A DNA stretch of 64,000 bases from assembly GCF_036227485.1 (NCBI RefSeq), contig NZ_CP109479.1, forward strand, positions 5,456,001 to 5,520,000, read 5' to 3'. Positions within the stretch are counted from its first letter, which is position 1. The number at the start of each line of letters is the position of its first letter. The notes under the pieces were generated by a model, which worked only from the letters and a program-made list of their open reading frames with translations, searched no databases and was not told the DNA's origin. The position numbers were made by a program, and so were the translations under genes. Shown here piece by piece: positions 1-64,000 of this stretch. The DNA comes from Streptomyces sp. NBC_01451 (lineage in GTDB: Bacteria; Actinomycetota; Actinomycetes; Streptomycetales; Streptomycetaceae).

Positions 1-15
1 AGTCAGAGCGATGCG

Positions 16-3000
16 GTGAAGGATGCCCAGGAGCCCGCCGAAGCCCTACCGGAGGAGTGGTCTCCGGAGTCGGGCGGCTACGCGCCGGGTGCGCAGGTCT
101 TGGTCCGTGACGACCTCTGGCTCGTGCGCAAGTGCACGCTCACGGAGCACGACGGGTGGATGGTCGAGGTCACCGGTATCTCCTCGTTCGTCCGTGGCAT
201 GGACGCCGCTTTCTACGACCGGCTGGATGCGGTTCAGGCGCTGGACCCGCGCGAGACCGAGCTGGTTCCGGACGACTCCCGGAACCACCGCCGGTCCAGA
301 CTCTTCCTTGAGGCGATCATGCGGAAGACGTTCTTGCCGCAGACCGAGCACGGACTGGCGCTGGCGGACAACTTCCTCATGGACCAGCAGGTTCACCAGC
401 TGCGGCCGGCGGAGCTGGCACTGTCGATGAAGAACCCGCAACCGCGGATCCTGATCGCGGACGTGGTGGGTCTCGGCAAGACCCTGGAGATCGGGGTGCT
501 GCTGGCGGAGCTGATCCGGCGCGGTCGCGGCGAGCGGATCCTGGTGGTGACGCCGCAGCATGTGCTGGAGCAGTTCCAGCGGGAGCTGTGGACCAGGTTC
601 GGGATTCCGCTGGTGCGCCTGGACTCGACGGGCATCCAACGGGTGCAGCAGGACATTCCCGCGGGCCGTAACCCGTTCGCGTACTTCAAGCGCGTGATCA
701 TCTCCGTGGACACGCTGAAGAGCGATGTGTACGCGCACCACTTGGAGCACACCGACTGGGACGCCGTCGTCATTGACGAGTCCCACAACCTCGTCAACCG
801 GGGTACGAAGAACAACGCGCTGGCCCGTCTGCTGGCGCGCAAGACCGACGCACTGGTCCTGGCCTCGGCCACCCCGCACAACGGCGACGCCGCCTCGTTC
901 GCCGAGCTGGTCAGGATGCTGGACGAGGCGGCGATCGCCAACCCGTCCCAGTACGAGGTGGAGGACCTCAAACACCTTTACATCCGGCGTACGAAGACAT
1001 CGGACGAGGTGCGGGAGTCGATCAAGGACGACGTCTGGGCTCGGCGCGGTCCGTCCAAGCCCATCCCCGTTGCGGCCACCGAGAAGGAACTCGCGGTCTT
1101 CAAGGAACTGGCTACGCGCTGGATTCCTGCCAGCACGTCGGAGCCGTCGGCCAGCAGGCATCAACTCGTTCCGTACCGGCTGCTGAAGTCGTTCCTGTCG
1201 TCGCACAAGGCCCTGCTGGCGACGATCAAGACCCGGATCGGAAACCTCGACAATCCGCCGCCTGACAAGCCCAAGAACGGCGCCAAGAAGTCCCGGCCCG
1301 AGGACCCGGCGGTACGCGAAGCGGCACGGAAGACCGAGCGGGCCGCGCTCGTCGACCTGCGGCACCTCGCCGAGCAGATCGAGGACCAGGACTCGGCGAA
1401 ACTGGCAGCGCTGCTCGACGAACTGCGCGACATGGAAGTCGGACCGGGCTCCGATACACGAGTGGTGGTGTTCTCCGAGAGCATCCCCACGTTGAAGTGG
1501 CTTGCCGAGACCGTGCCGACCGCGCTCGGCTTCAACCACACCACCAGCCCGGATGAGAAGAAACCTTGGCTGGGATTCGGCGGAGCGGTGCAGGTCATGC
1601 ACGGCGAGGCCAGCACCGATCAGGAACAGCAGGACATCGTCGAGAAGTTCGGGCTCCGCGACGATCCCGTACGCATCCTGTTCACGGGCGATGTCGCCTC
1701 CGAAGGCGTTAACCTGCACCAGCAGTGCCATCGCCTGGTCCACTACGACCTGCCGTGGTCCCTGATCCGCATCGAGCAGCGTAACGGTCGTATCGACCGT
1801 TACGGGCAGGAGCACCGACCCGAGTTCCGCGCGCTGATCCTCACGAGCGACATCCCGTGGCGCACGGACGAGACGACCGGGCAGCCGCGAACCCTGGACG
1901 ATCGCCTGGTGGGTGAGAAACTCCTCCTGCGTGAGGCGGAGGCCCACAAGATCGAAGGGTCGGCCGAAGCGGTCACCGGCCTGTACCGGGCCAAGGACGA
2001 AGAGAACCGCCTCACCCAGGACCTGATCGCGGGCCGCACAGTCGAGGAGTCCATCAAACAGTCCCAACAGGGCGGGGCTGCCTTCCTCACCGGGCTCCTC
2101 GGCCAGGTGGGCGCCGTCCACGAACACCCCGAAGTCGCCCGAGCGGTGGTGCCCAAGCTCTTCCGGTCCACGGCCGACTACTTCGAGGAGGCGCTGCGGC
2201 AGGTCTGCCACCCCAATCCGGAGGATATGTTGTCGCTACGGCGCGACGACGACGGCACCATCGCCTTCGAGCCTCCGCGGGACCTGCTGTACCGGCTCAA
2301 AGCACTCCCCAAGTCGTACCTGGACGAGCAACAGATTCTGCCGCGCAAGACCGAGCCGGGACGGGTGCGCATCACCTTCTCCAAGAAGCTCGCAGGCGCG
2401 CGCCTGAAGGCGGCACGGGAGACGACCGCCTCCCAGTGGCCGAACGTCTCGTACGTCACCGACGTTCACCCTGTCCTGGACTGGCTCACGGACAAGGTGC
2501 TCGTCGAGATCGGCCGGCACAAGGCCCCAGTGCTTGCCGCCACCGTGGACAGTCCGACCTTCCTTGTGCAGGGCATCTACTCCAACGCGCTCGGCAAGCC
2601 CACCATCGTCGAGTGGATGGGTGTCTCCAACCTGCACGACAACCCGGTCGTGGACACGCTGACCGCGGATGTGCTGGAGCGCTATGGCGTCGGTCCGAAC
2701 ATGCCCGGCCGCGCCGAGCCCCGCGACATGCCCGGACTCAGCGCGCTCGTGCCCGATGCGATCGAGGCTGCACATCGTGAACTCGTCGCTCTCGAAGCCG
2801 AGTACCGCAAGCAGATCGAGGAGACCCTCGATCCTTACCGCAAGCGGGTAGCCGATTGGAAGCAGGAAGCACTCTTTGCCAGTGCGCGCCCGAACGAAGC
2901 AGAACTCGACCGGACAGCCGGGCGGCGGCTGAAACTGGTCAAGTCCCTGCAGACAGCGGGCGAACCGATGTTGCGCCTGCTCGCCGTCCTCGAACCAATC

Positions 3001-3030
3001 ACCGCCGCTGAAGAAGGCACCGAACGATGA
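16..3030 (+). CDS. SNF2-family helicase, DrmD-like, first gene of DISARM-like operon
   Basis: A superfamily 2 ATPase of about 1004 residues. Visible motifs are Walker A GLGKT (about residue 151), the Walker B box DESH (about 252), motif III SATPHNGD (about 283), and the C-terminal helicase lobe ending in QRNGRIDRYGQ (about 588), the signature of SNF2/RapA-type translocases. The last ~350 residues have no motif I recognise. Size and position directly before an adenine methyltransferase match DrmD of class 1 DISARM, where a SNF2 protein accompanies DrmMI; the DISARM link is inferred from family and context. The GTG at 16 is assumed to be the start, but the frame is open to the window edge and only 15 bases precede it, so a start further left is possible. 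It overlaps the next gene by ATGA at 3027-3030, implying translational coupling. Confidence 0.82.
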   Translation: MKDAQEPAEALPEEWSPESGGYAPGAQVLVRDDLWLVRKCTLTEHDGWMVEVTGISSFVRGMDAAFYDRLDAVQALDPRETELVPDDSRNHRRSRLFLEAIMRKTFLPQTEHGLALADNFLMDQQVHQLRPAELALSMKNPQPRILIADVVGLGKTLEIGVLLAELIRRGRGERILVVTPQHVLEQFQRELWTRFGIPLVRLDSTGIQRVQQDIPAGRNPFAYFKRVIISVDTLKSDVYAHHLEHTDWDAVVIDESHNLVNRGTKNNALARLLARKTDALVLASATPHNGDAASFAELVRMLDEAAIANPSQYEVEDLKHLYIRRTKTSDEVRESIKDDVWARRGPSKPIPVAATEKELAVFKELATRWIPASTSEPSASRHQLVPYRLLKSFLSSHKALLATIKTRIGNLDNPPPDKPKNGAKKSRPEDPAVREAARKTERAALVDLRHLAEQIEDQDSAKLAALLDELRDMEVGPGSDTRVVVFSESIPTLKWLAETVPTALGFNHTTSPDEKKPWLGFGGAVQVMHGEASTDQEQQDIVEKFGLRDDPVRILFTGDVASEGVNLHQQCHRLVHYDLPWSLIRIEQRNGRIDRYGQEHRPEFRALILTSDIPWRTDETTGQPRTLDDRLVGEKLLLREAEAHKIEGSAEAVTGLYRAKDEENRLTQDLIAGRTVEESIKQSQQGGAAFLTGLLGQVGAVHEHPEVARAVVPKLFRSTADYFEEALRQVCHPNPEDMLSLRRDDDGTIAFEPPRDLLYRLKALPKSYLDEQQILPRKTEPGRVRITFSKKLAGARLKAARETTASQWPNVSYVTDVHPVLDWLTDKVLVEIGRHKAPVLAATVDSPTFLVQGIYSNALGKPTIVEWMGVSNLHDNPVVDTLTADVLERYGVGPNMPGRAEPRDMPGLSALVPDAIEAAHRELVALEAEYRKQIEETLDPYRKRVADWKQEALFASARPNEAELDRTAGRRLKLVKSLQTAGEPMLRLLAVLEPITAAEEGTER

Positions 3031-6000
3031 GTACTGACTTCGACTCCTTCACCAACCGCGGCGAGTACCTGTCCGCGCACTACTTCGCCGATCAACTCGG
3101 CGCCGACTTGAAGAAGGGCCTGTTCGCCACCTGGGCACTGCGCGAGGGTGACGAGAACGACCCGCGGAAGACGCCGCGTGAGTCGCTGCGCGCCCTGCGT
3201 ACGCCCTACCTCAGCGAAGAGCTGCGCGGCTACTTCGTCAAGACCACCCAGGCCGACGCCGGCGACGAAATTCGCCTCGCCACGTACAACAACCCCGAGT
3301 GGACCAAGCGGCTCGCCGAGTGGCACCAGATGGTCCTGCGCGCCCTGGGGTACGACACCACACCGGTCGAACTCACCGTGCACCGCGCAGGACGCGATCA
3401 CACCCTGCCCGTCGCTTACCACGGCCACGGCATCGTCGCTCTCGACTGCGGCTGGTCCCCCGACAATGACGCTGCCCTTGACACTGACGGCGCCGGACGC
3501 CTGCTCTGGCCTCTACGCGTCAGCGCCAGCGAGTCGTACGAGGCGGGCGCGGCTCTGGTCTCCTGGCTGTTCCAGAGCGAACTCGGCGAGGCAGGCGGCC
3601 CGCATCCACGATTCGTCCTGCTCATGTGCGGCGGCGTAATCCTGCTCGCCGACCGCCAGGCCTGGAGCGAGGGCCGCTACCTCGCGGCCAATCTCGACGC
3701 CGCTCTGGAGCGCAACGACCGCACCCAGCAGGGCGAACTCGCCACCATCGCTGCCCTGTTCAGCATGGAGACGCTCCGCCCCGGCGAGAACGACCAGAGC
3801 CGCGCGATCGACGGTCTACTCAAGTCTTCCAGTGACAGTGCGGCCGGTGTCTCCAGCGAACTCCGCTACGGCCTGCAGCGTTCCGTCGAGATCATCGCCA
3901 ACGAAGTCCTGGCTCGGATGGCTGAGCCGAAGAACAACGTCACACCGGCCGACATCGCGAGTACCAAGATCCCCTTTGCCCGGGAACTCACCCGAGAATC
4001 CCTGCGCTATCTCTACCGCATCTTGTTCCTCCTCTACGCGGAGGCCCGCCCCGAACTCGGTATCCTCCCCGCCGATGACGGGACGTACGAGGCCGGCTAC
4101 TCCATGGCCCGCCTGCGGGAACTGGTGGAGCGCGACGAGGAACTCGTCGAGGAGGAGGCCAAGAATGGCTTCCATCTTTTCCAGTCCCTCGACGTCCTGT
4201 TCAACAAGGTCAACTTCGGGCACCGCGCGTACGGCACCGAACCCGACGACGACCAGCCCGGCGACGATGAGGAGACCCGCAAGGCCAAGGCGGCCCGCCG
4301 CAGCGAAGACCGTGGCCTGCGCTTTGAGCCGCTGCGCAGCGAACTCTTCGAGCCCGCCGCTGTTCGCCTCATCGGGACCCGCGTCATCGACCCGCGCAGC
4401 GACGAGGACGATGACCCGCGCTGGCTCGACCTGCAGTTGCGTAACTCTGCTCTGCATGAGGTGCTGCGCCTGCTGACCATGAAGAAGGGCAAGCGCGGCG
4501 AACGCGGCGGCTTCATCTCTTATCGCAACCTTGGCATCAACCAACTCGGCGCCGTCTATGAGGGGTTGATGTCATATACCGGCATCATCGCAGAGGAACT
4601 ACTGTGCGAGGTGGCCAAGGGGGGCGACCCGGAGAAGGGTTCCTGGCTCGTCCCTGCGGACAAACAGAGCGACTACCCGGAGAAGGCCCTCGTCCACTAC
4701 AAGGATGAGGACGCTCGCAAGGGCCTGCGTGGCGTCAAGAAGTACGAGAAGGGCTCCTTCGTCTACCGGCTAGCCGGCCGCGACCGGGAGACCTCCGCCT
4801 CGTACTACACCCCCGAGTCACTGACCAAGGTTACGGTCGAACTCACCCTCAAGAACCGCCTCGACCAAGAGCGCGACGAGCACGGCAAAGTCATCAGGAC
4901 GCGGGCGTCGGAGCTGCTCAAGTACAAGATTTGCGAGCCCGCGCTCGGCTCTGGCGCGTTCTTGAACGAGGCAATCAACCAGGTCGCCGACGAATACCTG
5001 CGCCGCCGCCAGGACGAACTCGGGACTGCTATCCCCACCGCTGACGCGGTCACCGAGAAGCAGAAGGCCAAGGCGTACGTCGCGTTGCACAACGCATACG
5101 GCGTCGATCTCAACGCTACCGGCGTCGAACTGGCCGAAGTGTCGCTGTGGCTGAACACCATGCACCCCGGCATGCGCGCCCCCTGGTTCGGCCTGCACCT
5201 GCGCCGAGGTAACTCGCTCGTCGGCGGGCGGCGTGCGGTCTACGCGGGCGACGACGTCTCCGGTACAGAGAAGGCGTGGCTGAAGGCGAAGGGCGCTATG
5301 GCGCCTGCTCCGCTCCCGTTCCTCAAAGGCGGCGAGCCACAACCGTTGCCTCAGGACGCGGTGCACCAATTCCTGCTGCCGAGCCCGGGCTGGGCTGCGG
5401 TCACGGGCTCGAAAGAGGCCAAAGAGCTTGCCAAGGACGGCGTCGAGCAACTCGCTTCCTGGAGGAGGGGACTCCTGAAGCGTCCCAAGCGCAGTACCGC
5501 CCATCTCAACAAAGACGGCAGCCATACCCGGCTCCCGGGCGGGAGGCTGAAGCCGGAAGCGACCTCGCAGTTCACGCGGCTGAGGGATGCTGCCCGCAGA
5601 GTGGAATTCCTCTGGTCGGCCGTCATCAAGCGCATGGAGCTCTCCGAGCAGGCGATCGCACGGCGCATCGACGTCTGGCAAGCCGATCCGAATGACCCCG
5701 AGTACGCCTTCCTCCGACGCCCTGAGCAGGCCGTACCGAAGGAGAGGGTCCTTGAAGACCTCTTCAACGCCATCGACACCCCGTACTGGCGGCTGAAGAC
5801 GGTCATGGATGCGTGGTGTGCCCTGTGGTTCTGGCCCGCAGACAAGGCCGGACTGCTGGACGGTACGGACGGTGAATACACGCCACGGGAAGTGATCGAC
5901 GGCGCCGACGTCCTCAGTGAACTCGGGGGAGTACCGCTGGTCGGTGGAGAGGCTACGGACGAGGCGTACGTCGAACCGCGCGCGTCGCAGAAGGTCCCCG

Positions 6001-8561
6001 CGGCGACGGCTCAGCCGCGCTTCGTCGAAGCTACGGCGACGGCGTTGTTCTCGCTGGGCGCTGAGCAGACATCCTTCGACGACCTCGCCGAGGCCGAGGA
6101 AGCGGAGCAGGCTGCCGAGCCCAAGGAGAACCGACCGAAGTCCAGGAAGAAGACCGCACCGAAGCCCAAGGTCGTAGTGCGACGGCAGATGATCCCGCTC
6201 AAGGACCTGGGTGACTGGCTGGACTTCCTGGAATCCATGCTAGGAACCGCCGACCTCCCTGAGGGCACACTCTTGGACAGTTTTGACTCCTTGGATGCTC
6301 TCAAGGAGTTCGAGGAGACCCTCCCGGGCTTCATGGGCATGGACACTGCCAACCCCGAAGATCGCTACCCGTGGCTGCGGGTAGTCAAGGACATCGCGCG
6401 GGAACAAGGCTTTCTGCACTGGGAGTTGGAGTTCGGGCTCGTCTTCGCGCGGGGCGGAGGATTCGACCTTCAGGTGGGTAATCCGCCGTGGGTACGGCCG
6501 GAGTGGAAGGAGAACTCCGTCCTTGCGGAGTACGAGCCGTGGTTCATGCTCACGGAGAAGCCTCCGGCGGCGGAGAAGAACCGGCGACGCTCAGCCGAGC
6601 TGGCCAAGCCCGAGGTGCATTCCTACGTTCTCGGCGAGTTGACCGCCACGGCCACCACGTCCGACTATCTGGCATCACCACAGGTGTATCCGCTAATCGC
6701 GGGAAGCCAGCCCGATCTCTATCGCGCGTTCATGTGCCAGACCTGGGACCACACCGCTGCGGGCGGCACCGTCGGACTCGTCCATCCGGACACCCACTTC
6801 AGCGGTGACAAGGAAGCGGGCCTCCGGGAGGCGGCATACCGGCGGCTGCGGGTACACGGAGACTTCGTGAACTCGGGCAACCGTTTCTTCCCACCTCCGG
6901 TGGGCCGGTCCAGCCACTTCGGGGTGCACATCTACGGTGAGCGCGGTGAGATCGACTTCGACCACCTGTCCTGGCTGTTCTCCGTCGACGCACTGCGACT
7001 CTCGAGCACGCACGACGGTAGTGGCGACGCGCCTGGTGTGAAGTACGCCGGCGACTGGGACGAACGCCCACATCAGCAGCGCGTCGTTCGGGTGACGCCC
7101 CATACCCTTGCACGGTGGCTGAAGCTGTCCGGTGAGCAGGATGTGCCCGTCGCGCAGGCGCGGCTGCTCACACCCGTGAGTACGGCGGAGGACCCGGCCG
7201 TTGACGCCTTGGCGGCGTACCCGCTGCGGCTGGGGGCACTCGACCCGCGTATCACTGGTGGGTTCCACGAGACGGGTGCCAAGAAGTCCGTGTATGGCCC
7301 CGGCAAGAACAAGCCGCTCATCGACTACAACAAGAACAGGGAAGGGCGCGAGGACTACCATGCCGACTCCTGGGACGAGGTCATCCTCAAGGGTCCGCAG
7401 CTGGGCGTCGCCAATCCACTCTTCAAGCAGCCGAGCCAGGGTGGCGGCGAAGTTCGGGGGCTGAACCACCTAGAGATCCCGTCGGACGCGGTGCCGGAGT
7501 CGGAGTACCAGCAGGTCGCGGATGACGCGACGTATGTGGGCGAGCAGGCCAAGTGGCTTGATCACGAACTGCTCGCTCGAATGCGCTTGGATGCCGTGGT
7601 GCACTTCTTGGCGCGATCGGAGATCGCGTTCTCCTGTGGCCGCTCCCCGAGCGAGGTGTCGGACGTGGAAGTGGACCGCCGACTGGTCGCGAAGGCAACT
7701 AGGCCGTACACCGAGTTCTACCGGCTGGCATGGCGCGAGCGGATCGCGGCCGATACGGAACGTGGTTTGTACGTTGCGTTGATTCCGCCAGGAGCCACGC
7801 ACGTCCATTCAGTCCGTTCCGCTGCACTGGACGATGTTCGTAGCTCAACGCTGATGGCTGGCTACTGGGCCGCACTGCCCACGGACTACTTGCTCCAGAC
7901 AACGGGTGTGGGGCACCTCGACGTAGCGCAGGCCCGTCGTCTCCCGGCGCTCGTCGCCGCGCACCCTCTAGCCCCTGCGCTGCTCCTCCGCACGCTTCGA
8001 CTCAACTGCCTGACCACTGCTTATGCCAGCCTCTGGGAGGAGCTTTACGACTCCACCTGGAATACCGACGAGCCCTGGGCCCACAAATGGGCTGGCATGA
8101 AGACGGAGCTCCACGCCGTAACCCCTACTTGGCAGCGTGACACCCCCCTTCGCACTGAATACGCCCGTCGCGCCGCGCTGGTGGAGATCGACGCTCTGGT
8201 CGCTGTCTGGCTCGGCATTGACGCCGACACTTTGATCATCATGTATCGGGCCCGTTTCGACATCATGCAGGGCTTCGACCTGGTCACCTGGTTCGATGCC
8301 AACGAGCGCAAGATCGCTGGTGACCGCTACACCTACGGCCATGGCCAGGAGAAAGAGCACTTCACTCAGCTCCAGACGTACCTGGCCGACAAGGCCGATC
8401 CCAAGACCGCCCCCGTACCCGACGGCTACAGCGCCCCCTTCTACAAGGCGAACCGCGAGGCGGAGATGCGTGAAGCGCACGCCTACTTCCAGAAGCGGCT
8501 CGACGATGCGATCGCCAACGGCAAGTGGGACCCGATCAAGCAGGAGGTGCCGACGCCGTGA
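3027..8561 (+). CDS. Very large N6-adenine DNA methyltransferase, DrmMI-like
   Basis: A 1844-residue Eco57I/DrmMI-type class I DNA methyltransferase. The target-domain lead-in SASYYTPESLTK is at about residue 590, the SAM-binding motif I EPALGSGAFLN at about 636, a motif II-like region YGVDLNATGVELAE follows, and the catalytic motif IV NPPW is at about 1151, which assigns it to the N6-adenine (or N4-cytosine) methylases. About 500 residues separate motif I from NPPW, far more than in a compact methylase; this stretch includes an acidic/basic low-complexity linker near residue 1030. It probably methylates host DNA so that the partner helicases and nuclease spare self, as in DISARM or BREX (inference). 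ATG 3027 overlaps the preceding stop (ATGA); the stop at 8561 overlaps the next GTG (GTGA). Confidence 0.87.
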   Translation: MSTDFDSFTNRGEYLSAHYFADQLGADLKKGLFATWALREGDENDPRKTPRESLRALRTPYLSEELRGYFVKTTQADAGDEIRLATYNNPEWTKRLAEWHQMVLRALGYDTTPVELTVHRAGRDHTLPVAYHGHGIVALDCGWSPDNDAALDTDGAGRLLWPLRVSASESYEAGAALVSWLFQSELGEAGGPHPRFVLLMCGGVILLADRQAWSEGRYLAANLDAALERNDRTQQGELATIAALFSMETLRPGENDQSRAIDGLLKSSSDSAAGVSSELRYGLQRSVEIIANEVLARMAEPKNNVTPADIASTKIPFARELTRESLRYLYRILFLLYAEARPELGILPADDGTYEAGYSMARLRELVERDEELVEEEAKNGFHLFQSLDVLFNKVNFGHRAYGTEPDDDQPGDDEETRKAKAARRSEDRGLRFEPLRSELFEPAAVRLIGTRVIDPRSDEDDDPRWLDLQLRNSALHEVLRLLTMKKGKRGERGGFISYRNLGINQLGAVYEGLMSYTGIIAEELLCEVAKGGDPEKGSWLVPADKQSDYPEKALVHYKDEDARKGLRGVKKYEKGSFVYRLAGRDRETSASYYTPESLTKVTVELTLKNRLDQERDEHGKVIRTRASELLKYKICEPALGSGAFLNEAINQVADEYLRRRQDELGTAIPTADAVTEKQKAKAYVALHNAYGVDLNATGVELAEVSLWLNTMHPGMRAPWFGLHLRRGNSLVGGRRAVYAGDDVSGTEKAWLKAKGAMAPAPLPFLKGGEPQPLPQDAVHQFLLPSPGWAAVTGSKEAKELAKDGVEQLASWRRGLLKRPKRSTAHLNKDGSHTRLPGGRLKPEATSQFTRLRDAARRVEFLWSAVIKRMELSEQAIARRIDVWQADPNDPEYAFLRRPEQAVPKERVLEDLFNAIDTPYWRLKTVMDAWCALWFWPADKAGLLDGTDGEYTPREVIDGADVLSELGGVPLVGGEATDEAYVEPRASQKVPAATAQPRFVEATATALFSLGAEQTSFDDLAEAEEAEQAAEPKENRPKSRKKTAPKPKVVVRRQMIPLKDLGDWLDFLESMLGTADLPEGTLLDSFDSLDALKEFEETLPGFMGMDTANPEDRYPWLRVVKDIAREQGFLHWELEFGLVFARGGGFDLQVGNPPWVRPEWKENSVLAEYEPWFMLTEKPPAAEKNRRRSAELAKPEVHSYVLGELTATATTSDYLASPQVYPLIAGSQPDLYRAFMCQTWDHTAAGGTVGLVHPDTHFSGDKEAGLREAAYRRLRVHGDFVNSGNRFFPPPVGRSSHFGVHIYGERGEIDFDHLSWLFSVDALRLSSTHDGSGDAPGVKYAGDWDERPHQQRVVRVTPHTLARWLKLSGEQDVPVAQARLLTPVSTAEDPAVDALAAYPLRLGALDPRITGGFHETGAKKSVYGPGKNKPLIDYNKNREGREDYHADSWDEVILKGPQLGVANPLFKQPSQGGGEVRGLNHLEIPSDAVPESEYQQVADDATYVGEQAKWLDHELLARMRLDAVVHFLARSEIAFSCGRSPSEVSDVEVDRRLVAKATRPYTEFYRLAWRERIAADTERGLYVALIPPGATHVHSVRSAALDDVRSSTLMAGYWAALPTDYLLQTTGVGHLDVAQARRLPALVAAHPLAPALLLRTLRLNCLTTAYASLWEELYDSTWNTDEPWAHKWAGMKTELHAVTPTWQRDTPLRTEYARRAALVEIDALVAVWLGIDADTLIIMYRARFDIMQGFDLVTWFDANERKIAGDRYTYGHGQEKEHFTQLQTYLADKADPKTAPVPDGYSAPFYKANREAEMREAHAYFQKRLDDAIANGKWDPIKQEVPTP

Positions 8562-11500
8562 GGCCGACGCTTCAGGCGCGGGGGCTCAAGGAGAGCCTGC
8601 TGCAGTACCTGTCGACCACGTACGCCCTGACGGACGAGGGCGCGCGCGAGGCGCTGCACCGGTTCCTCGGGGACGAGACGTCGGGGATGTTCCGGGGGCC
8701 GTATCTGCGGATCCGGACCCCCTTCACCACTGACGGCGACGAGTGGCGCAAGCACCTGGAGTGGCAGCGCGAGGGGTTCACGCCGTACGCGCATCAGGCG
8801 GTCGCGTTTGCGCGGCTGACGTCCGCGAACGAGCACACGCCGCAGCCGACCCTCGTCACTACAGGTACGGGCTCCGGCAAGACGGAATCGTTCCTCTACC
8901 CGGTGCTGGATCACTGCCGTCGTGAGCGGGAAGCAGGAAAGACCGGCGTCAAAGCCGTGTTCCTGTACCCGATGAACGCGCTCGCGACCGACCAGGCGCA
9001 GCGCATCAACGAGCTGCTTACGCAGAACAGTGAGCTGGGCAAGCTCTGGGCTGGTTTGTACATCGGGGACCGGGCGGCGACGCGGTACGAGAAGGTGCGC
9101 ACGCGGCGCTCGGACATGCAACTGGCGCCGCCGGACATCCTGATCACCAACTACAAGATGCTGGACCTGCTGCTGCAGCGCGAGGACGACGCCCCGCTGT
9201 GGCAGGAGGCGGACATCCGATACGTCGTGGTGGACGAGTTCCACACGTACGACGGCGCGCAGGGCACCGACGTGGCGATGCTGCTGCGACGGCTGGCGTC
9301 CGCGATCGGGGCGTCCGAGAAGGGGCGCCCGCTGGGGACCATCTGCCCTGTGGCGACGTCGGCAACGCTCGCGTCGGGGACGGATGACGACGGCGTGGCG
9401 CGACTGCTGGAGGTGGCGACCGACGTCTTCGGTACGGAGTTCACGGCGGAGTCGATCGTCGGGGAGAACCGGCTGTCGGTGGAGGAGTTCATCCCACTCA
9501 CCGATGTGAAGATGCAGGGGCTGCCCACGCCGGATGAACTGCTCGCGCTGCCCGATCCCGCTACGGGCGAGGAGGCACTGCTCGACCTCATCGAGGCGGT
9601 GACCGGGGTTCGCGACCGGGATCCCTTCCTGCTCGGCGAGAACCTGAAACGTCACCTGTTCACCCGAGCGGTGATGCAGGCGCTGGACGGCGAGGTGAAG
9701 AGCGGCCCCGAGGTGCTGGATGTCATGTGGCGGGCGGGCGCGGCCGGTTGGGCGGAGGCGGTGGCCCGGCAGCCGGAGAAGGCGGCCGAGGCGCTGGCCC
9801 GGTTCGTGGCGCTCCTGTCGTACGCGCGCGACCCGAAGTCGTCGTCCGGGGAGCCGCGCCCGTTCGTCCATGTCGAGGTGCACCAGTGGGCCCGGTCGGT
9901 GTCCCGGCTGCTTCGCGGCGTGCTGCCGTGGCCGAAGGCGGAGTTCCGCTGGGACGTCGCCGGGATGGCGGACGCGAGTGCGACGGACAGCGGCCGTTCT
10001 GCGCCGGTGACCACGGCCACGTCTGGGCAGACCGCCAATCTGTTCCTGCCGGCCGTCTACTGCCGGGACTGCGGGCGGTCGGGCTGGGCGGTGTTCTCGC
10101 CGGAGAGCGACGACCACGACGTCCAGTTCGACACGTTCAAGATCCGGCGTGCCTCGCTCGGCCAGGACAAGGCCCGGGTACGGAACCTGGTCGCGGCGAC
10201 CGAGCGGGAAGCCAAGGAAGGTTCCGGCGCGGCCCCGATGTCGAGCGCCGGCCGGGGTGCGGGCGGCGCCTCGGCGGGACAGGGCGCCGGCGGCACGCTG
10301 ATGGTGATGGACGGCGCACGCAAGCGGCTGCGACTACCCGATCCCCTCAACGACTACGACAAGGACACCAAGGAGCCCCGGCTGACGGCCCGAGACTCGG
10401 CGTTCGTCCTGGTCCACTTCGGCGGCACGGTCGCGAACACCGCGGCCAAGGAGGACTGGTGCCCGGCGTGCGGCGAACGCAACGCGATCCGTTACCTGGG
10501 CACCGGGTCGGCGGCGATGGCCGCTGCGTCGATCACGCAGCTGTTCACGGGCGGGGAGCTCGTCAAGAAGCTGCACGAGGACAAGACGCTGATGTTCAAC
10601 GACTCGGTGCAGGACGCCGCGCACCGGGCCGGATTCGTCGCCAACCGCTCGTACACCTTCTCGCTGCGCGCCTTGCTGACAGGGCACCTGCGCCACGACG
10701 AGCCGACGGCCCTCAACGACCTCATCGCGAACGTGGTCGAGGCCACCACGGATGAGGAAACCCTCGCCGCGGTGGTGCCGCCGGATCTGCACGTCTACAA
10801 GGGAGTTGACCGGCTGCTGTCCGGACAGGGACGCGGCGGCAGCATGCCCACGTGGCGGCTCATCGGACAGCGCCTCGCCTTCGAGGCCCTGATGGAATTC
10901 GGGTTCCGCTCCCGCAACGGCCGCACCCTGGAGCTGACCCGCACCGCCGCCGCGCAGGTGCGCATCGACGATCCGGAAGCCGTGGTGGCGCTGGTCCGGC
11001 GGATCCACGAGGAGTGCGTACGCGACGGGGTGCCGCTGATCGCGCAGGACGACGCGCGGTATCTGGCCTTCGTACGAATCTTCCTGGAGCGGCTCCGCAC
11101 CCGGGGCGCGGTCGCCCACAAGTGGCTCGACAAGTACGTGGACGAGGCGGGCACCAGCCGGTACTTCATCTGGGGCAAGCGGGCACCGGGCATGCGGGCT
11201 TTCCCGGCGCGGGTCGCAGCCCCGGTGTTCTTGCTCAGCCAGCCCAAGAACGGCAGCGAGTTCGACTCCGCTACCGGTCGGCTCTCCTGGTACGAGCGCT
11301 GGGCCGGGCGCTGCCTGGAGCTGCCGCGCGAGATGGCGCCGGAGTTCTGGTCCCGGCTGCTGCCTGAACTGGCCGCGCTGGGGCTGCTGTCGGTGCGGAC
11401 CCCCCGCGACACCTCGCTCAACGTCTACGGGCTCAAGCCCGGCAACATCGAGGCGCAGCTGCTGGACGACGAGCAGGTGAGGCACGCGTACGTACGCTGC

Positions 11501-14500
11501 CCGGTCTGCTTCTGGGAGCAGACGGTCCACCCGTCCCTGCTGGACCAGTGGCACCAGCAGCCCTGCCCCTCCTACCGCTGCCGCAGAGGCCGTCTGGTGG
11601 CCGGCGACCGGCCTGAGGGGCTGGGGGTGCACCACCGCGATCGCGATTACACCCATGACTACTACCGGCGCCTGTACCGCGGCGCGGGCACCTATCAGGT
11701 GGTCACCGCCGAGCACACAGGCATGCTCACCCGCCCGCAGCGTGAAGAGGTGGAGAAGGCCTTCAAACGGCGCGAGGGCTTCAAGGACCCCAACGTGCTG
11801 TCCTGCACCCCGACGCTGGAGATGGGCATCGACATCGGCGACCTGTCGGCGGTGGTGCTGGCCGCGCTGCCGCGTCGGCCCGCCTCCTACGCCCAGCAGG
11901 TGGGGCGGGCCGGGCGCCGTACCGGCAATGCGTTCTTGCTGACGATCCCGGACCGCAGACGCCGTGACCTGTACTTCCTGGAGCGCCCCAAAGACCTGAT
12001 CGCCGGCACCATCGTGCCGCCGGGCTGCTACCTGTCGGCCATCGAGATCCTGCGCCGCCAGTACCTGGCCCACCTGCTGGACCTCACCGCCGCCGGACGG
12101 CTGGTGCGCGCGGACGGCATCGTGCTGCGCGCCCTGCCGCACAAGGCCCCCCGTCTGTTCGGGCCGTCGGGCTACCTGGCCGACCTCGTCGATATGGCCC
12201 TTGCTCAGGGCGAGGAACTCGCCGACGGGTTCCTGGAATTGTTCCCTACCGGGGTCAGCGACCAGGCCAAGGCCGATCTCCGGGCGTACGCCACACACGG
12301 GCTGCGCGCCGCTGTGGAGGAGGCCGAGCGGGAGTGGTTCCGAAGCCAGCAGGCGCTGCGGGCTCGGCTGAAGGAGATCGACGAAGCCCACGACGAATTG
12401 CACGACACTGATCCGGACCAGGCGCGGCAGAAGGCCGAGCTGGACGCCGAACGGCGCGGCGTCGGGCGGCATCTGATGAACCTGGGCGAGACCACGGCGC
12501 AGACCGCGCTGTGCGACCTGGGACTGCTGCCCAACTACGCGCTGATGGATTCCACAACTGTCCTGTCGGCGACCCTGTACGGGGAAGAAGGAGTGGACGC
12601 CAAGACAGGAAAGGTGAAGTACAGCTCCGACACCTACGCCTACGAGCGGCCCAGGCGTATCGCGCTGGAAGAGCTGGCCCCCGGCAACACCTTCTACGTC
12701 AACGGCTACAAGCACCAGATCAGTGGTCTGGAGATCGCCACTGGCGGCCGGCAGGAATGGCGCACCTGGCGGGTGTGCCCCGGCTGCGGCTACGTACGCA
12801 CCGAGGACGCGGCCGAGGACCGCTCGCCGTGCCCGCGCTGCAAGACCGCCCACATCGCGGACGACGGCTCGTGCCTGTTCCAGATCGTCGAGCCGGCCAC
12901 CGTCACCTCGCGCGACAAACGGGAAGATGCCCACATCCGCGACGACAAGGACGACCGCGACCGCCGCTCCTACAAGGTCGTGGACGCCGTGGACATCCCG
13001 GTCGAGGACATCGAACCCGGCTCGTGGCGGCATGCATCCCAGACGTTCGGCGTCGACTACTGCCGCAGCGCCATGATCCGGCGGATCAACGTCGGACCGG
13101 TCCGCTATGACGCCCCGACCCGCGACGACTTCGCCGGACAACGCGTACGGCTCAACCCGTTCCACGTGTGCACGGCGTGTGGGGCGGCCAGCGCGGACGG
13201 ACAGCCCGTCTTCGACCACGACACCGACGCCCTGGACTCCCTTGCCGCCCGCAGCGGGCGCCTCAAGCACCACCGCCCGTGGTGCCCGCTGCGCCGCGGA
13301 AAGAAGACCGACGCCCGCGAGGAACCGGTGCTGCTCGCCCACCGGTTGCAGACCGAGGCGCTGCGGGTGCTGATCCCGGCCGCCACCGCGGACGTCGACT
13401 CCAAGGTGCATTCCTTCAGGGCCGCGTTGCGGCTCGGCGTGGACCTGCACTTCGGCGGTGACCCGCAGCACCTGGCCACTACCGTGGCGTCGATGCCGGA
13501 CAACGAGAGCGGGGAGCGCCGCTGGTTCCTGGTGCTCTTCGACTCCTTGCCCGGCGGCACCGGCTACTTGGACCGGCTCACCGACCCCACCGCCTTCCGC
13601 GACACGCTCATCAAGGCGTACGAGATGCTGAAGGACTGCCCGTGCGCAGAGGAGCAGCGCAGGGCCTGCCACCGCTGCCTGCACCGCTATACGCCGGAGC
13701 CCCTCCAGGACATCGTCTCGCGCCAAGCCGCGCTGACCATGCTGGAGTCCCTGCTGTTCACGAACGACGGCGAGGACGGGTGGGAGACCACCGAGGTCGA
13801 ACACACCGGGCTGGTCGGCCTGGATGCCCAGGTGGAATCCGACCTGGAGGCTCGTTTCCTGGCCGCGCTGAGGGACTGGGTGAAGGTCACCGGCGATGCC
13901 TCCTTGGACGAGGACGGTCACGCCAGCGGGCATCTGCGCTTCACCGACGGCCCTGGAGTGATGCACTGGCGGCTGACCGCGCAGCAGCAACTCCGAGGCA
14001 CCGTCACCGATTTCACCTTCACCCGCATTGACGGCCCGGCCCAGAGCGTCAAGGTCTACCTCGAAGGCTTCCGCTTCCACGCCAGCCGTGAACACAACCA
14101 GATCGCCACCGACGCGGCGAAGCGCACCCTCCTGCGCGCCGAAGGGGAGACCGTTTTCCAGATCACCTGGGCGGACATCGATCTCTTCGAGAAGCGCCCC
14201 ACTCGTACGCAGCCCGTATGGCCGCCCTACCGGGGCACGGCTCAGGAAGGGGCCAAGAGTGCGTACGAGCAGTACGGCGGACAGCGCGCCCACTTCGCCA
14301 ACGCCGTCTTCGCCAACCCCATCGACACCTTGATCGCCTATCTGCGGGACCCGGATGCCGACCGTTGGGCCCGCCAGGCCCGCGCCCTGGTCACCGGGCT
14401 GACGGCCCAGCCGGGCACGGTCCCGGTCGCGGCGACCGGTCGCCGCAGCGAACTGGTTGCAGCCCTGCGCGGCGAGCTGGCCACTTTCTCCGCCGCCGAG

Positions 14501-15304
14501 CGCCACGACAAGCCGGTCGTGCCGGATGCCGCAGGTATCGGCCCCGTCCACGTCTTCCGCACGCAGGATGAGAGCGGGCTGCCGATCATCTTCGCCCTGG
14601 ATGCGGCCGATCCCGAGGCTCTGAAGTGGACCGCGCTCGCCGTGCTTGATGATTCCGCGGCTGTGTTGGACACGGACGAGCACAAGGAGCGCTGGCGGTC
14701 CTGGTTGTACTGGACCAACCTCACCCAGTTCCTGTCCCTGGCCGGCGGTGATGGTGTCCAGCTCGCCACCAGCAAGGCGGCCGACTTCGAGGTTGAGGTC
14801 CTCGCGGTCTGCGGCGGGCTCGGTGAACTCGACTCACTCATTGGCGCCCCCTCACCCGCCGTACCCAAGGCGAACGCGGTCGTGGTCAAGCCCGTCGACC
14901 CCGACCCCGACCAAGACTCGGCCGCCGAAGCCGCCGTTGCCCAGGTCCTCCGCGACGCCGTCTGGGACGAGGACATCCTGGAGATCCTGCGCGAAGACCC
15001 CGACGAGTGGCCCGACCTGCTCCGCCTCGCCGGGATTCTCGCCGACCGAGGCAAGAAGGCACCTGTCTTCGGCTACGAACTGGGCAACAGCAGCCGCTGG
15101 CCAGCTGACTTCGCCTGGCACACCAACGGCATCAAGATCGCCGTAGTCTCCGCCCACCAGGGCGAGGACGACGACGAGGCGCAGCGACGCGACGCCGCGT
15201 ACGCCGAGGACGGCTGGACAGCACGCACCGCCGCCGAATGGCTCGCCCGCCTCGACGAACTGCTCGACCAGCTCCCCGACACGGAAGAAGGCACTCCCCG
15301 ATGA
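8558..15304 (+). CDS. Giant DEAD/DEAH helicase with DUF1998-like region and possible nuclease fold (YprA/DruE/DrmA-B-like)
   Basis: A 2248-residue helicase. Walker A TGTGSGKTESF is near residue 102, DEFHTYDG near 225, TSAT near 266; the second lobe is far downstream with EMGIDIGD near 1087 and QQVGRAGRR near 1112. Five cysteine clusters resemble zinc ribbons (near 502, 634, 980, 1407, 1537). A DUF1998-type tail has LFDSLPGGTGYLDRL near 1657 and a Cys-rich CPCAEEQRRACHRC near 1693. This combination is typical of YprA/MrfA helicases, DruE of Druantia, and the DrmA plus DrmB pair of DISARM, here possibly in one chain. At 1825-1875, the pattern DFTFTRIDG, VYLEGFRFH, FQITWAD resembles the core of Vsr/DUF559-like PD-(D/E)XK nucleases (inference). 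Start GTG 8558 is chosen because it overlaps the upstream stop and has CAGGAGG at 8541-8547. Confidence 0.82.
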   Translation: MRPTLQARGLKESLLQYLSTTYALTDEGAREALHRFLGDETSGMFRGPYLRIRTPFTTDGDEWRKHLEWQREGFTPYAHQAVAFARLTSANEHTPQPTLVTTGTGSGKTESFLYPVLDHCRREREAGKTGVKAVFLYPMNALATDQAQRINELLTQNSELGKLWAGLYIGDRAATRYEKVRTRRSDMQLAPPDILITNYKMLDLLLQREDDAPLWQEADIRYVVVDEFHTYDGAQGTDVAMLLRRLASAIGASEKGRPLGTICPVATSATLASGTDDDGVARLLEVATDVFGTEFTAESIVGENRLSVEEFIPLTDVKMQGLPTPDELLALPDPATGEEALLDLIEAVTGVRDRDPFLLGENLKRHLFTRAVMQALDGEVKSGPEVLDVMWRAGAAGWAEAVARQPEKAAEALARFVALLSYARDPKSSSGEPRPFVHVEVHQWARSVSRLLRGVLPWPKAEFRWDVAGMADASATDSGRSAPVTTATSGQTANLFLPAVYCRDCGRSGWAVFSPESDDHDVQFDTFKIRRASLGQDKARVRNLVAATEREAKEGSGAAPMSSAGRGAGGASAGQGAGGTLMVMDGARKRLRLPDPLNDYDKDTKEPRLTARDSAFVLVHFGGTVANTAAKEDWCPACGERNAIRYLGTGSAAMAAASITQLFTGGELVKKLHEDKTLMFNDSVQDAAHRAGFVANRSYTFSLRALLTGHLRHDEPTALNDLIANVVEATTDEETLAAVVPPDLHVYKGVDRLLSGQGRGGSMPTWRLIGQRLAFEALMEFGFRSRNGRTLELTRTAAAQVRIDDPEAVVALVRRIHEECVRDGVPLIAQDDARYLAFVRIFLERLRTRGAVAHKWLDKYVDEAGTSRYFIWGKRAPGMRAFPARVAAPVFLLSQPKNGSEFDSATGRLSWYERWAGRCLELPREMAPEFWSRLLPELAALGLLSVRTPRDTSLNVYGLKPGNIEAQLLDDEQVRHAYVRCPVCFWEQTVHPSLLDQWHQQPCPSYRCRRGRLVAGDRPEGLGVHHRDRDYTHDYYRRLYRGAGTYQVVTAEHTGMLTRPQREEVEKAFKRREGFKDPNVLSCTPTLEMGIDIGDLSAVVLAALPRRPASYAQQVGRAGRRTGNAFLLTIPDRRRRDLYFLERPKDLIAGTIVPPGCYLSAIEILRRQYLAHLLDLTAAGRLVRADGIVLRALPHKAPRLFGPSGYLADLVDMALAQGEELADGFLELFPTGVSDQAKADLRAYATHGLRAAVEEAEREWFRSQQALRARLKEIDEAHDELHDTDPDQARQKAELDAERRGVGRHLMNLGETTAQTALCDLGLLPNYALMDSTTVLSATLYGEEGVDAKTGKVKYSSDTYAYERPRRIALEELAPGNTFYVNGYKHQISGLEIATGGRQEWRTWRVCPGCGYVRTEDAAEDRSPCPRCKTAHIADDGSCLFQIVEPATVTSRDKREDAHIRDDKDDRDRRSYKVVDAVDIPVEDIEPGSWRHASQTFGVDYCRSAMIRRINVGPVRYDAPTRDDFAGQRVRLNPFHVCTACGAASADGQPVFDHDTDALDSLAARSGRLKHHRPWCPLRRGKKTDAREEPVLLAHRLQTEALRVLIPAATADVDSKVHSFRAALRLGVDLHFGGDPQHLATTVASMPDNESGERRWFLVLFDSLPGGTGYLDRLTDPTAFRDTLIKAYEMLKDCPCAEEQRRACHRCLHRYTPEPLQDIVSRQAALTMLESLLFTNDGEDGWETTEVEHTGLVGLDAQVESDLEARFLAALRDWVKVTGDASLDEDGHASGHLRFTDGPGVMHWRLTAQQQLRGTVTDFTFTRIDGPAQSVKVYLEGFRFHASREHNQIATDAAKRTLLRAEGETVFQITWADIDLFEKRPTRTQPVWPPYRGTAQEGAKSAYEQYGGQRAHFANAVFANPIDTLIAYLRDPDADRWARQARALVTGLTAQPGTVPVAATGRRSELVAALRGELATFSAAERHDKPVVPDAAGIGPVHVFRTQDESGLPIIFALDAADPEALKWTALAVLDDSAAVLDTDEHKERWRSWLYWTNLTQFLSLAGGDGVQLATSKAADFEVEVLAVCGGLGELDSLIGAPSPAVPKANAVVVKPVDPDPDQDSAAEAAVAQVLRDAVWDEDILEILREDPDEWPDLLRLAGILADRGKKAPVFGYELGNSSRWPADFAWHTNGIKIAVVSAHQGEDDDEAQRRDAAYAEDGWTARTAAEWLARLDELLDQLPDTEEGTPR

Positions 15305-17607
15305 CGGCCCGGCTCAGCCTGTACCGCAAAGCCGAACAGGAGCTGTACAAGCTCGACCGCTCGGTCAAGGCCCAGTTCTACGACTTCTGCCACGACTTCC
15401 GGAACAAGCCCGACCTGCCGGGACTGAGGAAGAAGAAACTCAAGGGCGACTCCCGTATCCACTCGGCCCGTGTCTCCCAGGACTACCGGGCCCTGCTCAC
15501 GCAGACCGGAGTCGACGCGGACGGCACCGAGAGCTGGCTGGTCATCGCCGTCCGTCACCGCAAGGACGTCTACGAAGAGCTTCAGGTCGCCGTCAACCGC
15601 GTCACCGGCGAGATCGAGTTCGTCGACCTCGCCGTCGTCGGCGACAGCGCCCTCCGCCGGGCCGGCATCACCCTCACCCCGTCTGAGCCGGAGGCACAGG
15701 CCCCCAAGCCCGCTCCCAAACCGGAGCCCGAGCCGACGGTGCCACCGCTGTTGGCCGAGTACGACGCCGAGCAACTGCGCGAACTCGGCGTCGCCGAGCA
15801 GCTGATCGAGCTGGCACTCACGGTGACCATCAGCGCCGAACTCGACCAGCTCGTCGAGGGCGCCCCGCTGCTGTCGAAGGACATCCTGTACGGCCTCGCC
15901 GCCGGAATGGGCATCGACGACGTTCGCAAGGAGATCACCGGGCCGGTCGAACTCGACCAGCGTCCCGATCCCGACGACTTCGCCACCGCCCTCTCCCGCA
16001 CCAAGGTCACCACGGTCGACGACGCCGTTCGCGTCGTCATTGAAGAGGGCGACTTCCGTGCGTGGAAGGTCTTCCTCCACCCCACCCAGGAACGCATCGT
16101 CCACCGCCACTACACCGGCCCCGCCCGTGTATCCGGCGGCCCCGGCACCGGCAAGACCATCGTTGCCCTGCACCGCGTCAAGCACCTCGCCGAACAACTG
16201 CCCCCCGGCCACAACAAGCCGATCCTGCTGACCACGTTCACCAAGAACCTCACCACTGATCTGCGGCTGCGTCTCGCCTCCCTCATCGAACCCGACCTCC
16301 TTGCCCGCATCGACATCGCCCACATCGACCAGCTCGCCGCGCGTGTCCTAGGCGAGAACACCGCCCCTGGACGCGGCAAGCAGCGGGTCTACGATCATGT
16401 GGCCCTGAACGAGATGCGCCAGCTCCTGGCCGAACTCGACGACCGACGCTTCGAGCCGGAGTTCCTCCTGGAGGAGTGGGAACAGGTCATCCTCGGCCAG
16501 TCCGTCCCCACCCGCTCCGACTACTTCAAGGCACGCCGCGCCGGCCGAGGGCGCGCGCTGACCCGCCCCGAGCGCAACCACATCTGGAAGCTCATCGAGC
16601 AGTTCACCGCCCGCCTCGACAAGCTCGGCGTCGAAACCTGGGGCCAGGCCGCCGAGCGCGCCGCCCGCTTCGAGATCGAGCGCGCCGCGAAGATCAGAAA
16701 ACGCCGCGAGTACAAGGAAGAGATCGGCGGCAAGGACCTCATCCACCGCGACGCCAGCTCCGGCATGCGCTACATCGGCTACCGCTACCGGCACATCGTG
16801 GTTGACGAGGCACAGGACCTGCGCCCCGCGCATTGGAAGATGCTGCGGGCCATGGCCGACCCCGAACAGCCCAACGACATGTTCGTCGCGGGTGACACCC
16901 ATCAGCGCATCTACGATCACCAGGTCGCTCTCGGGGCCCTCGGCATCAACATCCGCGGCCGAGCCTCACGGCTGACCCTCAGTTACCGCACCACGAAGGA
17001 GATCCTCGCCGAGGCCCTCCGCGTCGTCGAGCCCAAGAGGAAGAACGAGAAGGTCACGTACGACGACCTCGACGACGGCACCGACACGCTCGCCGGTTAT
17101 CGTTCCGTTCTCCACGGCCCCAAGCCGGCCTTCAGCCGGTACAACACCTGGGACGACGAACTCGCCGGACTCGCCACCACCCTGAGCACCTGGCGCGAAG
17201 ATCTGTCCACCGACGACAAGGGCGCCCCCCTCGACCCCAGCGGCCGGATCGCCGTGTGTGTCGCCGACCGCGACATGGTCAGCCAGACCATGTACTACCT
17301 GGCCACCAAGGCGGGCATCACCTGTGCCGAACTCACCAAGGACGGTCCCAAGGGCGACGGCGAAGTCCACGTCGGCACCATGCACCGCTTCAAGGGACTC
17401 GAATACCAGCGCCTTGCCATCGTCGGCGCGAGCGACGGCATCATCCCGCGCACCAGCGTCGTCGAGCGCTACCGCGCCGAAGACCCGCCCCGCTACGAAC
17501 GCGAGCAGCGCAAGGCTCGCTCCTTGCTATTCGTCGCCACGACCCGGGCACGCGATGCCCTGAACATCAGCTGGCACGGCAAGCCCAGCCCGTACCTGCC
17601 GATCTGA
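15301..17607 (+). CDS. UvrD/PcrA-type helicase with RelE/ParE-like N-terminal domain
   Basis: A 768-residue superfamily 1 helicase, last gene of the four-gene operon. Residues 1-110 look like a RelE/ParE toxin fold (SLYRKAEQELYKLDRSVKAQ, then a basic strand, then LVIAVRHRKDVYEELQ). A Pro/Glu linker follows. The helicase has Walker A GGPGTGKT near 280, DEAQD near 501, GDTHQRIYD near 530, SYRTTKEI near 560, TMHRFKGLEYQ near 693 and FVATTRARDAL near 742, all expected for UvrD-family enzymes. Start ATG 15301 overlaps the previous stop (ATGA), which is preferable to upstream in-frame codons. RelE-like domains fused to UvrD helicases occur in actinobacteria; whether this domain is catalytic or only structural cannot be told. 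It occupies the place where class 1 DISARM usually has the PLD protein DrmC. Confidence 0.85.
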   Translation: MTARLSLYRKAEQELYKLDRSVKAQFYDFCHDFRNKPDLPGLRKKKLKGDSRIHSARVSQDYRALLTQTGVDADGTESWLVIAVRHRKDVYEELQVAVNRVTGEIEFVDLAVVGDSALRRAGITLTPSEPEAQAPKPAPKPEPEPTVPPLLAEYDAEQLRELGVAEQLIELALTVTISAELDQLVEGAPLLSKDILYGLAAGMGIDDVRKEITGPVELDQRPDPDDFATALSRTKVTTVDDAVRVVIEEGDFRAWKVFLHPTQERIVHRHYTGPARVSGGPGTGKTIVALHRVKHLAEQLPPGHNKPILLTTFTKNLTTDLRLRLASLIEPDLLARIDIAHIDQLAARVLGENTAPGRGKQRVYDHVALNEMRQLLAELDDRRFEPEFLLEEWEQVILGQSVPTRSDYFKARRAGRGRALTRPERNHIWKLIEQFTARLDKLGVETWGQAAERAARFEIERAAKIRKRREYKEEIGGKDLIHRDASSGMRYIGYRYRHIVVDEAQDLRPAHWKMLRAMADPEQPNDMFVAGDTHQRIYDHQVALGALGINIRGRASRLTLSYRTTKEILAEALRVVEPKRKNEKVTYDDLDDGTDTLAGYRSVLHGPKPAFSRYNTWDDELAGLATTLSTWREDLSTDDKGAPLDPSGRIAVCVADRDMVSQTMYYLATKAGITCAELTKDGPKGDGEVHVGTMHRFKGLEYQRLAIVGASDGIIPRTSVVERYRAEDPPRYEREQRKARSLLFVATTRARDALNISWHGKPSPYLPI

Positions 17608-17637
17608 CGCGACGTACGGCACACCCGGGCCGAATGC

Positions 17638-18699
17638 CTACGTGGCCCCGGCCCGGGACAGGGAACTCGCCTCATAGCGCAGCTGGTAGGCGCGTACGCC
17701 GGTGCCGTTCATGCGGTAGAGCGTGATCGCCGACAGGAACTGCTCCTTGACCTCCGCGGTGCGACGGCGCTCCTTCTCTCCGATGCCGCTGATCCACTCC
17801 TCGATGTGCTCCGGGAGCTTGAAGGTCAACTCATAGGCGCCGACCGCGTCCGCGGGTGACAACGTCCACTCCGCCGCGGCCCCCATGCCCCGCCGCCTGA
17901 TCCGCACCGTATGGTCGGGCTTCGCCTCCGCGTACTTCAGGAACCCTCGGTGATCATTGGCGGCGAGCGGCAGGATGAATGGCGCGGCAGGGAAACCGAG
18001 CAGCAGCTCCGCGTCACTGTGTTGCCGCAGCACAGTGGCGAACTGCTCAATCACGGTGCCGGCGGCCTGCTTGAACTTCCCATCGGGGATCGAGACCGAT
18101 GGCAGCAGGTCCAGCGGGGACGTCGCCAGCGCCTTTCTCAGCTCCGCGCGCATCCAGTTCAGTGGAAAGGGGGCCGACTTCGGCAGATGCTGCTGTGCCG
18201 CGCACAGACTCGTCGCCGTAGCTCCGATGTGGCCGAGCAACCAGGCGAAGGAAGCACCCGACAGGTCCACGAGAGAGATCTGGTGGGCGAGCGCGTACTT
18301 CTGGGCGTCGGGGGTGAATCCGCTCGCCGAGAACAAGGCGTACGAGTACTTGTACCGCTGCCGGGGCCGCGTCCCGGCGCCTGTCATGAAGTTCTCGTTC
18401 ACGTCGTGCATGACACCGTGGGCGTTCCGCACGACCTCCAGCTCGCAGCGTGTCTGGTAGTACTTGGCTTCCAGGAACAGCCGCACCGGCATGGAGAACG
18501 CCGGGGTGAAGGCGAACTCCCCGAGAACGTCGACCTGGTGGAGCGCGCCCCGCCCTCGAACCCGGAGAGTCTGGCCCTCCGTCACCAACTCGACCGGGTC
18601 CTGATCTTCGTGAACGAGAAGCCGATAGCCGCTGAAGCGCAGCAGCCAGGCCAGTGACTCTTCCAGTAAGTAGCCCCGCAACGACGAGTCCTTGAGCAC
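17638..18699 (-). CDS. Probable PD-(D/E)XK (Mrr-like) restriction endonuclease-like protein
   Basis: About 353 residues. Near residues 45-90 the sequence has ALHQVDVLGEF followed by LFLEAKYYQ, matching the D...(D/E)XK nuclease core with EAK as the catalytic strand; SLVDLSGASF about 100 residues later resembles the last strand of Mrr-type domains. The C-terminal half shows no domain I recognise. Start GTG 18699 is preferred over ATG 18729 because GGGAG lies about 7 bases before it, while the upstream ATG has no ribosome site. It is convergent with the helicase operon (30-bp gap) and lies in a nuclease-rich stretch. A defence role is inferred from the fold and neighbours; specificity is unknown. 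Confidence 0.62.
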   Translation of the reverse strand: MLKDSSLRGYLLEESLAWLLRFSGYRLLVHEDQDPVELVTEGQTLRVRGRGALHQVDVLGEFAFTPAFSMPVRLFLEAKYYQTRCELEVVRNAHGVMHDVNENFMTGAGTRPRQRYKYSYALFSASGFTPDAQKYALAHQISLVDLSGASFAWLLGHIGATATSLCAAQQHLPKSAPFPLNWMRAELRKALATSPLDLLPSVSIPDGKFKQAAGTVIEQFATVLRQHSDAELLLGFPAAPFILPLAANDHRGFLKYAEAKPDHTVRIRRRGMGAAAEWTLSPADAVGAYELTFKLPEHIEEWISGIGEKERRRTAEVKEQFLSAITLYRMNGTGVRAYQLRYEASSLSRAGAT

Positions 18700-18917
18700 C
18701 CTTGCGCTCCCTTCCTCTGAGCCGATCATGCACAGACAAACGTGATGATCTCATTCGGCCGGTGGGAAGAGACGGTCACGTTATGGGGACGAGTACTGGA
18801 CTGCACCAGTTGAGTGAAGGCTCCAAGCGGAGCTGACCCAGGGCGACTTCGCCCTGACCGGGCCGGAGGCATGAGCATGAGAACGACCCGGCCGGTGCCG
18901 ACGGACCGCAGACGCCA

Positions 18918-18961
18918 AAGGGCGGCTGGTACATCGAGAAACCGATGTACCAGCCGCCCTT
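18918..18961 (-). terminator. Strong hairpin terminator
   Basis: A 19-bp near-perfect stem (18918-18936 with 18943-18961) and a 6-base loop lie just after the stop of the leftward nuclease gene at 18971. On the minus strand the stem is followed by CTTT. The symmetry would let it work in both directions. Confidence 0.75.
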
Positions 18962-18970
18962 CCTCTTGCG

Positions 18971-19897
18971 TCAGGCCGCCTCGAACGCTCGCCGGATCAG
19001 CGGTCCCGCCTTCTCCAGGTCGGCAGCAGAGGCGATCCGCACCTCCAGGTCACCCGTGCCGAGGTGGCCGATGCCGCGCATGTCGCGGGAGAAACCCTCC
19101 TCCAACTCGACCGTGTCCGGGTCGACTCTGAGATAGACGAGGATCACCTCGTGCTTCGGGCGGAAGATCACCGAGGCGAGGTTCACCATCCGCCGGTAGG
19201 CGATGTAGTGCAGCAGCGGAGCCACCTCGACCTCGCCCCACGCGGTCAGGGCCTCGTCCAGCTCGCCGTACAGGTCCCGCAGACAAGCGGGAGCCGCGCC
19301 GGGGGTCGCCTGGACCGACGGCTTCCCGGCACCGGCCGCCACCTCCCGCTCCCGACGCTGCCGCCGAGCCGGAGCCGGGCTCGCAGACCCAGGGGCAGAC
19401 TCGATCAGCAGCAGGCTCAGCAGCCCGCCGTCGAAGACGCGGTAGCGCACCAGGTCGATCCGCTCGCGGAGACGGTGCACCGCGACCCGGTCGTGGTGGG
19501 AGAAGCTGGCCGCGATACAGACCATCCGCGGGTTGCGCCAGTCGATCGCCTCGGCCGCCTCGGCACCCAGCTTCTCCTTGACCAGGGCCTCGAACTCGTG
19601 ACGTGCCGAGTCCAGCCACGACAGGTAGGAGACGGCCTGCGACATGACCCCGCTATCTGCACCTTTCTTGTACTCGATCAGCACCGCGGTGTTGTTCTCG
19701 TCGAGCCCGAGCGTGTCGATCCGGCCCCGGTGCCAGGGCCCGGTCGGGTACTCCGACGCCAGGAAGCGGATGCCGAGCATCGCCTCCATCCCCGCCTCGA
19801 TCCGACGCTGAAGCTCCACCTCCAGCGCCACCGTCGAACCCCGCAGCTCGACGTCCTGGCCATCGGCATCCAGCCGGAACAGCTTCAGGTCGGTCAC
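18971..19897 (-). CDS. NucS/DUF91-like nuclease, DUF5655-type C-terminus
   Basis: About 308 residues. The N-terminal half has RGRIDTLGLDENN followed by AVLIEYKKG (residues 58-80), a D...EYKK core typical of DUF91/NucS-like PD-(D/E)XK nucleases, then a conserved-looking SYLSWLDSARHEF helix. A basic low-complexity linker (about 175-200) precedes a C-terminal domain ending GHLGTGDLEVRI, similar to DUF5655. Such proteins are annotated in many actinobacteria as DUF5655 or endonuclease NucS-like; biological role is not established. GTG 19897 is chosen because AGGAGG lies at 19907-19912; a TTG three bases upstream is an alternative. It has its own terminator and stands alone in the nuclease cluster. 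Confidence 0.7.
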   Translation of the reverse strand: MTDLKLFRLDADGQDVELRGSTVALEVELQRRIEAGMEAMLGIRFLASEYPTGPWHRGRIDTLGLDENNTAVLIEYKKGADSGVMSQAVSYLSWLDSARHEFEALVKEKLGAEAAEAIDWRNPRMVCIAASFSHHDRVAVHRLRERIDLVRYRVFDGGLLSLLLIESAPGSASPAPARRQRREREVAAGAGKPSVQATPGAAPACLRDLYGELDEALTAWGEVEVAPLLHYIAYRRMVNLASVIFRPKHEVILVYLRVDPDTVELEEGFSRDMRGIGHLGTGDLEVRIASAADLEKAGPLIRRAFEAA

Positions 19898-20204
19898 CAA
19901 CGTCCCCCTCCTGCGATCACTACAGGAGGATCAATCGATACCGGTACCGCACTATTCCGGCCGGAAGAACGTTGGAGACCGTATCGACCCAAGGATGACG
20001 GAGCGGTCGGGCGGCACGCACCGTTCAGGGGACGGCTCGCCGGTGTCAGTGTTGGTCCATCCGGTGTAGGGCCAGGGCTGATGTGTCCTCAGCTGGCGGG
20101 ATAGGCCGGTTCATCGGCTCTGGGGCCTGATAGGCCGTTTGTCGGAGTGGAAGCTCGTGGCACCTCAGGAATGAACTGTCCTGCGCCAAGATCGACGGGC
20201 GGTC
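19898..20204. other. Intergenic region, no gene seen
   Basis: About 307 bases between two leftward genes. It holds the ribosome site of the downstream nuclease gene and presumably its promoter. I see no RNA gene; a short imperfect repeat (gataggccg, 20099-20107 and again near 20129) is the only structure noted. Confidence 0.4.
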
Positions 20205-22169
20205 TCAGGCGGGCGGCAGCAGGGGCACGATGTCGGCGTCGGCATGCATACGTTCGGCGTAGTCGATGACGTCAGCGTTGCTGGATGCGTAGTCCAGGCG
20301 CGACTGCTGAGCTCGCAGCCGTGCCTCGCATTGGTCAATGACCTTTCCCCAGCGGATGACCCAAATCCCGACCCGGCCGTCGTCGACTAGGCAGTCCTCG
20401 GGCAAACTGTTGCCAGCCACCTGCCATTCGACATCCGGGTGGATGTCGTTGCCAACGAGCCAGAAGTCCCAGCGGGTGCTCTTGTCGTGCTTGTAGCGCT
20501 CATCCATGATGACCGCGCGTGCGTAACTGGTGACCTGCTGGACCTCTGTAGGTCCGAGGACGACGTTGGGGCGCTTGAGCTCGACCACGAGATGACGGTT
20601 GGAAGAGCCGTCTCCGCCGACGCAAGACAGCATCAGGTCCAGACGGCCGCTCTGTCCGTTGCTGCGTACGGCCGGCGTGCGGCGCGAGCGCGGCACCCGG
20701 GAACCGTCCAGGAGATGCCGATGCCGCTCCAGGGCTTCGGTGAGACCGACCTCCGAAACGGCGGAGGTGTACTCGTCGCCGAAAATCCAGAGCTGCTTCT
20801 CCAGCATCCGGTGGAGCTGGTCCTTCTCGCGCAGCGCTGCGCGAGAGACGTACTCGAACAGGAGCTTGCGGATGGTGGCGAGAGTGTCGATCCGGTCGAC
20901 GAGGAGGGCGTTCGCCGCGATGAGGTTCGACAGACCGGCGCGGTTCACCAACGACTCCAAGCGGTCCTTCTGCTCAGTAGTCAGGGCGAACAACTCGTCC
21001 ATGACCCGGGGCATCGCGGCCGGCTGGCGGCGCAGTGCCTCGCGCAGCAACACCAGCTGGGTGTGGCGTGACTTCTTGGAAGCTTGGTTGATATGCCGAC
21101 TGACCAGAACGGCGACCTCGTTGAAGACCTGGCGCTCCGCGGCTTCCGTTGCCGTGCCCGGTTCACCGCTGTAAGGGTAGGTCTGCTCGTCGATCCACTT
21201 TTGCACCTGCTCCAGGGCCCGCTCGTGCTCGCGCTTCTTGAAATGCCTGCGCATCTGGTCGCGAGCAGCGGCGACGACCAGGCCCAGCGGTGAGTCGGGG
21301 TGCTCCCATTCTCCCTCCATGGTGTCCAGTTCGGAGACCATGGCGGCACCGGTCCACAGGATGTAGGCGGTGAAGTGGAAGTCCGGCGCCTGGACGGCGG
21401 TGTTCAGCGTCGCGCGGTGGACTCCCTCGGCGTCACAGACCAGTAGCTCGCGGCGGGCTGGCTTGGTCTTCCACTCCACGACGCGCAGAACTGGACCCGC
21501 GCTCGCATCCGCCTCCTGGCGCAAGCCCGGGACGGACAGGGGATAGGCGGCCTCAAGCTCAATGGCCTCCTTCGGGTTTAGCGCGACGTCCTGCCAGGTG
21601 ATGGCGACACGCGGATACTTTTCAAGGTACATCGCGAATTGGTTGGTCAGGGCTGAGCGCACCGCCGCGGTGTCGGTCAGACGCGTCTTGCGGGGAGCCT
21701 CGCCGATGATCCGTACCACGGTGCACAGATCGTCGCTGGTCTTGCCACCGTCGGTGGTCTCGAAAGCGCTTAGCTCGCTGAAGGCGACCGAGGTCCGGTG
21801 CCGGTCGACCGTCCCGTCAGCGACGGTCTCCCATACCGCCTGAGAGCCCAGCGCCAGGACCCGGAAACGGCCGTAGCCGCGCCGGCCGTGAAGTTGCCGG
21901 CCGCCCTGGGTGCCGAGGGCGTTGCGCTTCCACGAGCCTCCCATCCCCGAGAACGCGGAGGGCACAGCTTCGCTGGGGATGCCGTGGCCGTTGTCCCGTA
22001 CCTCCACCGCACGCACGCCGCCGAACTCATCGCCCTCGACCGAGACGGCGACCGTCGTAGCATCGGCATCCAAGCCATTCCAGATGAGCTCGGCTACTGC
22101 ACCGACCGGGTCGGAGCGTCGTGCGACGTGCTCGATGAAGTCGGGCTTCACCTCGATCGGAATCCGCAT
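20205..22169 (-). CDS. GHKL (Hsp90-like) ATPase fused to a C-terminal nuclease-like domain
   Basis: A 654-residue protein. The N-terminus is a GHKL ATPase of the Hsp90/MORC/MutL type: N-box AVAELIWNGLDADA (about 25-37), G1 box EVRDNGHGIP (about 57-66), G2 region SGMGGSWKRN and GRRGYGRFR (about 75-100). A helical middle follows. Near residues 510-540 GRLDLML and HLVVELKRP form a D...ELK pattern typical of PD-(D/E)XK nucleases. ATPase-nuclease fusions of this build are common in defence islands (GHKL domains occur for example in Zorya- or MORC-like systems), but I cannot assign a named system. ATG 22169 has a purine-rich GGGAAGC upstream. It is divergent from the HNH gene at 22419. Confidence 0.7.
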   Translation of the reverse strand: MRIPIEVKPDFIEHVARRSDPVGAVAELIWNGLDADATTVAVSVEGDEFGGVRAVEVRDNGHGIPSEAVPSAFSGMGGSWKRNALGTQGGRQLHGRRGYGRFRVLALGSQAVWETVADGTVDRHRTSVAFSELSAFETTDGGKTSDDLCTVVRIIGEAPRKTRLTDTAAVRSALTNQFAMYLEKYPRVAITWQDVALNPKEAIELEAAYPLSVPGLRQEADASAGPVLRVVEWKTKPARRELLVCDAEGVHRATLNTAVQAPDFHFTAYILWTGAAMVSELDTMEGEWEHPDSPLGLVVAAARDQMRRHFKKREHERALEQVQKWIDEQTYPYSGEPGTATEAAERQVFNEVAVLVSRHINQASKKSRHTQLVLLREALRRQPAAMPRVMDELFALTTEQKDRLESLVNRAGLSNLIAANALLVDRIDTLATIRKLLFEYVSRAALREKDQLHRMLEKQLWIFGDEYTSAVSEVGLTEALERHRHLLDGSRVPRSRRTPAVRSNGQSGRLDLMLSCVGGDGSSNRHLVVELKRPNVVLGPTEVQQVTSYARAVIMDERYKHDKSTRWDFWLVGNDIHPDVEWQVAGNSLPEDCLVDDGRVGIWVIRWGKVIDQCEARLRAQQSRLDYASSNADVIDYAERMHADADIVPLLPPA

Positions 22170-22418
22170 CCCCGCAGCTTCCCACGCACAGACACGAGTT
22201 GGTCAGCGTCATGCACGTCATGGCGCGCGAACCTTCCACTGCGGCTGCTCAGTCCAACACTGCTGCCGGGTGCTGGACGAAGCGTCACAGCATGCGGCGC
22301 GGGCGAGAGCTGCGACCTCAGGTGGCCCTTGGGTGTCACACGTCACACTTCTTTTCTGCTGTTTGGGGCTGCTCCCACCGCTAGAAGGTGAAGGGAAATT
22401 CAGCAGGGAGGTAACTCG

Positions 22419-23474
22419 GTGGAGTCCGGTTTCGATGAGGGGCGACTTCTGAGGCGTTGGGCGGTGACGCGCCGGTTGCGGACGCGCCCGGCGGTAGTGG
22501 TGGAGGCCTGTGGAGCCTGCGGTGTCACTGCGCCTCTGGAAGTCCACAACCCCGAATCGGCGCATATCATGGCTTCGCTGCCGGTGGGGGGCTCTGCGGC
22601 CCATGTGGAATACACCGACAGACTCCTCGTACTGTGTGCCAACTGCCATGTCCTCATGCACTCCCTGGTGCGTGTCGAGGAAGTGGGCGAGGAAGCCCTG
22701 GCCTCGAACGACCAAGCGCTTGAAACGCTGTCGGGCCAGACACACGAGCGTCTCGGCCAACAGGTGTTCAGCCCGGTCTGTGTGGCAGGGGTGGAGGCAC
22801 TTCGGCGCTGGTTCAGCGGTGACCAGGAAGCCGTCGTGGAGTTCGGTGCTGTCTGGCTCGGGCTGGGTGCGCAGTACAAGGAGGCAGTCGAGACGGCCCT
22901 GATGGGCGATTGGCTGGTCGACGTCGATGTCACGGACACCGATGCGGTGGTCTCTTCGCTGAAGCGGGAGGTCTCACGAGCACGAGATGCTCTGAAGCCC
23001 TTGTGGGACCGCATGGTCGGTGGCCAGTCCGTTCGTATGCTCGGGGCGGAATGTCTCCGTGGTGACCGTGGAGCGATGGCCGACTCGCTCGTCGAGGATC
23101 GTGCTCTCCCGCCGGATCTGCAGGTGATCCATCGCCTGCTTCCCGTGGGCCACGATCCGTGTGCCGCGGAGCTCCTTGAGACGCTGAAGCCCGGGGATCG
23201 GAGTGTTGCTCTGATGTACGCCCAGGGCGTCGGCACGTGGGCGGAGGTGGGCGCACTCGTCGGGGCGGGTTCTTCCGGCGGGTTGGGGGAGCGAGTGCGC
23301 CGCATGCTGAAGTCCAGGGGAGACGAACACGTCCGACGGGCACGCGAAGTCCTTCGGACGTCGGGCACGTGCCAGTGCAGGCACGCGGGATCCGATGCCG
23401 ATGACTCGGGTTGGAACGTTGGCTGGCGGGGCGAAGGCACCGGTGCCGGCCGCGCAAGGGGGAGGGGCGTATGA
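22419..23474 (+). CDS. HNH endonuclease-like protein
   Basis: A 351-residue protein. The N-terminal ~90 residues carry a zinc-type HNH arrangement: CGACGV (about 31-36), an HNPESAH stretch (about 43-49) and LCANCHVLMH (about 72-81). The remaining ~260 residues are helical with no motif I recognise. Start GTG 22419 has a strong GGGAGG at 22406-22411. The stop overlaps the ATG of the following membrane-protein gene (ATGA at 23471-23474), so the two are almost certainly co-translated. HNH proteins cleave DNA in many phage-defence and mobile-element settings; a nuclease-plus-membrane-effector module is a reasonable inference but unproven. Confidence 0.72.
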   Translation: MESGFDEGRLLRRWAVTRRLRTRPAVVVEACGACGVTAPLEVHNPESAHIMASLPVGGSAAHVEYTDRLLVLCANCHVLMHSLVRVEEVGEEALASNDQALETLSGQTHERLGQQVFSPVCVAGVEALRRWFSGDQEAVVEFGAVWLGLGAQYKEAVETALMGDWLVDVDVTDTDAVVSSLKREVSRARDALKPLWDRMVGGQSVRMLGAECLRGDRGAMADSLVEDRALPPDLQVIHRLLPVGHDPCAAELLETLKPGDRSVALMYAQGVGTWAEVGALVGAGSSGGLGERVRRMLKSRGDEHVRRAREVLRTSGTCQCRHAGSDADDSGWNVGWRGEGTGAGRARGRGV

Positions 23475-24568
23475 GCGAGGTAGAGGTGGCAAGGGGCCAA
23501 CTCGCGGATGATGCAGCACTGTTGATGGGCTGCGCGATCTACTGCGTGTTCCTCGCGCCGTTCATCGTGCGGCTGGTCTGCCCGATCGGTCTTCGCTGCG
23601 CGTCGTGGGTCCGCGATCGAAGGGACGGCAGCCGAGGGGGCGGAGGCGTCGTTGCCGCCTGGGGGGCGCTGCGCAGATTGGACGAGGCCGTGGAGGCGTT
23701 CCAGCTTCCCTTTACCTGCAGACAGACGGTCAGGGACCGATTGCTGGAAGGGTGGGTGATGGCCGGTACCACGGTGGTCTTCGTCGGTGTGCCTATGCTG
23801 GTTCCCTTTGCGAGGGCGACCCACGATGTTCAGGCGCTGACGGCCTCGGAGCAAGGCGGGGCCGATGGGGCTCTGGCTGTCGCCTTCGTCGTGTTGGTCT
23901 TCTTCCTCGGAGCAGTTGGGGGCGCCGCGCGGTTCTTTTCTCCGCGCCTTGAAATCCCTGCGGTTCGGTCGGCATGCAATGCGTTGATCACCGCCCATGG
24001 GGTGCACCGTGGCCGGGCGACCTCGAAACAACTGGACGCTGCGGTCAGCGGTCTGAGCCGGATCCTGGTCCATCGGGCGCAGAAGGACGAACGTCGCTGG
24101 CTGCGCGCCGAGATGACGGTGCACGCGAGACGGGTGCGGGAGACGCTGCGCGCAGGCAGCCGGGAACTACTCACCGACGGCACGCCGGCGGCAGCCGCGT
24201 TGGCCAGGGAGCTCGGCAAGATTCTGCATGGCCTCTCCGCCACGACGTACGAAATGCTGCTCGACGAAGAGGACCTCGTGCCCCGTTCTGAGCGAGCCGA
24301 GCCGCCCAGAAGGCAGGCTGCTCTGCTCATGGGGACGGGAATCGTGGCAGCGGTGGGGCTCGCCTGGGCACTGTCGGTCCTGGGGCTACCCGAAGAAGTG
24401 ACCGTGGTTGTTGCCCTGCTGGCTCTCGCCGCACCAGCACACCTCTGGGGTAGCCCAGGGTCGGCCCGAGTCCGTGACCTGCTGCGGCTGGTTCTGGGAG
24501 ACCCAGGACAAACGCCTGCGGATCCTCCGCCGCCGTCGCAGTCGACTGCACGGGACACCCAGAGCTGA
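23471..24568 (+). CDS. Multi-pass membrane protein coupled to HNH gene
   Basis: A 365-residue protein of unknown function. Hydrophobic segments lie at about 13-40 (LLMGCAIYCVFLAPFIVRL), 95-117, 132-155 and 285-325 (a hairpin near GTGIVAAVGLAWALSVLGL); about 120 charged, helical residues between the third and fourth probably face the cytoplasm. Start ATG 23471 is chosen because it overlaps the HNH stop and follows GGAGGGG; an in-frame start at 23411 would lie deep in the upstream gene. Membrane partners in two-gene defence modules often act as pore-forming effectors, but nothing in the sequence proves this. Confidence 0.68.
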   Translation: MSEVEVARGQLADDAALLMGCAIYCVFLAPFIVRLVCPIGLRCASWVRDRRDGSRGGGGVVAAWGALRRLDEAVEAFQLPFTCRQTVRDRLLEGWVMAGTTVVFVGVPMLVPFARATHDVQALTASEQGGADGALAVAFVVLVFFLGAVGGAARFFSPRLEIPAVRSACNALITAHGVHRGRATSKQLDAAVSGLSRILVHRAQKDERRWLRAEMTVHARRVRETLRAGSRELLTDGTPAAAALARELGKILHGLSATTYEMLLDEEDLVPRSERAEPPRRQAALLMGTGIVAAVGLAWALSVLGLPEEVTVVVALLALAAPAHLWGSPGSARVRDLLRLVLGDPGQTPADPPPPSQSTARDTQS

Positions 24569-24734
24569 AGGGCCAGGGACTCGGATCAGTGAGCGCCCGG
24601 GAGCGGTAGACGAAGCGTCGCAGCGATGGCTTCCGTCTCCCGCTTGGGCTTCGCGGGCGCTGGCTTCGTGGTCGGTCTGTGCGGGAGTGCGGAGTGTGAA
24701 GGCGGGGGTGCCGGGCGGCACACTGGGATCTCCC

Positions 24735-26315
24735 TCAGCACCTGCGGGCCCGGCGCCGCGATCGCGATCGGCAGCAGGGTTGAGATCGATTGCGAGGAGA
24801 TTGGACCACGGACGCGCGTGCGCGCAGTAGATCATTGAGCACGTGCACCGGAGATGTCGGACATAGGGTCAACCGGGCGTCGAGCGCTCCCTCCCACTGC
24901 TCGGTCAGATGGAGCATGAGGCGCTTGCGCATGCCTGGGGTGACGTGGGCATAACGCGCCGAGACCGAGCCGTCGATGTGGCCCATGCGTTCGTCCATGA
25001 GGACCTTCTCGGTGCCGAGGTCCTCCATCACGGTCCGGTGGGTATGGCGAAGGCCGTGGGGCGTGAGGCCCCTGGCGATCGGGAGCCAGCAGGCGTCGGC
25101 CCGGTCGGTGGCGCCGCGTCCTCGGGCTGGGACGCCGGGCCACGGTTCGCCGAGCAGCGGGACGGGCCGGGCTTCCTGAGGTGCCTTCTTCGGGTACCAG
25201 CCGGAGACCGCCGGGGTGAACAGCCAGGTCGCGAAGCCGTTTCGACGCCAGTGGGCCGCGTGCTCCGACATCGCGCCGCGCCGCACGAACCCCAGGTCCG
25301 CGATGGCCTGCTCCACCCTCACTCGCTTAGCTTCGGTGACGCGGTCGGGGTGGTTGAGGACGTTGGACACCGTGCCCGTGGAGACTTCGGCACGGCGTGC
25401 GACGTCGACGAGCTTGGCGCCCTGGTGGCCGCCGGTGCGGGCCACGCGCTGTCCCTGGAAGACGTAGGTCTTGCCGTGGCACGGGCAGGGTTTCGGCTTC
25501 GTGCGGGCGACGTGGTTGGCGACCAGGGCCGACAGCCAGTCCATCGCATCGATCTTGCGGTAGCTGTCGTCCTTGGGCGGGCAGCGCACGAGCTCGCCGG
25601 TGTCGAGTTCGTACAGCTGCCACTCGACACGGATGGAGCCGGGGCGGGCGAACTCCGTCTCCAGTCCGACAATTTCGCCCCAGCGCATGCCCGTGTACCC
25701 CTTGAGGACCACAGCAACGAACTCGTCGTCGCGGCCGGACAGCAGGGCGGCCCGTTCGGCGGATAGCAGAATGCCGAGCGCGTCGGTGATGACCTTCTCC
25801 GGGCCGCGACCTCGGGACCGGCCGGCACGCTTGCCACGTCCGCGCCGCCTGGCGGCCGGGTTGGAGGTGATCAGACCTTCGTCGATCGCGTCCTCGAAGA
25901 TCAGGTGGAGTGTCGAGCGCCAGGTTCTGACGCTGGAGGCCGCGTATATGGCCTTCTCCTTCTTCTCCCACAGGTCGACGTCCGTGCGCAGGATGCTGGC
26001 GAGCGCCTTGTCCTCGAAGTCGGGGACCAGGTGCTCCTCGATGTGGCGCTTGTAGTTCTGCATGGTCGAGGCGGCCAGGTCCTGAACTCCGTACCAGCGG
26101 TTCGCGTACTCGCCGAAGGTCTCCTGGCCAAGTGCCGGGCCGCGCCAGTCGCCGTGCTGGTAGTTGGTCTCGGCACCGGCCGTCGCCCGTTGTGCCTCGC
26201 TCTTGGTGGCGAAGCGGATCGCCTTGCCGTTCGCGTCGACGACTGTGTTGTGTTTGTCGGGCGCGATCTTGTATTGACCGCACCAGTAGTTCCCGCTCTT
26301 CTCCGCGAAACCCAA
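24735..26315 (-). CDS. Tyrosine site-specific integrase with internal LacI-type HTH
   Basis: A 526-residue phage/ICE-type tyrosine recombinase. An N-terminal arm-binding region is followed by a core-binding domain (FGEYANRWYGVQDL, about 66-79) and the catalytic domain with TGMRWGEIVGLE (Arg I), HGLRHTHR (His-X-X-Arg II) and a GHIDGSVSARYAHV tail holding the final His and Tyr, so the active site looks complete. Between Arg I and HxxR, residues ~300-348 form a textbook LacI-family helix-turn-helix (KLVDVARRAEVSTGTVSNVL), an insertion also seen in some other actinobacterial integrases. The TTG at 26315 follows a GAGG about 10 bases upstream. It most likely moves the island that ends at the tRNA-Thr fragment at 30172-30214. 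Confidence 0.88.
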   Translation of the reverse strand: MGFAEKSGNYWCGQYKIAPDKHNTVVDANGKAIRFATKSEAQRATAGAETNYQHGDWRGPALGQETFGEYANRWYGVQDLAASTMQNYKRHIEEHLVPDFEDKALASILRTDVDLWEKKEKAIYAASSVRTWRSTLHLIFEDAIDEGLITSNPAARRRGRGKRAGRSRGRGPEKVITDALGILLSAERAALLSGRDDEFVAVVLKGYTGMRWGEIVGLETEFARPGSIRVEWQLYELDTGELVRCPPKDDSYRKIDAMDWLSALVANHVARTKPKPCPCHGKTYVFQGQRVARTGGHQGAKLVDVARRAEVSTGTVSNVLNHPDRVTEAKRVRVEQAIADLGFVRRGAMSEHAAHWRRNGFATWLFTPAVSGWYPKKAPQEARPVPLLGEPWPGVPARGRGATDRADACWLPIARGLTPHGLRHTHRTVMEDLGTEKVLMDERMGHIDGSVSARYAHVTPGMRKRLMLHLTEQWEGALDARLTLCPTSPVHVLNDLLRARASVVQSPRNRSQPCCRSRSRRRARRC

Positions 26316-26706
26316 CTTCCGTCTTCCTCTCGCGTGAACTCATGGCTCACGCACGCTTCCACGACACTCCCGGGCCAACCCGACACGCCGCAGAAGATCA
26401 CGCGAAGAGACTGAACAAGGTCACACGAAGGATGGAGAGAACAAAAGAGCAGGTTTGCCTCACGCAAGGTCGAGACTAGGTTCGCCGCTTGCGGGGTACT
26501 TCCTCCTCGCTGCCAGTCCGGTGGTGAAGATGGCGGCTCTCTTTACGCTTGGCGGAAGGATCGAGAAAGACCCAGCAAGGGCGATACGACGCACGATCGC
26601 ATCCGGAATGATCAGGGCAAGGTCTGACTCCTGGTTTGGTCAGGGGCTGGGCCCAGGTCGCGGGCCGGCGGTGGATCCGTCGGCCTAGGGCCGTCTTGGG
26701 GTTGGA
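26316..26706. other. Intergenic region upstream of integrase
   Basis: About 390 bases between the integrase start and the stop of the next leftward gene. It should contain the integrase promoter; the part near 26420-26480 is locally less GC-rich. I found no convincing excisionase gene or RNA here. Confidence 0.4.
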
Positions 26707-27789
26707 CTAGGCGGCGTACTCCGTCGAGCTTCGGATCACCTGGATCCGGTGCTTCTCCGCCTCACGGTCGAGACGCGCGATCTCGGGGTCGCCCTCGAAG
26801 TCGTCCTGCGCGATCTCCTCCGCCTGCTTGACCACATACTCCAGCCGGTTGACGAAGCCGCGCATTTCCTCCAGCGCTTCCCGCGCCTCGGCTGGGCTCA
26901 GCTCGCCCACGTGGACGCCGTAGCCCAGCCAAACCTGCGTGCTGCGGCCGTACGCCTGCGGTTTGTCGTTGCTGACGACGACTTGCGCGGACAGCCACGG
27001 CAGCCCGTTGCCGTTCCCGCTGTACCCGCTGGAGTCGATGGCTGCGTCTCGCAGCTTGGTCTGGGCAGGGAAGGCGCTGTGCCACTCTGCGGCGCTCGGC
27101 GCGGCGTGGTCGTTGACGCACCACGGGAGGCAGCCCCAGCGGAGCATCCACTCAGGGCCGCGCTGGGCGGCGGTGAGCGGGAGGCCGGACGCCTCTGCGC
27201 ACGTGCGGCAGACCTTGACGTCCGCGCCAGTCATGTCCTGGATGCTGCGGAAGGCCAGGAGGGCATCGGCAGGGAAGTGCAAGAGGGCGGTGTCGTCTAG
27301 CTCACTGTTACAGGCGAGGCAGCGGCCGATCGCGTGGACGTCGTCGTATGCCACGCCCACCTCGTCGGAGCGGGCGACGACGGTGCGGACGCCATCGACG
27401 GTCCTGATTTCTGCGAGGTCCACGAGCGGGTCGTCAGTCAGCTGGAGGGCGAGGCCGAGGCGCTCGCACTCCTGGATGAGTTTGGGCAGGCAGGTCTTGT
27501 TCTCGGCGTGCTCGCTGAGGAGTTCGGCAATGCGGGCGATGACGGCCTTGGGGTCGTCCGCTTCGGCGACGAGGCTGACGATCAGGTTCTGGAATTCGTC
27601 CAGTTCGGGGCTGCCGAGGCCGGCGGCATTGGTCTCGGTGTGGTTCTGCTCCAGCTGGAGGATGATCCGGGCGGCGTCCGTCTCGGCTTGCTCGCCGCGG
27701 GCCGAGCCTTTCGCGGTGCCGTTGACGTGCTGCGGGGCGAGAGGGATGAGGTGCTCGCCGGCCGTGCAGTTCGTGTCCATGATGCTCAT
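26707..27789 (-). CDS. DUF6907-like protein with Cys-pair motif
   Basis: A 360-residue soluble protein. After an acidic helical N-terminal half, a CLACN...CRTC arrangement (about 160-200) suggests a metal-binding ribbon. It is followed by a WCVNDH motif and downstream EWHSAFPAQ, the pattern I associate with the Streptomyces DUF6907 family, then a strand-rich region and a C-terminal helix (LSPAEAREALEEMRGFVNRL). Function is unknown; relatives often lie next to integrases and plasmid-type genes. The ATG at 27789 has AAGGAGC 8 bases upstream. It shares orientation with the integrase and could belong to the element's regulatory or maintenance cassette. Confidence 0.6.
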   Translation of the reverse strand: MSIMDTNCTAGEHLIPLAPQHVNGTAKGSARGEQAETDAARIILQLEQNHTETNAAGLGSPELDEFQNLIVSLVAEADDPKAVIARIAELLSEHAENKTCLPKLIQECERLGLALQLTDDPLVDLAEIRTVDGVRTVVARSDEVGVAYDDVHAIGRCLACNSELDDTALLHFPADALLAFRSIQDMTGADVKVCRTCAEASGLPLTAAQRGPEWMLRWGCLPWCVNDHAAPSAAEWHSAFPAQTKLRDAAIDSSGYSGNGNGLPWLSAQVVVSNDKPQAYGRSTQVWLGYGVHVGELSPAEAREALEEMRGFVNRLEYVVKQAEEIAQDDFEGDPEIARLDREAEKHRIQVIRSSTEYAA

Positions 27790-28123
27790 GGGGTTTGCTC
27801 CTTCGTGGAGTTGAATCTGCCTTTCTGGTCGGCGTAGTCGCGCTGATGGGAGCGGTCGAGGCGTGTCGTCCTCATTCGGGTGGTGTCGCCTCAGACGCCG
27901 GTCGGTGTCTGGCAGGGGACGTGTAAGGTGCGCCTTTTCGCTGGCCTGGGTGTCGCCAGGGCGGCTTGGCCGCCTGCTCCGGGCTGCGGCCTATTGGGCG
28001 GGGTGCTACGCGGTGGTGAGGACGGCGGCGTCGGCGCCGTCCTCTCAACAGTCACCTACTCTCGACACAGAACGGTTCACCAACGCGCAATCGACCACCC
28101 GGCGGCGAACTCCCCCCACACAA
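27790..28123. other. Intergenic region before transposase remnant
   Basis: About 330 bases between the divergent starts. I see no gene. Open frames here show no motif; part may be decayed insertion-sequence DNA belonging to the remnant at 28124-28279. Confidence 0.35.
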
Positions 28124-28279
28124 CGCACCGTTGACCGTGCTTTGGCCCAGGCTCGAGCTCCTGTCGAACGCGGCATGGCCCGGCTGAAGTCCTGGCAAAT
28201 CTTTCGCAGGGCTCACATAAGCTCCAGCCGCATGACAGTCATCGCCAAGGCCGTCCTCACCCTGGAGAGGCATCGCTGA
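28124..28279 (+). pseudogene. 3' remnant of IS5-type (DDE_Tnp_4-like) transposase
   Basis: The last ~51 codons of a transposase remain, ending at TGA 28277-28279. VERGMARLKSWQIFRR followed by MTVIAKAVLTLERHR is the usual carboxy-terminus of IS5-group transposases in Streptomyces. No DDE region or opposite end was found upstream, so it is a dead fragment. Confidence 0.72.
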
Positions 28280-28313
28280 AAAGACCCAGTAAAGACGTGA
28301 CAGGCTGTGGCTC

Positions 28314-29906
28314 ATGGTGATGCTGCCGCCCGATGACGCTGTCGACTACCTCTTCGACGTGTCGGATGCCGTGGACGTACCCGTTGTGGTGCGCAGTACC
28401 GGTAAGCTCCGGCGCCCTGCCGAGGCGCAGTGGAAAAACGCGGTGGACCCGTGGACCGCCGTGGGCCAACTCCCCGGCGACGGCCTCTATCTGGCGACGA
28501 CCACGTGGCGGCAGATCCTGCAGGCGGCCACGGGCGTCGGGCGGGATCTGGCGCCATGGCTTCGGAAGACTCCCTGGCTGGCGGTGAACGAGTTCATCGC
28601 GCGGGTGGCGCCATTGCAGGCCTACCTGTGCATGAAGAAGGTGCCGGGGCCGGGGCACGCAGCTGGGCGTCGGTTGTTCGTCAGTGCCGTCTATCAGCAC
28701 GGGACCGAGCGCAGTGCTCACTCGGCGTTCGGTTACCACCTGGGGATGACCATGGCGCAGTGGGCGTGTGTCGGCATGTCTGGTCTGGGAAGCACTCGGC
28801 ACATCGAGGCCGGCGGTCCCAACGGGAACCAGAGATTCTTGGACGCAAGTCTCCGACTGCCGGATCTATGGGGCACGCATCCGAGTCCGCGGCTTCCCTG
28901 GCTCGTCGAGGCCAAAGCCGGCCGCCACCTCGGCAAGGGGCGTCTGAAGGACGGCAAGGTACAGCTGGACGGCGGCAGTGACCTCATGACGGTCCCACAC
29001 CGGCAGGTACTGTGCGGTACCTCCTTGCCGGACCGGAAGAGGTGGGAGGACGACCACCTGTTCATGACGATGGACACGACGTCGATCACGCCTCCACCTC
29101 CTGGGGGCGCGCTACCTCCGCTCGGCCCGCCGCCGGACGGGGGTAGCGCACCGCTGCCCCCAGGAGGTGGAGATAGCGGTGCGCTACCTCCGCTCGGCCC
29201 GCCGCCGGACGGGGCCGAGGACCACATCGCGGAAGATGTGGAGGCGCTGCTGACAGTGGCCCGGTCACAGTTGATGGCCTACCAGGCGATCGCCTTCGGA
29301 GCAGTGGAAGATCTCCGCCTCATTCCCGTCAGCAGGGCGCGCTCCGCGCGGTTCCGACACCGCACAGGTTCCCTCACTCCCGTGGAGCGCGATGAGCCAA
29401 CCCGGGAGATTCGGTATCGACTGCGCTCCGAATCCGTGACCGGCGAGGCCGCGCTGCGAGCACGCGGGGACGCCAGCGACTTTATCGCCGCGCGTCTCCC
29501 TGGTACTGGCGTCCACCTGGGCATGTCCCGACGGCTCTTCGCCGCGTGCGCCGCCCTGCACCAGGCACAGTCCGAGATGCCCGCGAGTGAGTCCCTGTTC
29601 CCGCCCGACCTTGGCAGGCCGCGTCACCGCGTCGACGACGAGGAGCGCGAGGAGTTCAGCAGAGTCACCCGCCGTGCCTACTACGAGCAGGAAGAAGAGC
29701 GAGGCCCACGCCTGCGCGCAGATGTCCGCCATGGATTCGCGCAGGCTGATGAATGGTCCTGGAGCGACCTCCTGCCGGGGCGCCAGGTAGAGGTGTCCCT
29801 GGAGGACTCGGAGGCGAGCCAGCTCCTGGAGGGGACGACCGCCGAAACCTACCTCGCGATCGAGCACACCGAGCCGGTGCTGGCCAATGCCCGCGAACGT
29901 CGGTAG
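28314..29906 (+). CDS. Unknown protein with EAK nuclease-like motif and proline/glycine repeat insert
   Basis: A 530-residue protein I do not recognise. LPWLVEAKAGRH near residue 200 resembles the (D/E)XK strand of PD-(D/E)XK nucleases, so a restriction-type or resolvase-type fold is possible but unproven. Residues ~259-300 are a Pro/Gly-rich stretch in which ALPPLGPPPDG occurs twice; at the DNA level this is a repeat unit (29092-29214) and looks like an insertion. The C-terminal third is charged, with an acidic EEEERGPRLR region. No transmembrane segment. ATG 28314 is used; GTG 28317 and ATG 28320 are alternatives, none with a strong ribosome site. It is the last intact gene before the tRNA-Thr fragment. 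Confidence 0.55.
   Translation: MVMLPPDDAVDYLFDVSDAVDVPVVVRSTGKLRRPAEAQWKNAVDPWTAVGQLPGDGLYLATTTWRQILQAATGVGRDLAPWLRKTPWLAVNEFIARVAPLQAYLCMKKVPGPGHAAGRRLFVSAVYQHGTERSAHSAFGYHLGMTMAQWACVGMSGLGSTRHIEAGGPNGNQRFLDASLRLPDLWGTHPSPRLPWLVEAKAGRHLGKGRLKDGKVQLDGGSDLMTVPHRQVLCGTSLPDRKRWEDDHLFMTMDTTSITPPPPGGALPPLGPPPDGGSAPLPPGGGDSGALPPLGPPPDGAEDHIAEDVEALLTVARSQLMAYQAIAFGAVEDLRLIPVSRARSARFRHRTGSLTPVERDEPTREIRYRLRSESVTGEAALRARGDASDFIAARLPGTGVHLGMSRRLFAACAALHQAQSEMPASESLFPPDLGRPRHRVDDEEREEFSRVTRRAYYEQEEERGPRLRADVRHGFAQADEWSWSDLLPGRQVEVSLEDSEASQLLEGTTAETYLAIEHTEPVLANARERR
29092..29214. repeat. In-frame inverted plus direct repeat inside a coding sequence
   Basis: Two 17-bp arms (29092-29108 and 29156-29172) are perfect inverted copies. 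A 34-bp direct repeat lies at 29109-29142 and 29181-29214, a 72-bp (24-codon) period. The reading frame stays open and encodes Pro/Gly-rich sequence. Confidence 0.9.
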
Positions 29907-30171
29907 GCGCAAACGTCTATTGCGTGGCGGGCGCGCGATCGCGAAGAACGCCCATTCCGACAGCTCCTCGCGCGTGCGGTGGCTACTCTGTAGGGCAGTG
30001 ACAAGGCCGCTCAAGTGGCTTGATACCCCTATTGGTGCGGCCAGAGTGCGGCCGGACGCCTTTGGACGAGGTAGTACAGGGTGTCATGGAGGAACTGCCT
30101 GCATGTGTCCTGATCAGGCGAAACAGCACTACCGAGCACGAGCCGGAACCAGCCGTCATGAACCCCCATGG

Positions 30172-30214
30172 TCTCGTAATGCGTAGGTCTCGGGTTCGAA
30201 TCCCGAAGGCGGCT
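30172..30214 (+). other. 3' half of tRNA-Thr(CGU): likely attR of the island
   Basis: The segment reads from the anticodon loop CTCGTAA (anticodon CGU) through the 3' anticodon strand TGCGT, the variable loop, a full T-arm with GGTTCGAATCC, and the acceptor strand AGGCGGC plus discriminator T. The expected 5' anticodon strand (ACGCA) is absent: upstream bases ATGGT do not pair. So this is a 3' fragment, as left when an integrase uses a tRNA 3' end as attB. Same-strand logic puts the intact tRNA and attL to the left of the window. Confidence 0.8.
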
Positions 30215-30220
30215 CTGTGG

Positions 30221-30257
30221 AAGCCTCAGGACTCACTCGCCGTGACCTGGGGCTTTT
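30221..30257 (+). terminator. Terminator following the tRNA-Thr fragment
   Basis: A 10-bp stem (30221-30230 with 30246-30255, one G-T pair) is followed by a T-rich run. It sits 6 bases after the tRNA 3' end and is probably the native terminator of the original tRNA-Thr gene. Confidence 0.78.
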
Positions 30258-30591
30258 GCTTTTGCTTGATTCGTGAGTGGTCTAAGTCACTGCTCTGTGG
30301 GGTCGGTTCGGGGGCCAGGTGGGGCCGGGGTGGGGCCCAGTGCCGTGCCGTGACCCACCCGAATGCAGCCTGCGGCACACAGGAACGGCCGCTGCGGGAC
30401 AAGCGGTGACCGGGTCGAGGCTCTTCTGCCCCGCAGTTCACCGGTCCAGCTCTTCCAGTCCTGCGCGACGTGGCGCAGGCGGTGTCGCACCGCCGGTGTT
30501 CACGGCGATCCCGACGAGTTCCTCCTGAGCGGCGTGGTGCTCCTTGGACTGGAAGCAGCCGAGCGGCCGGCTTTGAGGTGTCCGGCGACGA
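30258..30591. other. Intergenic region at the island-chromosome junction
   Basis: About 330 bases after the tRNA terminator and before the stop of the VOC gene. No gene or RNA structure recognised; open frames here lack any motif. Confidence 0.4.
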
Positions 30592-30960
30592 TCAGGCGCG
30601 GTCGTGGAGAGTCACCTGGTAGCCGTCGGGGTCGGCGAAGGTGAATGTCCGACCGAAGGGGCCGTCGATCGGTGCGGAGACGATGGTGTGACCGTCGGCG
30701 ACGAGAGCATCGTGGATGGCCTGGACGTCAGTGGCGTGGAGCCAGATCGCGGCACCGATGCCGGGCTGGGCAACGGATGCGAGATCCGTGCCGGGAACGA
30801 TGTCGCGGAGTGCGAACGTGATCGGCTTCGTTTCGAAGACGACGGCGTGCGGAGGTCCGGCCTGTGAGCGGACGAGGCCGAGGTACTGCTCGTAGAACGC
30901 CTGTGAAGCGTCGAGGTCGCGTGCTTGGAGCGAGATGAAGTCGGGGCCGGTGGCAGGCAC
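30592..30960 (-). CDS. VOC (glyoxalase/bleomycin-resistance fold) family protein
   Basis: A 122-residue single vicinal-oxygen-chelate domain. DFISLQARDLDASQAFYEQYLGL opens the first beta-alpha-beta module; FTFADPDGYQVTLHD closes the second with the usual FxDPDGY signature. Such proteins bind or transform small molecules (lyase, dioxygenase or resistance function); the substrate is not apparent. GTG 30960 has AAGGAG 8 bases upstream. It is divergent from the MarR regulator, with two palindromic operators between them, so it is probably that regulator's target. Confidence 0.85.
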   Translation of the reverse strand: MPATGPDFISLQARDLDASQAFYEQYLGLVRSQAGPPHAVVFETKPITFALRDIVPGTDLASVAQPGIGAAIWLHATDVQAIHDALVADGHTIVSAPIDGPFGRTFTFADPDGYQVTLHDRA

Positions 30961-30978
30961 GGTGATGCTCCTTCTGTC

Positions 30979-30996
30979 GTGTCAGTTTTCTGACAC
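30979..30996. promoter_or_regulatory. Perfect palindromic operator 1 (MarR)
   Basis: GTGTCAG, TTTT, CTGACAC: a perfect 7+4+7 inverted repeat 18 bases upstream of the VOC start. It shares the TGTCAG-N4-CTGACA core with the second operator. Confidence 0.75.
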
Positions 30997-31005
30997 GGTC
31001 AAGCT

Positions 31006-31023
31006 ATGTCAGAATCCTGACAT
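31006..31023. promoter_or_regulatory. Perfect palindromic operator 2 (MarR), overlapping the marR-type start codon
   Basis: ATGTCAG, AATC, CTGACAT: a perfect 7+4+7 inverted repeat, centred 27 bp from operator 1. It overlaps the first two bases of the regulator's ATG, so binding should block its own expression. Confidence 0.75.
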
Positions 31024-31480
31024 GAGTCAAAGCGGTGTCGGCGTCGACCTGGAGACGTCACTGGGTTACCTGTTGAAAGAGGCGTCGAGCGCGCTCCGCG
31101 CGGCCATGGAAGCGGTGTTGCGGCCGCTCGGGATGAGCGTGACGCACTACTCCTGCCTCGAACTGCTGGCTCAACGGCCGGGCTTGTCGAACTCCGAGCT
31201 CGCGCGGGGCGCGTTCGTGACACGGCAATCGATGAACGTGCTGCTCCAGACCCTGGAACGCGAGGGCTACGTGACCAGGCCCGCGGAGGCGCCCGTCGGG
31301 AAGGTCCTTCCCGCGCAGCTCACAGCCCGCGGCCGGCAGAGCCTGGAGAAGGCGAGCGCGGCGGTCCGGTCCGTAGAGGTCAGAATGCTGGCCGGCATGA
31401 CCGAGGCCGAGCAGTCGGACGCGCTCCGGAGCCTGCGGAGCATGATCCATTCTCTGCGTGACGGCAACGACGGTGCGTAG
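31022..31480 (+). CDS. MarR-family transcriptional regulator
   Basis: A 152-residue winged-helix regulator. The order is an N-terminal dimerisation helix (LGYLLKEASSALRAAME), an HTH with SNSELARGAFVTRQSMNVLLQTLEREGYV (recognition helix about 66-80), a wing (RPAEAPVGKVLPAQLTARG), and C-terminal dimerisation helices. This order and length are typical of MarR. ATG 31022 gives the usual MarR N-terminus; no ribosome site precedes it, and the operator runs into the start codon, suggesting a leaderless mRNA or a start slightly upstream. It is divergent from the VOC gene and probably represses both. Confidence 0.88.
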   Translation: MSQSGVGVDLETSLGYLLKEASSALRAAMEAVLRPLGMSVTHYSCLELLAQRPGLSNSELARGAFVTRQSMNVLLQTLEREGYVTRPAEAPVGKVLPAQLTARGRQSLEKASAAVRSVEVRMLAGMTEAEQSDALRSLRSMIHSLRDGNDGA

Positions 31481-32023
31481 CCCGTTCTTCGGCGCACGTC
31501 TCGTCGTGCCCCGACAGGAGTGCAGCCAAGCGTGAAAATCCGTGCGGGCGACCTCGAAGACCGACGGACCCCGACCGCACCCTCTTCTGCGATGAGCCGC
31601 TTTGGGGCAACGGAACGAATCCGCTGTAGTTCGAACTGTTCTGACCTGCGCGGACGTCTTGGATCGTAGCGGGGGAAGTTGCCGCAGGCGGCCTCTGTGA
31701 GTGGCCGCACTCCCCATTCGGGACACTCCGCGGAACGCGGGGAACTGTCCGGGGCGGAGAAGATCCAGGGGACCTTCCTGGAACTGATGCGCCAAGGGCC
31801 GGCTCGAACCGGACGACGCGATGGAGGAGGTTGGAGGACGCTGTCGTGTTCGCCGGTGTCTCACGGTGTGCCGATGTCTCACGGTGTGGAGGCGACGGCC
31901 TTCGGCCGTATGGCGGCCCCGCCGCCGGTGAGCGGTCCTTGGCGGGCCCGGGAACACGGATGCGGTCAGAATCGTTGCCAAGGCGAACGTTCAGAGTGAA
32001 CGTTTTAGTGAAGGAGCACTCTC
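31481..32023. other. Long intergenic region with short direct repeat
   Basis: About 540 bases without a gene I can support. A 14-bp direct repeat (TGTCTCACGGTGTG) occurs at 31857-31870 and 31875-31888. A palindrome lies at 31986-32004. Remaining open frames look like noise. Confidence 0.45.
31986..32004. promoter_or_regulatory. Palindromic operator-like site upstream of CorC-type genes
   Basis: AACGTTCA, GAG, TGAACGTT: a perfect 8+3+8 inverted repeat, 20 bases before the small leader ORF and 130 bases before the first CNNM/CorC-type gene. The binding protein is unknown. Confidence 0.5.
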
Positions 32024-32137
32024 TTGTCCGCCAGCTCGACGGACTCCCCGGGGCACAGTCCCGGACCGCTCTCCCGCCTGGTTCCGCCCGAGCGCGGCAC
32101 GCGGCGTGACGCCCACGCCGGGCCGAGGTGTCGATGA
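32024..32137 (+). CDS. Possible 37-residue leader ORF coupled to the CorC-type gene
   Basis: A TTG-started frame with AAGGAG at 32011-32016 encodes a 37-residue Pro/Arg-rich peptide (contains SPGHSPGPLSRLVPPERG). Its TGA overlaps the ATG of the downstream membrane-protein gene (ATGA, 32134-32137). Spacing and overlap are what one expects for a translated leader or coupling ORF, but no homologue is known to me and a chance ORF cannot be excluded. Confidence 0.4.
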   Translation: MSASSTDSPGHSPGPLSRLVPPERGTRRDAHAGPRCR

Positions 32138-33471
32138 GCGCCGTGGAAGCCTGGTTCGGGCTGTTGGCCGTGCTGGTCCTGACCGTGGGCACCGGCTATT
32201 TCGTCGCCCAGGAATTCGCCTATGTGTCCGTCGACCGGCTGGCCCTGGCCCGTGCGGCCGAGGCCGGTGACCGGAAGGCCGCCCGTGCGCTGAAGGTGCT
32301 GGAGCGTCTGTCGTTCATGCTGTCCGGCGCCCAGCTGGGCATCACCGTGACCGGTCTGGTCGTCGGTTTCATCGCCGAGCCGTCGGTGTCCGCACTGCTC
32401 AAGCCCGTCCTGACCGGCATCGGCACCCCTGACGGGGCGGTCGGCGCAGTCTCTGTCGTACTCGCCTTCGTGCTGGCCACGGTCGTACAGATGGTGATCG
32501 GCGAACTGGCCCCGAAGAACCTTGCCATCGCCGTGCCCGAACAGCTGGCGAAGTCGCTGGCCTCCTCCACCCTGGCGTATCTGAAGGTCGTCGGCCCGCT
32601 CGTGCACATCTTCGACGGCGCGGCCAACAAGCTCCTGCGCAAGGTCGGCATCGAGCCCGTCGAGGAACTCCACCACGGCGCCACCCTGGAAGAGCTCGGC
32701 CACCTGATCGGCGAGTCCCACGAGCAGGGCCAACTGCCCAAGGGCACCGCCGCACTCCTCGACCACGCCCTGGAGTTCTCCGAGCGCACCCTGGACGAGG
32801 TGATGGTGCCGCGCGCGGAGGCCGTCTTCGTCCGCAAGGACACCAGCCTCGCCGAGGCGGTCGAGCTGATCGCCAAGCACGGCCACTCCAACTACCCCGT
32901 CCTGGGCGACCACCCCGACGACGTCACCGGAGTGCTCGGCGTCCGGGAACTGATGGCCCTGCCCGCCGACACCTTCACGGACACCACGGCGGCCCAGGCC
33001 GCCCGCCGTCCCCTGCTGCTGCCCGACACGCTCCCGCTGCCGGACGCGGTGGAGCAGATGCGGTCCCAGGGCGACGAGTTCGCGGTCGTCCTGGACGAGC
33101 ACGGCGGCGTGGCAGGCATCGTCACGTACGAGGACATCGCCGAGGAACTGGTCGGCGACATCGCCGACGAGTCCGACCGCATCACCGAGATCGCGGTCGC
33201 GGACGGTGCTGGCTGGCTTGTGGACGCCGGCCGCCGTCTGGACGAGGTGGCCGAGGCCACCGGCGTCGAACTGCCCCAGGATGACGACTACGACACCGTG
33301 GCCGGCCTGATCGTCGACCGGCTCGGCCGCTTCCCGACCATCGGGGACCGCCTCACCGTCGACCTGCCCGGCGGAGGCCACGCGCTGATCGACGTACGCA
33401 CCCTCGACCGGCACGTACCGGACCGCGTGCGCGTGGAACCGCTGGCCGAACAGACGGAGGAGCGGGCATGA
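32134..33471 (+). CDS. CNNM/CorC-type (HlyC family) membrane protein with CBS domains
   Basis: A 445-residue membrane protein. The N-terminal CNNM (DUF21) domain has hydrophobic segments near residues 8-28, 66-90, and 105-135 with the conserved-looking GYFVAQEFAYVSV and SGAQLGITVTGLVVG. A CBS pair follows (about 210-325, from LDEVMVPRAEAVFV to DEHGGVAGIVTYEDI), then a CorC/HlyC transporter-associated domain (about 340-430). Relatives act in Mg2+/Co2+ homeostasis or stress resistance. ATG 32134 is favoured over GTG 32128 because CGAGG is better spaced. It overlaps its paralogue downstream (ATGA at 33468), so the two probably act together, perhaps as a heteromer. Confidence 0.87.
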   Translation: MSAVEAWFGLLAVLVLTVGTGYFVAQEFAYVSVDRLALARAAEAGDRKAARALKVLERLSFMLSGAQLGITVTGLVVGFIAEPSVSALLKPVLTGIGTPDGAVGAVSVVLAFVLATVVQMVIGELAPKNLAIAVPEQLAKSLASSTLAYLKVVGPLVHIFDGAANKLLRKVGIEPVEELHHGATLEELGHLIGESHEQGQLPKGTAALLDHALEFSERTLDEVMVPRAEAVFVRKDTSLAEAVELIAKHGHSNYPVLGDHPDDVTGVLGVRELMALPADTFTDTTAAQAARRPLLLPDTLPLPDAVEQMRSQGDEFAVVLDEHGGVAGIVTYEDIAEELVGDIADESDRITEIAVADGAGWLVDAGRRLDEVAEATGVELPQDDDYDTVAGLIVDRLGRFPTIGDRLTVDLPGGGHALIDVRTLDRHVPDRVRVEPLAEQTEERA

Positions 33472-34487
33472 GTTTCCCGATGGCGCTCTTCGTCACCGTC
33501 CTGCTCCTCGTCGGCAGCGGGTTCTTCGTCGCCGCCGAGTTCGCCCTCGTCGCCGCGAAACGGCACCGTATGGAGAAGGCCGCCGCCGAGGGCCGGCGCG
33601 GCGCGGGGGCGGCCCTGGCGGGCATGCGCGAGCTGTCACTGATGCTGGCGGGTGCCCAACTGGGCATTACCGTCTGCACGCTGGGCCTGGGCTCGCTGTC
33701 CAAGCCCGCGATCTCCCACGAACTCGACCCGCTGCTGCACGACCTGGGCCTGCCCAGCGCGCTCAGTTACGGCGTCGCCTTCGCCGTGGCCATGACCGTC
33801 GTGGTGTTCCTGCACATGGTGGTCGGCGAGATGGCCCCCAAGTCGTGGGCGATCGCGCACCCCGAGCGTTCGGCGATGCTGCTGTCCCCGTCCTTCCGGG
33901 CCGTGGTCAAGGTGGTACGGCCGCTGATCGCGGTGCTCAACAGGATCAGCAACGCACTCGTACGACTGTGCCGGGTCGCCCCGCGCGACGAGCTCACCTC
34001 CGTCCACAACCGCGAACAGCTCACCCACCTCGTCGAGGAGTCCCAGCGACTGGGCCTGATCAGCAAGGACGACTCCGAACTGATCACCAACTCGCTCACC
34101 GAACCCCAGACACCGGTCGGCGAACTCCAGGTACCCGCCGAGCAGATCATCTCGGTACCGGCCGAAGCGGACGTGACGGACATCCTCGCGCTCGCCACCG
34201 CGCACGACCGAAGCCGCCTGCTGGTGCGCGACGGCGAGACGGTCGTCGGCTCCGTACACACCCGCGACGCCCTCGTCGCCCGGGCCAGGGGCCGGACCGT
34301 CACCGCCCGGCACCTTGCCCGCCCCGTGCCCGAACTGACCGCGCAGGACACCGTCGGCGACGCCATCGAGCAACTGCGCCGCCGCCGCGCCTCACTCGCC
34401 GTCGTCCGCGACGACACGGGCCGCCTCACGGGACTGGTCACCCTGGACGACCTGCTCGCGCGACTGCTGCACCCGCAAGGGGCGTGA
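33468..34487 (+). CDS. CNNM/CorC-type (HlyC family) membrane protein, shorter paralogue
   Basis: A 339-residue paralogue of the preceding gene. The CNNM domain (hydrophobic segments near 5-25, 55-80, 92-125) includes GSGFFVAAEFALVAAKRHR and AGAQLGITVCTLGLGSLSKP. A CBS pair occupies about 210-335 and the C-terminal CorC/HlyC domain is missing, which fits the common actinobacterial long-plus-short pair of adjacent genes. ATG 33468 overlaps the upstream stop. Both proteins probably sit in the cytoplasmic membrane. Confidence 0.87.
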   Translation: MSFPMALFVTVLLLVGSGFFVAAEFALVAAKRHRMEKAAAEGRRGAGAALAGMRELSLMLAGAQLGITVCTLGLGSLSKPAISHELDPLLHDLGLPSALSYGVAFAVAMTVVVFLHMVVGEMAPKSWAIAHPERSAMLLSPSFRAVVKVVRPLIAVLNRISNALVRLCRVAPRDELTSVHNREQLTHLVEESQRLGLISKDDSELITNSLTEPQTPVGELQVPAEQIISVPAEADVTDILALATAHDRSRLLVRDGETVVGSVHTRDALVARARGRTVTARHLARPVPELTAQDTVGDAIEQLRRRRASLAVVRDDTGRLTGLVTLDDLLARLLHPQGA

Positions 34488-34787
34488 GAGGCCAACAGGC
34501 CGACAAGCGGCGGTAGTTAACCTGTTCGTTCTCTCGCTGAGTGGTCGCGTTTTGAAGCCCTTCGGGGTGACCCCGTGGTGAATACCGTGCGTGACGCGTC
34601 GGTCGGTGGGGTTCTCGCCGCCCGGTGCCGGCTCTCCTGCCCCCACCGACTGCTGGGCCGGCTGCCCTGCGCGGCTCTCCTCCGGCGCGCATCCCCGGGC
34701 CTGTCGCTCCTTCGCGCTTCGGGGGGACACCGAGGGCGTCGGCCTGCGGGCGTCGGGGTTCGCGGCGATGCGTTGCGTAGGGGCCCG
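34488..34787. other. Intergenic region between convergent genes
   Basis: About 300 bases between the CorC-type pair and a leftward membrane-protein gene. No RNA gene or strong terminator seen; the GC-rich open frames on both strands look like noise. Confidence 0.4.
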
Positions 34788-36077
34788 CTATCGCGGACGC
34801 GGGCTGTCGGAGCCGGTGTCCGTGGTAGCGGGGGAGCCCAGGAGGGGCTTCCTGCCGGTCCGGGGGATCCGTACCGGGCCGCCACTATGCAGCGTGATCG
34901 GATGACCTGCCCGGTCTGTCGTGACGAGGACGAGTTCGCCGCTGTCGTACGGGGCGCCGAACACGACCGCTTCGTGCAACCGCGTTTCTACGAAGGGGAG
35001 TTCTTCCTCGTTGCCGCCATCGTCGTCGTGTCCCGTGCGGTTCGCCTTTTTGTCGCTGTCGGGGAGCGGCACCGAGCACCGGCAGGTGAAGAGCGGTGTG
35101 CGGCCGGCGGTGTCGTCGGCCGCGTAGACCCAGTTGCGGCCCTCGTGGTCGGTGAGGGTGAGCGCGCGCAGGACCGGCACGGGCGCGCGGCGCAGCGCCC
35201 CCGCACGGCGGCGGGCGAGCACGCCCACCGTGAGCAGGGACAGTGCGGGAAGTCCCGCGGCCAGGACCAGCAGCTGGGGGCCGAAGGCGTCGTACGGTTC
35301 GGCCGCCAGGCGCCGCCACGAGTCGTCCTCCAGGACGGTCACCGTGCTGCCGAGGCTGTAGTCCTCGGGGTAGAGCGCGCCGACGGTGAGGGGCCGTCCG
35401 TCGTCGGTGCGGACCCGCACGGTCTCCTCGCCGCGGCCGGTCACCTTGGCCGCGATGTGCTTGGCGCGGGCCGCGTGGTGCTCGTAGGCGCGGATGCCGT
35501 TCAACCCCGACACGACCGCACCGGCTGCCACAGCACCCAGGACCAGCCCGGCGGCGAGCGGGAGCCCTCCACGCGTGAGCGGGCCGACGGGTTCCGGCAG
35601 CCGGTGCCGCACCCCGGCGGCCTGTCCGGCGAGCCGCTGCTGTCTGGACCGGGCCGCCAGCCGCTCGCGGGCCGCGGCCCAGCCGAAGAGCAGTGCCGCG
35701 ATCACGGCGAGGTTCGCGGCCCGTGACATCGGATCGGCGCCCGGCAGCTCTCCCCATGCCACCATGGCCGCCAGAGCGGGCGCCGCGACCAGCGTGAGTT
35801 CCGGAAGCCGGGCGAGCCAGTGCAACAGGCCTACGGCCAGGCCCACTTGCACCATGCTGCTCCAGTCCGGGCCGCAGGGCGCCGCATCGCTGCACCGGGG
35901 CACCGGTTCCACCGCGATCGCCCATATGACGGTGATCAGCAGCGTCGGCACGGACCACACGGGCCGGGTCCAGGACGCCGGGCCGGCCTCGGTCCACCGG
36001 GCGGCGTCGGCGGACGACCAGGCGGGCGTACCCGCAGGAACGGAGCCCGACGGTATCGGGACGGGAGTTTCGGACAC
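34788..36077 (-). CDS. Multi-pass membrane protein of unknown function
   Basis: About 429 residues. Hydrophobic segments appear near 32-52 (PVWSVPTLLITVIWAIAVEPV), 72-108 (two helices around LTLVAAPALAAMVAW), 120-140, 165-187 (LPLAAGLVLGAVAAGAVVSGL) and 265-290 (LLVLAAGLPALSLLTVGVLA). A ~60-residue extracytoplasmic segment between the last two includes RTDDGRPLTVGALYPEDYSLG, and the soluble C-terminal ~130 residues are strand-rich with DHEGRNWVYAADD. The layout resembles many uncharacterised Streptomyces membrane proteins. GTG 36077 is the best start I see; the frame is open further upstream but that extension is arginine-rich noise. Confidence 0.68.
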   Translation of the reverse strand: MSETPVPIPSGSVPAGTPAWSSADAARWTEAGPASWTRPVWSVPTLLITVIWAIAVEPVPRCSDAAPCGPDWSSMVQVGLAVGLLHWLARLPELTLVAAPALAAMVAWGELPGADPMSRAANLAVIAALLFGWAAARERLAARSRQQRLAGQAAGVRHRLPEPVGPLTRGGLPLAAGLVLGAVAAGAVVSGLNGIRAYEHHAARAKHIAAKVTGRGEETVRVRTDDGRPLTVGALYPEDYSLGSTVTVLEDDSWRRLAAEPYDAFGPQLLVLAAGLPALSLLTVGVLARRRAGALRRAPVPVLRALTLTDHEGRNWVYAADDTAGRTPLFTCRCSVPLPDSDKKANRTGHDDDGGNEEELPFVETRLHEAVVFGAPYDSGELVLVTTDRAGHPITLHSGGPVRIPRTGRKPLLGSPATTDTGSDSPRPR

Positions 36078-36143
36078 GCGTGGATTATGCGTGAATCCGA
36101 AACCACCGTGGGGTCGCCCACCCACGCTGCGGAACAGCTCACT

Positions 36144-36158
36144 TCCCGAAGGCGGCTC
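36144..36158 (+). other. 15-bp match to the tRNA-Thr 3' end
   Basis: These 15 bases (tcccgaaggcggctc) are identical to the end of the tRNA-Thr fragment (30201-30215), and a terminator follows 5 bases later, just as at 30221. The T-loop and anticodon arm are not preserved upstream. It may be the scar of another integration or a decayed tRNA gene. Confidence 0.45.
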
Positions 36159-36162
36159 CGTC

Positions 36163-36206
36163 AGAACCCCAGGCCAGCTCTCTGATCTGGGGTTCTTTGA
36201 TTTTTT
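36163..36206 (+). terminator. Rho-independent-type terminator
   Basis: A perfect 10-bp stem (36163-36172 with 36187-36196) and 14-base loop are followed by TTGATTTTTT. No gene on this strand ends here except the tRNA-like remnant at 36144-36158. Confidence 0.8.
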
Positions 36207-36307
36207 ATGTCGTCTCGTCCTGCTGGTGGCGCCATGGGGGAACTGTGTCGCGTGGAGGGTCCGGCTCGCGGCCGGTACCGCCGACTTGGAAGAGGCCTGG
36301 TGCTCTG

Positions 36308-39300
36308 CTAGCCGATGGCTCCGATGATGAGGGTCTTCCCTGTGTACGTGGTGGCGCTGATGCCGGTGGCGGTGCCGTCGAGGCGGTAGAGGAGGCCGGC
36401 CGGGGTGATGGCCCAGATGTCGGGGAGGTCGGTGCTGGTCATGCCGGGGCTGCCGTACAGGAAGGGGTAGGTGGCGGTGGTGAAGCCGCCCTCGGCGTAG
36501 AGGTCGTCGCCGTCGAGGCTGACGGCGGAGCTGGCCAGGGTGGCCCAGTCGGTGGTACCGGTGCTGGTGGCGGCGGAGTGGCGGAGCCAGAGGTTGCCTG
36601 CGGCGGTGCGGTAGATCATGTCGATGGTGCCGTCGGAGTTGAAGTCGGCGAGGCTGACGATGTCGCGGTCCGACCAGGCGCTGGCGGAGAGCCGGGTGGC
36701 GGTGGCGAAGCTTCCGCCGCTGTAGCCGGAGAAGATCCACAGGGCGTCACCGGACACGGCGAGGAGTTCGGGCTGTTCGTCGCCGTTGGCGTCGCCCATC
36801 GACTTGATCTCGGTCAGGGTGGCGGGATCGGGGGCGTTCGAGGGGAGCTGGATCTTCTGGCGCTGTGAGACGTCGGTGCCGCCGTATCCGTCGCCGGGGT
36901 AGAGGTAGAGGCCGCCGTCCGGGGTGCGGACGACGAAGTCGGTGATGCCGTCGCCGGGGGCGAAGTCGCCGTTGTGGGTGATGAGGGCGTAGGTGCTGGA
37001 GCCGTTCCACCAGTGGCCGACGGAGGTGGCGTCGGTGAGGAGGGTGCCCTCGTCGTGGGTGGTCGTGGTGGAGGCGACGTAGGTGCCGGTGTTGGTGATG
37101 CTCTCGATGTAGAGCTTGCCGGTGGTGCGGATGGCGGCGAAGTCGGGGATCTGGTCGCCGGTGTAGTCGGCGGCGCCGTCCGGTACGGCCTTGGGGGTGA
37201 CGTAGAAGACGTACTTCTTGGCGTTGGAGGCGTTGCCGGCGGCGTCGTACGCCTTGATGTACAGGACGTTGGGTCCGGCCAGGGTGGGCTTGCCGGTGAC
37301 GGTCTTGGAGGTGATGACCGTGGAGCAGGAGGCGGTGGGGCCGCCGGTGGTGCCGGAGGTGGAGGCGCAGACGTAGTTGGCGTAGGTGGTGGAGTTGAAG
37401 GAGTACGCGTACTTCACGACGTCGGTGTCGGTGGTGGAGAAGGTGAAGGCGCCGGAGGTGCCGAAGGTCTCCGTTGACCAGACGCTGCCGTTCCCGCTGC
37501 TGCCGTCGGGCTTGAGGTCCTCGGGGAAGACGGTGGAGACGGCCCCGGGGGTGGTGGGGATGGACGTGTTGTAGGTGAAGCGGCAGACGTCGTCGCCGGT
37601 GGTGGGGGCCCAGCCGGAGTCGGTTCCGTCGTCGTCCTCGGCCCGTACCCGCCAGGAGTAGTCGTAGCCGTTGGTGAACTTGGTGCCGGCGATCGACCAG
37701 GAGGCGGCGCCGGTGGCGGTGGCGGCGGTCTTTGTGGCGGTGACCTTGGTGGTGGTGCTGTAACCCGTCCGCCAGTACTCGAAGTAGAGGGAGGCGAGGT
37801 CGCCGTCGGGGTCGGTGGCCTTGGCGGACAGGGTGATGGTGGTCTGCTTGCCGATGTTGATGTAGGGGCTGGCCGAGGTGTCGCAGGTGCCGGCGGTGAT
37901 GGCGAGGTTGGTGGGGGTGTTCGGGGCGCGGACGTAGAGGATGGACAGCGCGGGGGCGTCGGTGTTCTCGGCCTTGAACTTCTTCCAGGTGTAGGGGTCG
38001 GTCTCGGCGGTGGAGCCGGAGGCGGAGTTGGCGCGCAGCCCGATGGTGAAGGAGGTCCAGCCGCCGTCGGCGGCGGACTGGGCGAGGGACTTGATGCTGA
38101 AGTCGACGTAGGCGTCGGGGCAGCTGCTGGACTTCCAGCCGTGGGCGAAGGACTTCTCGGTGATGAGCGTCTTCCACGAGGGCTGGTTGTTCCAGGTGGT
38201 GGACGAGGAGATGCCGCCGGTGTGCCACAGCTCGACCTGGCGGGCCGAGCACGACCAGGAGTGGGTCTCCCGGACCTTGACGGTGGCGGATCTGACGGTG
38301 GCGCCCTTGATCGTCTTCTTGAGCTTGAGCCTGAAGAAGGAGCGGGCGGTGCCCCAGGTGTCGGACTCGTAGCCGACGCGGGCCTCGGTGGTGCCCGTGT
38401 TGTAGTTCGCGCCGTCGAAGAAGCTGGAGGAGGGGTACCTCTTGTAGGCGGTGGTCCAGGCGTCGGTGACCCCGGAGACGGACGGGTCGATGAAGACCGG
38501 GTAGGTGGTGTCGGCGGCGGTGAGGAGTTTGGTGTCCGCGCGGACGGTGAGGTAGGCGCCGTCGGTCAGGAGGGCCTGGGCGGTGGCGGCGTGGGTGCCT
38601 GGGACGGGACCGGCCAGACCTCGCAGGGCCAGGGTGTCGGCTGTGGACAGGCCGGCCGGGGCCGCGCGGGTGAAGCTCGCGGGCTCGGCACTGGCGGTCT
38701 CGGTGTCGTCGCCCGTGCTGGTGTCGGGTGAAGCGGTGGCGGATGTCGACCCGTTGTCCGGGGTGGTCTCCTCCGGGGTGACGGCCTCGTCGTTCTCGCC
38801 CTCGGTGATGGTCTCCTCGTCCGTCTCCTCCGAGGCCGACGTGCTGGGTTCGGCCTCGGTGCTGCCGGTGTCCTCGTCGGTGGGATCGGGGTCGTCGCCG
38901 ATCGTGGTGTCGGGGGTGCCCGCGGAGTCCCACATCAGGGGGGTGGGGGAGACGGCGACCTCGGTGCCGTCGGAGGTGTGGGCGGTGACGGTGTCGGTGG
39001 CCGGGTCGATCTGGAAGGTGAGGTCGGGGGAGGTGAGCCGGTAGGTGAGCTCGGTCAGGGCCTCGTCGGCCGCTGCCTCGGGGGTGTGGACGATCAGTAC
39101 GTGGGAGAAGCCGGTGTCGCGGGCGGTCAGCAGGAGGTCCACGTCGGGAAGGACGTCCCGGTAGAGGGCCTGGGCGCCGGTGACGACCGGTTCGGGCAGG
39201 GCACCGGGCCAGGACACGGTCAGTTCGTGTCCGCCGGTGGTGAGGGTGACCAGGTCCGACCACGTGCTCGGGATGGTGGGGGCCGCCGGGTCCTCCTCGG

Positions 39301-39892
39301 TGGCCCCGGTGCCCGACTCGTTGTCGTCGTCGGCGGTGGTGTACGCGGCCTGCTGCGGACCGGCGTACGCGGCCTGCCGTGCACCGGCGTAACCGGCCTG
39401 GCGCAGACCCGACTTGACCGCGCCACCGCTGTCGCCGGAGTTGCCGGGATCACCCGAGGAGAAGGTGACCGGGGTGGGGGAGGCGGTGGTGGTCCAGCCC
39501 TGTTCGGTGGCGACCAGGCCGGTGTCGATGTCCTGCCACTGCCCGTCGGCGTTCCTGGCGCGTATGGGCTGGGCGTGGGTGGTGAGGGTGAAGGTTCCGT
39601 CGGGGTTGGCGTAGGTGGTGGACGACTCGTCGCGCAGCGCGGTGACCTCTACCTTCGTGCCGGTTGCACGGGCCTTGTCCTGCGCGGTGTCCTCGTCCAC
39701 CGGCTTCACTCTGGCGGCGGGCTTCTCCGGTCCTGACCCGGGAGTGCCGAAGCCGAGGTCGGATTCGAGCAGGGTCAGGCCCAGAGCGGTCGCGGTGACC
39801 GCGGCGACGAGCGCCACGAGTGGCTTCGTCCGCCGGTGGCCGGCTCTCTTGGTGGGTTGCTCGTCCACGGTGTTTCCCGTCCCCTCACGCAT
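36308..39892 (-). CDS. Secreted DNRLRE / FG-GAP repeat protein
   Basis: About 1194 residues. After a basic N-terminus, a signal-peptide-like hydrophobic stretch (PLVALVAAVTATALGLTLL) lies near residues 24-42. Residues ~70-300 form a beta-rich domain with DGQWQDIDTGL and YRDVLPDVDLLLTARDTGF, also found in the protein starting at 63258. A Thr/Glu/Ser-rich linker follows (~330-420), then a DNRLRE-type domain near 470-640, Fn3-like modules, and a C-terminal FG-GAP/VCBS propeller with Asp-rich loops (GDANGDEQPELLA, DFNSDGTIDMIYR). Such proteins commonly neighbour RHS proteins in Streptomyces and probably act at the cell surface. ATG 39892 is used; GTG 39937 is an alternative and neither has a good ribosome site. 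It is divergent from the RHS gene. Confidence 0.8.
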   Translation of the reverse strand: MREGTGNTVDEQPTKRAGHRRTKPLVALVAAVTATALGLTLLESDLGFGTPGSGPEKPAARVKPVDEDTAQDKARATGTKVEVTALRDESSTTYANPDGTFTLTTHAQPIRARNADGQWQDIDTGLVATEQGWTTTASPTPVTFSSGDPGNSGDSGGAVKSGLRQAGYAGARQAAYAGPQQAAYTTADDDNESGTGATEEDPAAPTIPSTWSDLVTLTTGGHELTVSWPGALPEPVVTGAQALYRDVLPDVDLLLTARDTGFSHVLIVHTPEAAADEALTELTYRLTSPDLTFQIDPATDTVTAHTSDGTEVAVSPTPLMWDSAGTPDTTIGDDPDPTDEDTGSTEAEPSTSASEETDEETITEGENDEAVTPEETTPDNGSTSATASPDTSTGDDTETASAEPASFTRAAPAGLSTADTLALRGLAGPVPGTHAATAQALLTDGAYLTVRADTKLLTAADTTYPVFIDPSVSGVTDAWTTAYKRYPSSSFFDGANYNTGTTEARVGYESDTWGTARSFFRLKLKKTIKGATVRSATVKVRETHSWSCSARQVELWHTGGISSSTTWNNQPSWKTLITEKSFAHGWKSSSCPDAYVDFSIKSLAQSAADGGWTSFTIGLRANSASGSTAETDPYTWKKFKAENTDAPALSILYVRAPNTPTNLAITAGTCDTSASPYINIGKQTTITLSAKATDPDGDLASLYFEYWRTGYSTTTKVTATKTAATATGAASWSIAGTKFTNGYDYSWRVRAEDDDGTDSGWAPTTGDDVCRFTYNTSIPTTPGAVSTVFPEDLKPDGSSGNGSVWSTETFGTSGAFTFSTTDTDVVKYAYSFNSTTYANYVCASTSGTTGGPTASCSTVITSKTVTGKPTLAGPNVLYIKAYDAAGNASNAKKYVFYVTPKAVPDGAADYTGDQIPDFAAIRTTGKLYIESITNTGTYVASTTTTHDEGTLLTDATSVGHWWNGSSTYALITHNGDFAPGDGITDFVVRTPDGGLYLYPGDGYGGTDVSQRQKIQLPSNAPDPATLTEIKSMGDANGDEQPELLAVSGDALWIFSGYSGGSFATATRLSASAWSDRDIVSLADFNSDGTIDMIYRTAAGNLWLRHSAATSTGTTDWATLASSAVSLDGDDLYAEGGFTTATYPFLYGSPGMTSTDLPDIWAITPAGLLYRLDGTATGISATTYTGKTLIIGAIG

Positions 39893-40418
39893 ATCTCTGA
39901 CGCCGCCCCGAATTCCTCTCCGGCCGTTTTTGGACACACCACGGGCAAGAGGATCGCTGAGGAAGTATCCCCCCTCTCGGGAATACCTTTCGAGGATGCG
40001 GCGAATGCTGTGCGGACGCTATGCGTCCGGAATTGGGAGAGATAAATTCCTTGCGTGGTGGGTCGGTGTGTGCCGCACTGCGGAGGGGGTCGGACGTAAC
40101 GTGACGAGAACGGTCAATATTCAGGTCGAGTCATCCATTTTTTGCCTTCAGTATGCCAAATGAATAGTTTTTCTTGGGTTGTGATCTTGCGAGATAATAA
40201 AACCCTCCTGTGTGTGATCGGGTTCTTTTGCCGTCGCCGCACCGATTGCGCCGTTGTCTATTCGTTATAAATGCAGGTCGGTATTGACCGAAGATCCTCA
40301 GGGCGTGTAGAAATCGCGCTCGTATCAATCGTGTTGTGACGCCGCCTGCCCAATCACCGCGCTGTCGAGGGTGTTTCGGGATTCCGGGATTGCGTGGGTC
40401 GAGAGAACGGGGACGGCG
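39893..40418. promoter_or_regulatory. AT-rich divergent promoter region of the toxin locus
   Basis: About 525 bases between two large secreted-protein genes; 40130-40300 is conspicuously less GC-rich than the rest of the window. A perfect inverted repeat TCGGT-ATTG-ACCGA lies at 40278-40291. Promoters for both genes are expected here; none can be assigned exactly. Confidence 0.5.
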
Positions 40419-43400
40419 GTGCGCAGTGCTTCCAGGTATGGGCGCGGGGCGTTGAGAGCGACGCGTGCGCGGCGTGCGCGGGCCCGACTGGCCGTGGTGA
40501 GCGGTCTGTTCCTGGCGCTGATGCTGGGGGCCTCGCCGGTGGCCTATGCCCTGCCGCCCACGGACGACGCCCGTACCGGCGTGGACCTGGTGGAGCTGCC
40601 CGAGGCCGACGCGCTCGCCGAGGACGGCACCACGACGGCCTCGCTCGAGTCCCTGGAGACGGTGACCTCCACCGAGGTCGACGACTTCCAGGCCCTGTAC
40701 ACCGAACCCATCGAGGGGGGTTCGGCCGCGGCCAGCCTGACCGGTCTGGAGGCCGGTGAGCTGGTGAAGGTCACCGCCACGGACGGCACCGTCCCGGTCG
40801 AGATCGGCGCGCCGGCGGACGCGACGACCGCGGAGGCGACAGCCCTTGAGGGCAACTGGTCGGTGGCGATGGCCTCGGACGCGGAGGCGGACGCCGCCGG
40901 TGTGGAGGGCGTGGTCCTGGAGGTCGCGCCGCCGTCCACCGCGACGGGCGAGGCTGTCATCGCGCTGGACGCCGCGGACTTCTCGCAGAACTACGGCGCG
41001 GAGTGGATGGACCGCCTGGACTTCTGGATGTACCCGTCCTGCTTCCTGACCACCCCCGATGTGGAGGGCTGCTCGGAGCCGACCGCGGTGCCCACCGAGG
41101 TGGTGTACGACGAGGTCGCCACCACCATCACCGACACGACCGTCGACGAGGACACCGGGGCGAGCACCACCACCGAGAAGGCGGGCACCGACCTCGCGCC
41201 GTCGATCCGCGTCACGGTGGACGTGGAGGCGCTGGTGGCCGACCCGACCGCCACCACGTCCACGGAGTCCACGGCTTCGACGGCCGCCACGTCCGGTACG
41301 GGGTCGGTGTCCAGCGCCGTGTACACCACCCCCGCGGACACCGACTCCGACTCCGGTATCCGCACCGTCGCGAGCGGCTCGTCGGGCTCGGGTGTGCTGA
41401 TGGGCAACTCCGACGGTGCCGGCGCGGGCGGTGACTTCGCGGCGACCCCGTTGCCCGCGTCCGGTTCGTGGTCGGCGGGTTCCTCCTCGGGCGCGTTCAC
41501 CTACTCGTATCCGCTGGCCGGTCCGGCGGTGCCGAACGGGCCGACGCCGAACGTGGCCTTCTCGTACAACTCCCAGTCGGTGGACGGCAAGACGTCCTCG
41601 ACGAACAACCAGGCGTCCGGGATCGGCGAGGGCTGGTCCTGGGACCCGGGCAGCATCACCCGGACGTACACCTCGTGCATGCTGGACGCGACCACGGGAG
41701 CGAACAACAAGGGCAAGACGTCCGCCGACCTGTGCTACGGCACCAAGAACGCGACGCTGACCCTGAACGGGACGACCACCGAACTGGTCTACGAGTCCGG
41801 GGTGTGGCGCACCGCGAACGGTGACAACACCAAGATCGAGCTGCTGACGAACACCGCGCTGGCCAACGGGGACGACGACGGTGAGTACTGGCGCATCACC
41901 GACACCGCGGGCACCCAGTACTACTACGGGCTGAACCACCTTCCCGGCTGGACGTCCGGAAAGGACACCACCGACTCGGTGTTCACCGTGCCGGTCGCCT
42001 CCAACCACGACGGAGAGCCCGGCTACAACGCCACGTTCAAGAACTCCTTCCAGGACCAGGCCTGGAAGTGGAACCTGGACTACGTCGTCGACGTCAACGG
42101 CAACGCCATGTCCCTGTGGTGGGGGTCCGAGACCAACCACTACGCCAAGGCCTTCGACTTCGACAACCCTGTCGCCTACGAGCGCGGCGGCTACCTCAAG
42201 CGCATCGACTACGGACAGCGCTCCGACACCCTCTACACCGCAGAGCCGCTGGCCCGGATGGCCTTCACCTCGGACGAACGGTGCCTTGAGTCCGAGGCCA
42301 AGTGCACCGCCGACCACTTCACCTCCGGCAACTGGTCGGAGAACCACATCTGGTACGACACGCCCGCCGACCTGTACTGCGGCTCCTCGGGCGAGTGCAC
42401 GACCCCCTCGCCGACCTTCTGGTCCCGCAAGCTGATCACCCAGGTGACCTCCTGCACCCAGCGGGTCAAGGGCGCCTCCCTGACCCCGTACGACTCGTCG
42501 ACCGGCACCGGCGACCGGCACGCCTGCGCGCTGTCCGGGCAGACCAGCACCCCCCTGGCCAAGGTCGACCGGTGGTCGCTGAAGCAGTCCTTCCCCTGGG
42601 ACAAGACCGGGCACTACACCGCCCTGTGGCTGGAGTCGGTCACCAGGACGGGCTACGGGGTGGACGGGTCCACCCAGACCCTGAACCCGGTGTCGTTCCA
42701 CAGCAAGCTCCTGCCCAACCGGATACCCACCAGCTCCACCGACAAGGGCCCGACCTTCGACCGGCTGCGGATCGACACGGTGGTCTCGGAGTACGGCGGC
42801 GAGACCCAGGTCACCTACTCCACCCCCGAGGGCGCGTGCGACTCGGGCACCGGCTTCCCGGACCCCGACGAGAACCATCTGCTCTGCTACCCCGTGTACT
42901 GGCACGCCGACCCCGAACTGGCCGACCAGAAGATCTCCTGGTTCCAGAAGTACGTGGTCGACATGGTCGTCGAGATGCCGAACATGACCGGCGTCGACAA
43001 CAAGACGACCAGCTACGCCTACACCACCCTCATCGACACGATCGACGGGGCGCTGTGGGCCTACAACCGGGCCGAGGGCACCCGGAAGAAGACCCGTACC
43101 TGGGACCAGTGGCGCGGCTACCCCCTGGTCACCGTCACGGTCGGCTCGAACATCACTGGTTCGAAGGCCACCAAGACCGCCACCCGATACTTCCGCGGCA
43201 TGAGCGACGACCTGTACGTCTCCGGCAGCGGGACCAGCGCGGTGTGGAAGACGCGCGACATCACCATGTACGACGCCGACGAGACCATCAAGGCGGACAA
43301 GGAGCCGTACGCGGGCATGGTCGCCGAGGCGATCGTGTACGCGGACGGGTCCTCCGCCGCGGGCTGGGTGTCGAGGACGGTCAACATCCCCGACGACCCG

Positions 43401-46400
43401 ACGGTCCTCGCCACCCGTGTCCGAGGCGTCGCCGACACCGACACCGGCCGGGTGATCACCGACGATCCCGACCTGTACGCCTGGCGGGTCACCATCGACA
43501 CCACCAGGACGGTCACCAGGTCCTCCGGGAAGGGCGACGACTCCTCCGAACTGAGGACGGTCTCCACCCAGACCGACTACGACTCCACCTACGGTCTGCC
43601 CACCAAGGTCGTCTCCCACGGCGATCTCGCGGTGACCGGCGACGAGTCCTGCACCTACACGACGTACGTCAACGACACCTCGCTGAACCTGATCGGCCTG
43701 GTCTCCTCGACGATCTCGGTGAGCGGGACGAGCTGCGCGACCAGCCTGTCCTCGTCGACCGCGTCGACCCTGCTGTCGGCCTCGAAAATGGCCTACGACG
43801 GGGCGAGCGCGGCCTCGACCGGCCAGACGCTGACCAAGGGCCAGGTCACCAAGGTCTGGGACCCCACCGCGACCGGCACCGCCTGGAACAGCGTCCCGGC
43901 CTCCACCACGGGCTATGACGGCTACGGGCGGGTGGTCTCCTCCAAGGACTACCAGGGCAACGAGGACACCATCACCTTCACCCCGCCCGAGGGGCAGGTG
44001 TACTCGGTCACCTCGACGAACGCCAAGAGCCAGTCGTCGACCTCCACCCTGGATCCGGGCCGCGGGGTGGGGCTGACCGAGAAGGACGCCAACGGCAACG
44101 TCTCCTACGTCGCCTACGACCCGCTGGGCCGGGTGTGCGCCGGCTGGGAGGCCGGCACCACCCCGAACACCACCTACGGGCCGGTGTGCGAGGAGGACCT
44201 GCCCGTCGGCGACGACGGCGAGACCGCGAGGACCTGGGACGAGCAGTCCACCGGCAGGCCGAACGCGACCTTCGTCTACAACACCGACCCCAACAAGCCC
44301 GTCTCGGTGGTCACTTCAGGTCTGAAGGACGACGGCACCTACACCGACACCGCCGTCATCTACGACGGCCTCGGCCGGGTACGGCAGGAGCAGACCGGCG
44401 CGGTGGGCGGCAAGGGCCGCCTGATCACCGACACCCTCTACAACGGCAACGGCCAGATCCGCACCACCAACAACGCCTACTACACCGACGGCGACCCCGA
44501 CACCTCGGTCTTCGCCCCCAAATCCACCTCGACCGTCCCCAACGCCACCCAGTACTCCTACGACGGCCTGGGCCGCACCACCACCATCACCCCCGTCTAC
44601 AACTCCTACGTCCAGGACGGCAACCCCGACCCCTCCGACGGCACGGCGACCCAGAACCGCACCACCACCTACCTCTACGGCCTGGACTACACCACCGTCG
44701 TCCAGCCGACCGGCTCGGCCTCCTCCCGCACCTGGGTGGACACCCTGGGCCGCACCACCCGGATGGACACCTTCTCCTCGAAGTCCGCCGCCGAGTCCAA
44801 CTCCTTCACCGCGTCCGACTTCAAGTCCACCCGCTACACCTACGACGCGCGCGGTGACCAGACAGGCGTCACCGACAGCGCCGGGAACGTCTGGAAGACC
44901 ACCTACAACGCGATCGGCCAGCCGGACACCTCCACCGACCCCGACACCGGCACCACCACCCTCACCTACGACACCCTGGGCCGGGTCGCGACCTCGAAGA
45001 ACCAGGCCGGGTTCACCACCAGGACCAGCTACGACGTCCTGGACCGCCCTCTCCTGATCGAGGACGACAGCACCGGCACCGACCTGCTGTCGTACACGTA
45101 CGACGACACGACGGTCGCCAACGGGGTGGGCCAGCTGGCCAGAGCCACCCGCTACACCGACGGCAAGGCGTACACCACCTCGGTCGGCGGCTACACCCTG
45201 GACGGCAACCCGACGTCCAAGACCCTGACCCTGCCCGCGGTCGCGTCGGGGCTGCTCTCGACCGCGGAGGGCTTCGCCACCACCTACACCACCAACTACA
45301 CGTACACCGAGTCCGGTCAGCTGGCCTCGTACACCACCCCCGCGATGGGCGGCCTGCCCGAGGAGAAGGTGATCGTCCGCTACAACGCGGACGGGCTGCC
45401 CGTCTCCACCTCCGGCACCGACTGGTACACCTCCCAGACGTCCTACAGCGTGTACGGGGAGGTACTGCGCACCACCACCGGCGAGCAGGGCTCACGGGTG
45501 TGGACGACCAACCTGTTCGACGAGGCGACCGGACAGGTCGAGACGACCCTGGTGGACCGCGAGTCGACCTCGGACGCGACGTCGGGACTGACCGGAAACC
45601 GGGTCAACGCCCGTACCTACGCCTACGACCTGTCGGGCAACATCACCACCACCGCCGACACCTACGCGGCCGTCGTGGACCGCCAGTGCTTCACCTACGA
45701 CGGGATCGGCCAGCTCACCGAGGCCTGGACCACCCAGCGCACCGGGTGCACGGTGCCGGTCGCCACCGACGGCACGGTGAACGTGACCGCCGACAACGCC
45801 GGGTACTGGCAGTCGTACACCTACGACGAACTGGGCAACCGCAAGACCCTGAACACCCACAACGCCAAGGTGTCGTTCCTGCTGGACGGGACGGTGAACA
45901 CCGCCGCCGACTCCACCACGTCCTACGTCTACGGCACCCCGGACGCCACGAAGGGCTCGGGCGTCGCCCAGCCGCACACCCTGACCTCGATGACGTCCGT
46001 CTACACCAGCGGCGGTTCGAAGGTGACCGCGGCCTCCGCCCTGGACTACGACGACCTGGGGCAGACCACGTCCCGCACGATCGGCGGGGACGAGCAGGGC
46101 ATCACCTGGACGTGGGACGGCAAGGCGCAGACGGTCACGGGCTTCGGGGCGGCCGGTAAGGGCGCCTACACCTCGGGGCTCAGCGCGGGCATGTGCATGG
46201 ACCTGTCCTCGGGGTCCACCACGGCCGGCACCGCGATCCAGATGTGGCCGTGCAACGGCAGCAAGGCCGAGCAGTTCCGTGTCGAGGACGCGGTCACCAC
46301 CGACACCGCCACCACGGGGGCGCTGCAGGTGGCCGGGGTGTGCGTGCAGCCGACGGGCAAGGCCGTGGCGGCCGGTACCGCTGTCGTCGTCGCGGCCTGC

Positions 46401-48575
46401 GACGACACAGCCGGCCAGCAGTGGACGGTCACCTCCACCGGGGCCCTGAAGTACGCGGCCACCTCGATGTGTCTCGTCTCCCCCTCCAACTCCACCACCA
46501 GCGGTGTCGATCTTGTCCTGGGCGCCTGCGACGGCAGCACGGCCCAGGCCTGGAACCCGGCGGACGAGACGTCCTACGTGTACGACGCGTTCGGCAACCG
46601 GCTCATCTCCACCACCGCCAACGACCGGACGCTGTACCTGGACGACACCACTCTCTCGCTGCGCTCCACGGGTGCGGTGAACTACGTCGAGCGCTCCTAC
46701 GCCCAGCCGGGCGCGCCCACGGTGACCCGCCGGGGTACGGGTGAGACGAACCTGTACGCCCTGGTCACCGACCATCACGGCACGCCGATGGCCGAGATCA
46801 AGCTCACCACCGGCAACCAGACCCAGTTCTCGCGGCTCGACCCGTACGGCAACGAGCGTACGGAGAGCTCCAACTTCCGCGCCCACACCGGTTATGTGGG
46901 CGGCACCGACGACAACACCACGGGTCTGACCCATCTGGGGGCGCGTGAGTACGACCCGTCGACCGGCCGGTTCCTGTCGGCCGACCCGGTCCTGGACCTC
47001 ACCGATCCGCTCCAGGCCAACGGCTACAACTACGCCAACAACAACCCCGTCACCCACGCGGATCCGACCGGTCTGACGTCGACGGCCTCCACGTTCGATG
47101 CGGCCGAGGCGGCGCTGGACGCGCAGATCGCCGCCCAGGAGAAGATCCTTTCCGGGTCGGTCGCGGACATCGTGCGGACGTACGGCTGGGCCCTGTTCAA
47201 GGAGTTCATCGGCTGGGACGACGTCATGGGCTGCTTCACGCAGGGTGACCTGTGGGCGTGCGGCTCTCTCCTGGTGGACGCCATCCCGTGGACGAAGGTC
47301 TTCAAGCTCGCCTACAAGGTCGCCAAGGTCGTCGGCCGGATCATCAGCGGCATCAAGGCTTTGAACAAGGCCAAGGATGTCGCCCGTAAGACCATCGCCT
47401 CGCTGAAGGCGGCGAAGGCCGCCGTCAAGCGGGCCAAGGCCGAGGCGAAACGCAAGGCCGCCGAAGCGTTGAAGAAAGCCAAGGAGAAGGCCCTGGCGGC
47501 GAAGGCCGCCGCGAAGAAGAAGACCGGCACCGGCTCCAAGGGCACGGCCGGCAAGGCCGAACACACCAAGGCATCCGCCAACGCCAAGTCCAACGACGGA
47601 AAGAGAGCCAAGGACAACCACGCCGACGGCGGGGACAGCACGGACGCCGACGACAGCGGATCGGGCGGGTCCTGCAAGAGGCACAGCTTCCTGCCCGGCA
47701 CGAAGGTGTTGATGGCCGACGGCACCACCAAGAACATCGAGGACGTCGAGAACGGCGACAAGCTGGCCGCCAACGACCCCGAGACGTCGACGACCTCGGG
47801 CACCGAGACCGCCACGGCCACCATCACCACCTACGACGACAAGGACTTCACTGTCCTGACCGTCAAAACAGTCGACGGCACCACCTCGAAGCTGACCACC
47901 ACCGACTCCCACCCATTCTGGGTCACCGACCCCGCCGCCGACCCCACCGACGGCACGTGGGTGGAGGGCGGCGACCTGAAGTCGGGCCAGTGGCTCCAGA
48001 CGAGCGCTGGCACCCACGTCCAGATCACCGCGGTCAGCCGGTACACCAAGACGCAGACCACGCATGACCTGACCGTCAGTGACGTCCATACGTACTATGT
48101 GCTGGCGGGGGCTACGCCGGTACTCGTCCACAACTGCGACAGTGTTGTATTGGGAGTCGGCAAGCATTCGGATGCTCTTGCTGCCTCTCGCCGATCCGCA
48201 GGAGACCAGGCAGCTCACACTTTCAATGACAGTGATTACGGGGACATGGCTGAGAACGGTCTCCCCGCTTGGATGAACGGTGTTCAGGACGCAGTGGGGG
48301 ACTCGAACACGAGGCTGACTGTGACACTTGACGGCCTCCCCGGTGACACTCCCGCCGAAGCGTTCGCGAATGCCTATATTCGCGGCGTGAAGGGTGGGCT
48401 GAAGATGGCGACGAAAACGGGGTACGGAACAGCATGGGAGATGAGCGTGATCGGCAGAAACGTCATGCTGGGTAATCGGAGTTGGGATTCCATCAACTGG
48501 CACTGGAATGGGATGCCGGCTACGATGCACATCCCTGACTTCGCGGCGATACGCAAGGCGGCGGGTATCCAGTGA
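40419..48575 (+). CDS. RHS-repeat polymorphic toxin with ricin-type lectin insert, Hint domain and C-terminal toxin
   Basis: A 2718-residue secreted protein. A signal peptide (LAVVSGLFLALMLGASPVAYA) is at about 25-45. The N-terminal ~1100 residues are a secreted, TcaB/SpvB-like region (AFTYSYPLAGPAVPNGPTPN near 360). YD/RHS repeats (YDGLGRV, YDTLGRV, YDLSGN) run from ~1160 to 2200, interrupted at ~1914-2047 by a ricin-B/CBM13-type lectin domain with QMWPCNGSKAEQF. The RHS core ends with GREYDPSTGRF-like AREYDPSTGRFLSADP (~2175). A Lys/Ala-rich helix (~2310-2400) leads to a Hint self-cleaving domain from Cys ~2418 (SFLPGTKVLMADGTTK) to VLVHN/C ~2570. The final ~148 residues are the toxin, reminiscent of polymorphic toxin type 27 (unconfirmed). 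GTG 40419 follows GGGGA; GTG 40371 is an alternative. Confidence 0.85.
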   Translation: MRSASRYGRGALRATRARRARARLAVVSGLFLALMLGASPVAYALPPTDDARTGVDLVELPEADALAEDGTTTASLESLETVTSTEVDDFQALYTEPIEGGSAAASLTGLEAGELVKVTATDGTVPVEIGAPADATTAEATALEGNWSVAMASDAEADAAGVEGVVLEVAPPSTATGEAVIALDAADFSQNYGAEWMDRLDFWMYPSCFLTTPDVEGCSEPTAVPTEVVYDEVATTITDTTVDEDTGASTTTEKAGTDLAPSIRVTVDVEALVADPTATTSTESTASTAATSGTGSVSSAVYTTPADTDSDSGIRTVASGSSGSGVLMGNSDGAGAGGDFAATPLPASGSWSAGSSSGAFTYSYPLAGPAVPNGPTPNVAFSYNSQSVDGKTSSTNNQASGIGEGWSWDPGSITRTYTSCMLDATTGANNKGKTSADLCYGTKNATLTLNGTTTELVYESGVWRTANGDNTKIELLTNTALANGDDDGEYWRITDTAGTQYYYGLNHLPGWTSGKDTTDSVFTVPVASNHDGEPGYNATFKNSFQDQAWKWNLDYVVDVNGNAMSLWWGSETNHYAKAFDFDNPVAYERGGYLKRIDYGQRSDTLYTAEPLARMAFTSDERCLESEAKCTADHFTSGNWSENHIWYDTPADLYCGSSGECTTPSPTFWSRKLITQVTSCTQRVKGASLTPYDSSTGTGDRHACALSGQTSTPLAKVDRWSLKQSFPWDKTGHYTALWLESVTRTGYGVDGSTQTLNPVSFHSKLLPNRIPTSSTDKGPTFDRLRIDTVVSEYGGETQVTYSTPEGACDSGTGFPDPDENHLLCYPVYWHADPELADQKISWFQKYVVDMVVEMPNMTGVDNKTTSYAYTTLIDTIDGALWAYNRAEGTRKKTRTWDQWRGYPLVTVTVGSNITGSKATKTATRYFRGMSDDLYVSGSGTSAVWKTRDITMYDADETIKADKEPYAGMVAEAIVYADGSSAAGWVSRTVNIPDDPTVLATRVRGVADTDTGRVITDDPDLYAWRVTIDTTRTVTRSSGKGDDSSELRTVSTQTDYDSTYGLPTKVVSHGDLAVTGDESCTYTTYVNDTSLNLIGLVSSTISVSGTSCATSLSSSTASTLLSASKMAYDGASAASTGQTLTKGQVTKVWDPTATGTAWNSVPASTTGYDGYGRVVSSKDYQGNEDTITFTPPEGQVYSVTSTNAKSQSSTSTLDPGRGVGLTEKDANGNVSYVAYDPLGRVCAGWEAGTTPNTTYGPVCEEDLPVGDDGETARTWDEQSTGRPNATFVYNTDPNKPVSVVTSGLKDDGTYTDTAVIYDGLGRVRQEQTGAVGGKGRLITDTLYNGNGQIRTTNNAYYTDGDPDTSVFAPKSTSTVPNATQYSYDGLGRTTTITPVYNSYVQDGNPDPSDGTATQNRTTTYLYGLDYTTVVQPTGSASSRTWVDTLGRTTRMDTFSSKSAAESNSFTASDFKSTRYTYDARGDQTGVTDSAGNVWKTTYNAIGQPDTSTDPDTGTTTLTYDTLGRVATSKNQAGFTTRTSYDVLDRPLLIEDDSTGTDLLSYTYDDTTVANGVGQLARATRYTDGKAYTTSVGGYTLDGNPTSKTLTLPAVASGLLSTAEGFATTYTTNYTYTESGQLASYTTPAMGGLPEEKVIVRYNADGLPVSTSGTDWYTSQTSYSVYGEVLRTTTGEQGSRVWTTNLFDEATGQVETTLVDRESTSDATSGLTGNRVNARTYAYDLSGNITTTADTYAAVVDRQCFTYDGIGQLTEAWTTQRTGCTVPVATDGTVNVTADNAGYWQSYTYDELGNRKTLNTHNAKVSFLLDGTVNTAADSTTSYVYGTPDATKGSGVAQPHTLTSMTSVYTSGGSKVTAASALDYDDLGQTTSRTIGGDEQGITWTWDGKAQTVTGFGAAGKGAYTSGLSAGMCMDLSSGSTTAGTAIQMWPCNGSKAEQFRVEDAVTTDTATTGALQVAGVCVQPTGKAVAAGTAVVVAACDDTAGQQWTVTSTGALKYAATSMCLVSPSNSTTSGVDLVLGACDGSTAQAWNPADETSYVYDAFGNRLISTTANDRTLYLDDTTLSLRSTGAVNYVERSYAQPGAPTVTRRGTGETNLYALVTDHHGTPMAEIKLTTGNQTQFSRLDPYGNERTESSNFRAHTGYVGGTDDNTTGLTHLGAREYDPSTGRFLSADPVLDLTDPLQANGYNYANNNPVTHADPTGLTSTASTFDAAEAALDAQIAAQEKILSGSVADIVRTYGWALFKEFIGWDDVMGCFTQGDLWACGSLLVDAIPWTKVFKLAYKVAKVVGRIISGIKALNKAKDVARKTIASLKAAKAAVKRAKAEAKRKAAEALKKAKEKALAAKAAAKKKTGTGSKGTAGKAEHTKASANAKSNDGKRAKDNHADGGDSTDADDSGSGGSCKRHSFLPGTKVLMADGTTKNIEDVENGDKLAANDPETSTTSGTETATATITTYDDKDFTVLTVKTVDGTTSKLTTTDSHPFWVTDPAADPTDGTWVEGGDLKSGQWLQTSAGTHVQITAVSRYTKTQTTHDLTVSDVHTYYVLAGATPVLVHNCDSVVLGVGKHSDALAASRRSAGDQAAHTFNDSDYGDMAENGLPAWMNGVQDAVGDSNTRLTVTLDGLPGDTPAEAFANAYIRGVKGGLKMATKTGYGTAWEMSVIGRNVMLGNRSWDSINWHWNGMPATMHIPDFAAIRKAAGIQ

Positions 48576-48937
48576 GGGTGCTGTTCGAGTCAGACAGAGA
48601 GTTCTTGGTGTGGAGTTTCAACGCATCGCACCGGCAGCTGATTCTGCGTAGTAATCCTGACCGCATCGCTCGGACCAATACACGAGTGGAGATCTACTTC
48701 GGGCATGTCGAATTCATGTCCCTCCGCTCCACCTACTCGGGGATCATGCTTTCGGAAGCCGGGCCGGACGAGGTGTTGGAGATCTCTTCACGAGTTCCGG
48801 ATGGGTTGCGGCCCAGTGGAATTTACCTCCTTGGAGGAGATTTCACGAGCTTCGTGCTGTCCGCCAGGCCTGCCTGGCGTGAGGGTGAGTGTGACTTCGA
48901 TGATCCGTCGCTGTTTGAATTTCCAGTGACTGAGTGA
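48572..48937 (+). CDS. Putative cognate immunity protein
   Basis: A 121-residue soluble protein immediately after the RHS toxin tip; its GTG overlaps the toxin stop (GTGA at 48572-48575). It has no family I recognise, is strand-rich and acidic at the C-terminus (GECDFDDPSLFEF). Like the toxin tip it is markedly less GC-rich than the RHS core. Position, overlap and composition are the usual signs of an immunity gene exchanged together with its toxin, but this is inference. Confidence 0.65.
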   Translation: MRVLFESDREFLVWSFNASHRQLILRSNPDRIARTNTRVEIYFGHVEFMSLRSTYSGIMLSEAGPDEVLEISSRVPDGLRPSGIYLLGGDFTSFVLSARPAWREGECDFDDPSLFEFPVTE

Positions 48938-48950
48938 CTCGAGCGGGAGC

Positions 48951-49373
48951 ATGAGGGGAAGTGCCGTGCGGCGCTGTCGAGTTGCGGTGGTCGGGGTGCT
49001 GGCGCTGCTCCTGTCGGTGGGGTGCTCGGGGGACAAGGAGGCGCCGGAGTCGGCGGCTGGTTGGCGATACTTGCTCGTGGCGTTTATCGCCCGCGAGGTC
49101 CTAGAGGTCTGGTCGTCATCGCGAGGCAGTAGGGTCCCGTCTATGGGTGAGGAATGTGAGGCGATCGTCTACTGCGCAGGTAATGATATTCCGAGTGCGG
49201 ACCCATCGGTGAGCCTTCCGTGGCGTACGTTGATGAAGACAGGGTGCCGAGGCGTATTGCGAATTCGTTCGCGGAATTTCTGCACGGTCTGGTCTCGTGT
49301 CGAACATACGGTGATGACGTGGACTGATTTCTGGTCGATGTCGACAGTGGCCCCGGCGATTTCTCGACGGTGA
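48951..49373 (+). pseudogene. Truncated lipoprotein gene fused to immunity-gene debris
   Basis: The first ~35 codons encode a lipoprotein signal peptide (VVGVLALLLSVGCSG, lipobox LSVGC) whose DNA is about 75% identical by eye to the start of the lipoprotein gene at 52592. After about codon 40 the similarity stops and the frame runs into DNA that in another frame encodes a SUKH-type tail (49131-49327). The 140-codon ORF is therefore a chimera, unlikely to make a useful protein. Confidence 0.65.
49131..49327 (+). pseudogene. Frameshifted SMI1/KNR4 (SUKH)-type immunity remnant
   Basis: Frame 1 gives GEECEAIVYC from 49146; after a shift near 49185-49200 the frame ending at TGA 49325-49327 gives IGEPSVAYVDEDRVPRRIA followed by NSFAEFLHGLV. 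The ADSFxEFL-like ending and a preceding GEExxAI strand are the usual carboxy-terminal signature of SUKH immunity proteins. Only the last ~65 residues remain. It is probably an orphan immunity gene left from an earlier toxin tip. Confidence 0.55.
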
Positions 49374-49731
49374 AGACGGTGACCTCCAGTAGCACGGGCG
49401 TTGAAGGCGACGGCCGCGGCGTCGGTGGACGGCTCGTGGAGTTGGTCGTACGGGGGCGACTCGATTATGGGCTTGCAGATGTCTGTAGGGGACTACGTGG
49501 ACGTGCGGTGACCTGGGTGCCCGTCGGGTGAGGGGTGTGGTCTTCGGCAAGGGGAACGCGGGCGGGTGTTTCTGCGTCGTGCCTGGGGGCGGTGCGGCGG
49601 GGACGGCCGTCGTGTCGGTCTCTGTTGGCGAGGTGCGGTTGGCCGGGTCGTCGTGTGGGCGGCGTGGTGTGGGAACAGGTTTGGCTGGCGGTGTGTCAGT
49701 CATGGGCAGTACGACAAGAAAAGCGAACTAA
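49328..49731. other. Debris region up to the IS insertion point
   Basis: About 400 bases without an intact gene. A frame at 49401-49511 ends SYGGDSIMGLQMSVGDYVDV and then TGA, which looks like a genuine protein tail, perhaps of another decayed orphan gene; its family is unknown. Confidence 0.35.
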
Positions 49732-49755
49732 TACTCCAGCTGCAGATCGTGATCT

Positions 49756-51072
49756 TCATGTCTGGGATGCGGCTTGTCGTAGGTAATGGCTGTTCCGTGA
49801 CCGTGCCTGGTGGCGGCGTCGCCAGTCGGACCAGCCGAGCCGGTGGGCCAGATCGTGAAGAGGCCGGACGGCAACGGTGATGAACAGTCGCTGGATCTCA
49901 TTGCAGGTCAGCGGGATCAGACCGTCGGGTCCCGGCCGGTGGGCATGCTCGTCGGCTCGGACGACGGCGAGGAAGGCGTGGGCGAGCATGGCGAGGGTGA
50001 CCCAGCGGCTCCAGGAGGGGTAGCGGCGGACCTGGTGCTCGTCGAGCCCGGCCAGGCCCTTCCCGGTCTGGAAGGCTTCCTCCACTCGCCACCTGGAACC
50101 GGCGATCCTAACCAGAGTGTTCAGCGGCACCAACTGGGCGGAATGGCAGCGGTAGTAGGCCAGTTCGCCGGTGGCTCGGTTGCGGCGGATCAGCAGCTGG
50201 CGCCCTCCTGATCCCGTGGCGACCAGATCGATCACGGCCCAGTCGTAGAAACGCTGTCCCTTCGCTCCCTGTCCGGCGGACAGCTTCTGCCAGGCCCGCC
50301 GGGGCAACTTGGCAGCCAGGGCATCCGCACGAAACTTGCCTGCCCCGGTGGCCACTTCGGCCGAACACGCCACTGCAAGCACGTAGCCCATGCCGCGTTC
50401 CTCCAGAGCGGACCACAGTTTCGGGTTGCCGCCATAGACCTCGTCGCCGGTCACCCAGCCGACATGGTGTCCGGCGTCCAGGAATCGTTCGATCATCACG
50501 CGGGCCAGCTCCGGCTTGGTCGCGAAGTCGGTGTCCTCGCCGAGTCCGGCCGCCCGGCAACGGTCGGGGTCAGAGATCCAGGAGCGCGGGATGTACAGCT
50601 CGCGGTCCACCGCTGCGTGCCCGCGGGCGCCGGCGTAGACAAGGTAGACGGCGACCTGGGAGTTTTCGATCCGGCCGGCGGTGCCGGTGTACTGGCGCTG
50701 GACCCCGACGGTGTGAGTGCCCTTCTTCACGTCGCCGGTCTCGTCCACGACCAGCACCGCGGCCTCGTCGTGCAGATGCTCCACGACATACTCGCGCACG
50801 TCGTCGCGGACGGCATCGGCGTCCCAGGCCGCCCGGCACAGCAGATGCTGCATGCCATGCGGATTCGCATCCCCGACCCACTCCGCGATCGTCCAGCAGT
50901 TCTTGCGCGGCAGGTCCGCCAGCAGTCCCAACACCAATCGCCCGGCCCGCCGCCGGGGTTCGACCCGGGCGAACCGGCCCGCGATACGCCCCATGGCCAC
51001 CTCGAACGCCTCCCGCCAACGGACGGGATCTATGCTGTGACCTACGGCCACCGTCTGATCTTCTGTCTTCAC
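49756..51072 (-). CDS. IS701-family transposase
   Basis: A 438-residue DDE transposase. NCWTIAEWVGDANPHGMQHLL near residues 45-65 and VLVVDETGDVKKGTHTVGVQRQY near 95-117 hold the first catalytic Asp; WVTGDEVYGGN near 210-220 holds the second; WRVEEAFQTGKGLAGLDEHQVR near 335-356 holds the final Glu. These are the signature blocks of the IS701 family (DUF4322/DDE_5). The GTG at 51072 gives a normal length; a longer frame reaches 51243 but adds an arginine-rich tail. The stop lies at the inner edge of the left inverted repeat, so the gene fills that side of the element. It appears intact. Confidence 0.92.
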   Translation of the reverse strand: MKTEDQTVAVGHSIDPVRWREAFEVAMGRIAGRFARVEPRRRAGRLVLGLLADLPRKNCWTIAEWVGDANPHGMQHLLCRAAWDADAVRDDVREYVVEHLHDEAAVLVVDETGDVKKGTHTVGVQRQYTGTAGRIENSQVAVYLVYAGARGHAAVDRELYIPRSWISDPDRCRAAGLGEDTDFATKPELARVMIERFLDAGHHVGWVTGDEVYGGNPKLWSALEERGMGYVLAVACSAEVATGAGKFRADALAAKLPRRAWQKLSAGQGAKGQRFYDWAVIDLVATGSGGRQLLIRRNRATGELAYYRCHSAQLVPLNTLVRIAGSRWRVEEAFQTGKGLAGLDEHQVRRYPSWSRWVTLAMLAHAFLAVVRADEHAHRPGPDGLIPLTCNEIQRLFITVAVRPLHDLAHRLGWSDWRRRHQARSRNSHYLRQAASQT

Positions 51073-51198
51073 ACACCGATGATCACCGGTGGCCGCACCT
51101 GCTCCCGCACCAGCCCGGACCTGTGTGACCGGCTGACGGACGGCGAACTGCCGGAAATCCGGGCGACGGCCACCGCCCCGGCTGACACGCTGGCGCAC

Positions 51199-51633
51199 AT
51201 GACCACGCCACCGACCGCGAGACAACGACTCGCCGCGCTCCACAGCTATGCGGCCGTGAACGGTGAGGACTTCACCGGCCAGAACCTTGCTTCAGCTCGC
51301 ACGTCGCAACTGCGGTTCACTCGCTGCTCGTTCATCGGGGCCGATCTACGCCACGCCACCCTGGACGGGTGTTGGTTCAAGTTCTGTGACTTCAGCGGCG
51401 CAGACCTGCGCGGGGCTTCACTGCGCGAGGTCAGCCTGGCCGGATGCGATCTACGGGGTGCTGATCTGCGCGACACCGATCTGACCGACGCCAGGTTCGG
51501 AAGCGTAAACACTGGCGTGCCCCCGCTCGGGCTGACCAACATCACCGGTGCCCGGTTCGACGGAGCGTCCTTGCGCAACATTCAAGCGGAAGGCGTCATC
51601 GGGTGGCCACCCGGGCACGGCGCGAACGAGTAG
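51199..51633 (+). CDS. Pentapeptide-repeat protein carried by the IS
   Basis: About 144 residues. From ~22 to ~130 the sequence is made of A(D/N)LxX-like pentapeptides (GADLRHATLDGCWF, SGADLRGASLREVS, RGADLRDTDLTDAR), predicted to form a right-handed quadrilateral beta-helix. Proteins of this fold can mimic DNA and bind topoisomerases (Qnr, MfpA), but many have no known role. It is divergent from the transposase and inside the inverted repeats, so it is a passenger gene. ATG 51199 is the first suitable start after the transposase promoter region; no clear ribosome site precedes it. Confidence 0.72.
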   Translation: MTTPPTARQRLAALHSYAAVNGEDFTGQNLASARTSQLRFTRCSFIGADLRHATLDGCWFKFCDFSGADLRGASLREVSLAGCDLRGADLRDTDLTDARFGSVNTGVPPLGLTNITGARFDGASLRNIQAEGVIGWPPGHGANE

Positions 51634-51684
51634 GCCCTGCCTGGCGGCAAGATCACGATCTACAGCTGGAGTACTAAGCACATC

Positions 51685-52485
51685 GTGAACAACTCCGGTA
51701 TACGTCAGTCTCGTTCCACCGCCCGCGCCCGTACGGGTGCCGTGGCTGCTTGTGCCCTGGTGTCCCTCGTGGTGCTCACCGGCTGCGGTGGCTCCGGCAG
51801 CGGTGACTCCGCCGACGCCGAGGTCTCCACGTCGGCGTCCGCCGCGGAGACCTCCGCCGCAGCCTCCGCCGTCAAGCCGCTGACGTCCGGCGAGCTGGAG
51901 TCGGCGGCGCTGGTGAAGGCGGATCTGACCGGATACGAGGTGAGCACTCCCGCGAAGGCCGAGATCACCGCCGCGGACGCGGTGAAGGTGAGCGGGGAGG
52001 AATGCGCGCCGCTGGGGCGTGCGGTGGTCGGGACCGCTGTGGGGGAGCCGGCGGCGACCACGTACCGGCGGGTGACCAGTGCAGGCGGTACCGGTGCCAC
52101 CTCCGCGGAGGCGGCGTTGGACATCAACACCGGCACGGTGACCCTTGCCTCCTACGCGAGCGCCGCCGACGCCACCGCCGCGTTGAAGTCCGTCACCGAT
52201 GCTGTCACCGCGTGCGCGGGCGGCTTCCAGTGGACTGTCGGCGCCGAGCAGCTGGACGCGAGCAAGGTCACCGCGGGCACCGCGCCGGAGGCTGGTGAAG
52301 AGGCGGTCGCGTTCACCGCCGTCACCCCGATCGACGGCGTCGACGCCCCGTGGAAGGTGGTCGTCTTCCGTGACGGGGCCACCCTCGCCCACTTCACGGT
52401 GGCCAACGTGGCGGCCATGACCTCCGGCGAGGACTTCACCTTTCCGGCAGACCTTGTGACCGCCCAGGCCGGCAAGTTGGCCTGA
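51685..52485 (+). CDS. Lipoprotein of unknown function, promoter side interrupted by the IS
   Basis: A 266-residue lipoprotein. The signal peptide has twin basic residues and a lipobox (ACALVSLVVLTGCG, Cys ~34). An Ala/Ser linker follows, and the mature domain (~70-265) has two cysteines and the pattern TSGEDFTFPADLVTAQAGKLA at the end, matching the paralogue at 52592. This domain resembles sensor-type or LppX-like soluble domains but no function is known. GTG 51685 follows the IS right end by 11 bp, and no ribosome site is visible, so expression may be impaired or driven from the IS. Confidence 0.75.
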   Translation: MNNSGIRQSRSTARARTGAVAACALVSLVVLTGCGGSGSGDSADAEVSTSASAAETSAAASAVKPLTSGELESAALVKADLTGYEVSTPAKAEITAADAVKVSGEECAPLGRAVVGTAVGEPAATTYRRVTSAGGTGATSAEAALDINTGTVTLASYASAADATAALKSVTDAVTACAGGFQWTVGAEQLDASKVTAGTAPEAGEEAVAFTAVTPIDGVDAPWKVVVFRDGATLAHFTVANVAAMTSGEDFTFPADLVTAQAGKLA

Positions 52486-52591
52486 CCCGCTCGACACCGC
52501 ACCCCCGCACGGGTTGGCGCATGAAGCGGCCGTGTGCGGGGCGCTGGGCGTAGGCGGCGGACGGGATGTGGCGGGAGAGAGGGGCGGAATC

Positions 52592-53452
52592 ATGAGGAGA
52601 AGTGCTGTGCGGCATCGGGGAGTTGCGGCGGCCGGGGTGCTCGCGGTGGTGTCGCTGGCGGGGTGTTCGGCGTCCGTGAGCAAGCCGGACGGTGACGATG
52701 TGGCGGCTGCTGTCTCCGCGGAGGCCGAGGCGTCGGCGTCGGCGGTGGCGGGTGAGGTGGGACGTGCGGGCGCGGGGATGGTCGCTCTGTCGCCGGAGGG
52801 GCTGGAGGCGGTCGCGCTGGCTGACGGGCAGGCGGTCGCCGGGGGGACCGTGACGGCGCAGGTGTCGGACCGGGACTTCCCCAATGCCGGGACGGTGGTC
52901 GCGAAGAAGGCGGTGTGCACCCCGTTGGCGACGGTGCAGGCCGGGTCGGTGCTGGGGGCGCCGGTGTCGGTGGTGCGGCGGATGTGGATCGGGCCGCAGG
53001 AGACGTCCGAGGCGGACCTGGGGGCGGATCCGTCGGACGGGGAAGTGGCGGCTGCGGCGCTGGACGCGACGACGTCGTTCGTCTCGCTGGCCTCGTACGG
53101 GCAGGAGGCGGCGGCGAAGGTCGTGATGGCCGGGATCGGCCGGGCGGTCCGGGAGTGCGCGGCGGGCGGGTTCGTGTACACGGTGGCCGGCCAGGATCCG
53201 GTGAAGACGGTCAAGGTCCAGAAGACGGCAGCGCCTGCCGGTACCGGCGGCGCGGACGAGGTGATCGCGGCGAACCTGACCGTCTCGGTCGACGGGGTGA
53301 GCGGACCGGTGCGGGTGGTCGTGGTCCGGGAGGGCGGAACGGTCGGTTATTTTCCCGCCACGAATCTGGCTTCCCAGGCTACCGGGGACGCCTTCACCCT
53401 CCCCGCCGCCCTGGTCCAGGCCCAGCTCGCCCAGCTCACCGAGGCCGGCTGA
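52592..53452 (+). CDS. Lipoprotein, paralogue of the preceding gene
   Basis: A 286-residue lipoprotein. Lipobox VVSLAGCS (Cys ~25) follows a basic, hydrophobic signal peptide. The mature domain parallels the upstream protein: a VCTPLATV cysteine, an SFVSLASYG block, an RECAAGGFVYTV cysteine block and ATGDAFTLPAALVQAQLAQL at the end. ATG 52592 has GGAGAGAGGGGCGG just upstream, a better start than GTG 52514. Two such genes plus a truncated third copy (48951) surround the toxin debris, suggesting they belong to the ancestral neighbourhood of the RHS gene. Confidence 0.8.
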   Translation: MRRSAVRHRGVAAAGVLAVVSLAGCSASVSKPDGDDVAAAVSAEAEASASAVAGEVGRAGAGMVALSPEGLEAVALADGQAVAGGTVTAQVSDRDFPNAGTVVAKKAVCTPLATVQAGSVLGAPVSVVRRMWIGPQETSEADLGADPSDGEVAAAALDATTSFVSLASYGQEAAAKVVMAGIGRAVRECAAGGFVYTVAGQDPVKTVKVQKTAAPAGTGGADEVIAANLTVSVDGVSGPVRVVVVREGGTVGYFPATNLASQATGDAFTLPAALVQAQLAQLTEAG

Positions 53453-53508
53453 GCGAGCTGGTGGTGCGGGCGTGGGTGTGGAGTCCTGGCCATGCCGAGT
53501 CGGACTCG

Positions 53509-53551
53509 CGCGAGAGCCCCGCCGTCCGGCGGGAACGGCAGGGCTCTCGCG
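53509..53551. terminator. Bidirectional terminator between convergent genes
   Basis: An outer 11-bp stem (53509-53519 with 53541-53551) encloses an inner GCCGT/ACGGC stem. It lies between the rightward lipoprotein gene and the leftward DUF397 gene. Confidence 0.75.
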
Positions 53552-53563
53552 ACCGTACGAACG

Positions 53564-53764
53564 TCAGACGCCCCGCCCGACGAACCCCGCCCACGCCTCA
53601 CGCGACACGGTGAGCATGGGGCCGGTCTCGGCCTTGGAGTCCCGGACGTGCACGACTGCCGTACCGGCCGCGACCTCTACGCACTGGCCGCCCTCGGTTC
53701 CGCTGTAGCTGCTCTTGAACCAGGCGAGGCCGGAAGCGACGGTCGAGGATTCAGCGTTGTTCAT
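53564..53764 (-). CDS. DUF397 protein
   Basis: A 66-residue single-domain protein. LAWFKSSYSGTEGGQCVEVA and VVHVRDSKAETGPMLTVSREAW are the conserved blocks of DUF397, which in Streptomyces accompanies XRE-DUF5753 regulators (whiJ/abaA-type clusters) and probably antagonises or modulates them. The ATG overlaps the regulator's stop by 4 bases (53761-53764). Confidence 0.9.
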   Translation of the reverse strand: MNNAESSTVASGLAWFKSSYSGTEGGQCVEVAAGTAVVHVRDSKAETGPMLTVSREAWAGFVGRGV

Positions 53765-54618
53765 AGCGATCCCAGCAACCCTTCGATGAACCTCATCGAC
53801 TCTCGCGGAGTGAGAGCCTGTGATCGGATGATCCCATAGCGTGCGGCGGCGAGAACCGTCTGTTCCGGGTCGGTCTCCAGCGTGCTGGTGGCGTGTGTCT
53901 CGGCGTACACGAACTTCTTGCCGTCCTTCCGCGTGACAACCGTGAACGGCCCGTTCACGCCCGCGTTGTCCTCGCAGTCGATCGGCATGACCTGGATCTC
54001 GACGTTTCGCTTCTCGCCGATCAGGAGCAGATGCTCCAACTGTCCCCGCACTACGTCCTGGCCGCCGTATCGGTGCCGTAGCACCGCCTCATCCATCACG
54101 AAGCTCAACAGTGGCGAGGGCCGCCGGTCGAAGATGTCGTGCCGAGCCAGCCGTGCAGCTACTCGCTGCTCGATGATCTCCTGGTCCAGGGACGGACGCC
54201 GCATGGCGAGCAAGGACCTCATGTAATCCTCGTTCTGGAGCAGGCCGTTGACAACATGCGTGTCATACATGAGCAGCTCAAGGCACTCCTTCTCCAGCGC
54301 GGCCATCCCCTGGAAGAAGACGGGATACTGAGCCTTCTCCACCTCCTCCTTCCACACGCTCAACAACCCACCCGCGCCCACAGCTTCGTCCGCCCGGTCG
54401 ATCGTCTTCGGCGACGGAATCCGCCGCCCCTGCTCGTACGAGGCAACCGTCGCCGCCGAGTACCCGATCCGGCGCCCGAACTCCTCGCGGTCCATGCCCG
54501 CCCGTACCCGCCAGGTCTTCATGGTCTGCCCGAACGCGACGACGAACCCCTTCCCGGCCCCGTCCTCGGGCCGCCGCCCGCCCTCGTCGTCGTTCTCCCA
54601 GCCGTCCCCGAGACTCAC
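53761..54618 (-). CDS. XRE-family regulator with DUF5753
   Basis: A 285-residue regulator. The N-terminal HTH (MKTWRVRAGMDREEFGRRIG, then SAATVASYEQGRRIPS) lies at ~33-68. The rest is a DUF5753 ligand-binding-type domain, with the characteristic QNEDYMRSLL near 125, an RR-type helix, FVMDEAVLRHRYGG near 165-178 and IQVMPIDCEDNAG near 205. Such proteins are developmental or antibiotic regulators of the WhiJ type. GTG 54618 is the first start of the frame. It overlaps the DUF397 gene downstream and is divergent from the HATPase gene at 54856, giving the common three-gene set. Confidence 0.9.
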   Translation of the reverse strand: MSLGDGWENDDEGGRRPEDGAGKGFVVAFGQTMKTWRVRAGMDREEFGRRIGYSAATVASYEQGRRIPSPKTIDRADEAVGAGGLLSVWKEEVEKAQYPVFFQGMAALEKECLELLMYDTHVVNGLLQNEDYMRSLLAMRRPSLDQEIIEQRVAARLARHDIFDRRPSPLLSFVMDEAVLRHRYGGQDVVRGQLEHLLLIGEKRNVEIQVMPIDCEDNAGVNGPFTVVTRKDGKKFVYAETHATSTLETDPEQTVLAAARYGIIRSQALTPRESMRFIEGLLGSL

Positions 54619-54855
54619 GACCCCACCGCCCTCGGGGCTTCGCCACCGGCATCCGGAAGTACCCCGCCCCTCGCCTCCGGCCTTGCCGCCGCCATACCCT
54701 CAGTCATCGACCCACCGCCTCCCCGGCCCAACGCCCGCCCACCGGAGGCCGTAACGCCGCGCGCCTCGTACCCGTACGTACACCGCGCGTACAGTCGGTC
54801 CACGTCGGTGCGTCACCACTGGTCACGCTACGCGACCGGCGACACCGTTGTCGGT

Positions 54856-55326
54856 ATGACGACCAAACCCGCGGCCCCCGCAGGCCCCGCCCAACTCGCC
54901 GCCCCCGCACGCGTCTTCGAGATGCGCTTCACCTCCACGCCCCGAGGTGCCCGCCTCGCCCGCCGTCTGACGGCGCTGCGCCTCGACTCGTGGGGCATCC
55001 CGTACGGCACCGACGCGCACGACACCCTCGTACTGATCGTCGGCGAGCTCACCGCCAACGCCGTACTCCACGGCCACGTTCCCGGCCGGGACTTCCACCT
55101 GCGCGTGCACGTCGTGGCCGACGGCCGTACCGTCCGCGTCGAGGTCACCGACACCCGTGCCGAACGGCTGCCCCGGCGCCCGGCCGCCGTCCCGGAGACC
55201 GGCGGCGCCGAGGAAGGCGGCCATGGGCTGCTCCTCGTATCGCAGCTGGCCACCCGTTGGGACTGGCACCCGCGCGAGGACGGGCCGGGCAAGACGGTGT
55301 GGGCGGAGTGTGCGCGGGCGTGGTGA
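54856..55326 (+). CDS. ATP-binding SpoIIAB/RsbW-like regulator (HATPase_c_2)
   Basis: A 156-residue serine-kinase-like ATPase. N-box GELTANAVLHGHV (~77-89), G1-like VEVTDTRAERLP (~108-119), and G2 GGHGLLLVSQLATRWDW (~130-146) match the anti-sigma-factor/WhiJ-cluster HATPase proteins of Streptomyces. ATG 54856 is the natural start; the frame is open much further upstream but encodes only noise antisense to the DUF5753 gene. It may act with the neighbouring XRE/DUF397 pair. Confidence 0.87.
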   Translation: MTTKPAAPAGPAQLAAPARVFEMRFTSTPRGARLARRLTALRLDSWGIPYGTDAHDTLVLIVGELTANAVLHGHVPGRDFHLRVHVVADGRTVRVEVTDTRAERLPRRPAAVPETGGAEEGGHGLLLVSQLATRWDWHPREDGPGKTVWAECARAW

Positions 55327-55345
55327 TGCCGTGCCGTGTCTGTTG

Positions 55346-55497
55346 TCAGGCCGTGCTGTTCGGATGCACGGTCATCACGTCGGCGTCCTCGTACGCGTCG
55401 GGTGTGAGAGTGAGGACCACGCGTCCGTCCGGCCGCTCCGCCGTGGGCCGGGCGGCACGGATGGCCCTGGTGGAAGCGCTCCGGGCACCCTCCCGGG
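55346..55497 (-). pseudogene. Carboxy-terminal stump of an unknown leftward gene
   Basis: About 50 codons ending in RVVLTLTPDAYEDADVMTVH plus five residues and TGA at 55346-55348. The upstream part has been replaced by the RHS copy starting at 55498. The family is not recognisable from the tail. Confidence 0.5.
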
Positions 55498-55932
55498 CCT
55501 GTTCGACGAGGCGGCCGGGCAGGTCGAGACGACCCTGGTGGACCGCGAGTCGACCTCGGACGCGACGTCGGGACTGACCGGGAACCGGGTCAACGCCCGT
55601 ACCTACGCCTACGATCTGTCGGGCAACATCACCACCACCGCCGACACCTACGCGGCCGTCGTGGACCGCCAGTGCTTCACCTACGACGGGATCGGCCAGC
55701 TCACCGAGGCCTGGACCACCCAGCGCACCGGGTGCACGGTGCCGGTCGCCACCGACGGCACGGTGAACGTGACCGCCGACAACGCCGGTTACTGGCAGTC
55801 GTACACCTACGACGAACTGGGCAACCGCAAGACCCTGAACACCCACAACGCCAAGGTGTCGTTCCTGCTGGACGGGACGGTGAACACCGCCGCCGACTCC
55901 ACCACGTCCTACGTCTACGGCACCCCGGACGC
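55498..55932 (+). repeat. 435-bp displaced copy of an internal RHS-gene segment
   Basis: Identical in length and alignment (constant offset 9986) to 45512-45946 of the RHS gene, with five substitutions seen in 435 bases (about 99%). The last ~200 bases show none. It encodes YD repeats in frame but has no start or end of its own, and it joins two truncated genes. Confidence 0.93.
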
Positions 55933-56280
55933 GCCGACTTCTCCCGTATGACGACACCCACGCTCGTCGTCGCCGGCGACAAGGACGCCTCCGCCTTCCT
56001 GACGGTCATGGGCCCGGAATGGCACACCGACCCCTACGTCCTCGCCCCGGGCCCCAAGTCCCTGCTCACCCTGTTCGACGCGGAGCACGGCCTCGGCGGC
56101 ATCTCCGGTTACGACGTCGCCGAGACCACGGACGAGAACCCCGCGCGGGTGGCCGTGGTCCAACGGCTCACCACGGCCTACCTCCGCACCGAGCTTCACC
56201 CCGGGGACCCGGCCTGGCAGTCGGCGTGCGACGAGCTGACGGCAGCCCCCGACCCGCTGGGACGGGTCGAGTCCAAGTGA
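55933..56280 (+). pseudogene. Carboxy-terminal part of an alpha/beta hydrolase
   Basis: After the RHS copy, the frame continues as DFSRMTTPTLVVAGDKDAS... and GPKSLLTLFDAEHGLGG..., which is the late Asp and His region (GDKD and EHG) of an alpha/beta hydrolase, ending at TGA 56278-56280. The nucleophile elbow and N-terminal half are missing. ATG 55948 could start a short product, but without the catalytic Ser it should be inactive. Confidence 0.72.
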
Positions 56281-56310
56281 CCCGGCGACCCGGCGGCCGG
56301 GCAGCCGGGG

Positions 56311-57132
56311 TCAGGGCCGGTCCTCCGCGCGCATCCCGGCGACGAACCGCCGTGCCACGTCGACCAGTTCGCTGCCGGGAGCGTCACCGAGCAGGTCCGC
56401 CGTCAGGGTGACGTCCTTGGTGAGGGTCGCGTCGGCGGGCGTACCGGCGATCCCTGCGAGGGAGCCCGCCCGCAGCCGGACCCCCGAGGCGACGCAGGCC
56501 GAACTGCTCGTCGTCAGGATGTCGGCGAGGCCCGCCGGGTCGATCCCCAGCGCCTCGCCGGCCCGCATCGCGTCGTCGGCGAGGGCGATCTGCGCGGCGA
56601 ACAGGGTGTTGTTGACGAGCTTCGCGTACGACCCGGCCCCGACCCCGCCCAGATGCACGACGTGCCGCGAGAGCGCGGACAGCAGGTCGGACACGTCTGC
56701 CAGTGCCTCGGTGTCACCGCCCACCATGATGGTCAGCTCGCCCGCGAGCGCCCGGGGGCTGCCCCCGCTCACCGGGGCGTCGAGGACACGGAGGCCGTAC
56801 GGCGTGGCCCGCTCGGCGATGCTCCGGATCTGCGCGGGCGACAGCGTGCTGTGCACGAGCACCACGCTCCCCGGTTCCATGGCCCCGGCCAGCCCGTCCG
56901 GCCCGAACACGACCTCCTCCACGCCCGCCGCGTCGAAGACGCAGATGCCGACCGCGTCGACCGCCGCGCCCAGCTCGGCCGGAGTCGCCGCGAACGTGAC
57001 GCCGTCGGTACCCGCGAAGGGTTCGAGGGAAGCCTGTCTGCGGGCGTAGAGGGTGAGGTCGTGGCCCTCGGCCCGGATGCGCTGAGCCATCGGCAGTCCC
57101 ATGTTGCCGAGCCCGATGAAACCGGCCTTCAC
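56311..57132 (-). CDS. NAD(P)-dependent beta-hydroxyacid dehydrogenase family protein
   Basis: A 273-residue 6-phosphogluconate/3-hydroxyisobutyrate dehydrogenase-type oxidoreductase. The N-terminal Rossmann motif is GFIGLGNMGLPMAQRI; LDAPVSGGSPRALAGELTIM (~118-137) is the substrate-binding signature; GAGSYAKLVNN (~165-175) contains the catalytic Lys and Asn. These blocks place it with tartronate semialdehyde reductase, 3-hydroxyisobutyrate dehydrogenase and imine-reductase-like enzymes; substrate not predictable. GTG 57132 has GGAGG about 7 bases upstream, so the longer frame to 57618 is noise. It faces the hydrolase stump convergently. Confidence 0.87.
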   Translation of the reverse strand: MKAGFIGLGNMGLPMAQRIRAEGHDLTLYARRQASLEPFAGTDGVTFAATPAELGAAVDAVGICVFDAAGVEEVVFGPDGLAGAMEPGSVVLVHSTLSPAQIRSIAERATPYGLRVLDAPVSGGSPRALAGELTIMVGGDTEALADVSDLLSALSRHVVHLGGVGAGSYAKLVNNTLFAAQIALADDAMRAGEALGIDPAGLADILTTSSSACVASGVRLRAGSLAGIAGTPADATLTKDVTLTADLLGDAPGSELVDVARRFVAGMRAEDRP

Positions 57133-57377
57133 GATGCCCTCCAGACGGTCGTCCCCGACTCCTCCGCCCGTCGGGCCCGTCCGTCTCTTCTGGCGGCGGC
57201 TCTTCCGGGCGGCGGGACGGACGTGGACTACCCGGTGGCGGGTTCTCTTATGCGAGAGTGTGATTCTCATCTCCGTCGTGGAACCGTGGTGACACCGCGC
57301 GAACTCGGCACAGGCCCCGGCACAGGCCTCAGGGCAAGCCCCCGGCAGTGGCCTCGCCGCCGGCCTCGACACAGGCC

Positions 57378-60300
57378 TCAGTAAAGGCCCTTGTACGCCT
57401 GCCAGCCCGTCGCGATCCTCGTGCGGGGCCCGAACGACCCCTTGCCGTTGCCGGAGTTGCGCCACACGTTGCCGGCCGTGTCCCGGGAGACGATGTCCGC
57501 CCTGGCGTCGCCGGTGAGGTCGCCGATACCGATGACGGCGTTGTAGTTCGAGCCCCAGTCGGCGGCGACCTTCACCCGCGCGCCGAAGCCGCCGGTGCCG
57601 GTCCCGTCGTACCGCCACAGGGTGTTGGACGTGTCCTGGGCCAGCAGGTCGCCGCGGCCGTCGCCGTTGAGGTCGCCGACGCCCACGATCTTCTTGTAGC
57701 CCGACCAGTTCGCGGCGATGCGCACCCGTGCCGCCAGCCTGTTCCCGCTGGTCCCCCGGTAGAGGAACACCTCGCCGGTGGACGCCTTGCGCGCGATCAG
57801 GTCGGGGCGGCCGTCGCCCGTGATGTCGCCGGGGTAGGTCAGCAGGTTGTACTGGTTCCAGCCCTTGCCGAACGAGGTGTACGGGGTGCCGGTGATGAAG
57901 GACTGCCCGCGCATGGTCCGGTACGCCCGCAGTTCGCCGCTGCTGAACCGTACGAGGATGTCGCTCCGGCGGTCGCCGTTCAGGTCGCCGAACGGGATCG
58001 GTGTCACTGAGGACGGCCAGCCCGAGGCCGACATGGCCGAGCCGAACGTGCCCTTCTCGGTGCCGGACCGGTAGCTGATGACACCGGTCGACGTGAGGGT
58101 GAGGACATCGCCGGTCCCGTCGGGCGCCCAGGTGCCGCTGTTGGTGAAGTCGTGCCGTACGGCGGCCCCGGCGGAGACGTTCACCGCTTGCGACAGCGTC
58201 AGCGCGGCGCCGGACCCGTCGGCGGGCTGTGCCGTCAGTCTCAACGTGTACGCGCCGTTGGGTACGAGCGCACCCGCGGTGTCACGGAGGTTCCACCGTG
58301 CTGTCAGGTTGCCGTTCACCTCGCCGCCGGTGAGCGTACGCACCACGGCGCCGGTGGCCTTGCTGGTGAACGTGGCCGTCCAGGAGGCGGCGGGCCTGGA
58401 GAGCAGTCCGCGCCACTGCCACCAGGGGTCGGTGCTCGCACCGCTCTCCCAGGCGTTGTCGGTCGCCTCGGACTCGACGACGCCGAGCGGCTGGGGGGTG
58501 ACCCCGGTGGGGACCAGATGGATCCGCCGGTCGGCGTCGACGTAGGCCGCCGGTCCGCCGAACTTGTCCACGGTCCAAGTCGCCCCGCGCAGGCTGGAGT
58601 TGCCCGCCGCCAGGTCGCCGATCCGCCGGGTGGCCGGGCTGCCGTCGGCGAAGTCGGTGAGGAGGAGGGCTCCGGCCGAGGTGTCGTGGCGTACGAGATA
58701 GCCGTCGCCGAGCAGCGCCTCGCCGGACGGCACGGGGATGTTCTTCTTCGTCGTACGGTCCCAGACACCGGCCGAGGCGGTCGGGCCGCAGGACCAGTAG
58801 AGCCAACGGCCCACGGCCTGGAGTTCCTTGGGCACGCAGGGGGCGCCGGTGTTCACGGTGTCGGTGGTCTTGTTGGTCCGTACGTCCCGCGCGTTGACGA
58901 CGCCCTTGGCGGTGCCCGGGGTCCACAGCCTGACTCCCCAGACGGAGGCGGCGGTGACGGAGCGGGTGAGGATGGGCTTGAGGTCCGCGTAGACGCCGAG
59001 GTCGCCGACGTACTGCCTGGTGGGGGAGGTGCCGTTGACGATCGCGTAGCGGCCGGTGGCGTCGAGGACGGTTCCGGCGGTCGAGGGGAAGAAGAATCCC
59101 GCGCTGTCGGTGGCGTCGAGGGAGCGGACCGACGAACCCGGCTGGTCGGGGGCGGAGCCGGGGTAGACCATCACTGTGCGCCCGTCCCCGGTGGAGTACG
59201 GGCCAGTCCTCCCGTTGCCGCTGAACATGTGCCAGGTCCGCGCGCCCGCCGAGTAGGACGTACCAGCCGTCGAGATCCGCCGGGTGAAGAAAGCCGGGTA
59301 GGCGCTGCTGTCGGCCTCCTCGGTGGCCAGGGTGCCGTTCTGCAGCGACAGCCGGTCGATCTCCGCGGCCACCGGCGGAACGGCGGTCACCTCCGTCAGC
59401 GTCGGCGTCCCCGCCCCCGTGTCGGAGAGCTTCCGTACCGCCCAGTGCGCGGAGTCGGTGCCGCCCGCGACCAGGAGGCCGCCGTCGGGCGTCGAGGTGA
59501 CCGACGTGTTCGCGTGCCGGAGGAGGGTGAGCGCGTCGCCGCCCGCCAGCGGGACGGCCATGAGCGGTCGGCCGGACACGTCGCCCAGGTCGCTGGAAGC
59601 CGGCGCGGAACGGGCGACCATCAGCCAGCGGCCGGCGATGCCCAGATAGGGGTTGCCTCCGGTGCCGGGCAGGGGCACCGTCGTCTCGGCGGCCGAGAGG
59701 TCGGCGCGGTCCAGTACGTGCGCGGTGTTGCCGGACGCGTACCAGACCAGCCGGTCCGCGCTCAGGGCGACGGCCGTCGGAGCGGCGGACACCGTCACGT
59801 CGCCGGTGACCTTCGCGGCGGCCAGGTCCACCAAAGCCAGGTGACGCTTGCCGCCGAGGGCGTAGCTGATGACGGCGGTGCCGCTGTCGCCCCCCAGGAC
59901 GGCGAAGTTGGCGGTGATTCCGGTCGGCCAGCCGTCGACGGTCGTGCCCTCGGCGGGTGCGCCGGCGCCGTACAGCCACAGCACACTGTCGCCGTCGGCG
60001 TCCCGGGCCTCGGTCAGTACGTGAGTGCCGTACGTGGCCGCGTACACGCCGTGGGTGAGGGCGACGTCGGTCGCGGTACCGGCGGCCATGTCCCGCAGGA
60101 CGACCTTCTCGGTCGGCGAGACGACGTCGGTCACGGTGTCGGACGACGAGCCGAGATACGCGGGACTGCTGCCGCGGGGGAGGTCGCCCAGTCCGGTGGT
60201 CGTACCGGTGTCGTACGACGTCCAGAGGTAGCCCGAACCGCCCTCCTGGGCGTGCAGATACCCGCTCGGGCCGGCGACGTACAGCCGGTCCTTGCGCGGG

Positions 60301-60446
60301 ACGTACCGGTCCGACTGGAAGACGGTGTCCGCCGCTACGGTGGTCGCCGCGCCGGCCGGGACGGAGAGCGGGCCGGGACCTGAGGTCACGGTGAGAACGG
60401 CGAGGGTGGCTATGACACCACGGGCAGCGGTACGACGACGGGCCAA
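57378..60446 (-). CDS. Secreted FG-GAP/VCBS repeat protein
   Basis: About 1022 residues. An N-terminal signal peptide (basic start, then GVIATLAVLTVTSGPGPLSV ending in AGAA) is followed by a ~600-residue beta-propeller-like region, a FlgD-Ig-like segment (TARWNLRDTAGALVPNGAYT, ~725), and four FG-GAP/VCBS repeats at the end (GDLNGDRRSDILVR, GDITGDGRPDLIAR, GDLNGDGRGDLLAQ, GDLTGDARADIVSR), whose Asp-rich loops bind Ca2+ in the family. It is probably secreted or surface-associated. TTG 60446 is chosen because AGGAGA lies just upstream; the frame is open to 60521. Confidence 0.82.
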   Translation of the reverse strand: MARRRTAARGVIATLAVLTVTSGPGPLSVPAGAATTVAADTVFQSDRYVPRKDRLYVAGPSGYLHAQEGGSGYLWTSYDTGTTTGLGDLPRGSSPAYLGSSSDTVTDVVSPTEKVVLRDMAAGTATDVALTHGVYAATYGTHVLTEARDADGDSVLWLYGAGAPAEGTTVDGWPTGITANFAVLGGDSGTAVISYALGGKRHLALVDLAAAKVTGDVTVSAAPTAVALSADRLVWYASGNTAHVLDRADLSAAETTVPLPGTGGNPYLGIAGRWLMVARSAPASSDLGDVSGRPLMAVPLAGGDALTLLRHANTSVTSTPDGGLLVAGGTDSAHWAVRKLSDTGAGTPTLTEVTAVPPVAAEIDRLSLQNGTLATEEADSSAYPAFFTRRISTAGTSYSAGARTWHMFSGNGRTGPYSTGDGRTVMVYPGSAPDQPGSSVRSLDATDSAGFFFPSTAGTVLDATGRYAIVNGTSPTRQYVGDLGVYADLKPILTRSVTAASVWGVRLWTPGTAKGVVNARDVRTNKTTDTVNTGAPCVPKELQAVGRWLYWSCGPTASAGVWDRTTKKNIPVPSGEALLGDGYLVRHDTSAGALLLTDFADGSPATRRIGDLAAGNSSLRGATWTVDKFGGPAAYVDADRRIHLVPTGVTPQPLGVVESEATDNAWESGASTDPWWQWRGLLSRPAASWTATFTSKATGAVVRTLTGGEVNGNLTARWNLRDTAGALVPNGAYTLRLTAQPADGSGAALTLSQAVNVSAGAAVRHDFTNSGTWAPDGTGDVLTLTSTGVISYRSGTEKGTFGSAMSASGWPSSVTPIPFGDLNGDRRSDILVRFSSGELRAYRTMRGQSFITGTPYTSFGKGWNQYNLLTYPGDITGDGRPDLIARKASTGEVFLYRGTSGNRLAARVRIAANWSGYKKIVGVGDLNGDGRGDLLAQDTSNTLWRYDGTGTGGFGARVKVAADWGSNYNAVIGIGDLTGDARADIVSRDTAGNVWRNSGNGKGSFGPRTRIATGWQAYKGLY

Positions 60447-60579
60447 CTCGGGTCTCCTGGACAGCGACTGGACGGAAAGAGATGGTCCAGCCCCCGGCTG
60501 TCCCCCCATGACAACGGTCACGAGACTAACAGCGGCCCCACAGGCATCAGGTCAGGTACTGGTCAACCTTCCGTACTTG

Positions 60580-61122
60580 TCAGACCTCCCGCTCGACCGT
60601 CCGCGCGAGAATCCCCAACGTCGCCCGCAGCGCCGACTCCTGGAGGATCGGGAAGATCCCGGCAGCCCGGTAGCGCTCGTGGATGAGGCTCCAGTCGTAG
60701 TACGAGGTGACGTCGGTGCCTCCGGTGCCTCCGGTGCCGCCCGCGGCGGGGCGGAGCCGGTACCCGAAGCGGTGGTTGATGGAGGGCTGGAAGGCGGGGT
60801 GGGTCGGCGTCCACTCGATGAGCGTGTCCTGCTCGAACCGGGTGATCTCCACGGTGACGTCGTAGCGGCCCATCGGCCGGTCGTTCAGGGCCTCGCGGTC
60901 CATGTGCACGACGAACGAGTCCCCGGCCGCGCGCACCGCCTCGCCGTCGGCGGACTGGAGCATGCCCGAACTGTCGATCGCCACATGCCCCTCGGGCTCG
61001 CACAGCAGGCCGAATATCCGGGCCGCCGGTGCGGCTATGAGACGGCTCACCTCGAACCGCTCCACCTGTCCCGCCGCCTGCGCCTGTGCCTGGTCCGCCT
61101 GGTCCGCTCGCTCCGCTGCCAT
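60580..61122 (-). CDS. SRPBCC (START-like) family protein
   Basis: A 180-residue polyketide-cyclase/START-type protein. FEVSRLIAAPAARIFGLLCEP at ~25-45 is the usual first strand and helix; DVTVEITRFEQDTLIEWTP and FGYRLRP mark the central sheet; WSLIHERYRAAGIFPILQESA and LRATLGILARTVE form the long C-terminal helix over the ligand cavity. Ligand unknown. A Gly/Thr-rich insert (GGTGGTGGTD) near 130 is low complexity. ATG 61122 has GGGAGCAGG upstream. It is 52 bp after the phosphatase gene on the same strand and could share its transcript. Confidence 0.83.
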   Translation of the reverse strand: MAAERADQADQAQAQAAGQVERFEVSRLIAAPAARIFGLLCEPEGHVAIDSSGMLQSADGEAVRAAGDSFVVHMDREALNDRPMGRYDVTVEITRFEQDTLIEWTPTHPAFQPSINHRFGYRLRPAAGGTGGTGGTDVTSYYDWSLIHERYRAAGIFPILQESALRATLGILARTVEREV

Positions 61123-61174
61123 GACCCGCCTGCTCCCTGTGCCCCGGTGTGCCTGTCGTCGACGGGCCGGAATT

Positions 61175-62941
61175 CTAGCTTCCGGCCCGGTTGTACCTCG
61201 CGGCGACCAGCGCGATGTCGTCCTCCGGGTCGACGGGGGCGACCTGGTCGAGGACCTGGTCGAGGAGGTCCTCGGGGGCCGGGCAGCCACGGATGCGGGT
61301 GAGACGGCGCAGGGAGGCGTCGATGTCCTCGTGCCGGCGTTCGACCAGACCGTCGGTGTAGAGGAGCAGGGTGTGGCCCGGTTCGCAGGGGGCGGTGAAG
61401 GAGACGTAGCGGCTGTGGCCGGTGCCCAGGGGCGGTCCGGGCGGGACGGGGAGGAGCGTGGCCCGGCCGTCGGGGCGGAAGACGACGGGGGGCAGGTGTC
61501 CGGCGCTGGCGTAGGTGCAGATGCCCCGGCGGGGGTCGGCGACGGCGATCACGCAGGTCGCGGGGCGGTCGGCGGCGGTGGTGTGCAACAGGTGGTCGAG
61601 TTCGAGCAGGATGCGGTCGGGGCCGGGTTCGCGGGCGGCGACCACGCGGAGCATGGCCTGGTAGCGGCTCATCGCGACGGCGGCCTCCAGCCCGTGGCCC
61701 ATCACGTCGCCGAGGGCCAGCAGCGTACGTCCGTCGTCGAGGGCGACGGTCTCGTACCAGTCCCCGCCGACGAGCACCCCCCGTCCGGCGGGCCGGTAGC
61801 GGTAGGCCACGTCGATGTCCGGGTGCGGCCGGCCCGGCTCGGCCAGCAGGGCACGCTGCAACTGGACGACGGCGTTGTGCTCGGTGGTGTAGCGGCGGGC
61901 GTTGTCGAGGCTGATGGCGGCCCGCCCGGCCAGGTCCTGGGCGATCACCGCGTCGGTCTCGTCGAACAGGGGCGAGTCGTGTGCCCGGACCATGGTGACG
62001 GTGCCCACGTCATGGCCACGGGCTGTGAGCGGCACGATCAGGGCGGAGTGGATACCGGCCGCGAGGTAGGCGGCGACGTTGCCGGTGTGGGCGGCGGCGC
62101 GGCCGATGTCCTGCTCGTCCATCAGGTTGTCGATCACCGGCCGTCCGTCCGCCAGACAGCGGACGACGGACGAGCCGGGCTGGTGGTCGACGTACTCGCC
62201 GGGCCGCCCCAGGGGCCGCATCACCACCTCCAGCTCGGGCACCGCGGCCAGCGCCGCCCGGCGCAGCCGCAGGGATCCGTCGCGGGGCGCCCGGCTGGTG
62301 CCGTGCTCGGGGAGGACCTTCACGGTGGCGGCGTCGGCGAGCTTCGCCACCAGGAACTCGGCCAGTTCCTGGCAGGTGGTGTCCATGTCCAGGGTGGTAC
62401 CGACCCGGGTGGCGGCCTCGTCGAGCAGGGCGAGGCGCTCGCGGGCCCGCTCCAGCTCCCGCTGCTCCTGCCGGGCGGCCGAGATCTCCAGCACGATGCC
62501 GACGATCCCCAGCGTCCGGCCGCCCTGCCTCAGCCGGTGGTAGGCGCCGTGCCAGTAGCGCCGTTCCAGCGGGGAGTCGGCCTGGGTGTGGCCGCTGGAG
62601 ACCGTCTCGCGCGGGATGCCGTCCGCGATGACGGCCCGCAGCACGTCCTCACGGGCCTCGACCCCCGGGACGACCTCGGCGGCGGTACGGCCGAGGTGCT
62701 CGGCGGCCGGTACGCCGTTCATGTGCGCCAGGGTGGCGTTGACGTACCGGAAGCGCAGCTCGGTGTCGAGGACGGCGATGGCGGCGGGCGTCCCGTCGAG
62801 GATCTGCCCCAGCAGCTCGCGCACCCGCGCCGACCAGACGTGCCAGAACCCCGGACCACTTTCCGGCGCCTCCGCGCCCAGGTCCTCAACCTCGTCCTTG
62901 CCCTCGCCCGCGCTCTCGTCGCCGGCCCGCTGCCGGTCCAC
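61175..62941 (-). CDS. PAS-GAF-SpoIIE (PP2C-type) phosphatase
   Basis: A 588-residue signalling phosphatase. A PAS domain (LDGTPAAIAVLDTELRFRYV, ~47-150), a coiled linker, a GAF domain (~185-340), and a SpoIIE/RsbU PP2C domain (~370-585) with GDWYETV, ALGDVMGHG, YASAGHLPP and LYTDGLVERR, which hold the metal-binding Asp residues. Such proteins dephosphorylate anti-anti-sigma factors in Streptomyces partner-switching pathways; PAS and GAF probably sense a ligand or light/redox. GTG 62941 is used; the ribosome site is weak. It is divergent from the secreted-protein gene at 63258. Confidence 0.9.
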   Translation of the reverse strand: MDRQRAGDESAGEGKDEVEDLGAEAPESGPGFWHVWSARVRELLGQILDGTPAAIAVLDTELRFRYVNATLAHMNGVPAAEHLGRTAAEVVPGVEAREDVLRAVIADGIPRETVSSGHTQADSPLERRYWHGAYHRLRQGGRTLGIVGIVLEISAARQEQRELERARERLALLDEAATRVGTTLDMDTTCQELAEFLVAKLADAATVKVLPEHGTSRAPRDGSLRLRRAALAAVPELEVVMRPLGRPGEYVDHQPGSSVVRCLADGRPVIDNLMDEQDIGRAAAHTGNVAAYLAAGIHSALIVPLTARGHDVGTVTMVRAHDSPLFDETDAVIAQDLAGRAAISLDNARRYTTEHNAVVQLQRALLAEPGRPHPDIDVAYRYRPAGRGVLVGGDWYETVALDDGRTLLALGDVMGHGLEAAVAMSRYQAMLRVVAAREPGPDRILLELDHLLHTTAADRPATCVIAVADPRRGICTYASAGHLPPVVFRPDGRATLLPVPPGPPLGTGHSRYVSFTAPCEPGHTLLLYTDGLVERRHEDIDASLRRLTRIRGCPAPEDLLDQVLDQVAPVDPEDDIALVAARYNRAGS

Positions 62942-63257
62942 CTCAGCATCGGATCACGGGTGGGGGTCGAGCGCACGCGGAGATGCGGAGGAGCCCTCCG
63001 TTTGTGTGGGCGGTCCCTCCCCGGACTCTCCCCGGACCTTTCTCGCGCCGTCACTGTCCGTGATGATCCCGGCCCGTTGCCCCGAATTCAGGTGATCTAA
63101 ATCACCCGTAAAAATGACCGCCTTGGCCCGCTCGAAGGAGATTCGCCCGCCTAAATCCCGCCGGACAAAGGACAGTTGGCCATTTACGCTCACCTCCACA
63201 TACGCCACACATGGTGTTCACATGATCCGGTCGACCGCCGGAACGGGGGGAGTGGTA
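62942..63257. promoter_or_regulatory. Divergent intergenic region
   Basis: About 316 bases between the phosphatase and a secreted-protein gene. Promoters of both should be here. The only clear signal is the GGGGGGAG ribosome site at 63244-63251 for the rightward gene. Confidence 0.5.
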
Positions 63258-64000
63258 GATGACGATCAGTCGTGCCCGGAGACGGGTGAGAGCTCGGGCC
63301 GTGGCGCTGGTGCTCACACCGGCACTGATGGTGGGGGCGCTGTCCGGCGCCACCGTTTCGGAGGCCGCGACCACGGCGTCCGAAGCGGCGTCCGAGTCGG
63401 CGTCCTCGACCTCGTCCGGGACACCGTCCGAGACAGCGTCCGAACTGGCCCGCGAGACCGGTGAACCGGTCGAGGTCACCGCCGAACGGGACGTGTACGA
63501 GCGGGTGTTCGCGCAGCCCGAAGGGGGATTCCGCAGCGAGCTGTCCGCCGGCCCGCGCTGGGCGCCCCAGCCGGACGGTTCCTGGAAGGACATCGACACC
63601 GACCTGGAGTTCAAGCCGGACGGCTCGGTCGGCCCGCGCACCGCGCTGATCGACGTCGAGTTCTCCGGCGGCGGCACCGACCCGCTGGTCGCCGTCGAGG
63701 ACTCCGGACGCTCCGCCGCGCTCAGCTGGCCCGCCCCGCTGCCGACGCCGGTCCTGCTCGGCGACACCGCCGAGTACCGCTCCGTGCTGCCCGGTGTCGA
63801 CCTGCGCATGACCGCCGGCGCCGAGGGATTCCGGCAGATCCTCGTCGTACGCACCGAGGCCGCCGCCGACGATCCCGAGCTGGCGGAGATCGAACTGGCG
63901 CAGCACACCGACGGGCTGCGCATCGAGGAGAACGCGGCCGGCGGGATGTCCGTCGTCGACGCCGTGACCGGGGACTCCGTCTTCTCCGGCGGTACGCCGC
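63258..64000 (+). CDS. Secreted protein, N-terminal part (runs off the window); homologue of the 36.3-39.9 kb protein
   Basis: The first 247 codons are present. A signal peptide (basic start, then AVALVLTPALMVGALSG, ending near SEAA) is followed by an Ala/Ser/Glu linker. Residues ~90-240 match, motif by motif, the N-terminal domain of the protein at 36308-39892: DGSWKDIDTDLEF against DGQWQDIDTGL, and YRSVLPGVDLRMTAGAEGF against YRDVLPDVDLLLTARDTGF. ATG 63258 follows GGGGGGAG. The rest lies beyond the right edge, so any DNRLRE, LamG or FG-GAP part is unknown. By analogy an RHS-type gene may follow. Confidence 0.82.

Follow-up and report, generated by a model that had tools for sequence, protein, structure and literature searches.

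A Streptomyces ARMADA Type II operon and the Ser/Thr kinase that probably leads it in an actinomycete lineage

The four-gene helicase-methylase operon of Streptomyces sp. NBC_01451 is, on the evidence of its gene order and the similarity of its proteins, ARMADA Type II (ArmA-B-C-D), a named anti-phage system, and in an actinomycete lineage this operon probably functions as a unit of five genes, the first of which encodes a dedicated Ser/Thr kinase. The four-gene system itself is already known; the kinase is likely a new component of it. The main texts of PMC12458937 and PMC13192584 nowhere use the word 'kinase', and no description of a kinase in ARMADA was found in titles and the beginnings of abstracts, a scope that does not extend to supplements and most subscription journals. 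The words ARMADA and kinase both occur in PMC12904381.

The window analysed here is the whole stretch of 64,000 nucleotides, positions 5456001-5520000, and the genome consists of one contig with a length of 10.27 Mb. Four co-directional open reading frames on the + strand were read as an SNF2 helicase, a methyltransferase, a DEAD-box/DUF1998 helicase and a UvrD helicase (Table 1), confirming the operon proposed by the first-pass annotation, and its claim of a 4-bp ATGA or GTGA overlap at every junction holds for all three (ATGA 3027-3030, GTGA 8558-8561, ATGA 15301-15304). Regarding the gene limits, the four genes are present as described, but the start given at position 16 is an internal GTG: armA runs to the left of the window, where a GTG at position -62 (L003:1938), with an AGGAAG-like sequence ahead of it, is the earliest start that the frame allows. 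The mechanical starts at 8525 (armC) and 15238 (armD) are too early, while GTG 8558 and ATG 15301 give the 4-bp overlaps. The latter corresponds to M22 of the long ArmD reading and was adopted because this methionine is invariant in 16 aligned ArmD proteins.

Table 1. Features of the locus, with positions counted from the first base of the window
Feature	Position	Strand	Description
Ser/Thr kinase gene	-1366 to -158 (G000:C1:5454634-5455842 = L003:634-1842)	+	protein P0005, 402 aa
armA	1..3030	+	BrxHII/RapA-like SNF2 helicase (DrmD-like); frame open from window base 1
armB	3027..8561	+	PglX/type IIG-like adenine methyltransferase, 1844 aa
armC	8558..15304	+	YprA/DruE-like DEAD helicase with fused MZB/DUF1998 part and C-terminal Vsr-like nuclease
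armD	15301..17607	+	UvrD/GajB-like helicase with weakly supported N-terminal RelE/ParE-like domain, 768 aa

Domain profiles recovered the SNF2, Eco57I-type methylase, DEAD plus MZB and UvrD parts that had been read from the sequence, and for the RelE part only weak matches were obtained. The PADLOC profiles of 2023 name the four parts DrmD, type IIG, DruE and GajB. In the case of ArmA, the PADLOC matches are DrmD (265.7 bits) and BrxHI/HII (157.5 bits), SNF2-rel_dom is present, and the protein shares 32.9% identity with E. coli ArmA, with K155 and D254 matching K136 and D236. Among viral contigs, 29 ArmA-like loci were seen, with a best segment identity of mostly 24-35% and one of 60% at a weak E-value of 8e-12. 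ArmB matches REase_MTase_IIG best (855 bits), also matches DrmMI (179 bits), and gives 40.2 bits to Eco57I; its SAM motif glycine is residue 641 and NPPW lies at 1152. ArmC has DruE as its nearest PADLOC profile (296 bits) and combines DEAD and MZB (MrfA Zn-binding) domains, the MZB/DUF1998 part lying at 1632-1719 (P0003 numbering). At its C-terminus a Vsr-type nuclease, predicted to be active, carries the residues E1775, D1829, H1852 and D1863; a Foldseek search with the model of this C-terminal part gave no match at E<=0.001.

The N-terminal part of ArmD may be RelE-like, as weak sequence matches suggest. ParE_like reached 19.7 bits, which is under the cut-off, a RelE/ParE-like match at E<=0.1 was obtained in 6 of 16 members, 2khe was matched at E 0.29, and RelE is also among the names given by a source. 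The ArmD model, of low confidence (pLDDT 58.6), has a helix-helix-4 strand order at 30-107, and structure matches of this poor model were helicases only, with Rep/UvrD on top and none to RelE.

ARMADA Type II is a named system that stops phages in E. coli (Bell et al. 2025 preprint, PMC12458937), and in strain NCTC 12900 all four genes are required for defence (PMC12458937). The locus of ATCC 8739, an E. coli strain tested in the same work (PMC12458937), has four genes in an order identical to that of the window operon, namely a BrxHII-like helicase, a PglX-like methylase, a YprA-like helicase and a GajB/UvrD-like helicase. With tblastn the window proteins matched this locus with 440 bits for ArmA, 365 and 258 for ArmB, 635 for ArmC and 310 for ArmD, at a global identity of 29-33% per protein, and the residues mutated in PMC12458937 are identical here in 8 of 8 cases (numbering of the ATCC 8739 proteins). 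In both systems YprA, DUF1998 and Vsr-type nuclease parts are fused, in agreement with the C-terminal Vsr-type nuclease described for ArmC (PMC12458937), and a RelE part on the UvrD protein may be a further likeness. All four genes, which had been taken for a new system, therefore fall into a named one of identical architecture, and the more general claim of an anti-phage type operon that is related to DISARM and Druantia and has a fused YprA-type helicase agrees with ARMADA Type II. The window locus is predicted to be active against phages too.

The helicase is nearer to ArmC of ARMADA Type II than to the Druantia helicase, both by bit score (ATCC 8739 ArmC gives 635 bits, and the Druantia III helicase encoded at its locus 123) and by tree, in a comparison set where the ATCC 8739 Druantia III helicase is the single outgroup and which holds no ARMADA Type I sequence. 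The DruE protein of Druantia III, which is related to ArmC, combines helicase and nuclease functions and acts on, or loads at, 3' single-stranded tails (PMC13192584). Although DruE is the PADLOC profile closest to ArmC, the partner genes in the window are ArmA, ArmB and ArmD, not Druantia partners such as DruH, and no Dru gene was matched in the four downstream neighbours scanned with PADLOC.

The order A-B-C-D was found again in Streptomyces, Tsukamurella, E. coli and further relatives within the class, so that the proposed check of gene neighbourhood came out in favour of a conserved linkage. The named GTDB loci have armA followed by armB and often by armC, armD lying past the end of the stretch examined. 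This four-gene linkage is far beyond chance. In other Streptomyces lineages, extra genes are situated between armB and armC, and in one case (L035) a Menshen system is found there.

Directly upstream of armA lies the kinase gene, whose end is some 160 bp short of the left edge of the window. Its protein P0005 consists of a kinase domain at about 24-273 (Pfam Pkinase, 113.5 bits), a Pro-rich linker and the C-terminal VADELRAAYAVDTAL. Its best PADLOC matches are PD-T4-6 (179.6 bits) and mad6 (156.9 bits). Among 82 kinase frames from ARMADA loci, HRD is kept in 81 and DFG in 77, the frame with neither being the misread L186; therefore, most of these kinases should be active, as predicted from their motifs. 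In the following we refer to 81 ARMADA kinases, which include near-copies (the 82 frames are 79 distinct sequences by their last 200 residues) and leave out L101 and L186, where the kinase is present by tblastn in an unclean frame.

In these kinases, the kinase domain is followed by a variable Pro-rich linker and then by a conserved end. The motif R-x-x-Y-A occurs within the last 60 residues of 76 of the 81 kinases versus none of 29 own-genome paralogues, and its R stands exactly 10 residues from the C-terminus in 63 of the 81. Relative to this R, A occupies position -4 in 69 of 76 kinases, and L or I position -1 in 75 of 76; at position +9, which in most cases ends the protein, 71 of 75 have L or F. 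Altogether this yields the helix-like consensus A-x-x-[LI]-R-x-x-Y-A-x-x-x-x-[LF]-COOH. The five kinases without the motif are L108, with Y-D for Y-A, and L196, L200, L211 and L207. A scan of 4.15 Mb in 288 sequences, many of them ARMADA loci and some overlapping, returned 112 motif-ending open reading frames out of 34,852, of which 107 are kinase frames and 5 are edge-cut pieces of the same kinase. Because the motif lies near the end, after a loose linker, and is kept while identity to the window kinase is mostly 33-50% outside the nearest group, the tail looks like a docking peptide. As to a docking site, no well conserved segment restricted to the kinase clade was found in ArmA to ArmD; the segments that were seen are poorly conserved in ArmB (949-1055, mean conservation 0.25-0.36) and ArmC (2094-2112, 0.47), and that in ArmD (486-510, 0.53-0.64) derives from only 7 kinase-clade proteins.

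The kinase could act on expression or growth state only, thus on timing, without controlling the ARMADA machine itself. Its gene lies upstream and is separated from the first possible armA start by a gap of 95 bp, with no overlap, so that it may be a separate transcription unit; a scan of the interval for sigma-70-type promoters found none, and such a scan is uninformative in high-GC DNA. We nevertheless regard this explanation as unlikely. Outside its kinase domain, P0005 shows no obvious membrane helix, hydropathy over 19 residues reaching 1.48 at most; the domain scan of P0005 gave no DNA-binding domain, and the C-terminal motif suggests docking to a protein.

The distribution of the kinase over ARMADA loci was determined in three sets, of genus, class and named GTDB loci, which overlap, since some named loci are contigs in the other sets. 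A kinase is found directly upstream of armA in 79 of 138 readable loci and is absent in 59, where no kinase-like motif was detected on the same strand up to 2.9 kb upstream. Named loci were scored as kinase-less when more than 1400 bp upstream were available with no same-strand match above 60 bits, and four labels were set by hand (L060 and L101 as present, L104 and L139 as unknown). For the genus set, 199 genomes were searched, and 30 loci from among the longest ArmD matches plus the window locus, 31 in all, were taken; shorter or broken matches, such as those in G159, G116 and G052, were left out. All 26 of these loci with ArmA and a readable upstream region (in G141 only on another contig) carry a co-directional kinase, the five unscored ones being G017 (contig end) and G110, G142, G144 and G155 (no adjacent ArmA). 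In the class set, 42 of 394 genomes have an ArmA match, and in 40 further regions the kinase is present in 22, absent in 17 and cut at a contig end in one (L104). Among the named GTDB loci, the best 80 of 511 confirmed relatives, 34 have the kinase. PLSDB annotation places a kinase in the same slot in two Streptomyces plasmids; plasmid CP146838 (L006) is without ArmA and was left out of the counts.

The kinase-bearing named loci belong to Streptomycetaceae, Micromonospora, Saccharothrix, Frankia, Nocardiopsis, Streptosporangiaceae, Glycomyces and unassigned actinomycetes. No kinase was found in the named loci, a few on contigs that end early, of Mycobacteriales, Micrococcales, Actinomyces, Propionibacteriales, Salinispora, Pseudonocardia, Saccharomonospora, Sphaerisporangium cinnabarinum and non-actinobacteria. 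Both states occur within Micromonosporaceae, Pseudonocardiaceae and Streptosporangiaceae; therefore, presence of the kinase does not simply reflect the host family.

When mapped onto the ArmA tree (146 rows of at least 800 aa, 138 scored and 8 of unscored state), the kinase label changes only once. The separating branch, with a support of 95, holds 81 rows including all scored kinase rows, and an adjoining alternative branch has a support of 47. The ArmC tree likewise shows a single change, between 39 and 17 rows, at a branch with a support of 100. Both are FastTree trees, for which the tool gave warnings on long branches and letter make-up. Clustering of ArmA at 97% identity gave 141 clusters, 75 with the kinase, 58 without and 8 of unknown state, and none was mixed. 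In a quick tree with the 29 own-genome paralogues, 77 of the 81 ARMADA kinases fall on one side of a branch with an SH-aLRT of 99, and the remaining four (L196, L200, L211 and the very long L207), although adjacent to ARMADA, group with the paralogues. Distances in the kinase and ArmA trees agree, with a Mantel r of 0.878 for 73 pairs, a value that none of 999 permutations reached (the four divergent kinases left out), an agreement that may partly come from host descent.

The search was also carried out from the side of the kinase. Of the 27 best matches in the 199 genomes of the genus (E<=6.8e-66), 23 lie in ARMADA loci; among the other four, G091 is in two pieces, G177 has an in-frame stop, G093 is truncated and G117 is intact. 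The three broken or truncated ones fit leftovers, as expected. G117 has an intact kinase with the tail and no ARMADA genes within about 17 kb. Two kinase neighbourhoods from below the best 27 (G035 and G151) showed no ARMADA genes. With G141, which is among the 27, the neighbourhoods looked at came from seven genomes; the full list holds 42 matches, of which 13 weaker ones lie outside the neighbourhood survey.

These distributions bear on a further explanation, in which the locus is plain ARMADA Type II and the kinase is a separate one-gene defence of the PD-T4-6 kind or a hitch-hiker in the same island. The better PADLOC score of PD-T4-6 over mad6, the intact kinase of G117 away from ARMADA and the E. 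coli system, which in the main text of PMC12458937 works without a kinase, would agree with it. However, we did not keep the PD-T4-6 label, since its profiles are unspecific: they match widely, in 97 of 100 P. aeruginosa strains in one report, where false positives are suspected (PMC11719660). A free neighbour would also hardly give one change over 138 loci, always in the same slot and with a tail absent from paralogues, and three of the four best matches outside ARMADA are broken or truncated. Altogether this explanation appears quite unlikely.

Kinases are linked to methylases in other systems as well. The Ser/Thr kinase PglW of type 2 BREX/Pgl is likewise coupled to a methyltransferase-based system, yet it is a large multidomain protein of 1400-1600 residues (PMC12839542), whereas the window kinase is a stand-alone protein of 402 aa with a tail motif and other partners. 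A further kinase-bearing system is MADS, represented here by the match to mad6, and its other partner genes differ. Mad6 is a Ser/Thr kinase coupled to a methyltransferase-based defence.

Regarding the four-gene operon itself, the first-pass annotation had seen in it a variant of class 1 DISARM lacking DrmC, in which one fused gene may stand in for drmA and drmB, and a RelE-UvrD helicase for the PLD nuclease. ArmA does match DrmD and ArmB does match DrmMI, and genes of these two types are common to ARMADA and DISARM class I (PMC12458937). However, class 1 membership was rejected, as the NCBIfam cut-offs are missed by far (DISARM_DrmD 282 bits against 610, DrmA 19 against 999), there is no separate DrmA/DrmB pair, and a single gene encodes the helicase and DUF1998 parts. 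The helicase is DruE/ArmC-like and belongs to the Druantia/ARMADA branch, and the gene order and the UvrD gene are those of ARMADA Type II. No fusion of DrmA and DrmB need be supposed, because in the ARMADA/Druantia lineage the helicase and OB-CON-DUF1998 parts are normally one gene (PMC12458937). No PLD domain was found by domain profiles in the four operon proteins, and the Vsr-like domain of ArmC is a more likely counterpart of the nuclease DrmC than ArmD is. A DISARM variant is thus highly improbable. The same degree of improbability applies to a type IIG restriction-modification enzyme amid unrelated helicases, which would account for the best match of ArmB at 855 bits and was rejected on the tight gene linkage conserved across loci from E. 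coli to Streptomyces and on the requirement for all four genes in E. coli (PMC12458937).

Returning to the five-gene unit, several observations count against it. Firstly, the kinase has no translational coupling, unlike the downstream genes with their 4-bp overlaps. Secondly, the kinase of G117 stands alone. Thirdly, L196, L200, L211 and L207 are outside the kinase clade and, together with L108, have no tail motif. Fourthly, ArmA to ArmD showed no well conserved segment specific to the kinase clade where the tail could dock, and the agreement of the kinase and ArmA trees may in part reflect host descent. The addition of an upstream Ser/Thr kinase with a conserved C-terminal motif is what distinguishes this lineage from ARMADA Type II of E. 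coli. Since the E. coli system defends without a linked kinase, at least as it is described in the main text of PMC12458937, the kinase would not be needed for core activity.

To explain how the five components may work together, we favour, with little more than even confidence, a phosphorylation-gated machine in which the kinase (for which we propose the name ArmK) would dock by its tail and would license or restrain the helicase-nuclease upon infection. ArmB, judged by its family, would methylate adenines and in this way mark host DNA. The two DNA translocases, ArmA and ArmC, would engage phage DNA that is unmarked or structurally abnormal, the C-terminal Vsr-like nuclease of ArmC would cut it, and ArmD, with its UvrD part and possible RelE part, may process DNA or RNA downstream. 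The kinase could be tethered to one of the Arm proteins via the flexible Pro-rich linker and the short C-terminal motif. From there it may phosphorylate components of ARMADA, or else a trigger of phage or host origin, so that the machine would be switched on or held off, with a corresponding effect on defence.

With this analysis, the locus, at first supposed to be a new DISARM-like system, is assigned to a named one, whose genes carry four different labels in the 2023 profile library. ARMADA also gains a testable part, namely a kinase whose descent, position and tail motif link it to one large branch of the system. If the gated machine described above is true, the presence of divergent kinases in the same slot would mean that kinase activity itself is demanded. 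A dedicated kinase with a likely docking peptide would offer a handle on how helicase-nuclease-methylase machines avoid their own host and are switched, and this handle lies in easily handled Streptomyces hosts.

Directly upstream of ArmA, a homologous protein is encoded in nine of the 59 loci that lack the ARMADA kinase gene (L007, L121, L123, L124, L119, L205, L210, L226 and L249). At L007, on a Tsukamurella plasmid, this protein is annotated as a DUF1998 protein and preceded by a ‘helicase-related protein’. By annotation, the pair resembles DrmA-DrmB of DISARM, here joined to a full ARMADA operon.

The kinase slot itself also varies. In three Streptomyces loci (L196, L200 and L211) it is occupied by a different kinase clade, whose members share a C-terminal ending of their own in place of the A-x-x-L-R-x-x-Y-A motif. 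In another genome, G130 (locus L065), three consecutive kinase genes precede ArmA, and only the one nearest ArmA was counted as the ARMADA kinase.

Within the operon, armB and armC are separated by extra genes in other Streptomyces lineages, with gaps of 1.9-12.8 kb in the 14 loci examined. Among the inserted genes were a complete Menshen system, a GmrSD_N protein and a caspase-AAA protein.

In the window, a tyrosine-integrase-like protein is encoded to the right of the operon, and no tRNA gene was found anywhere in the window. The 2734-aa protein looks like a polymorphic toxin. A gene whose product strongly matches the candidate defence family PDC-S18 lies close to the operon, flanked by genes for an Mrr_cat-like protein and a GHKL ATPase. 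These three genes probably mark a defence island to the right of ARMADA.

Features of the window and of the compared loci
Feature	Position	Strand	Evidence
Mrr_cat-like protein	window 17638-18729		match below cut-off
PDC-S18 protein	window 18971-19900	-	strong match, 427 bits; also DUF5655
GHKL ATPase	window 20205-22169		
Tyrosine-integrase-like protein	window 24735-26315	-	LacI-type HTH match within frame
2734-aa protein	window 40371-48575	+	ricin-type lectin, pretoxin HINT, Ntox27 domains
Plasmid region with DUF1998 protein	L007:1708-24380		
Three kinase genes	L065:5425-11269		
Extra genes, including Menshen system	L035:9562-13049		NsnA 408, NsnB 386, NsnC 323 bits
GmrSD_N protein	L039		
Caspase-AAA protein	L033		MkoC/MkoA-like helicase part
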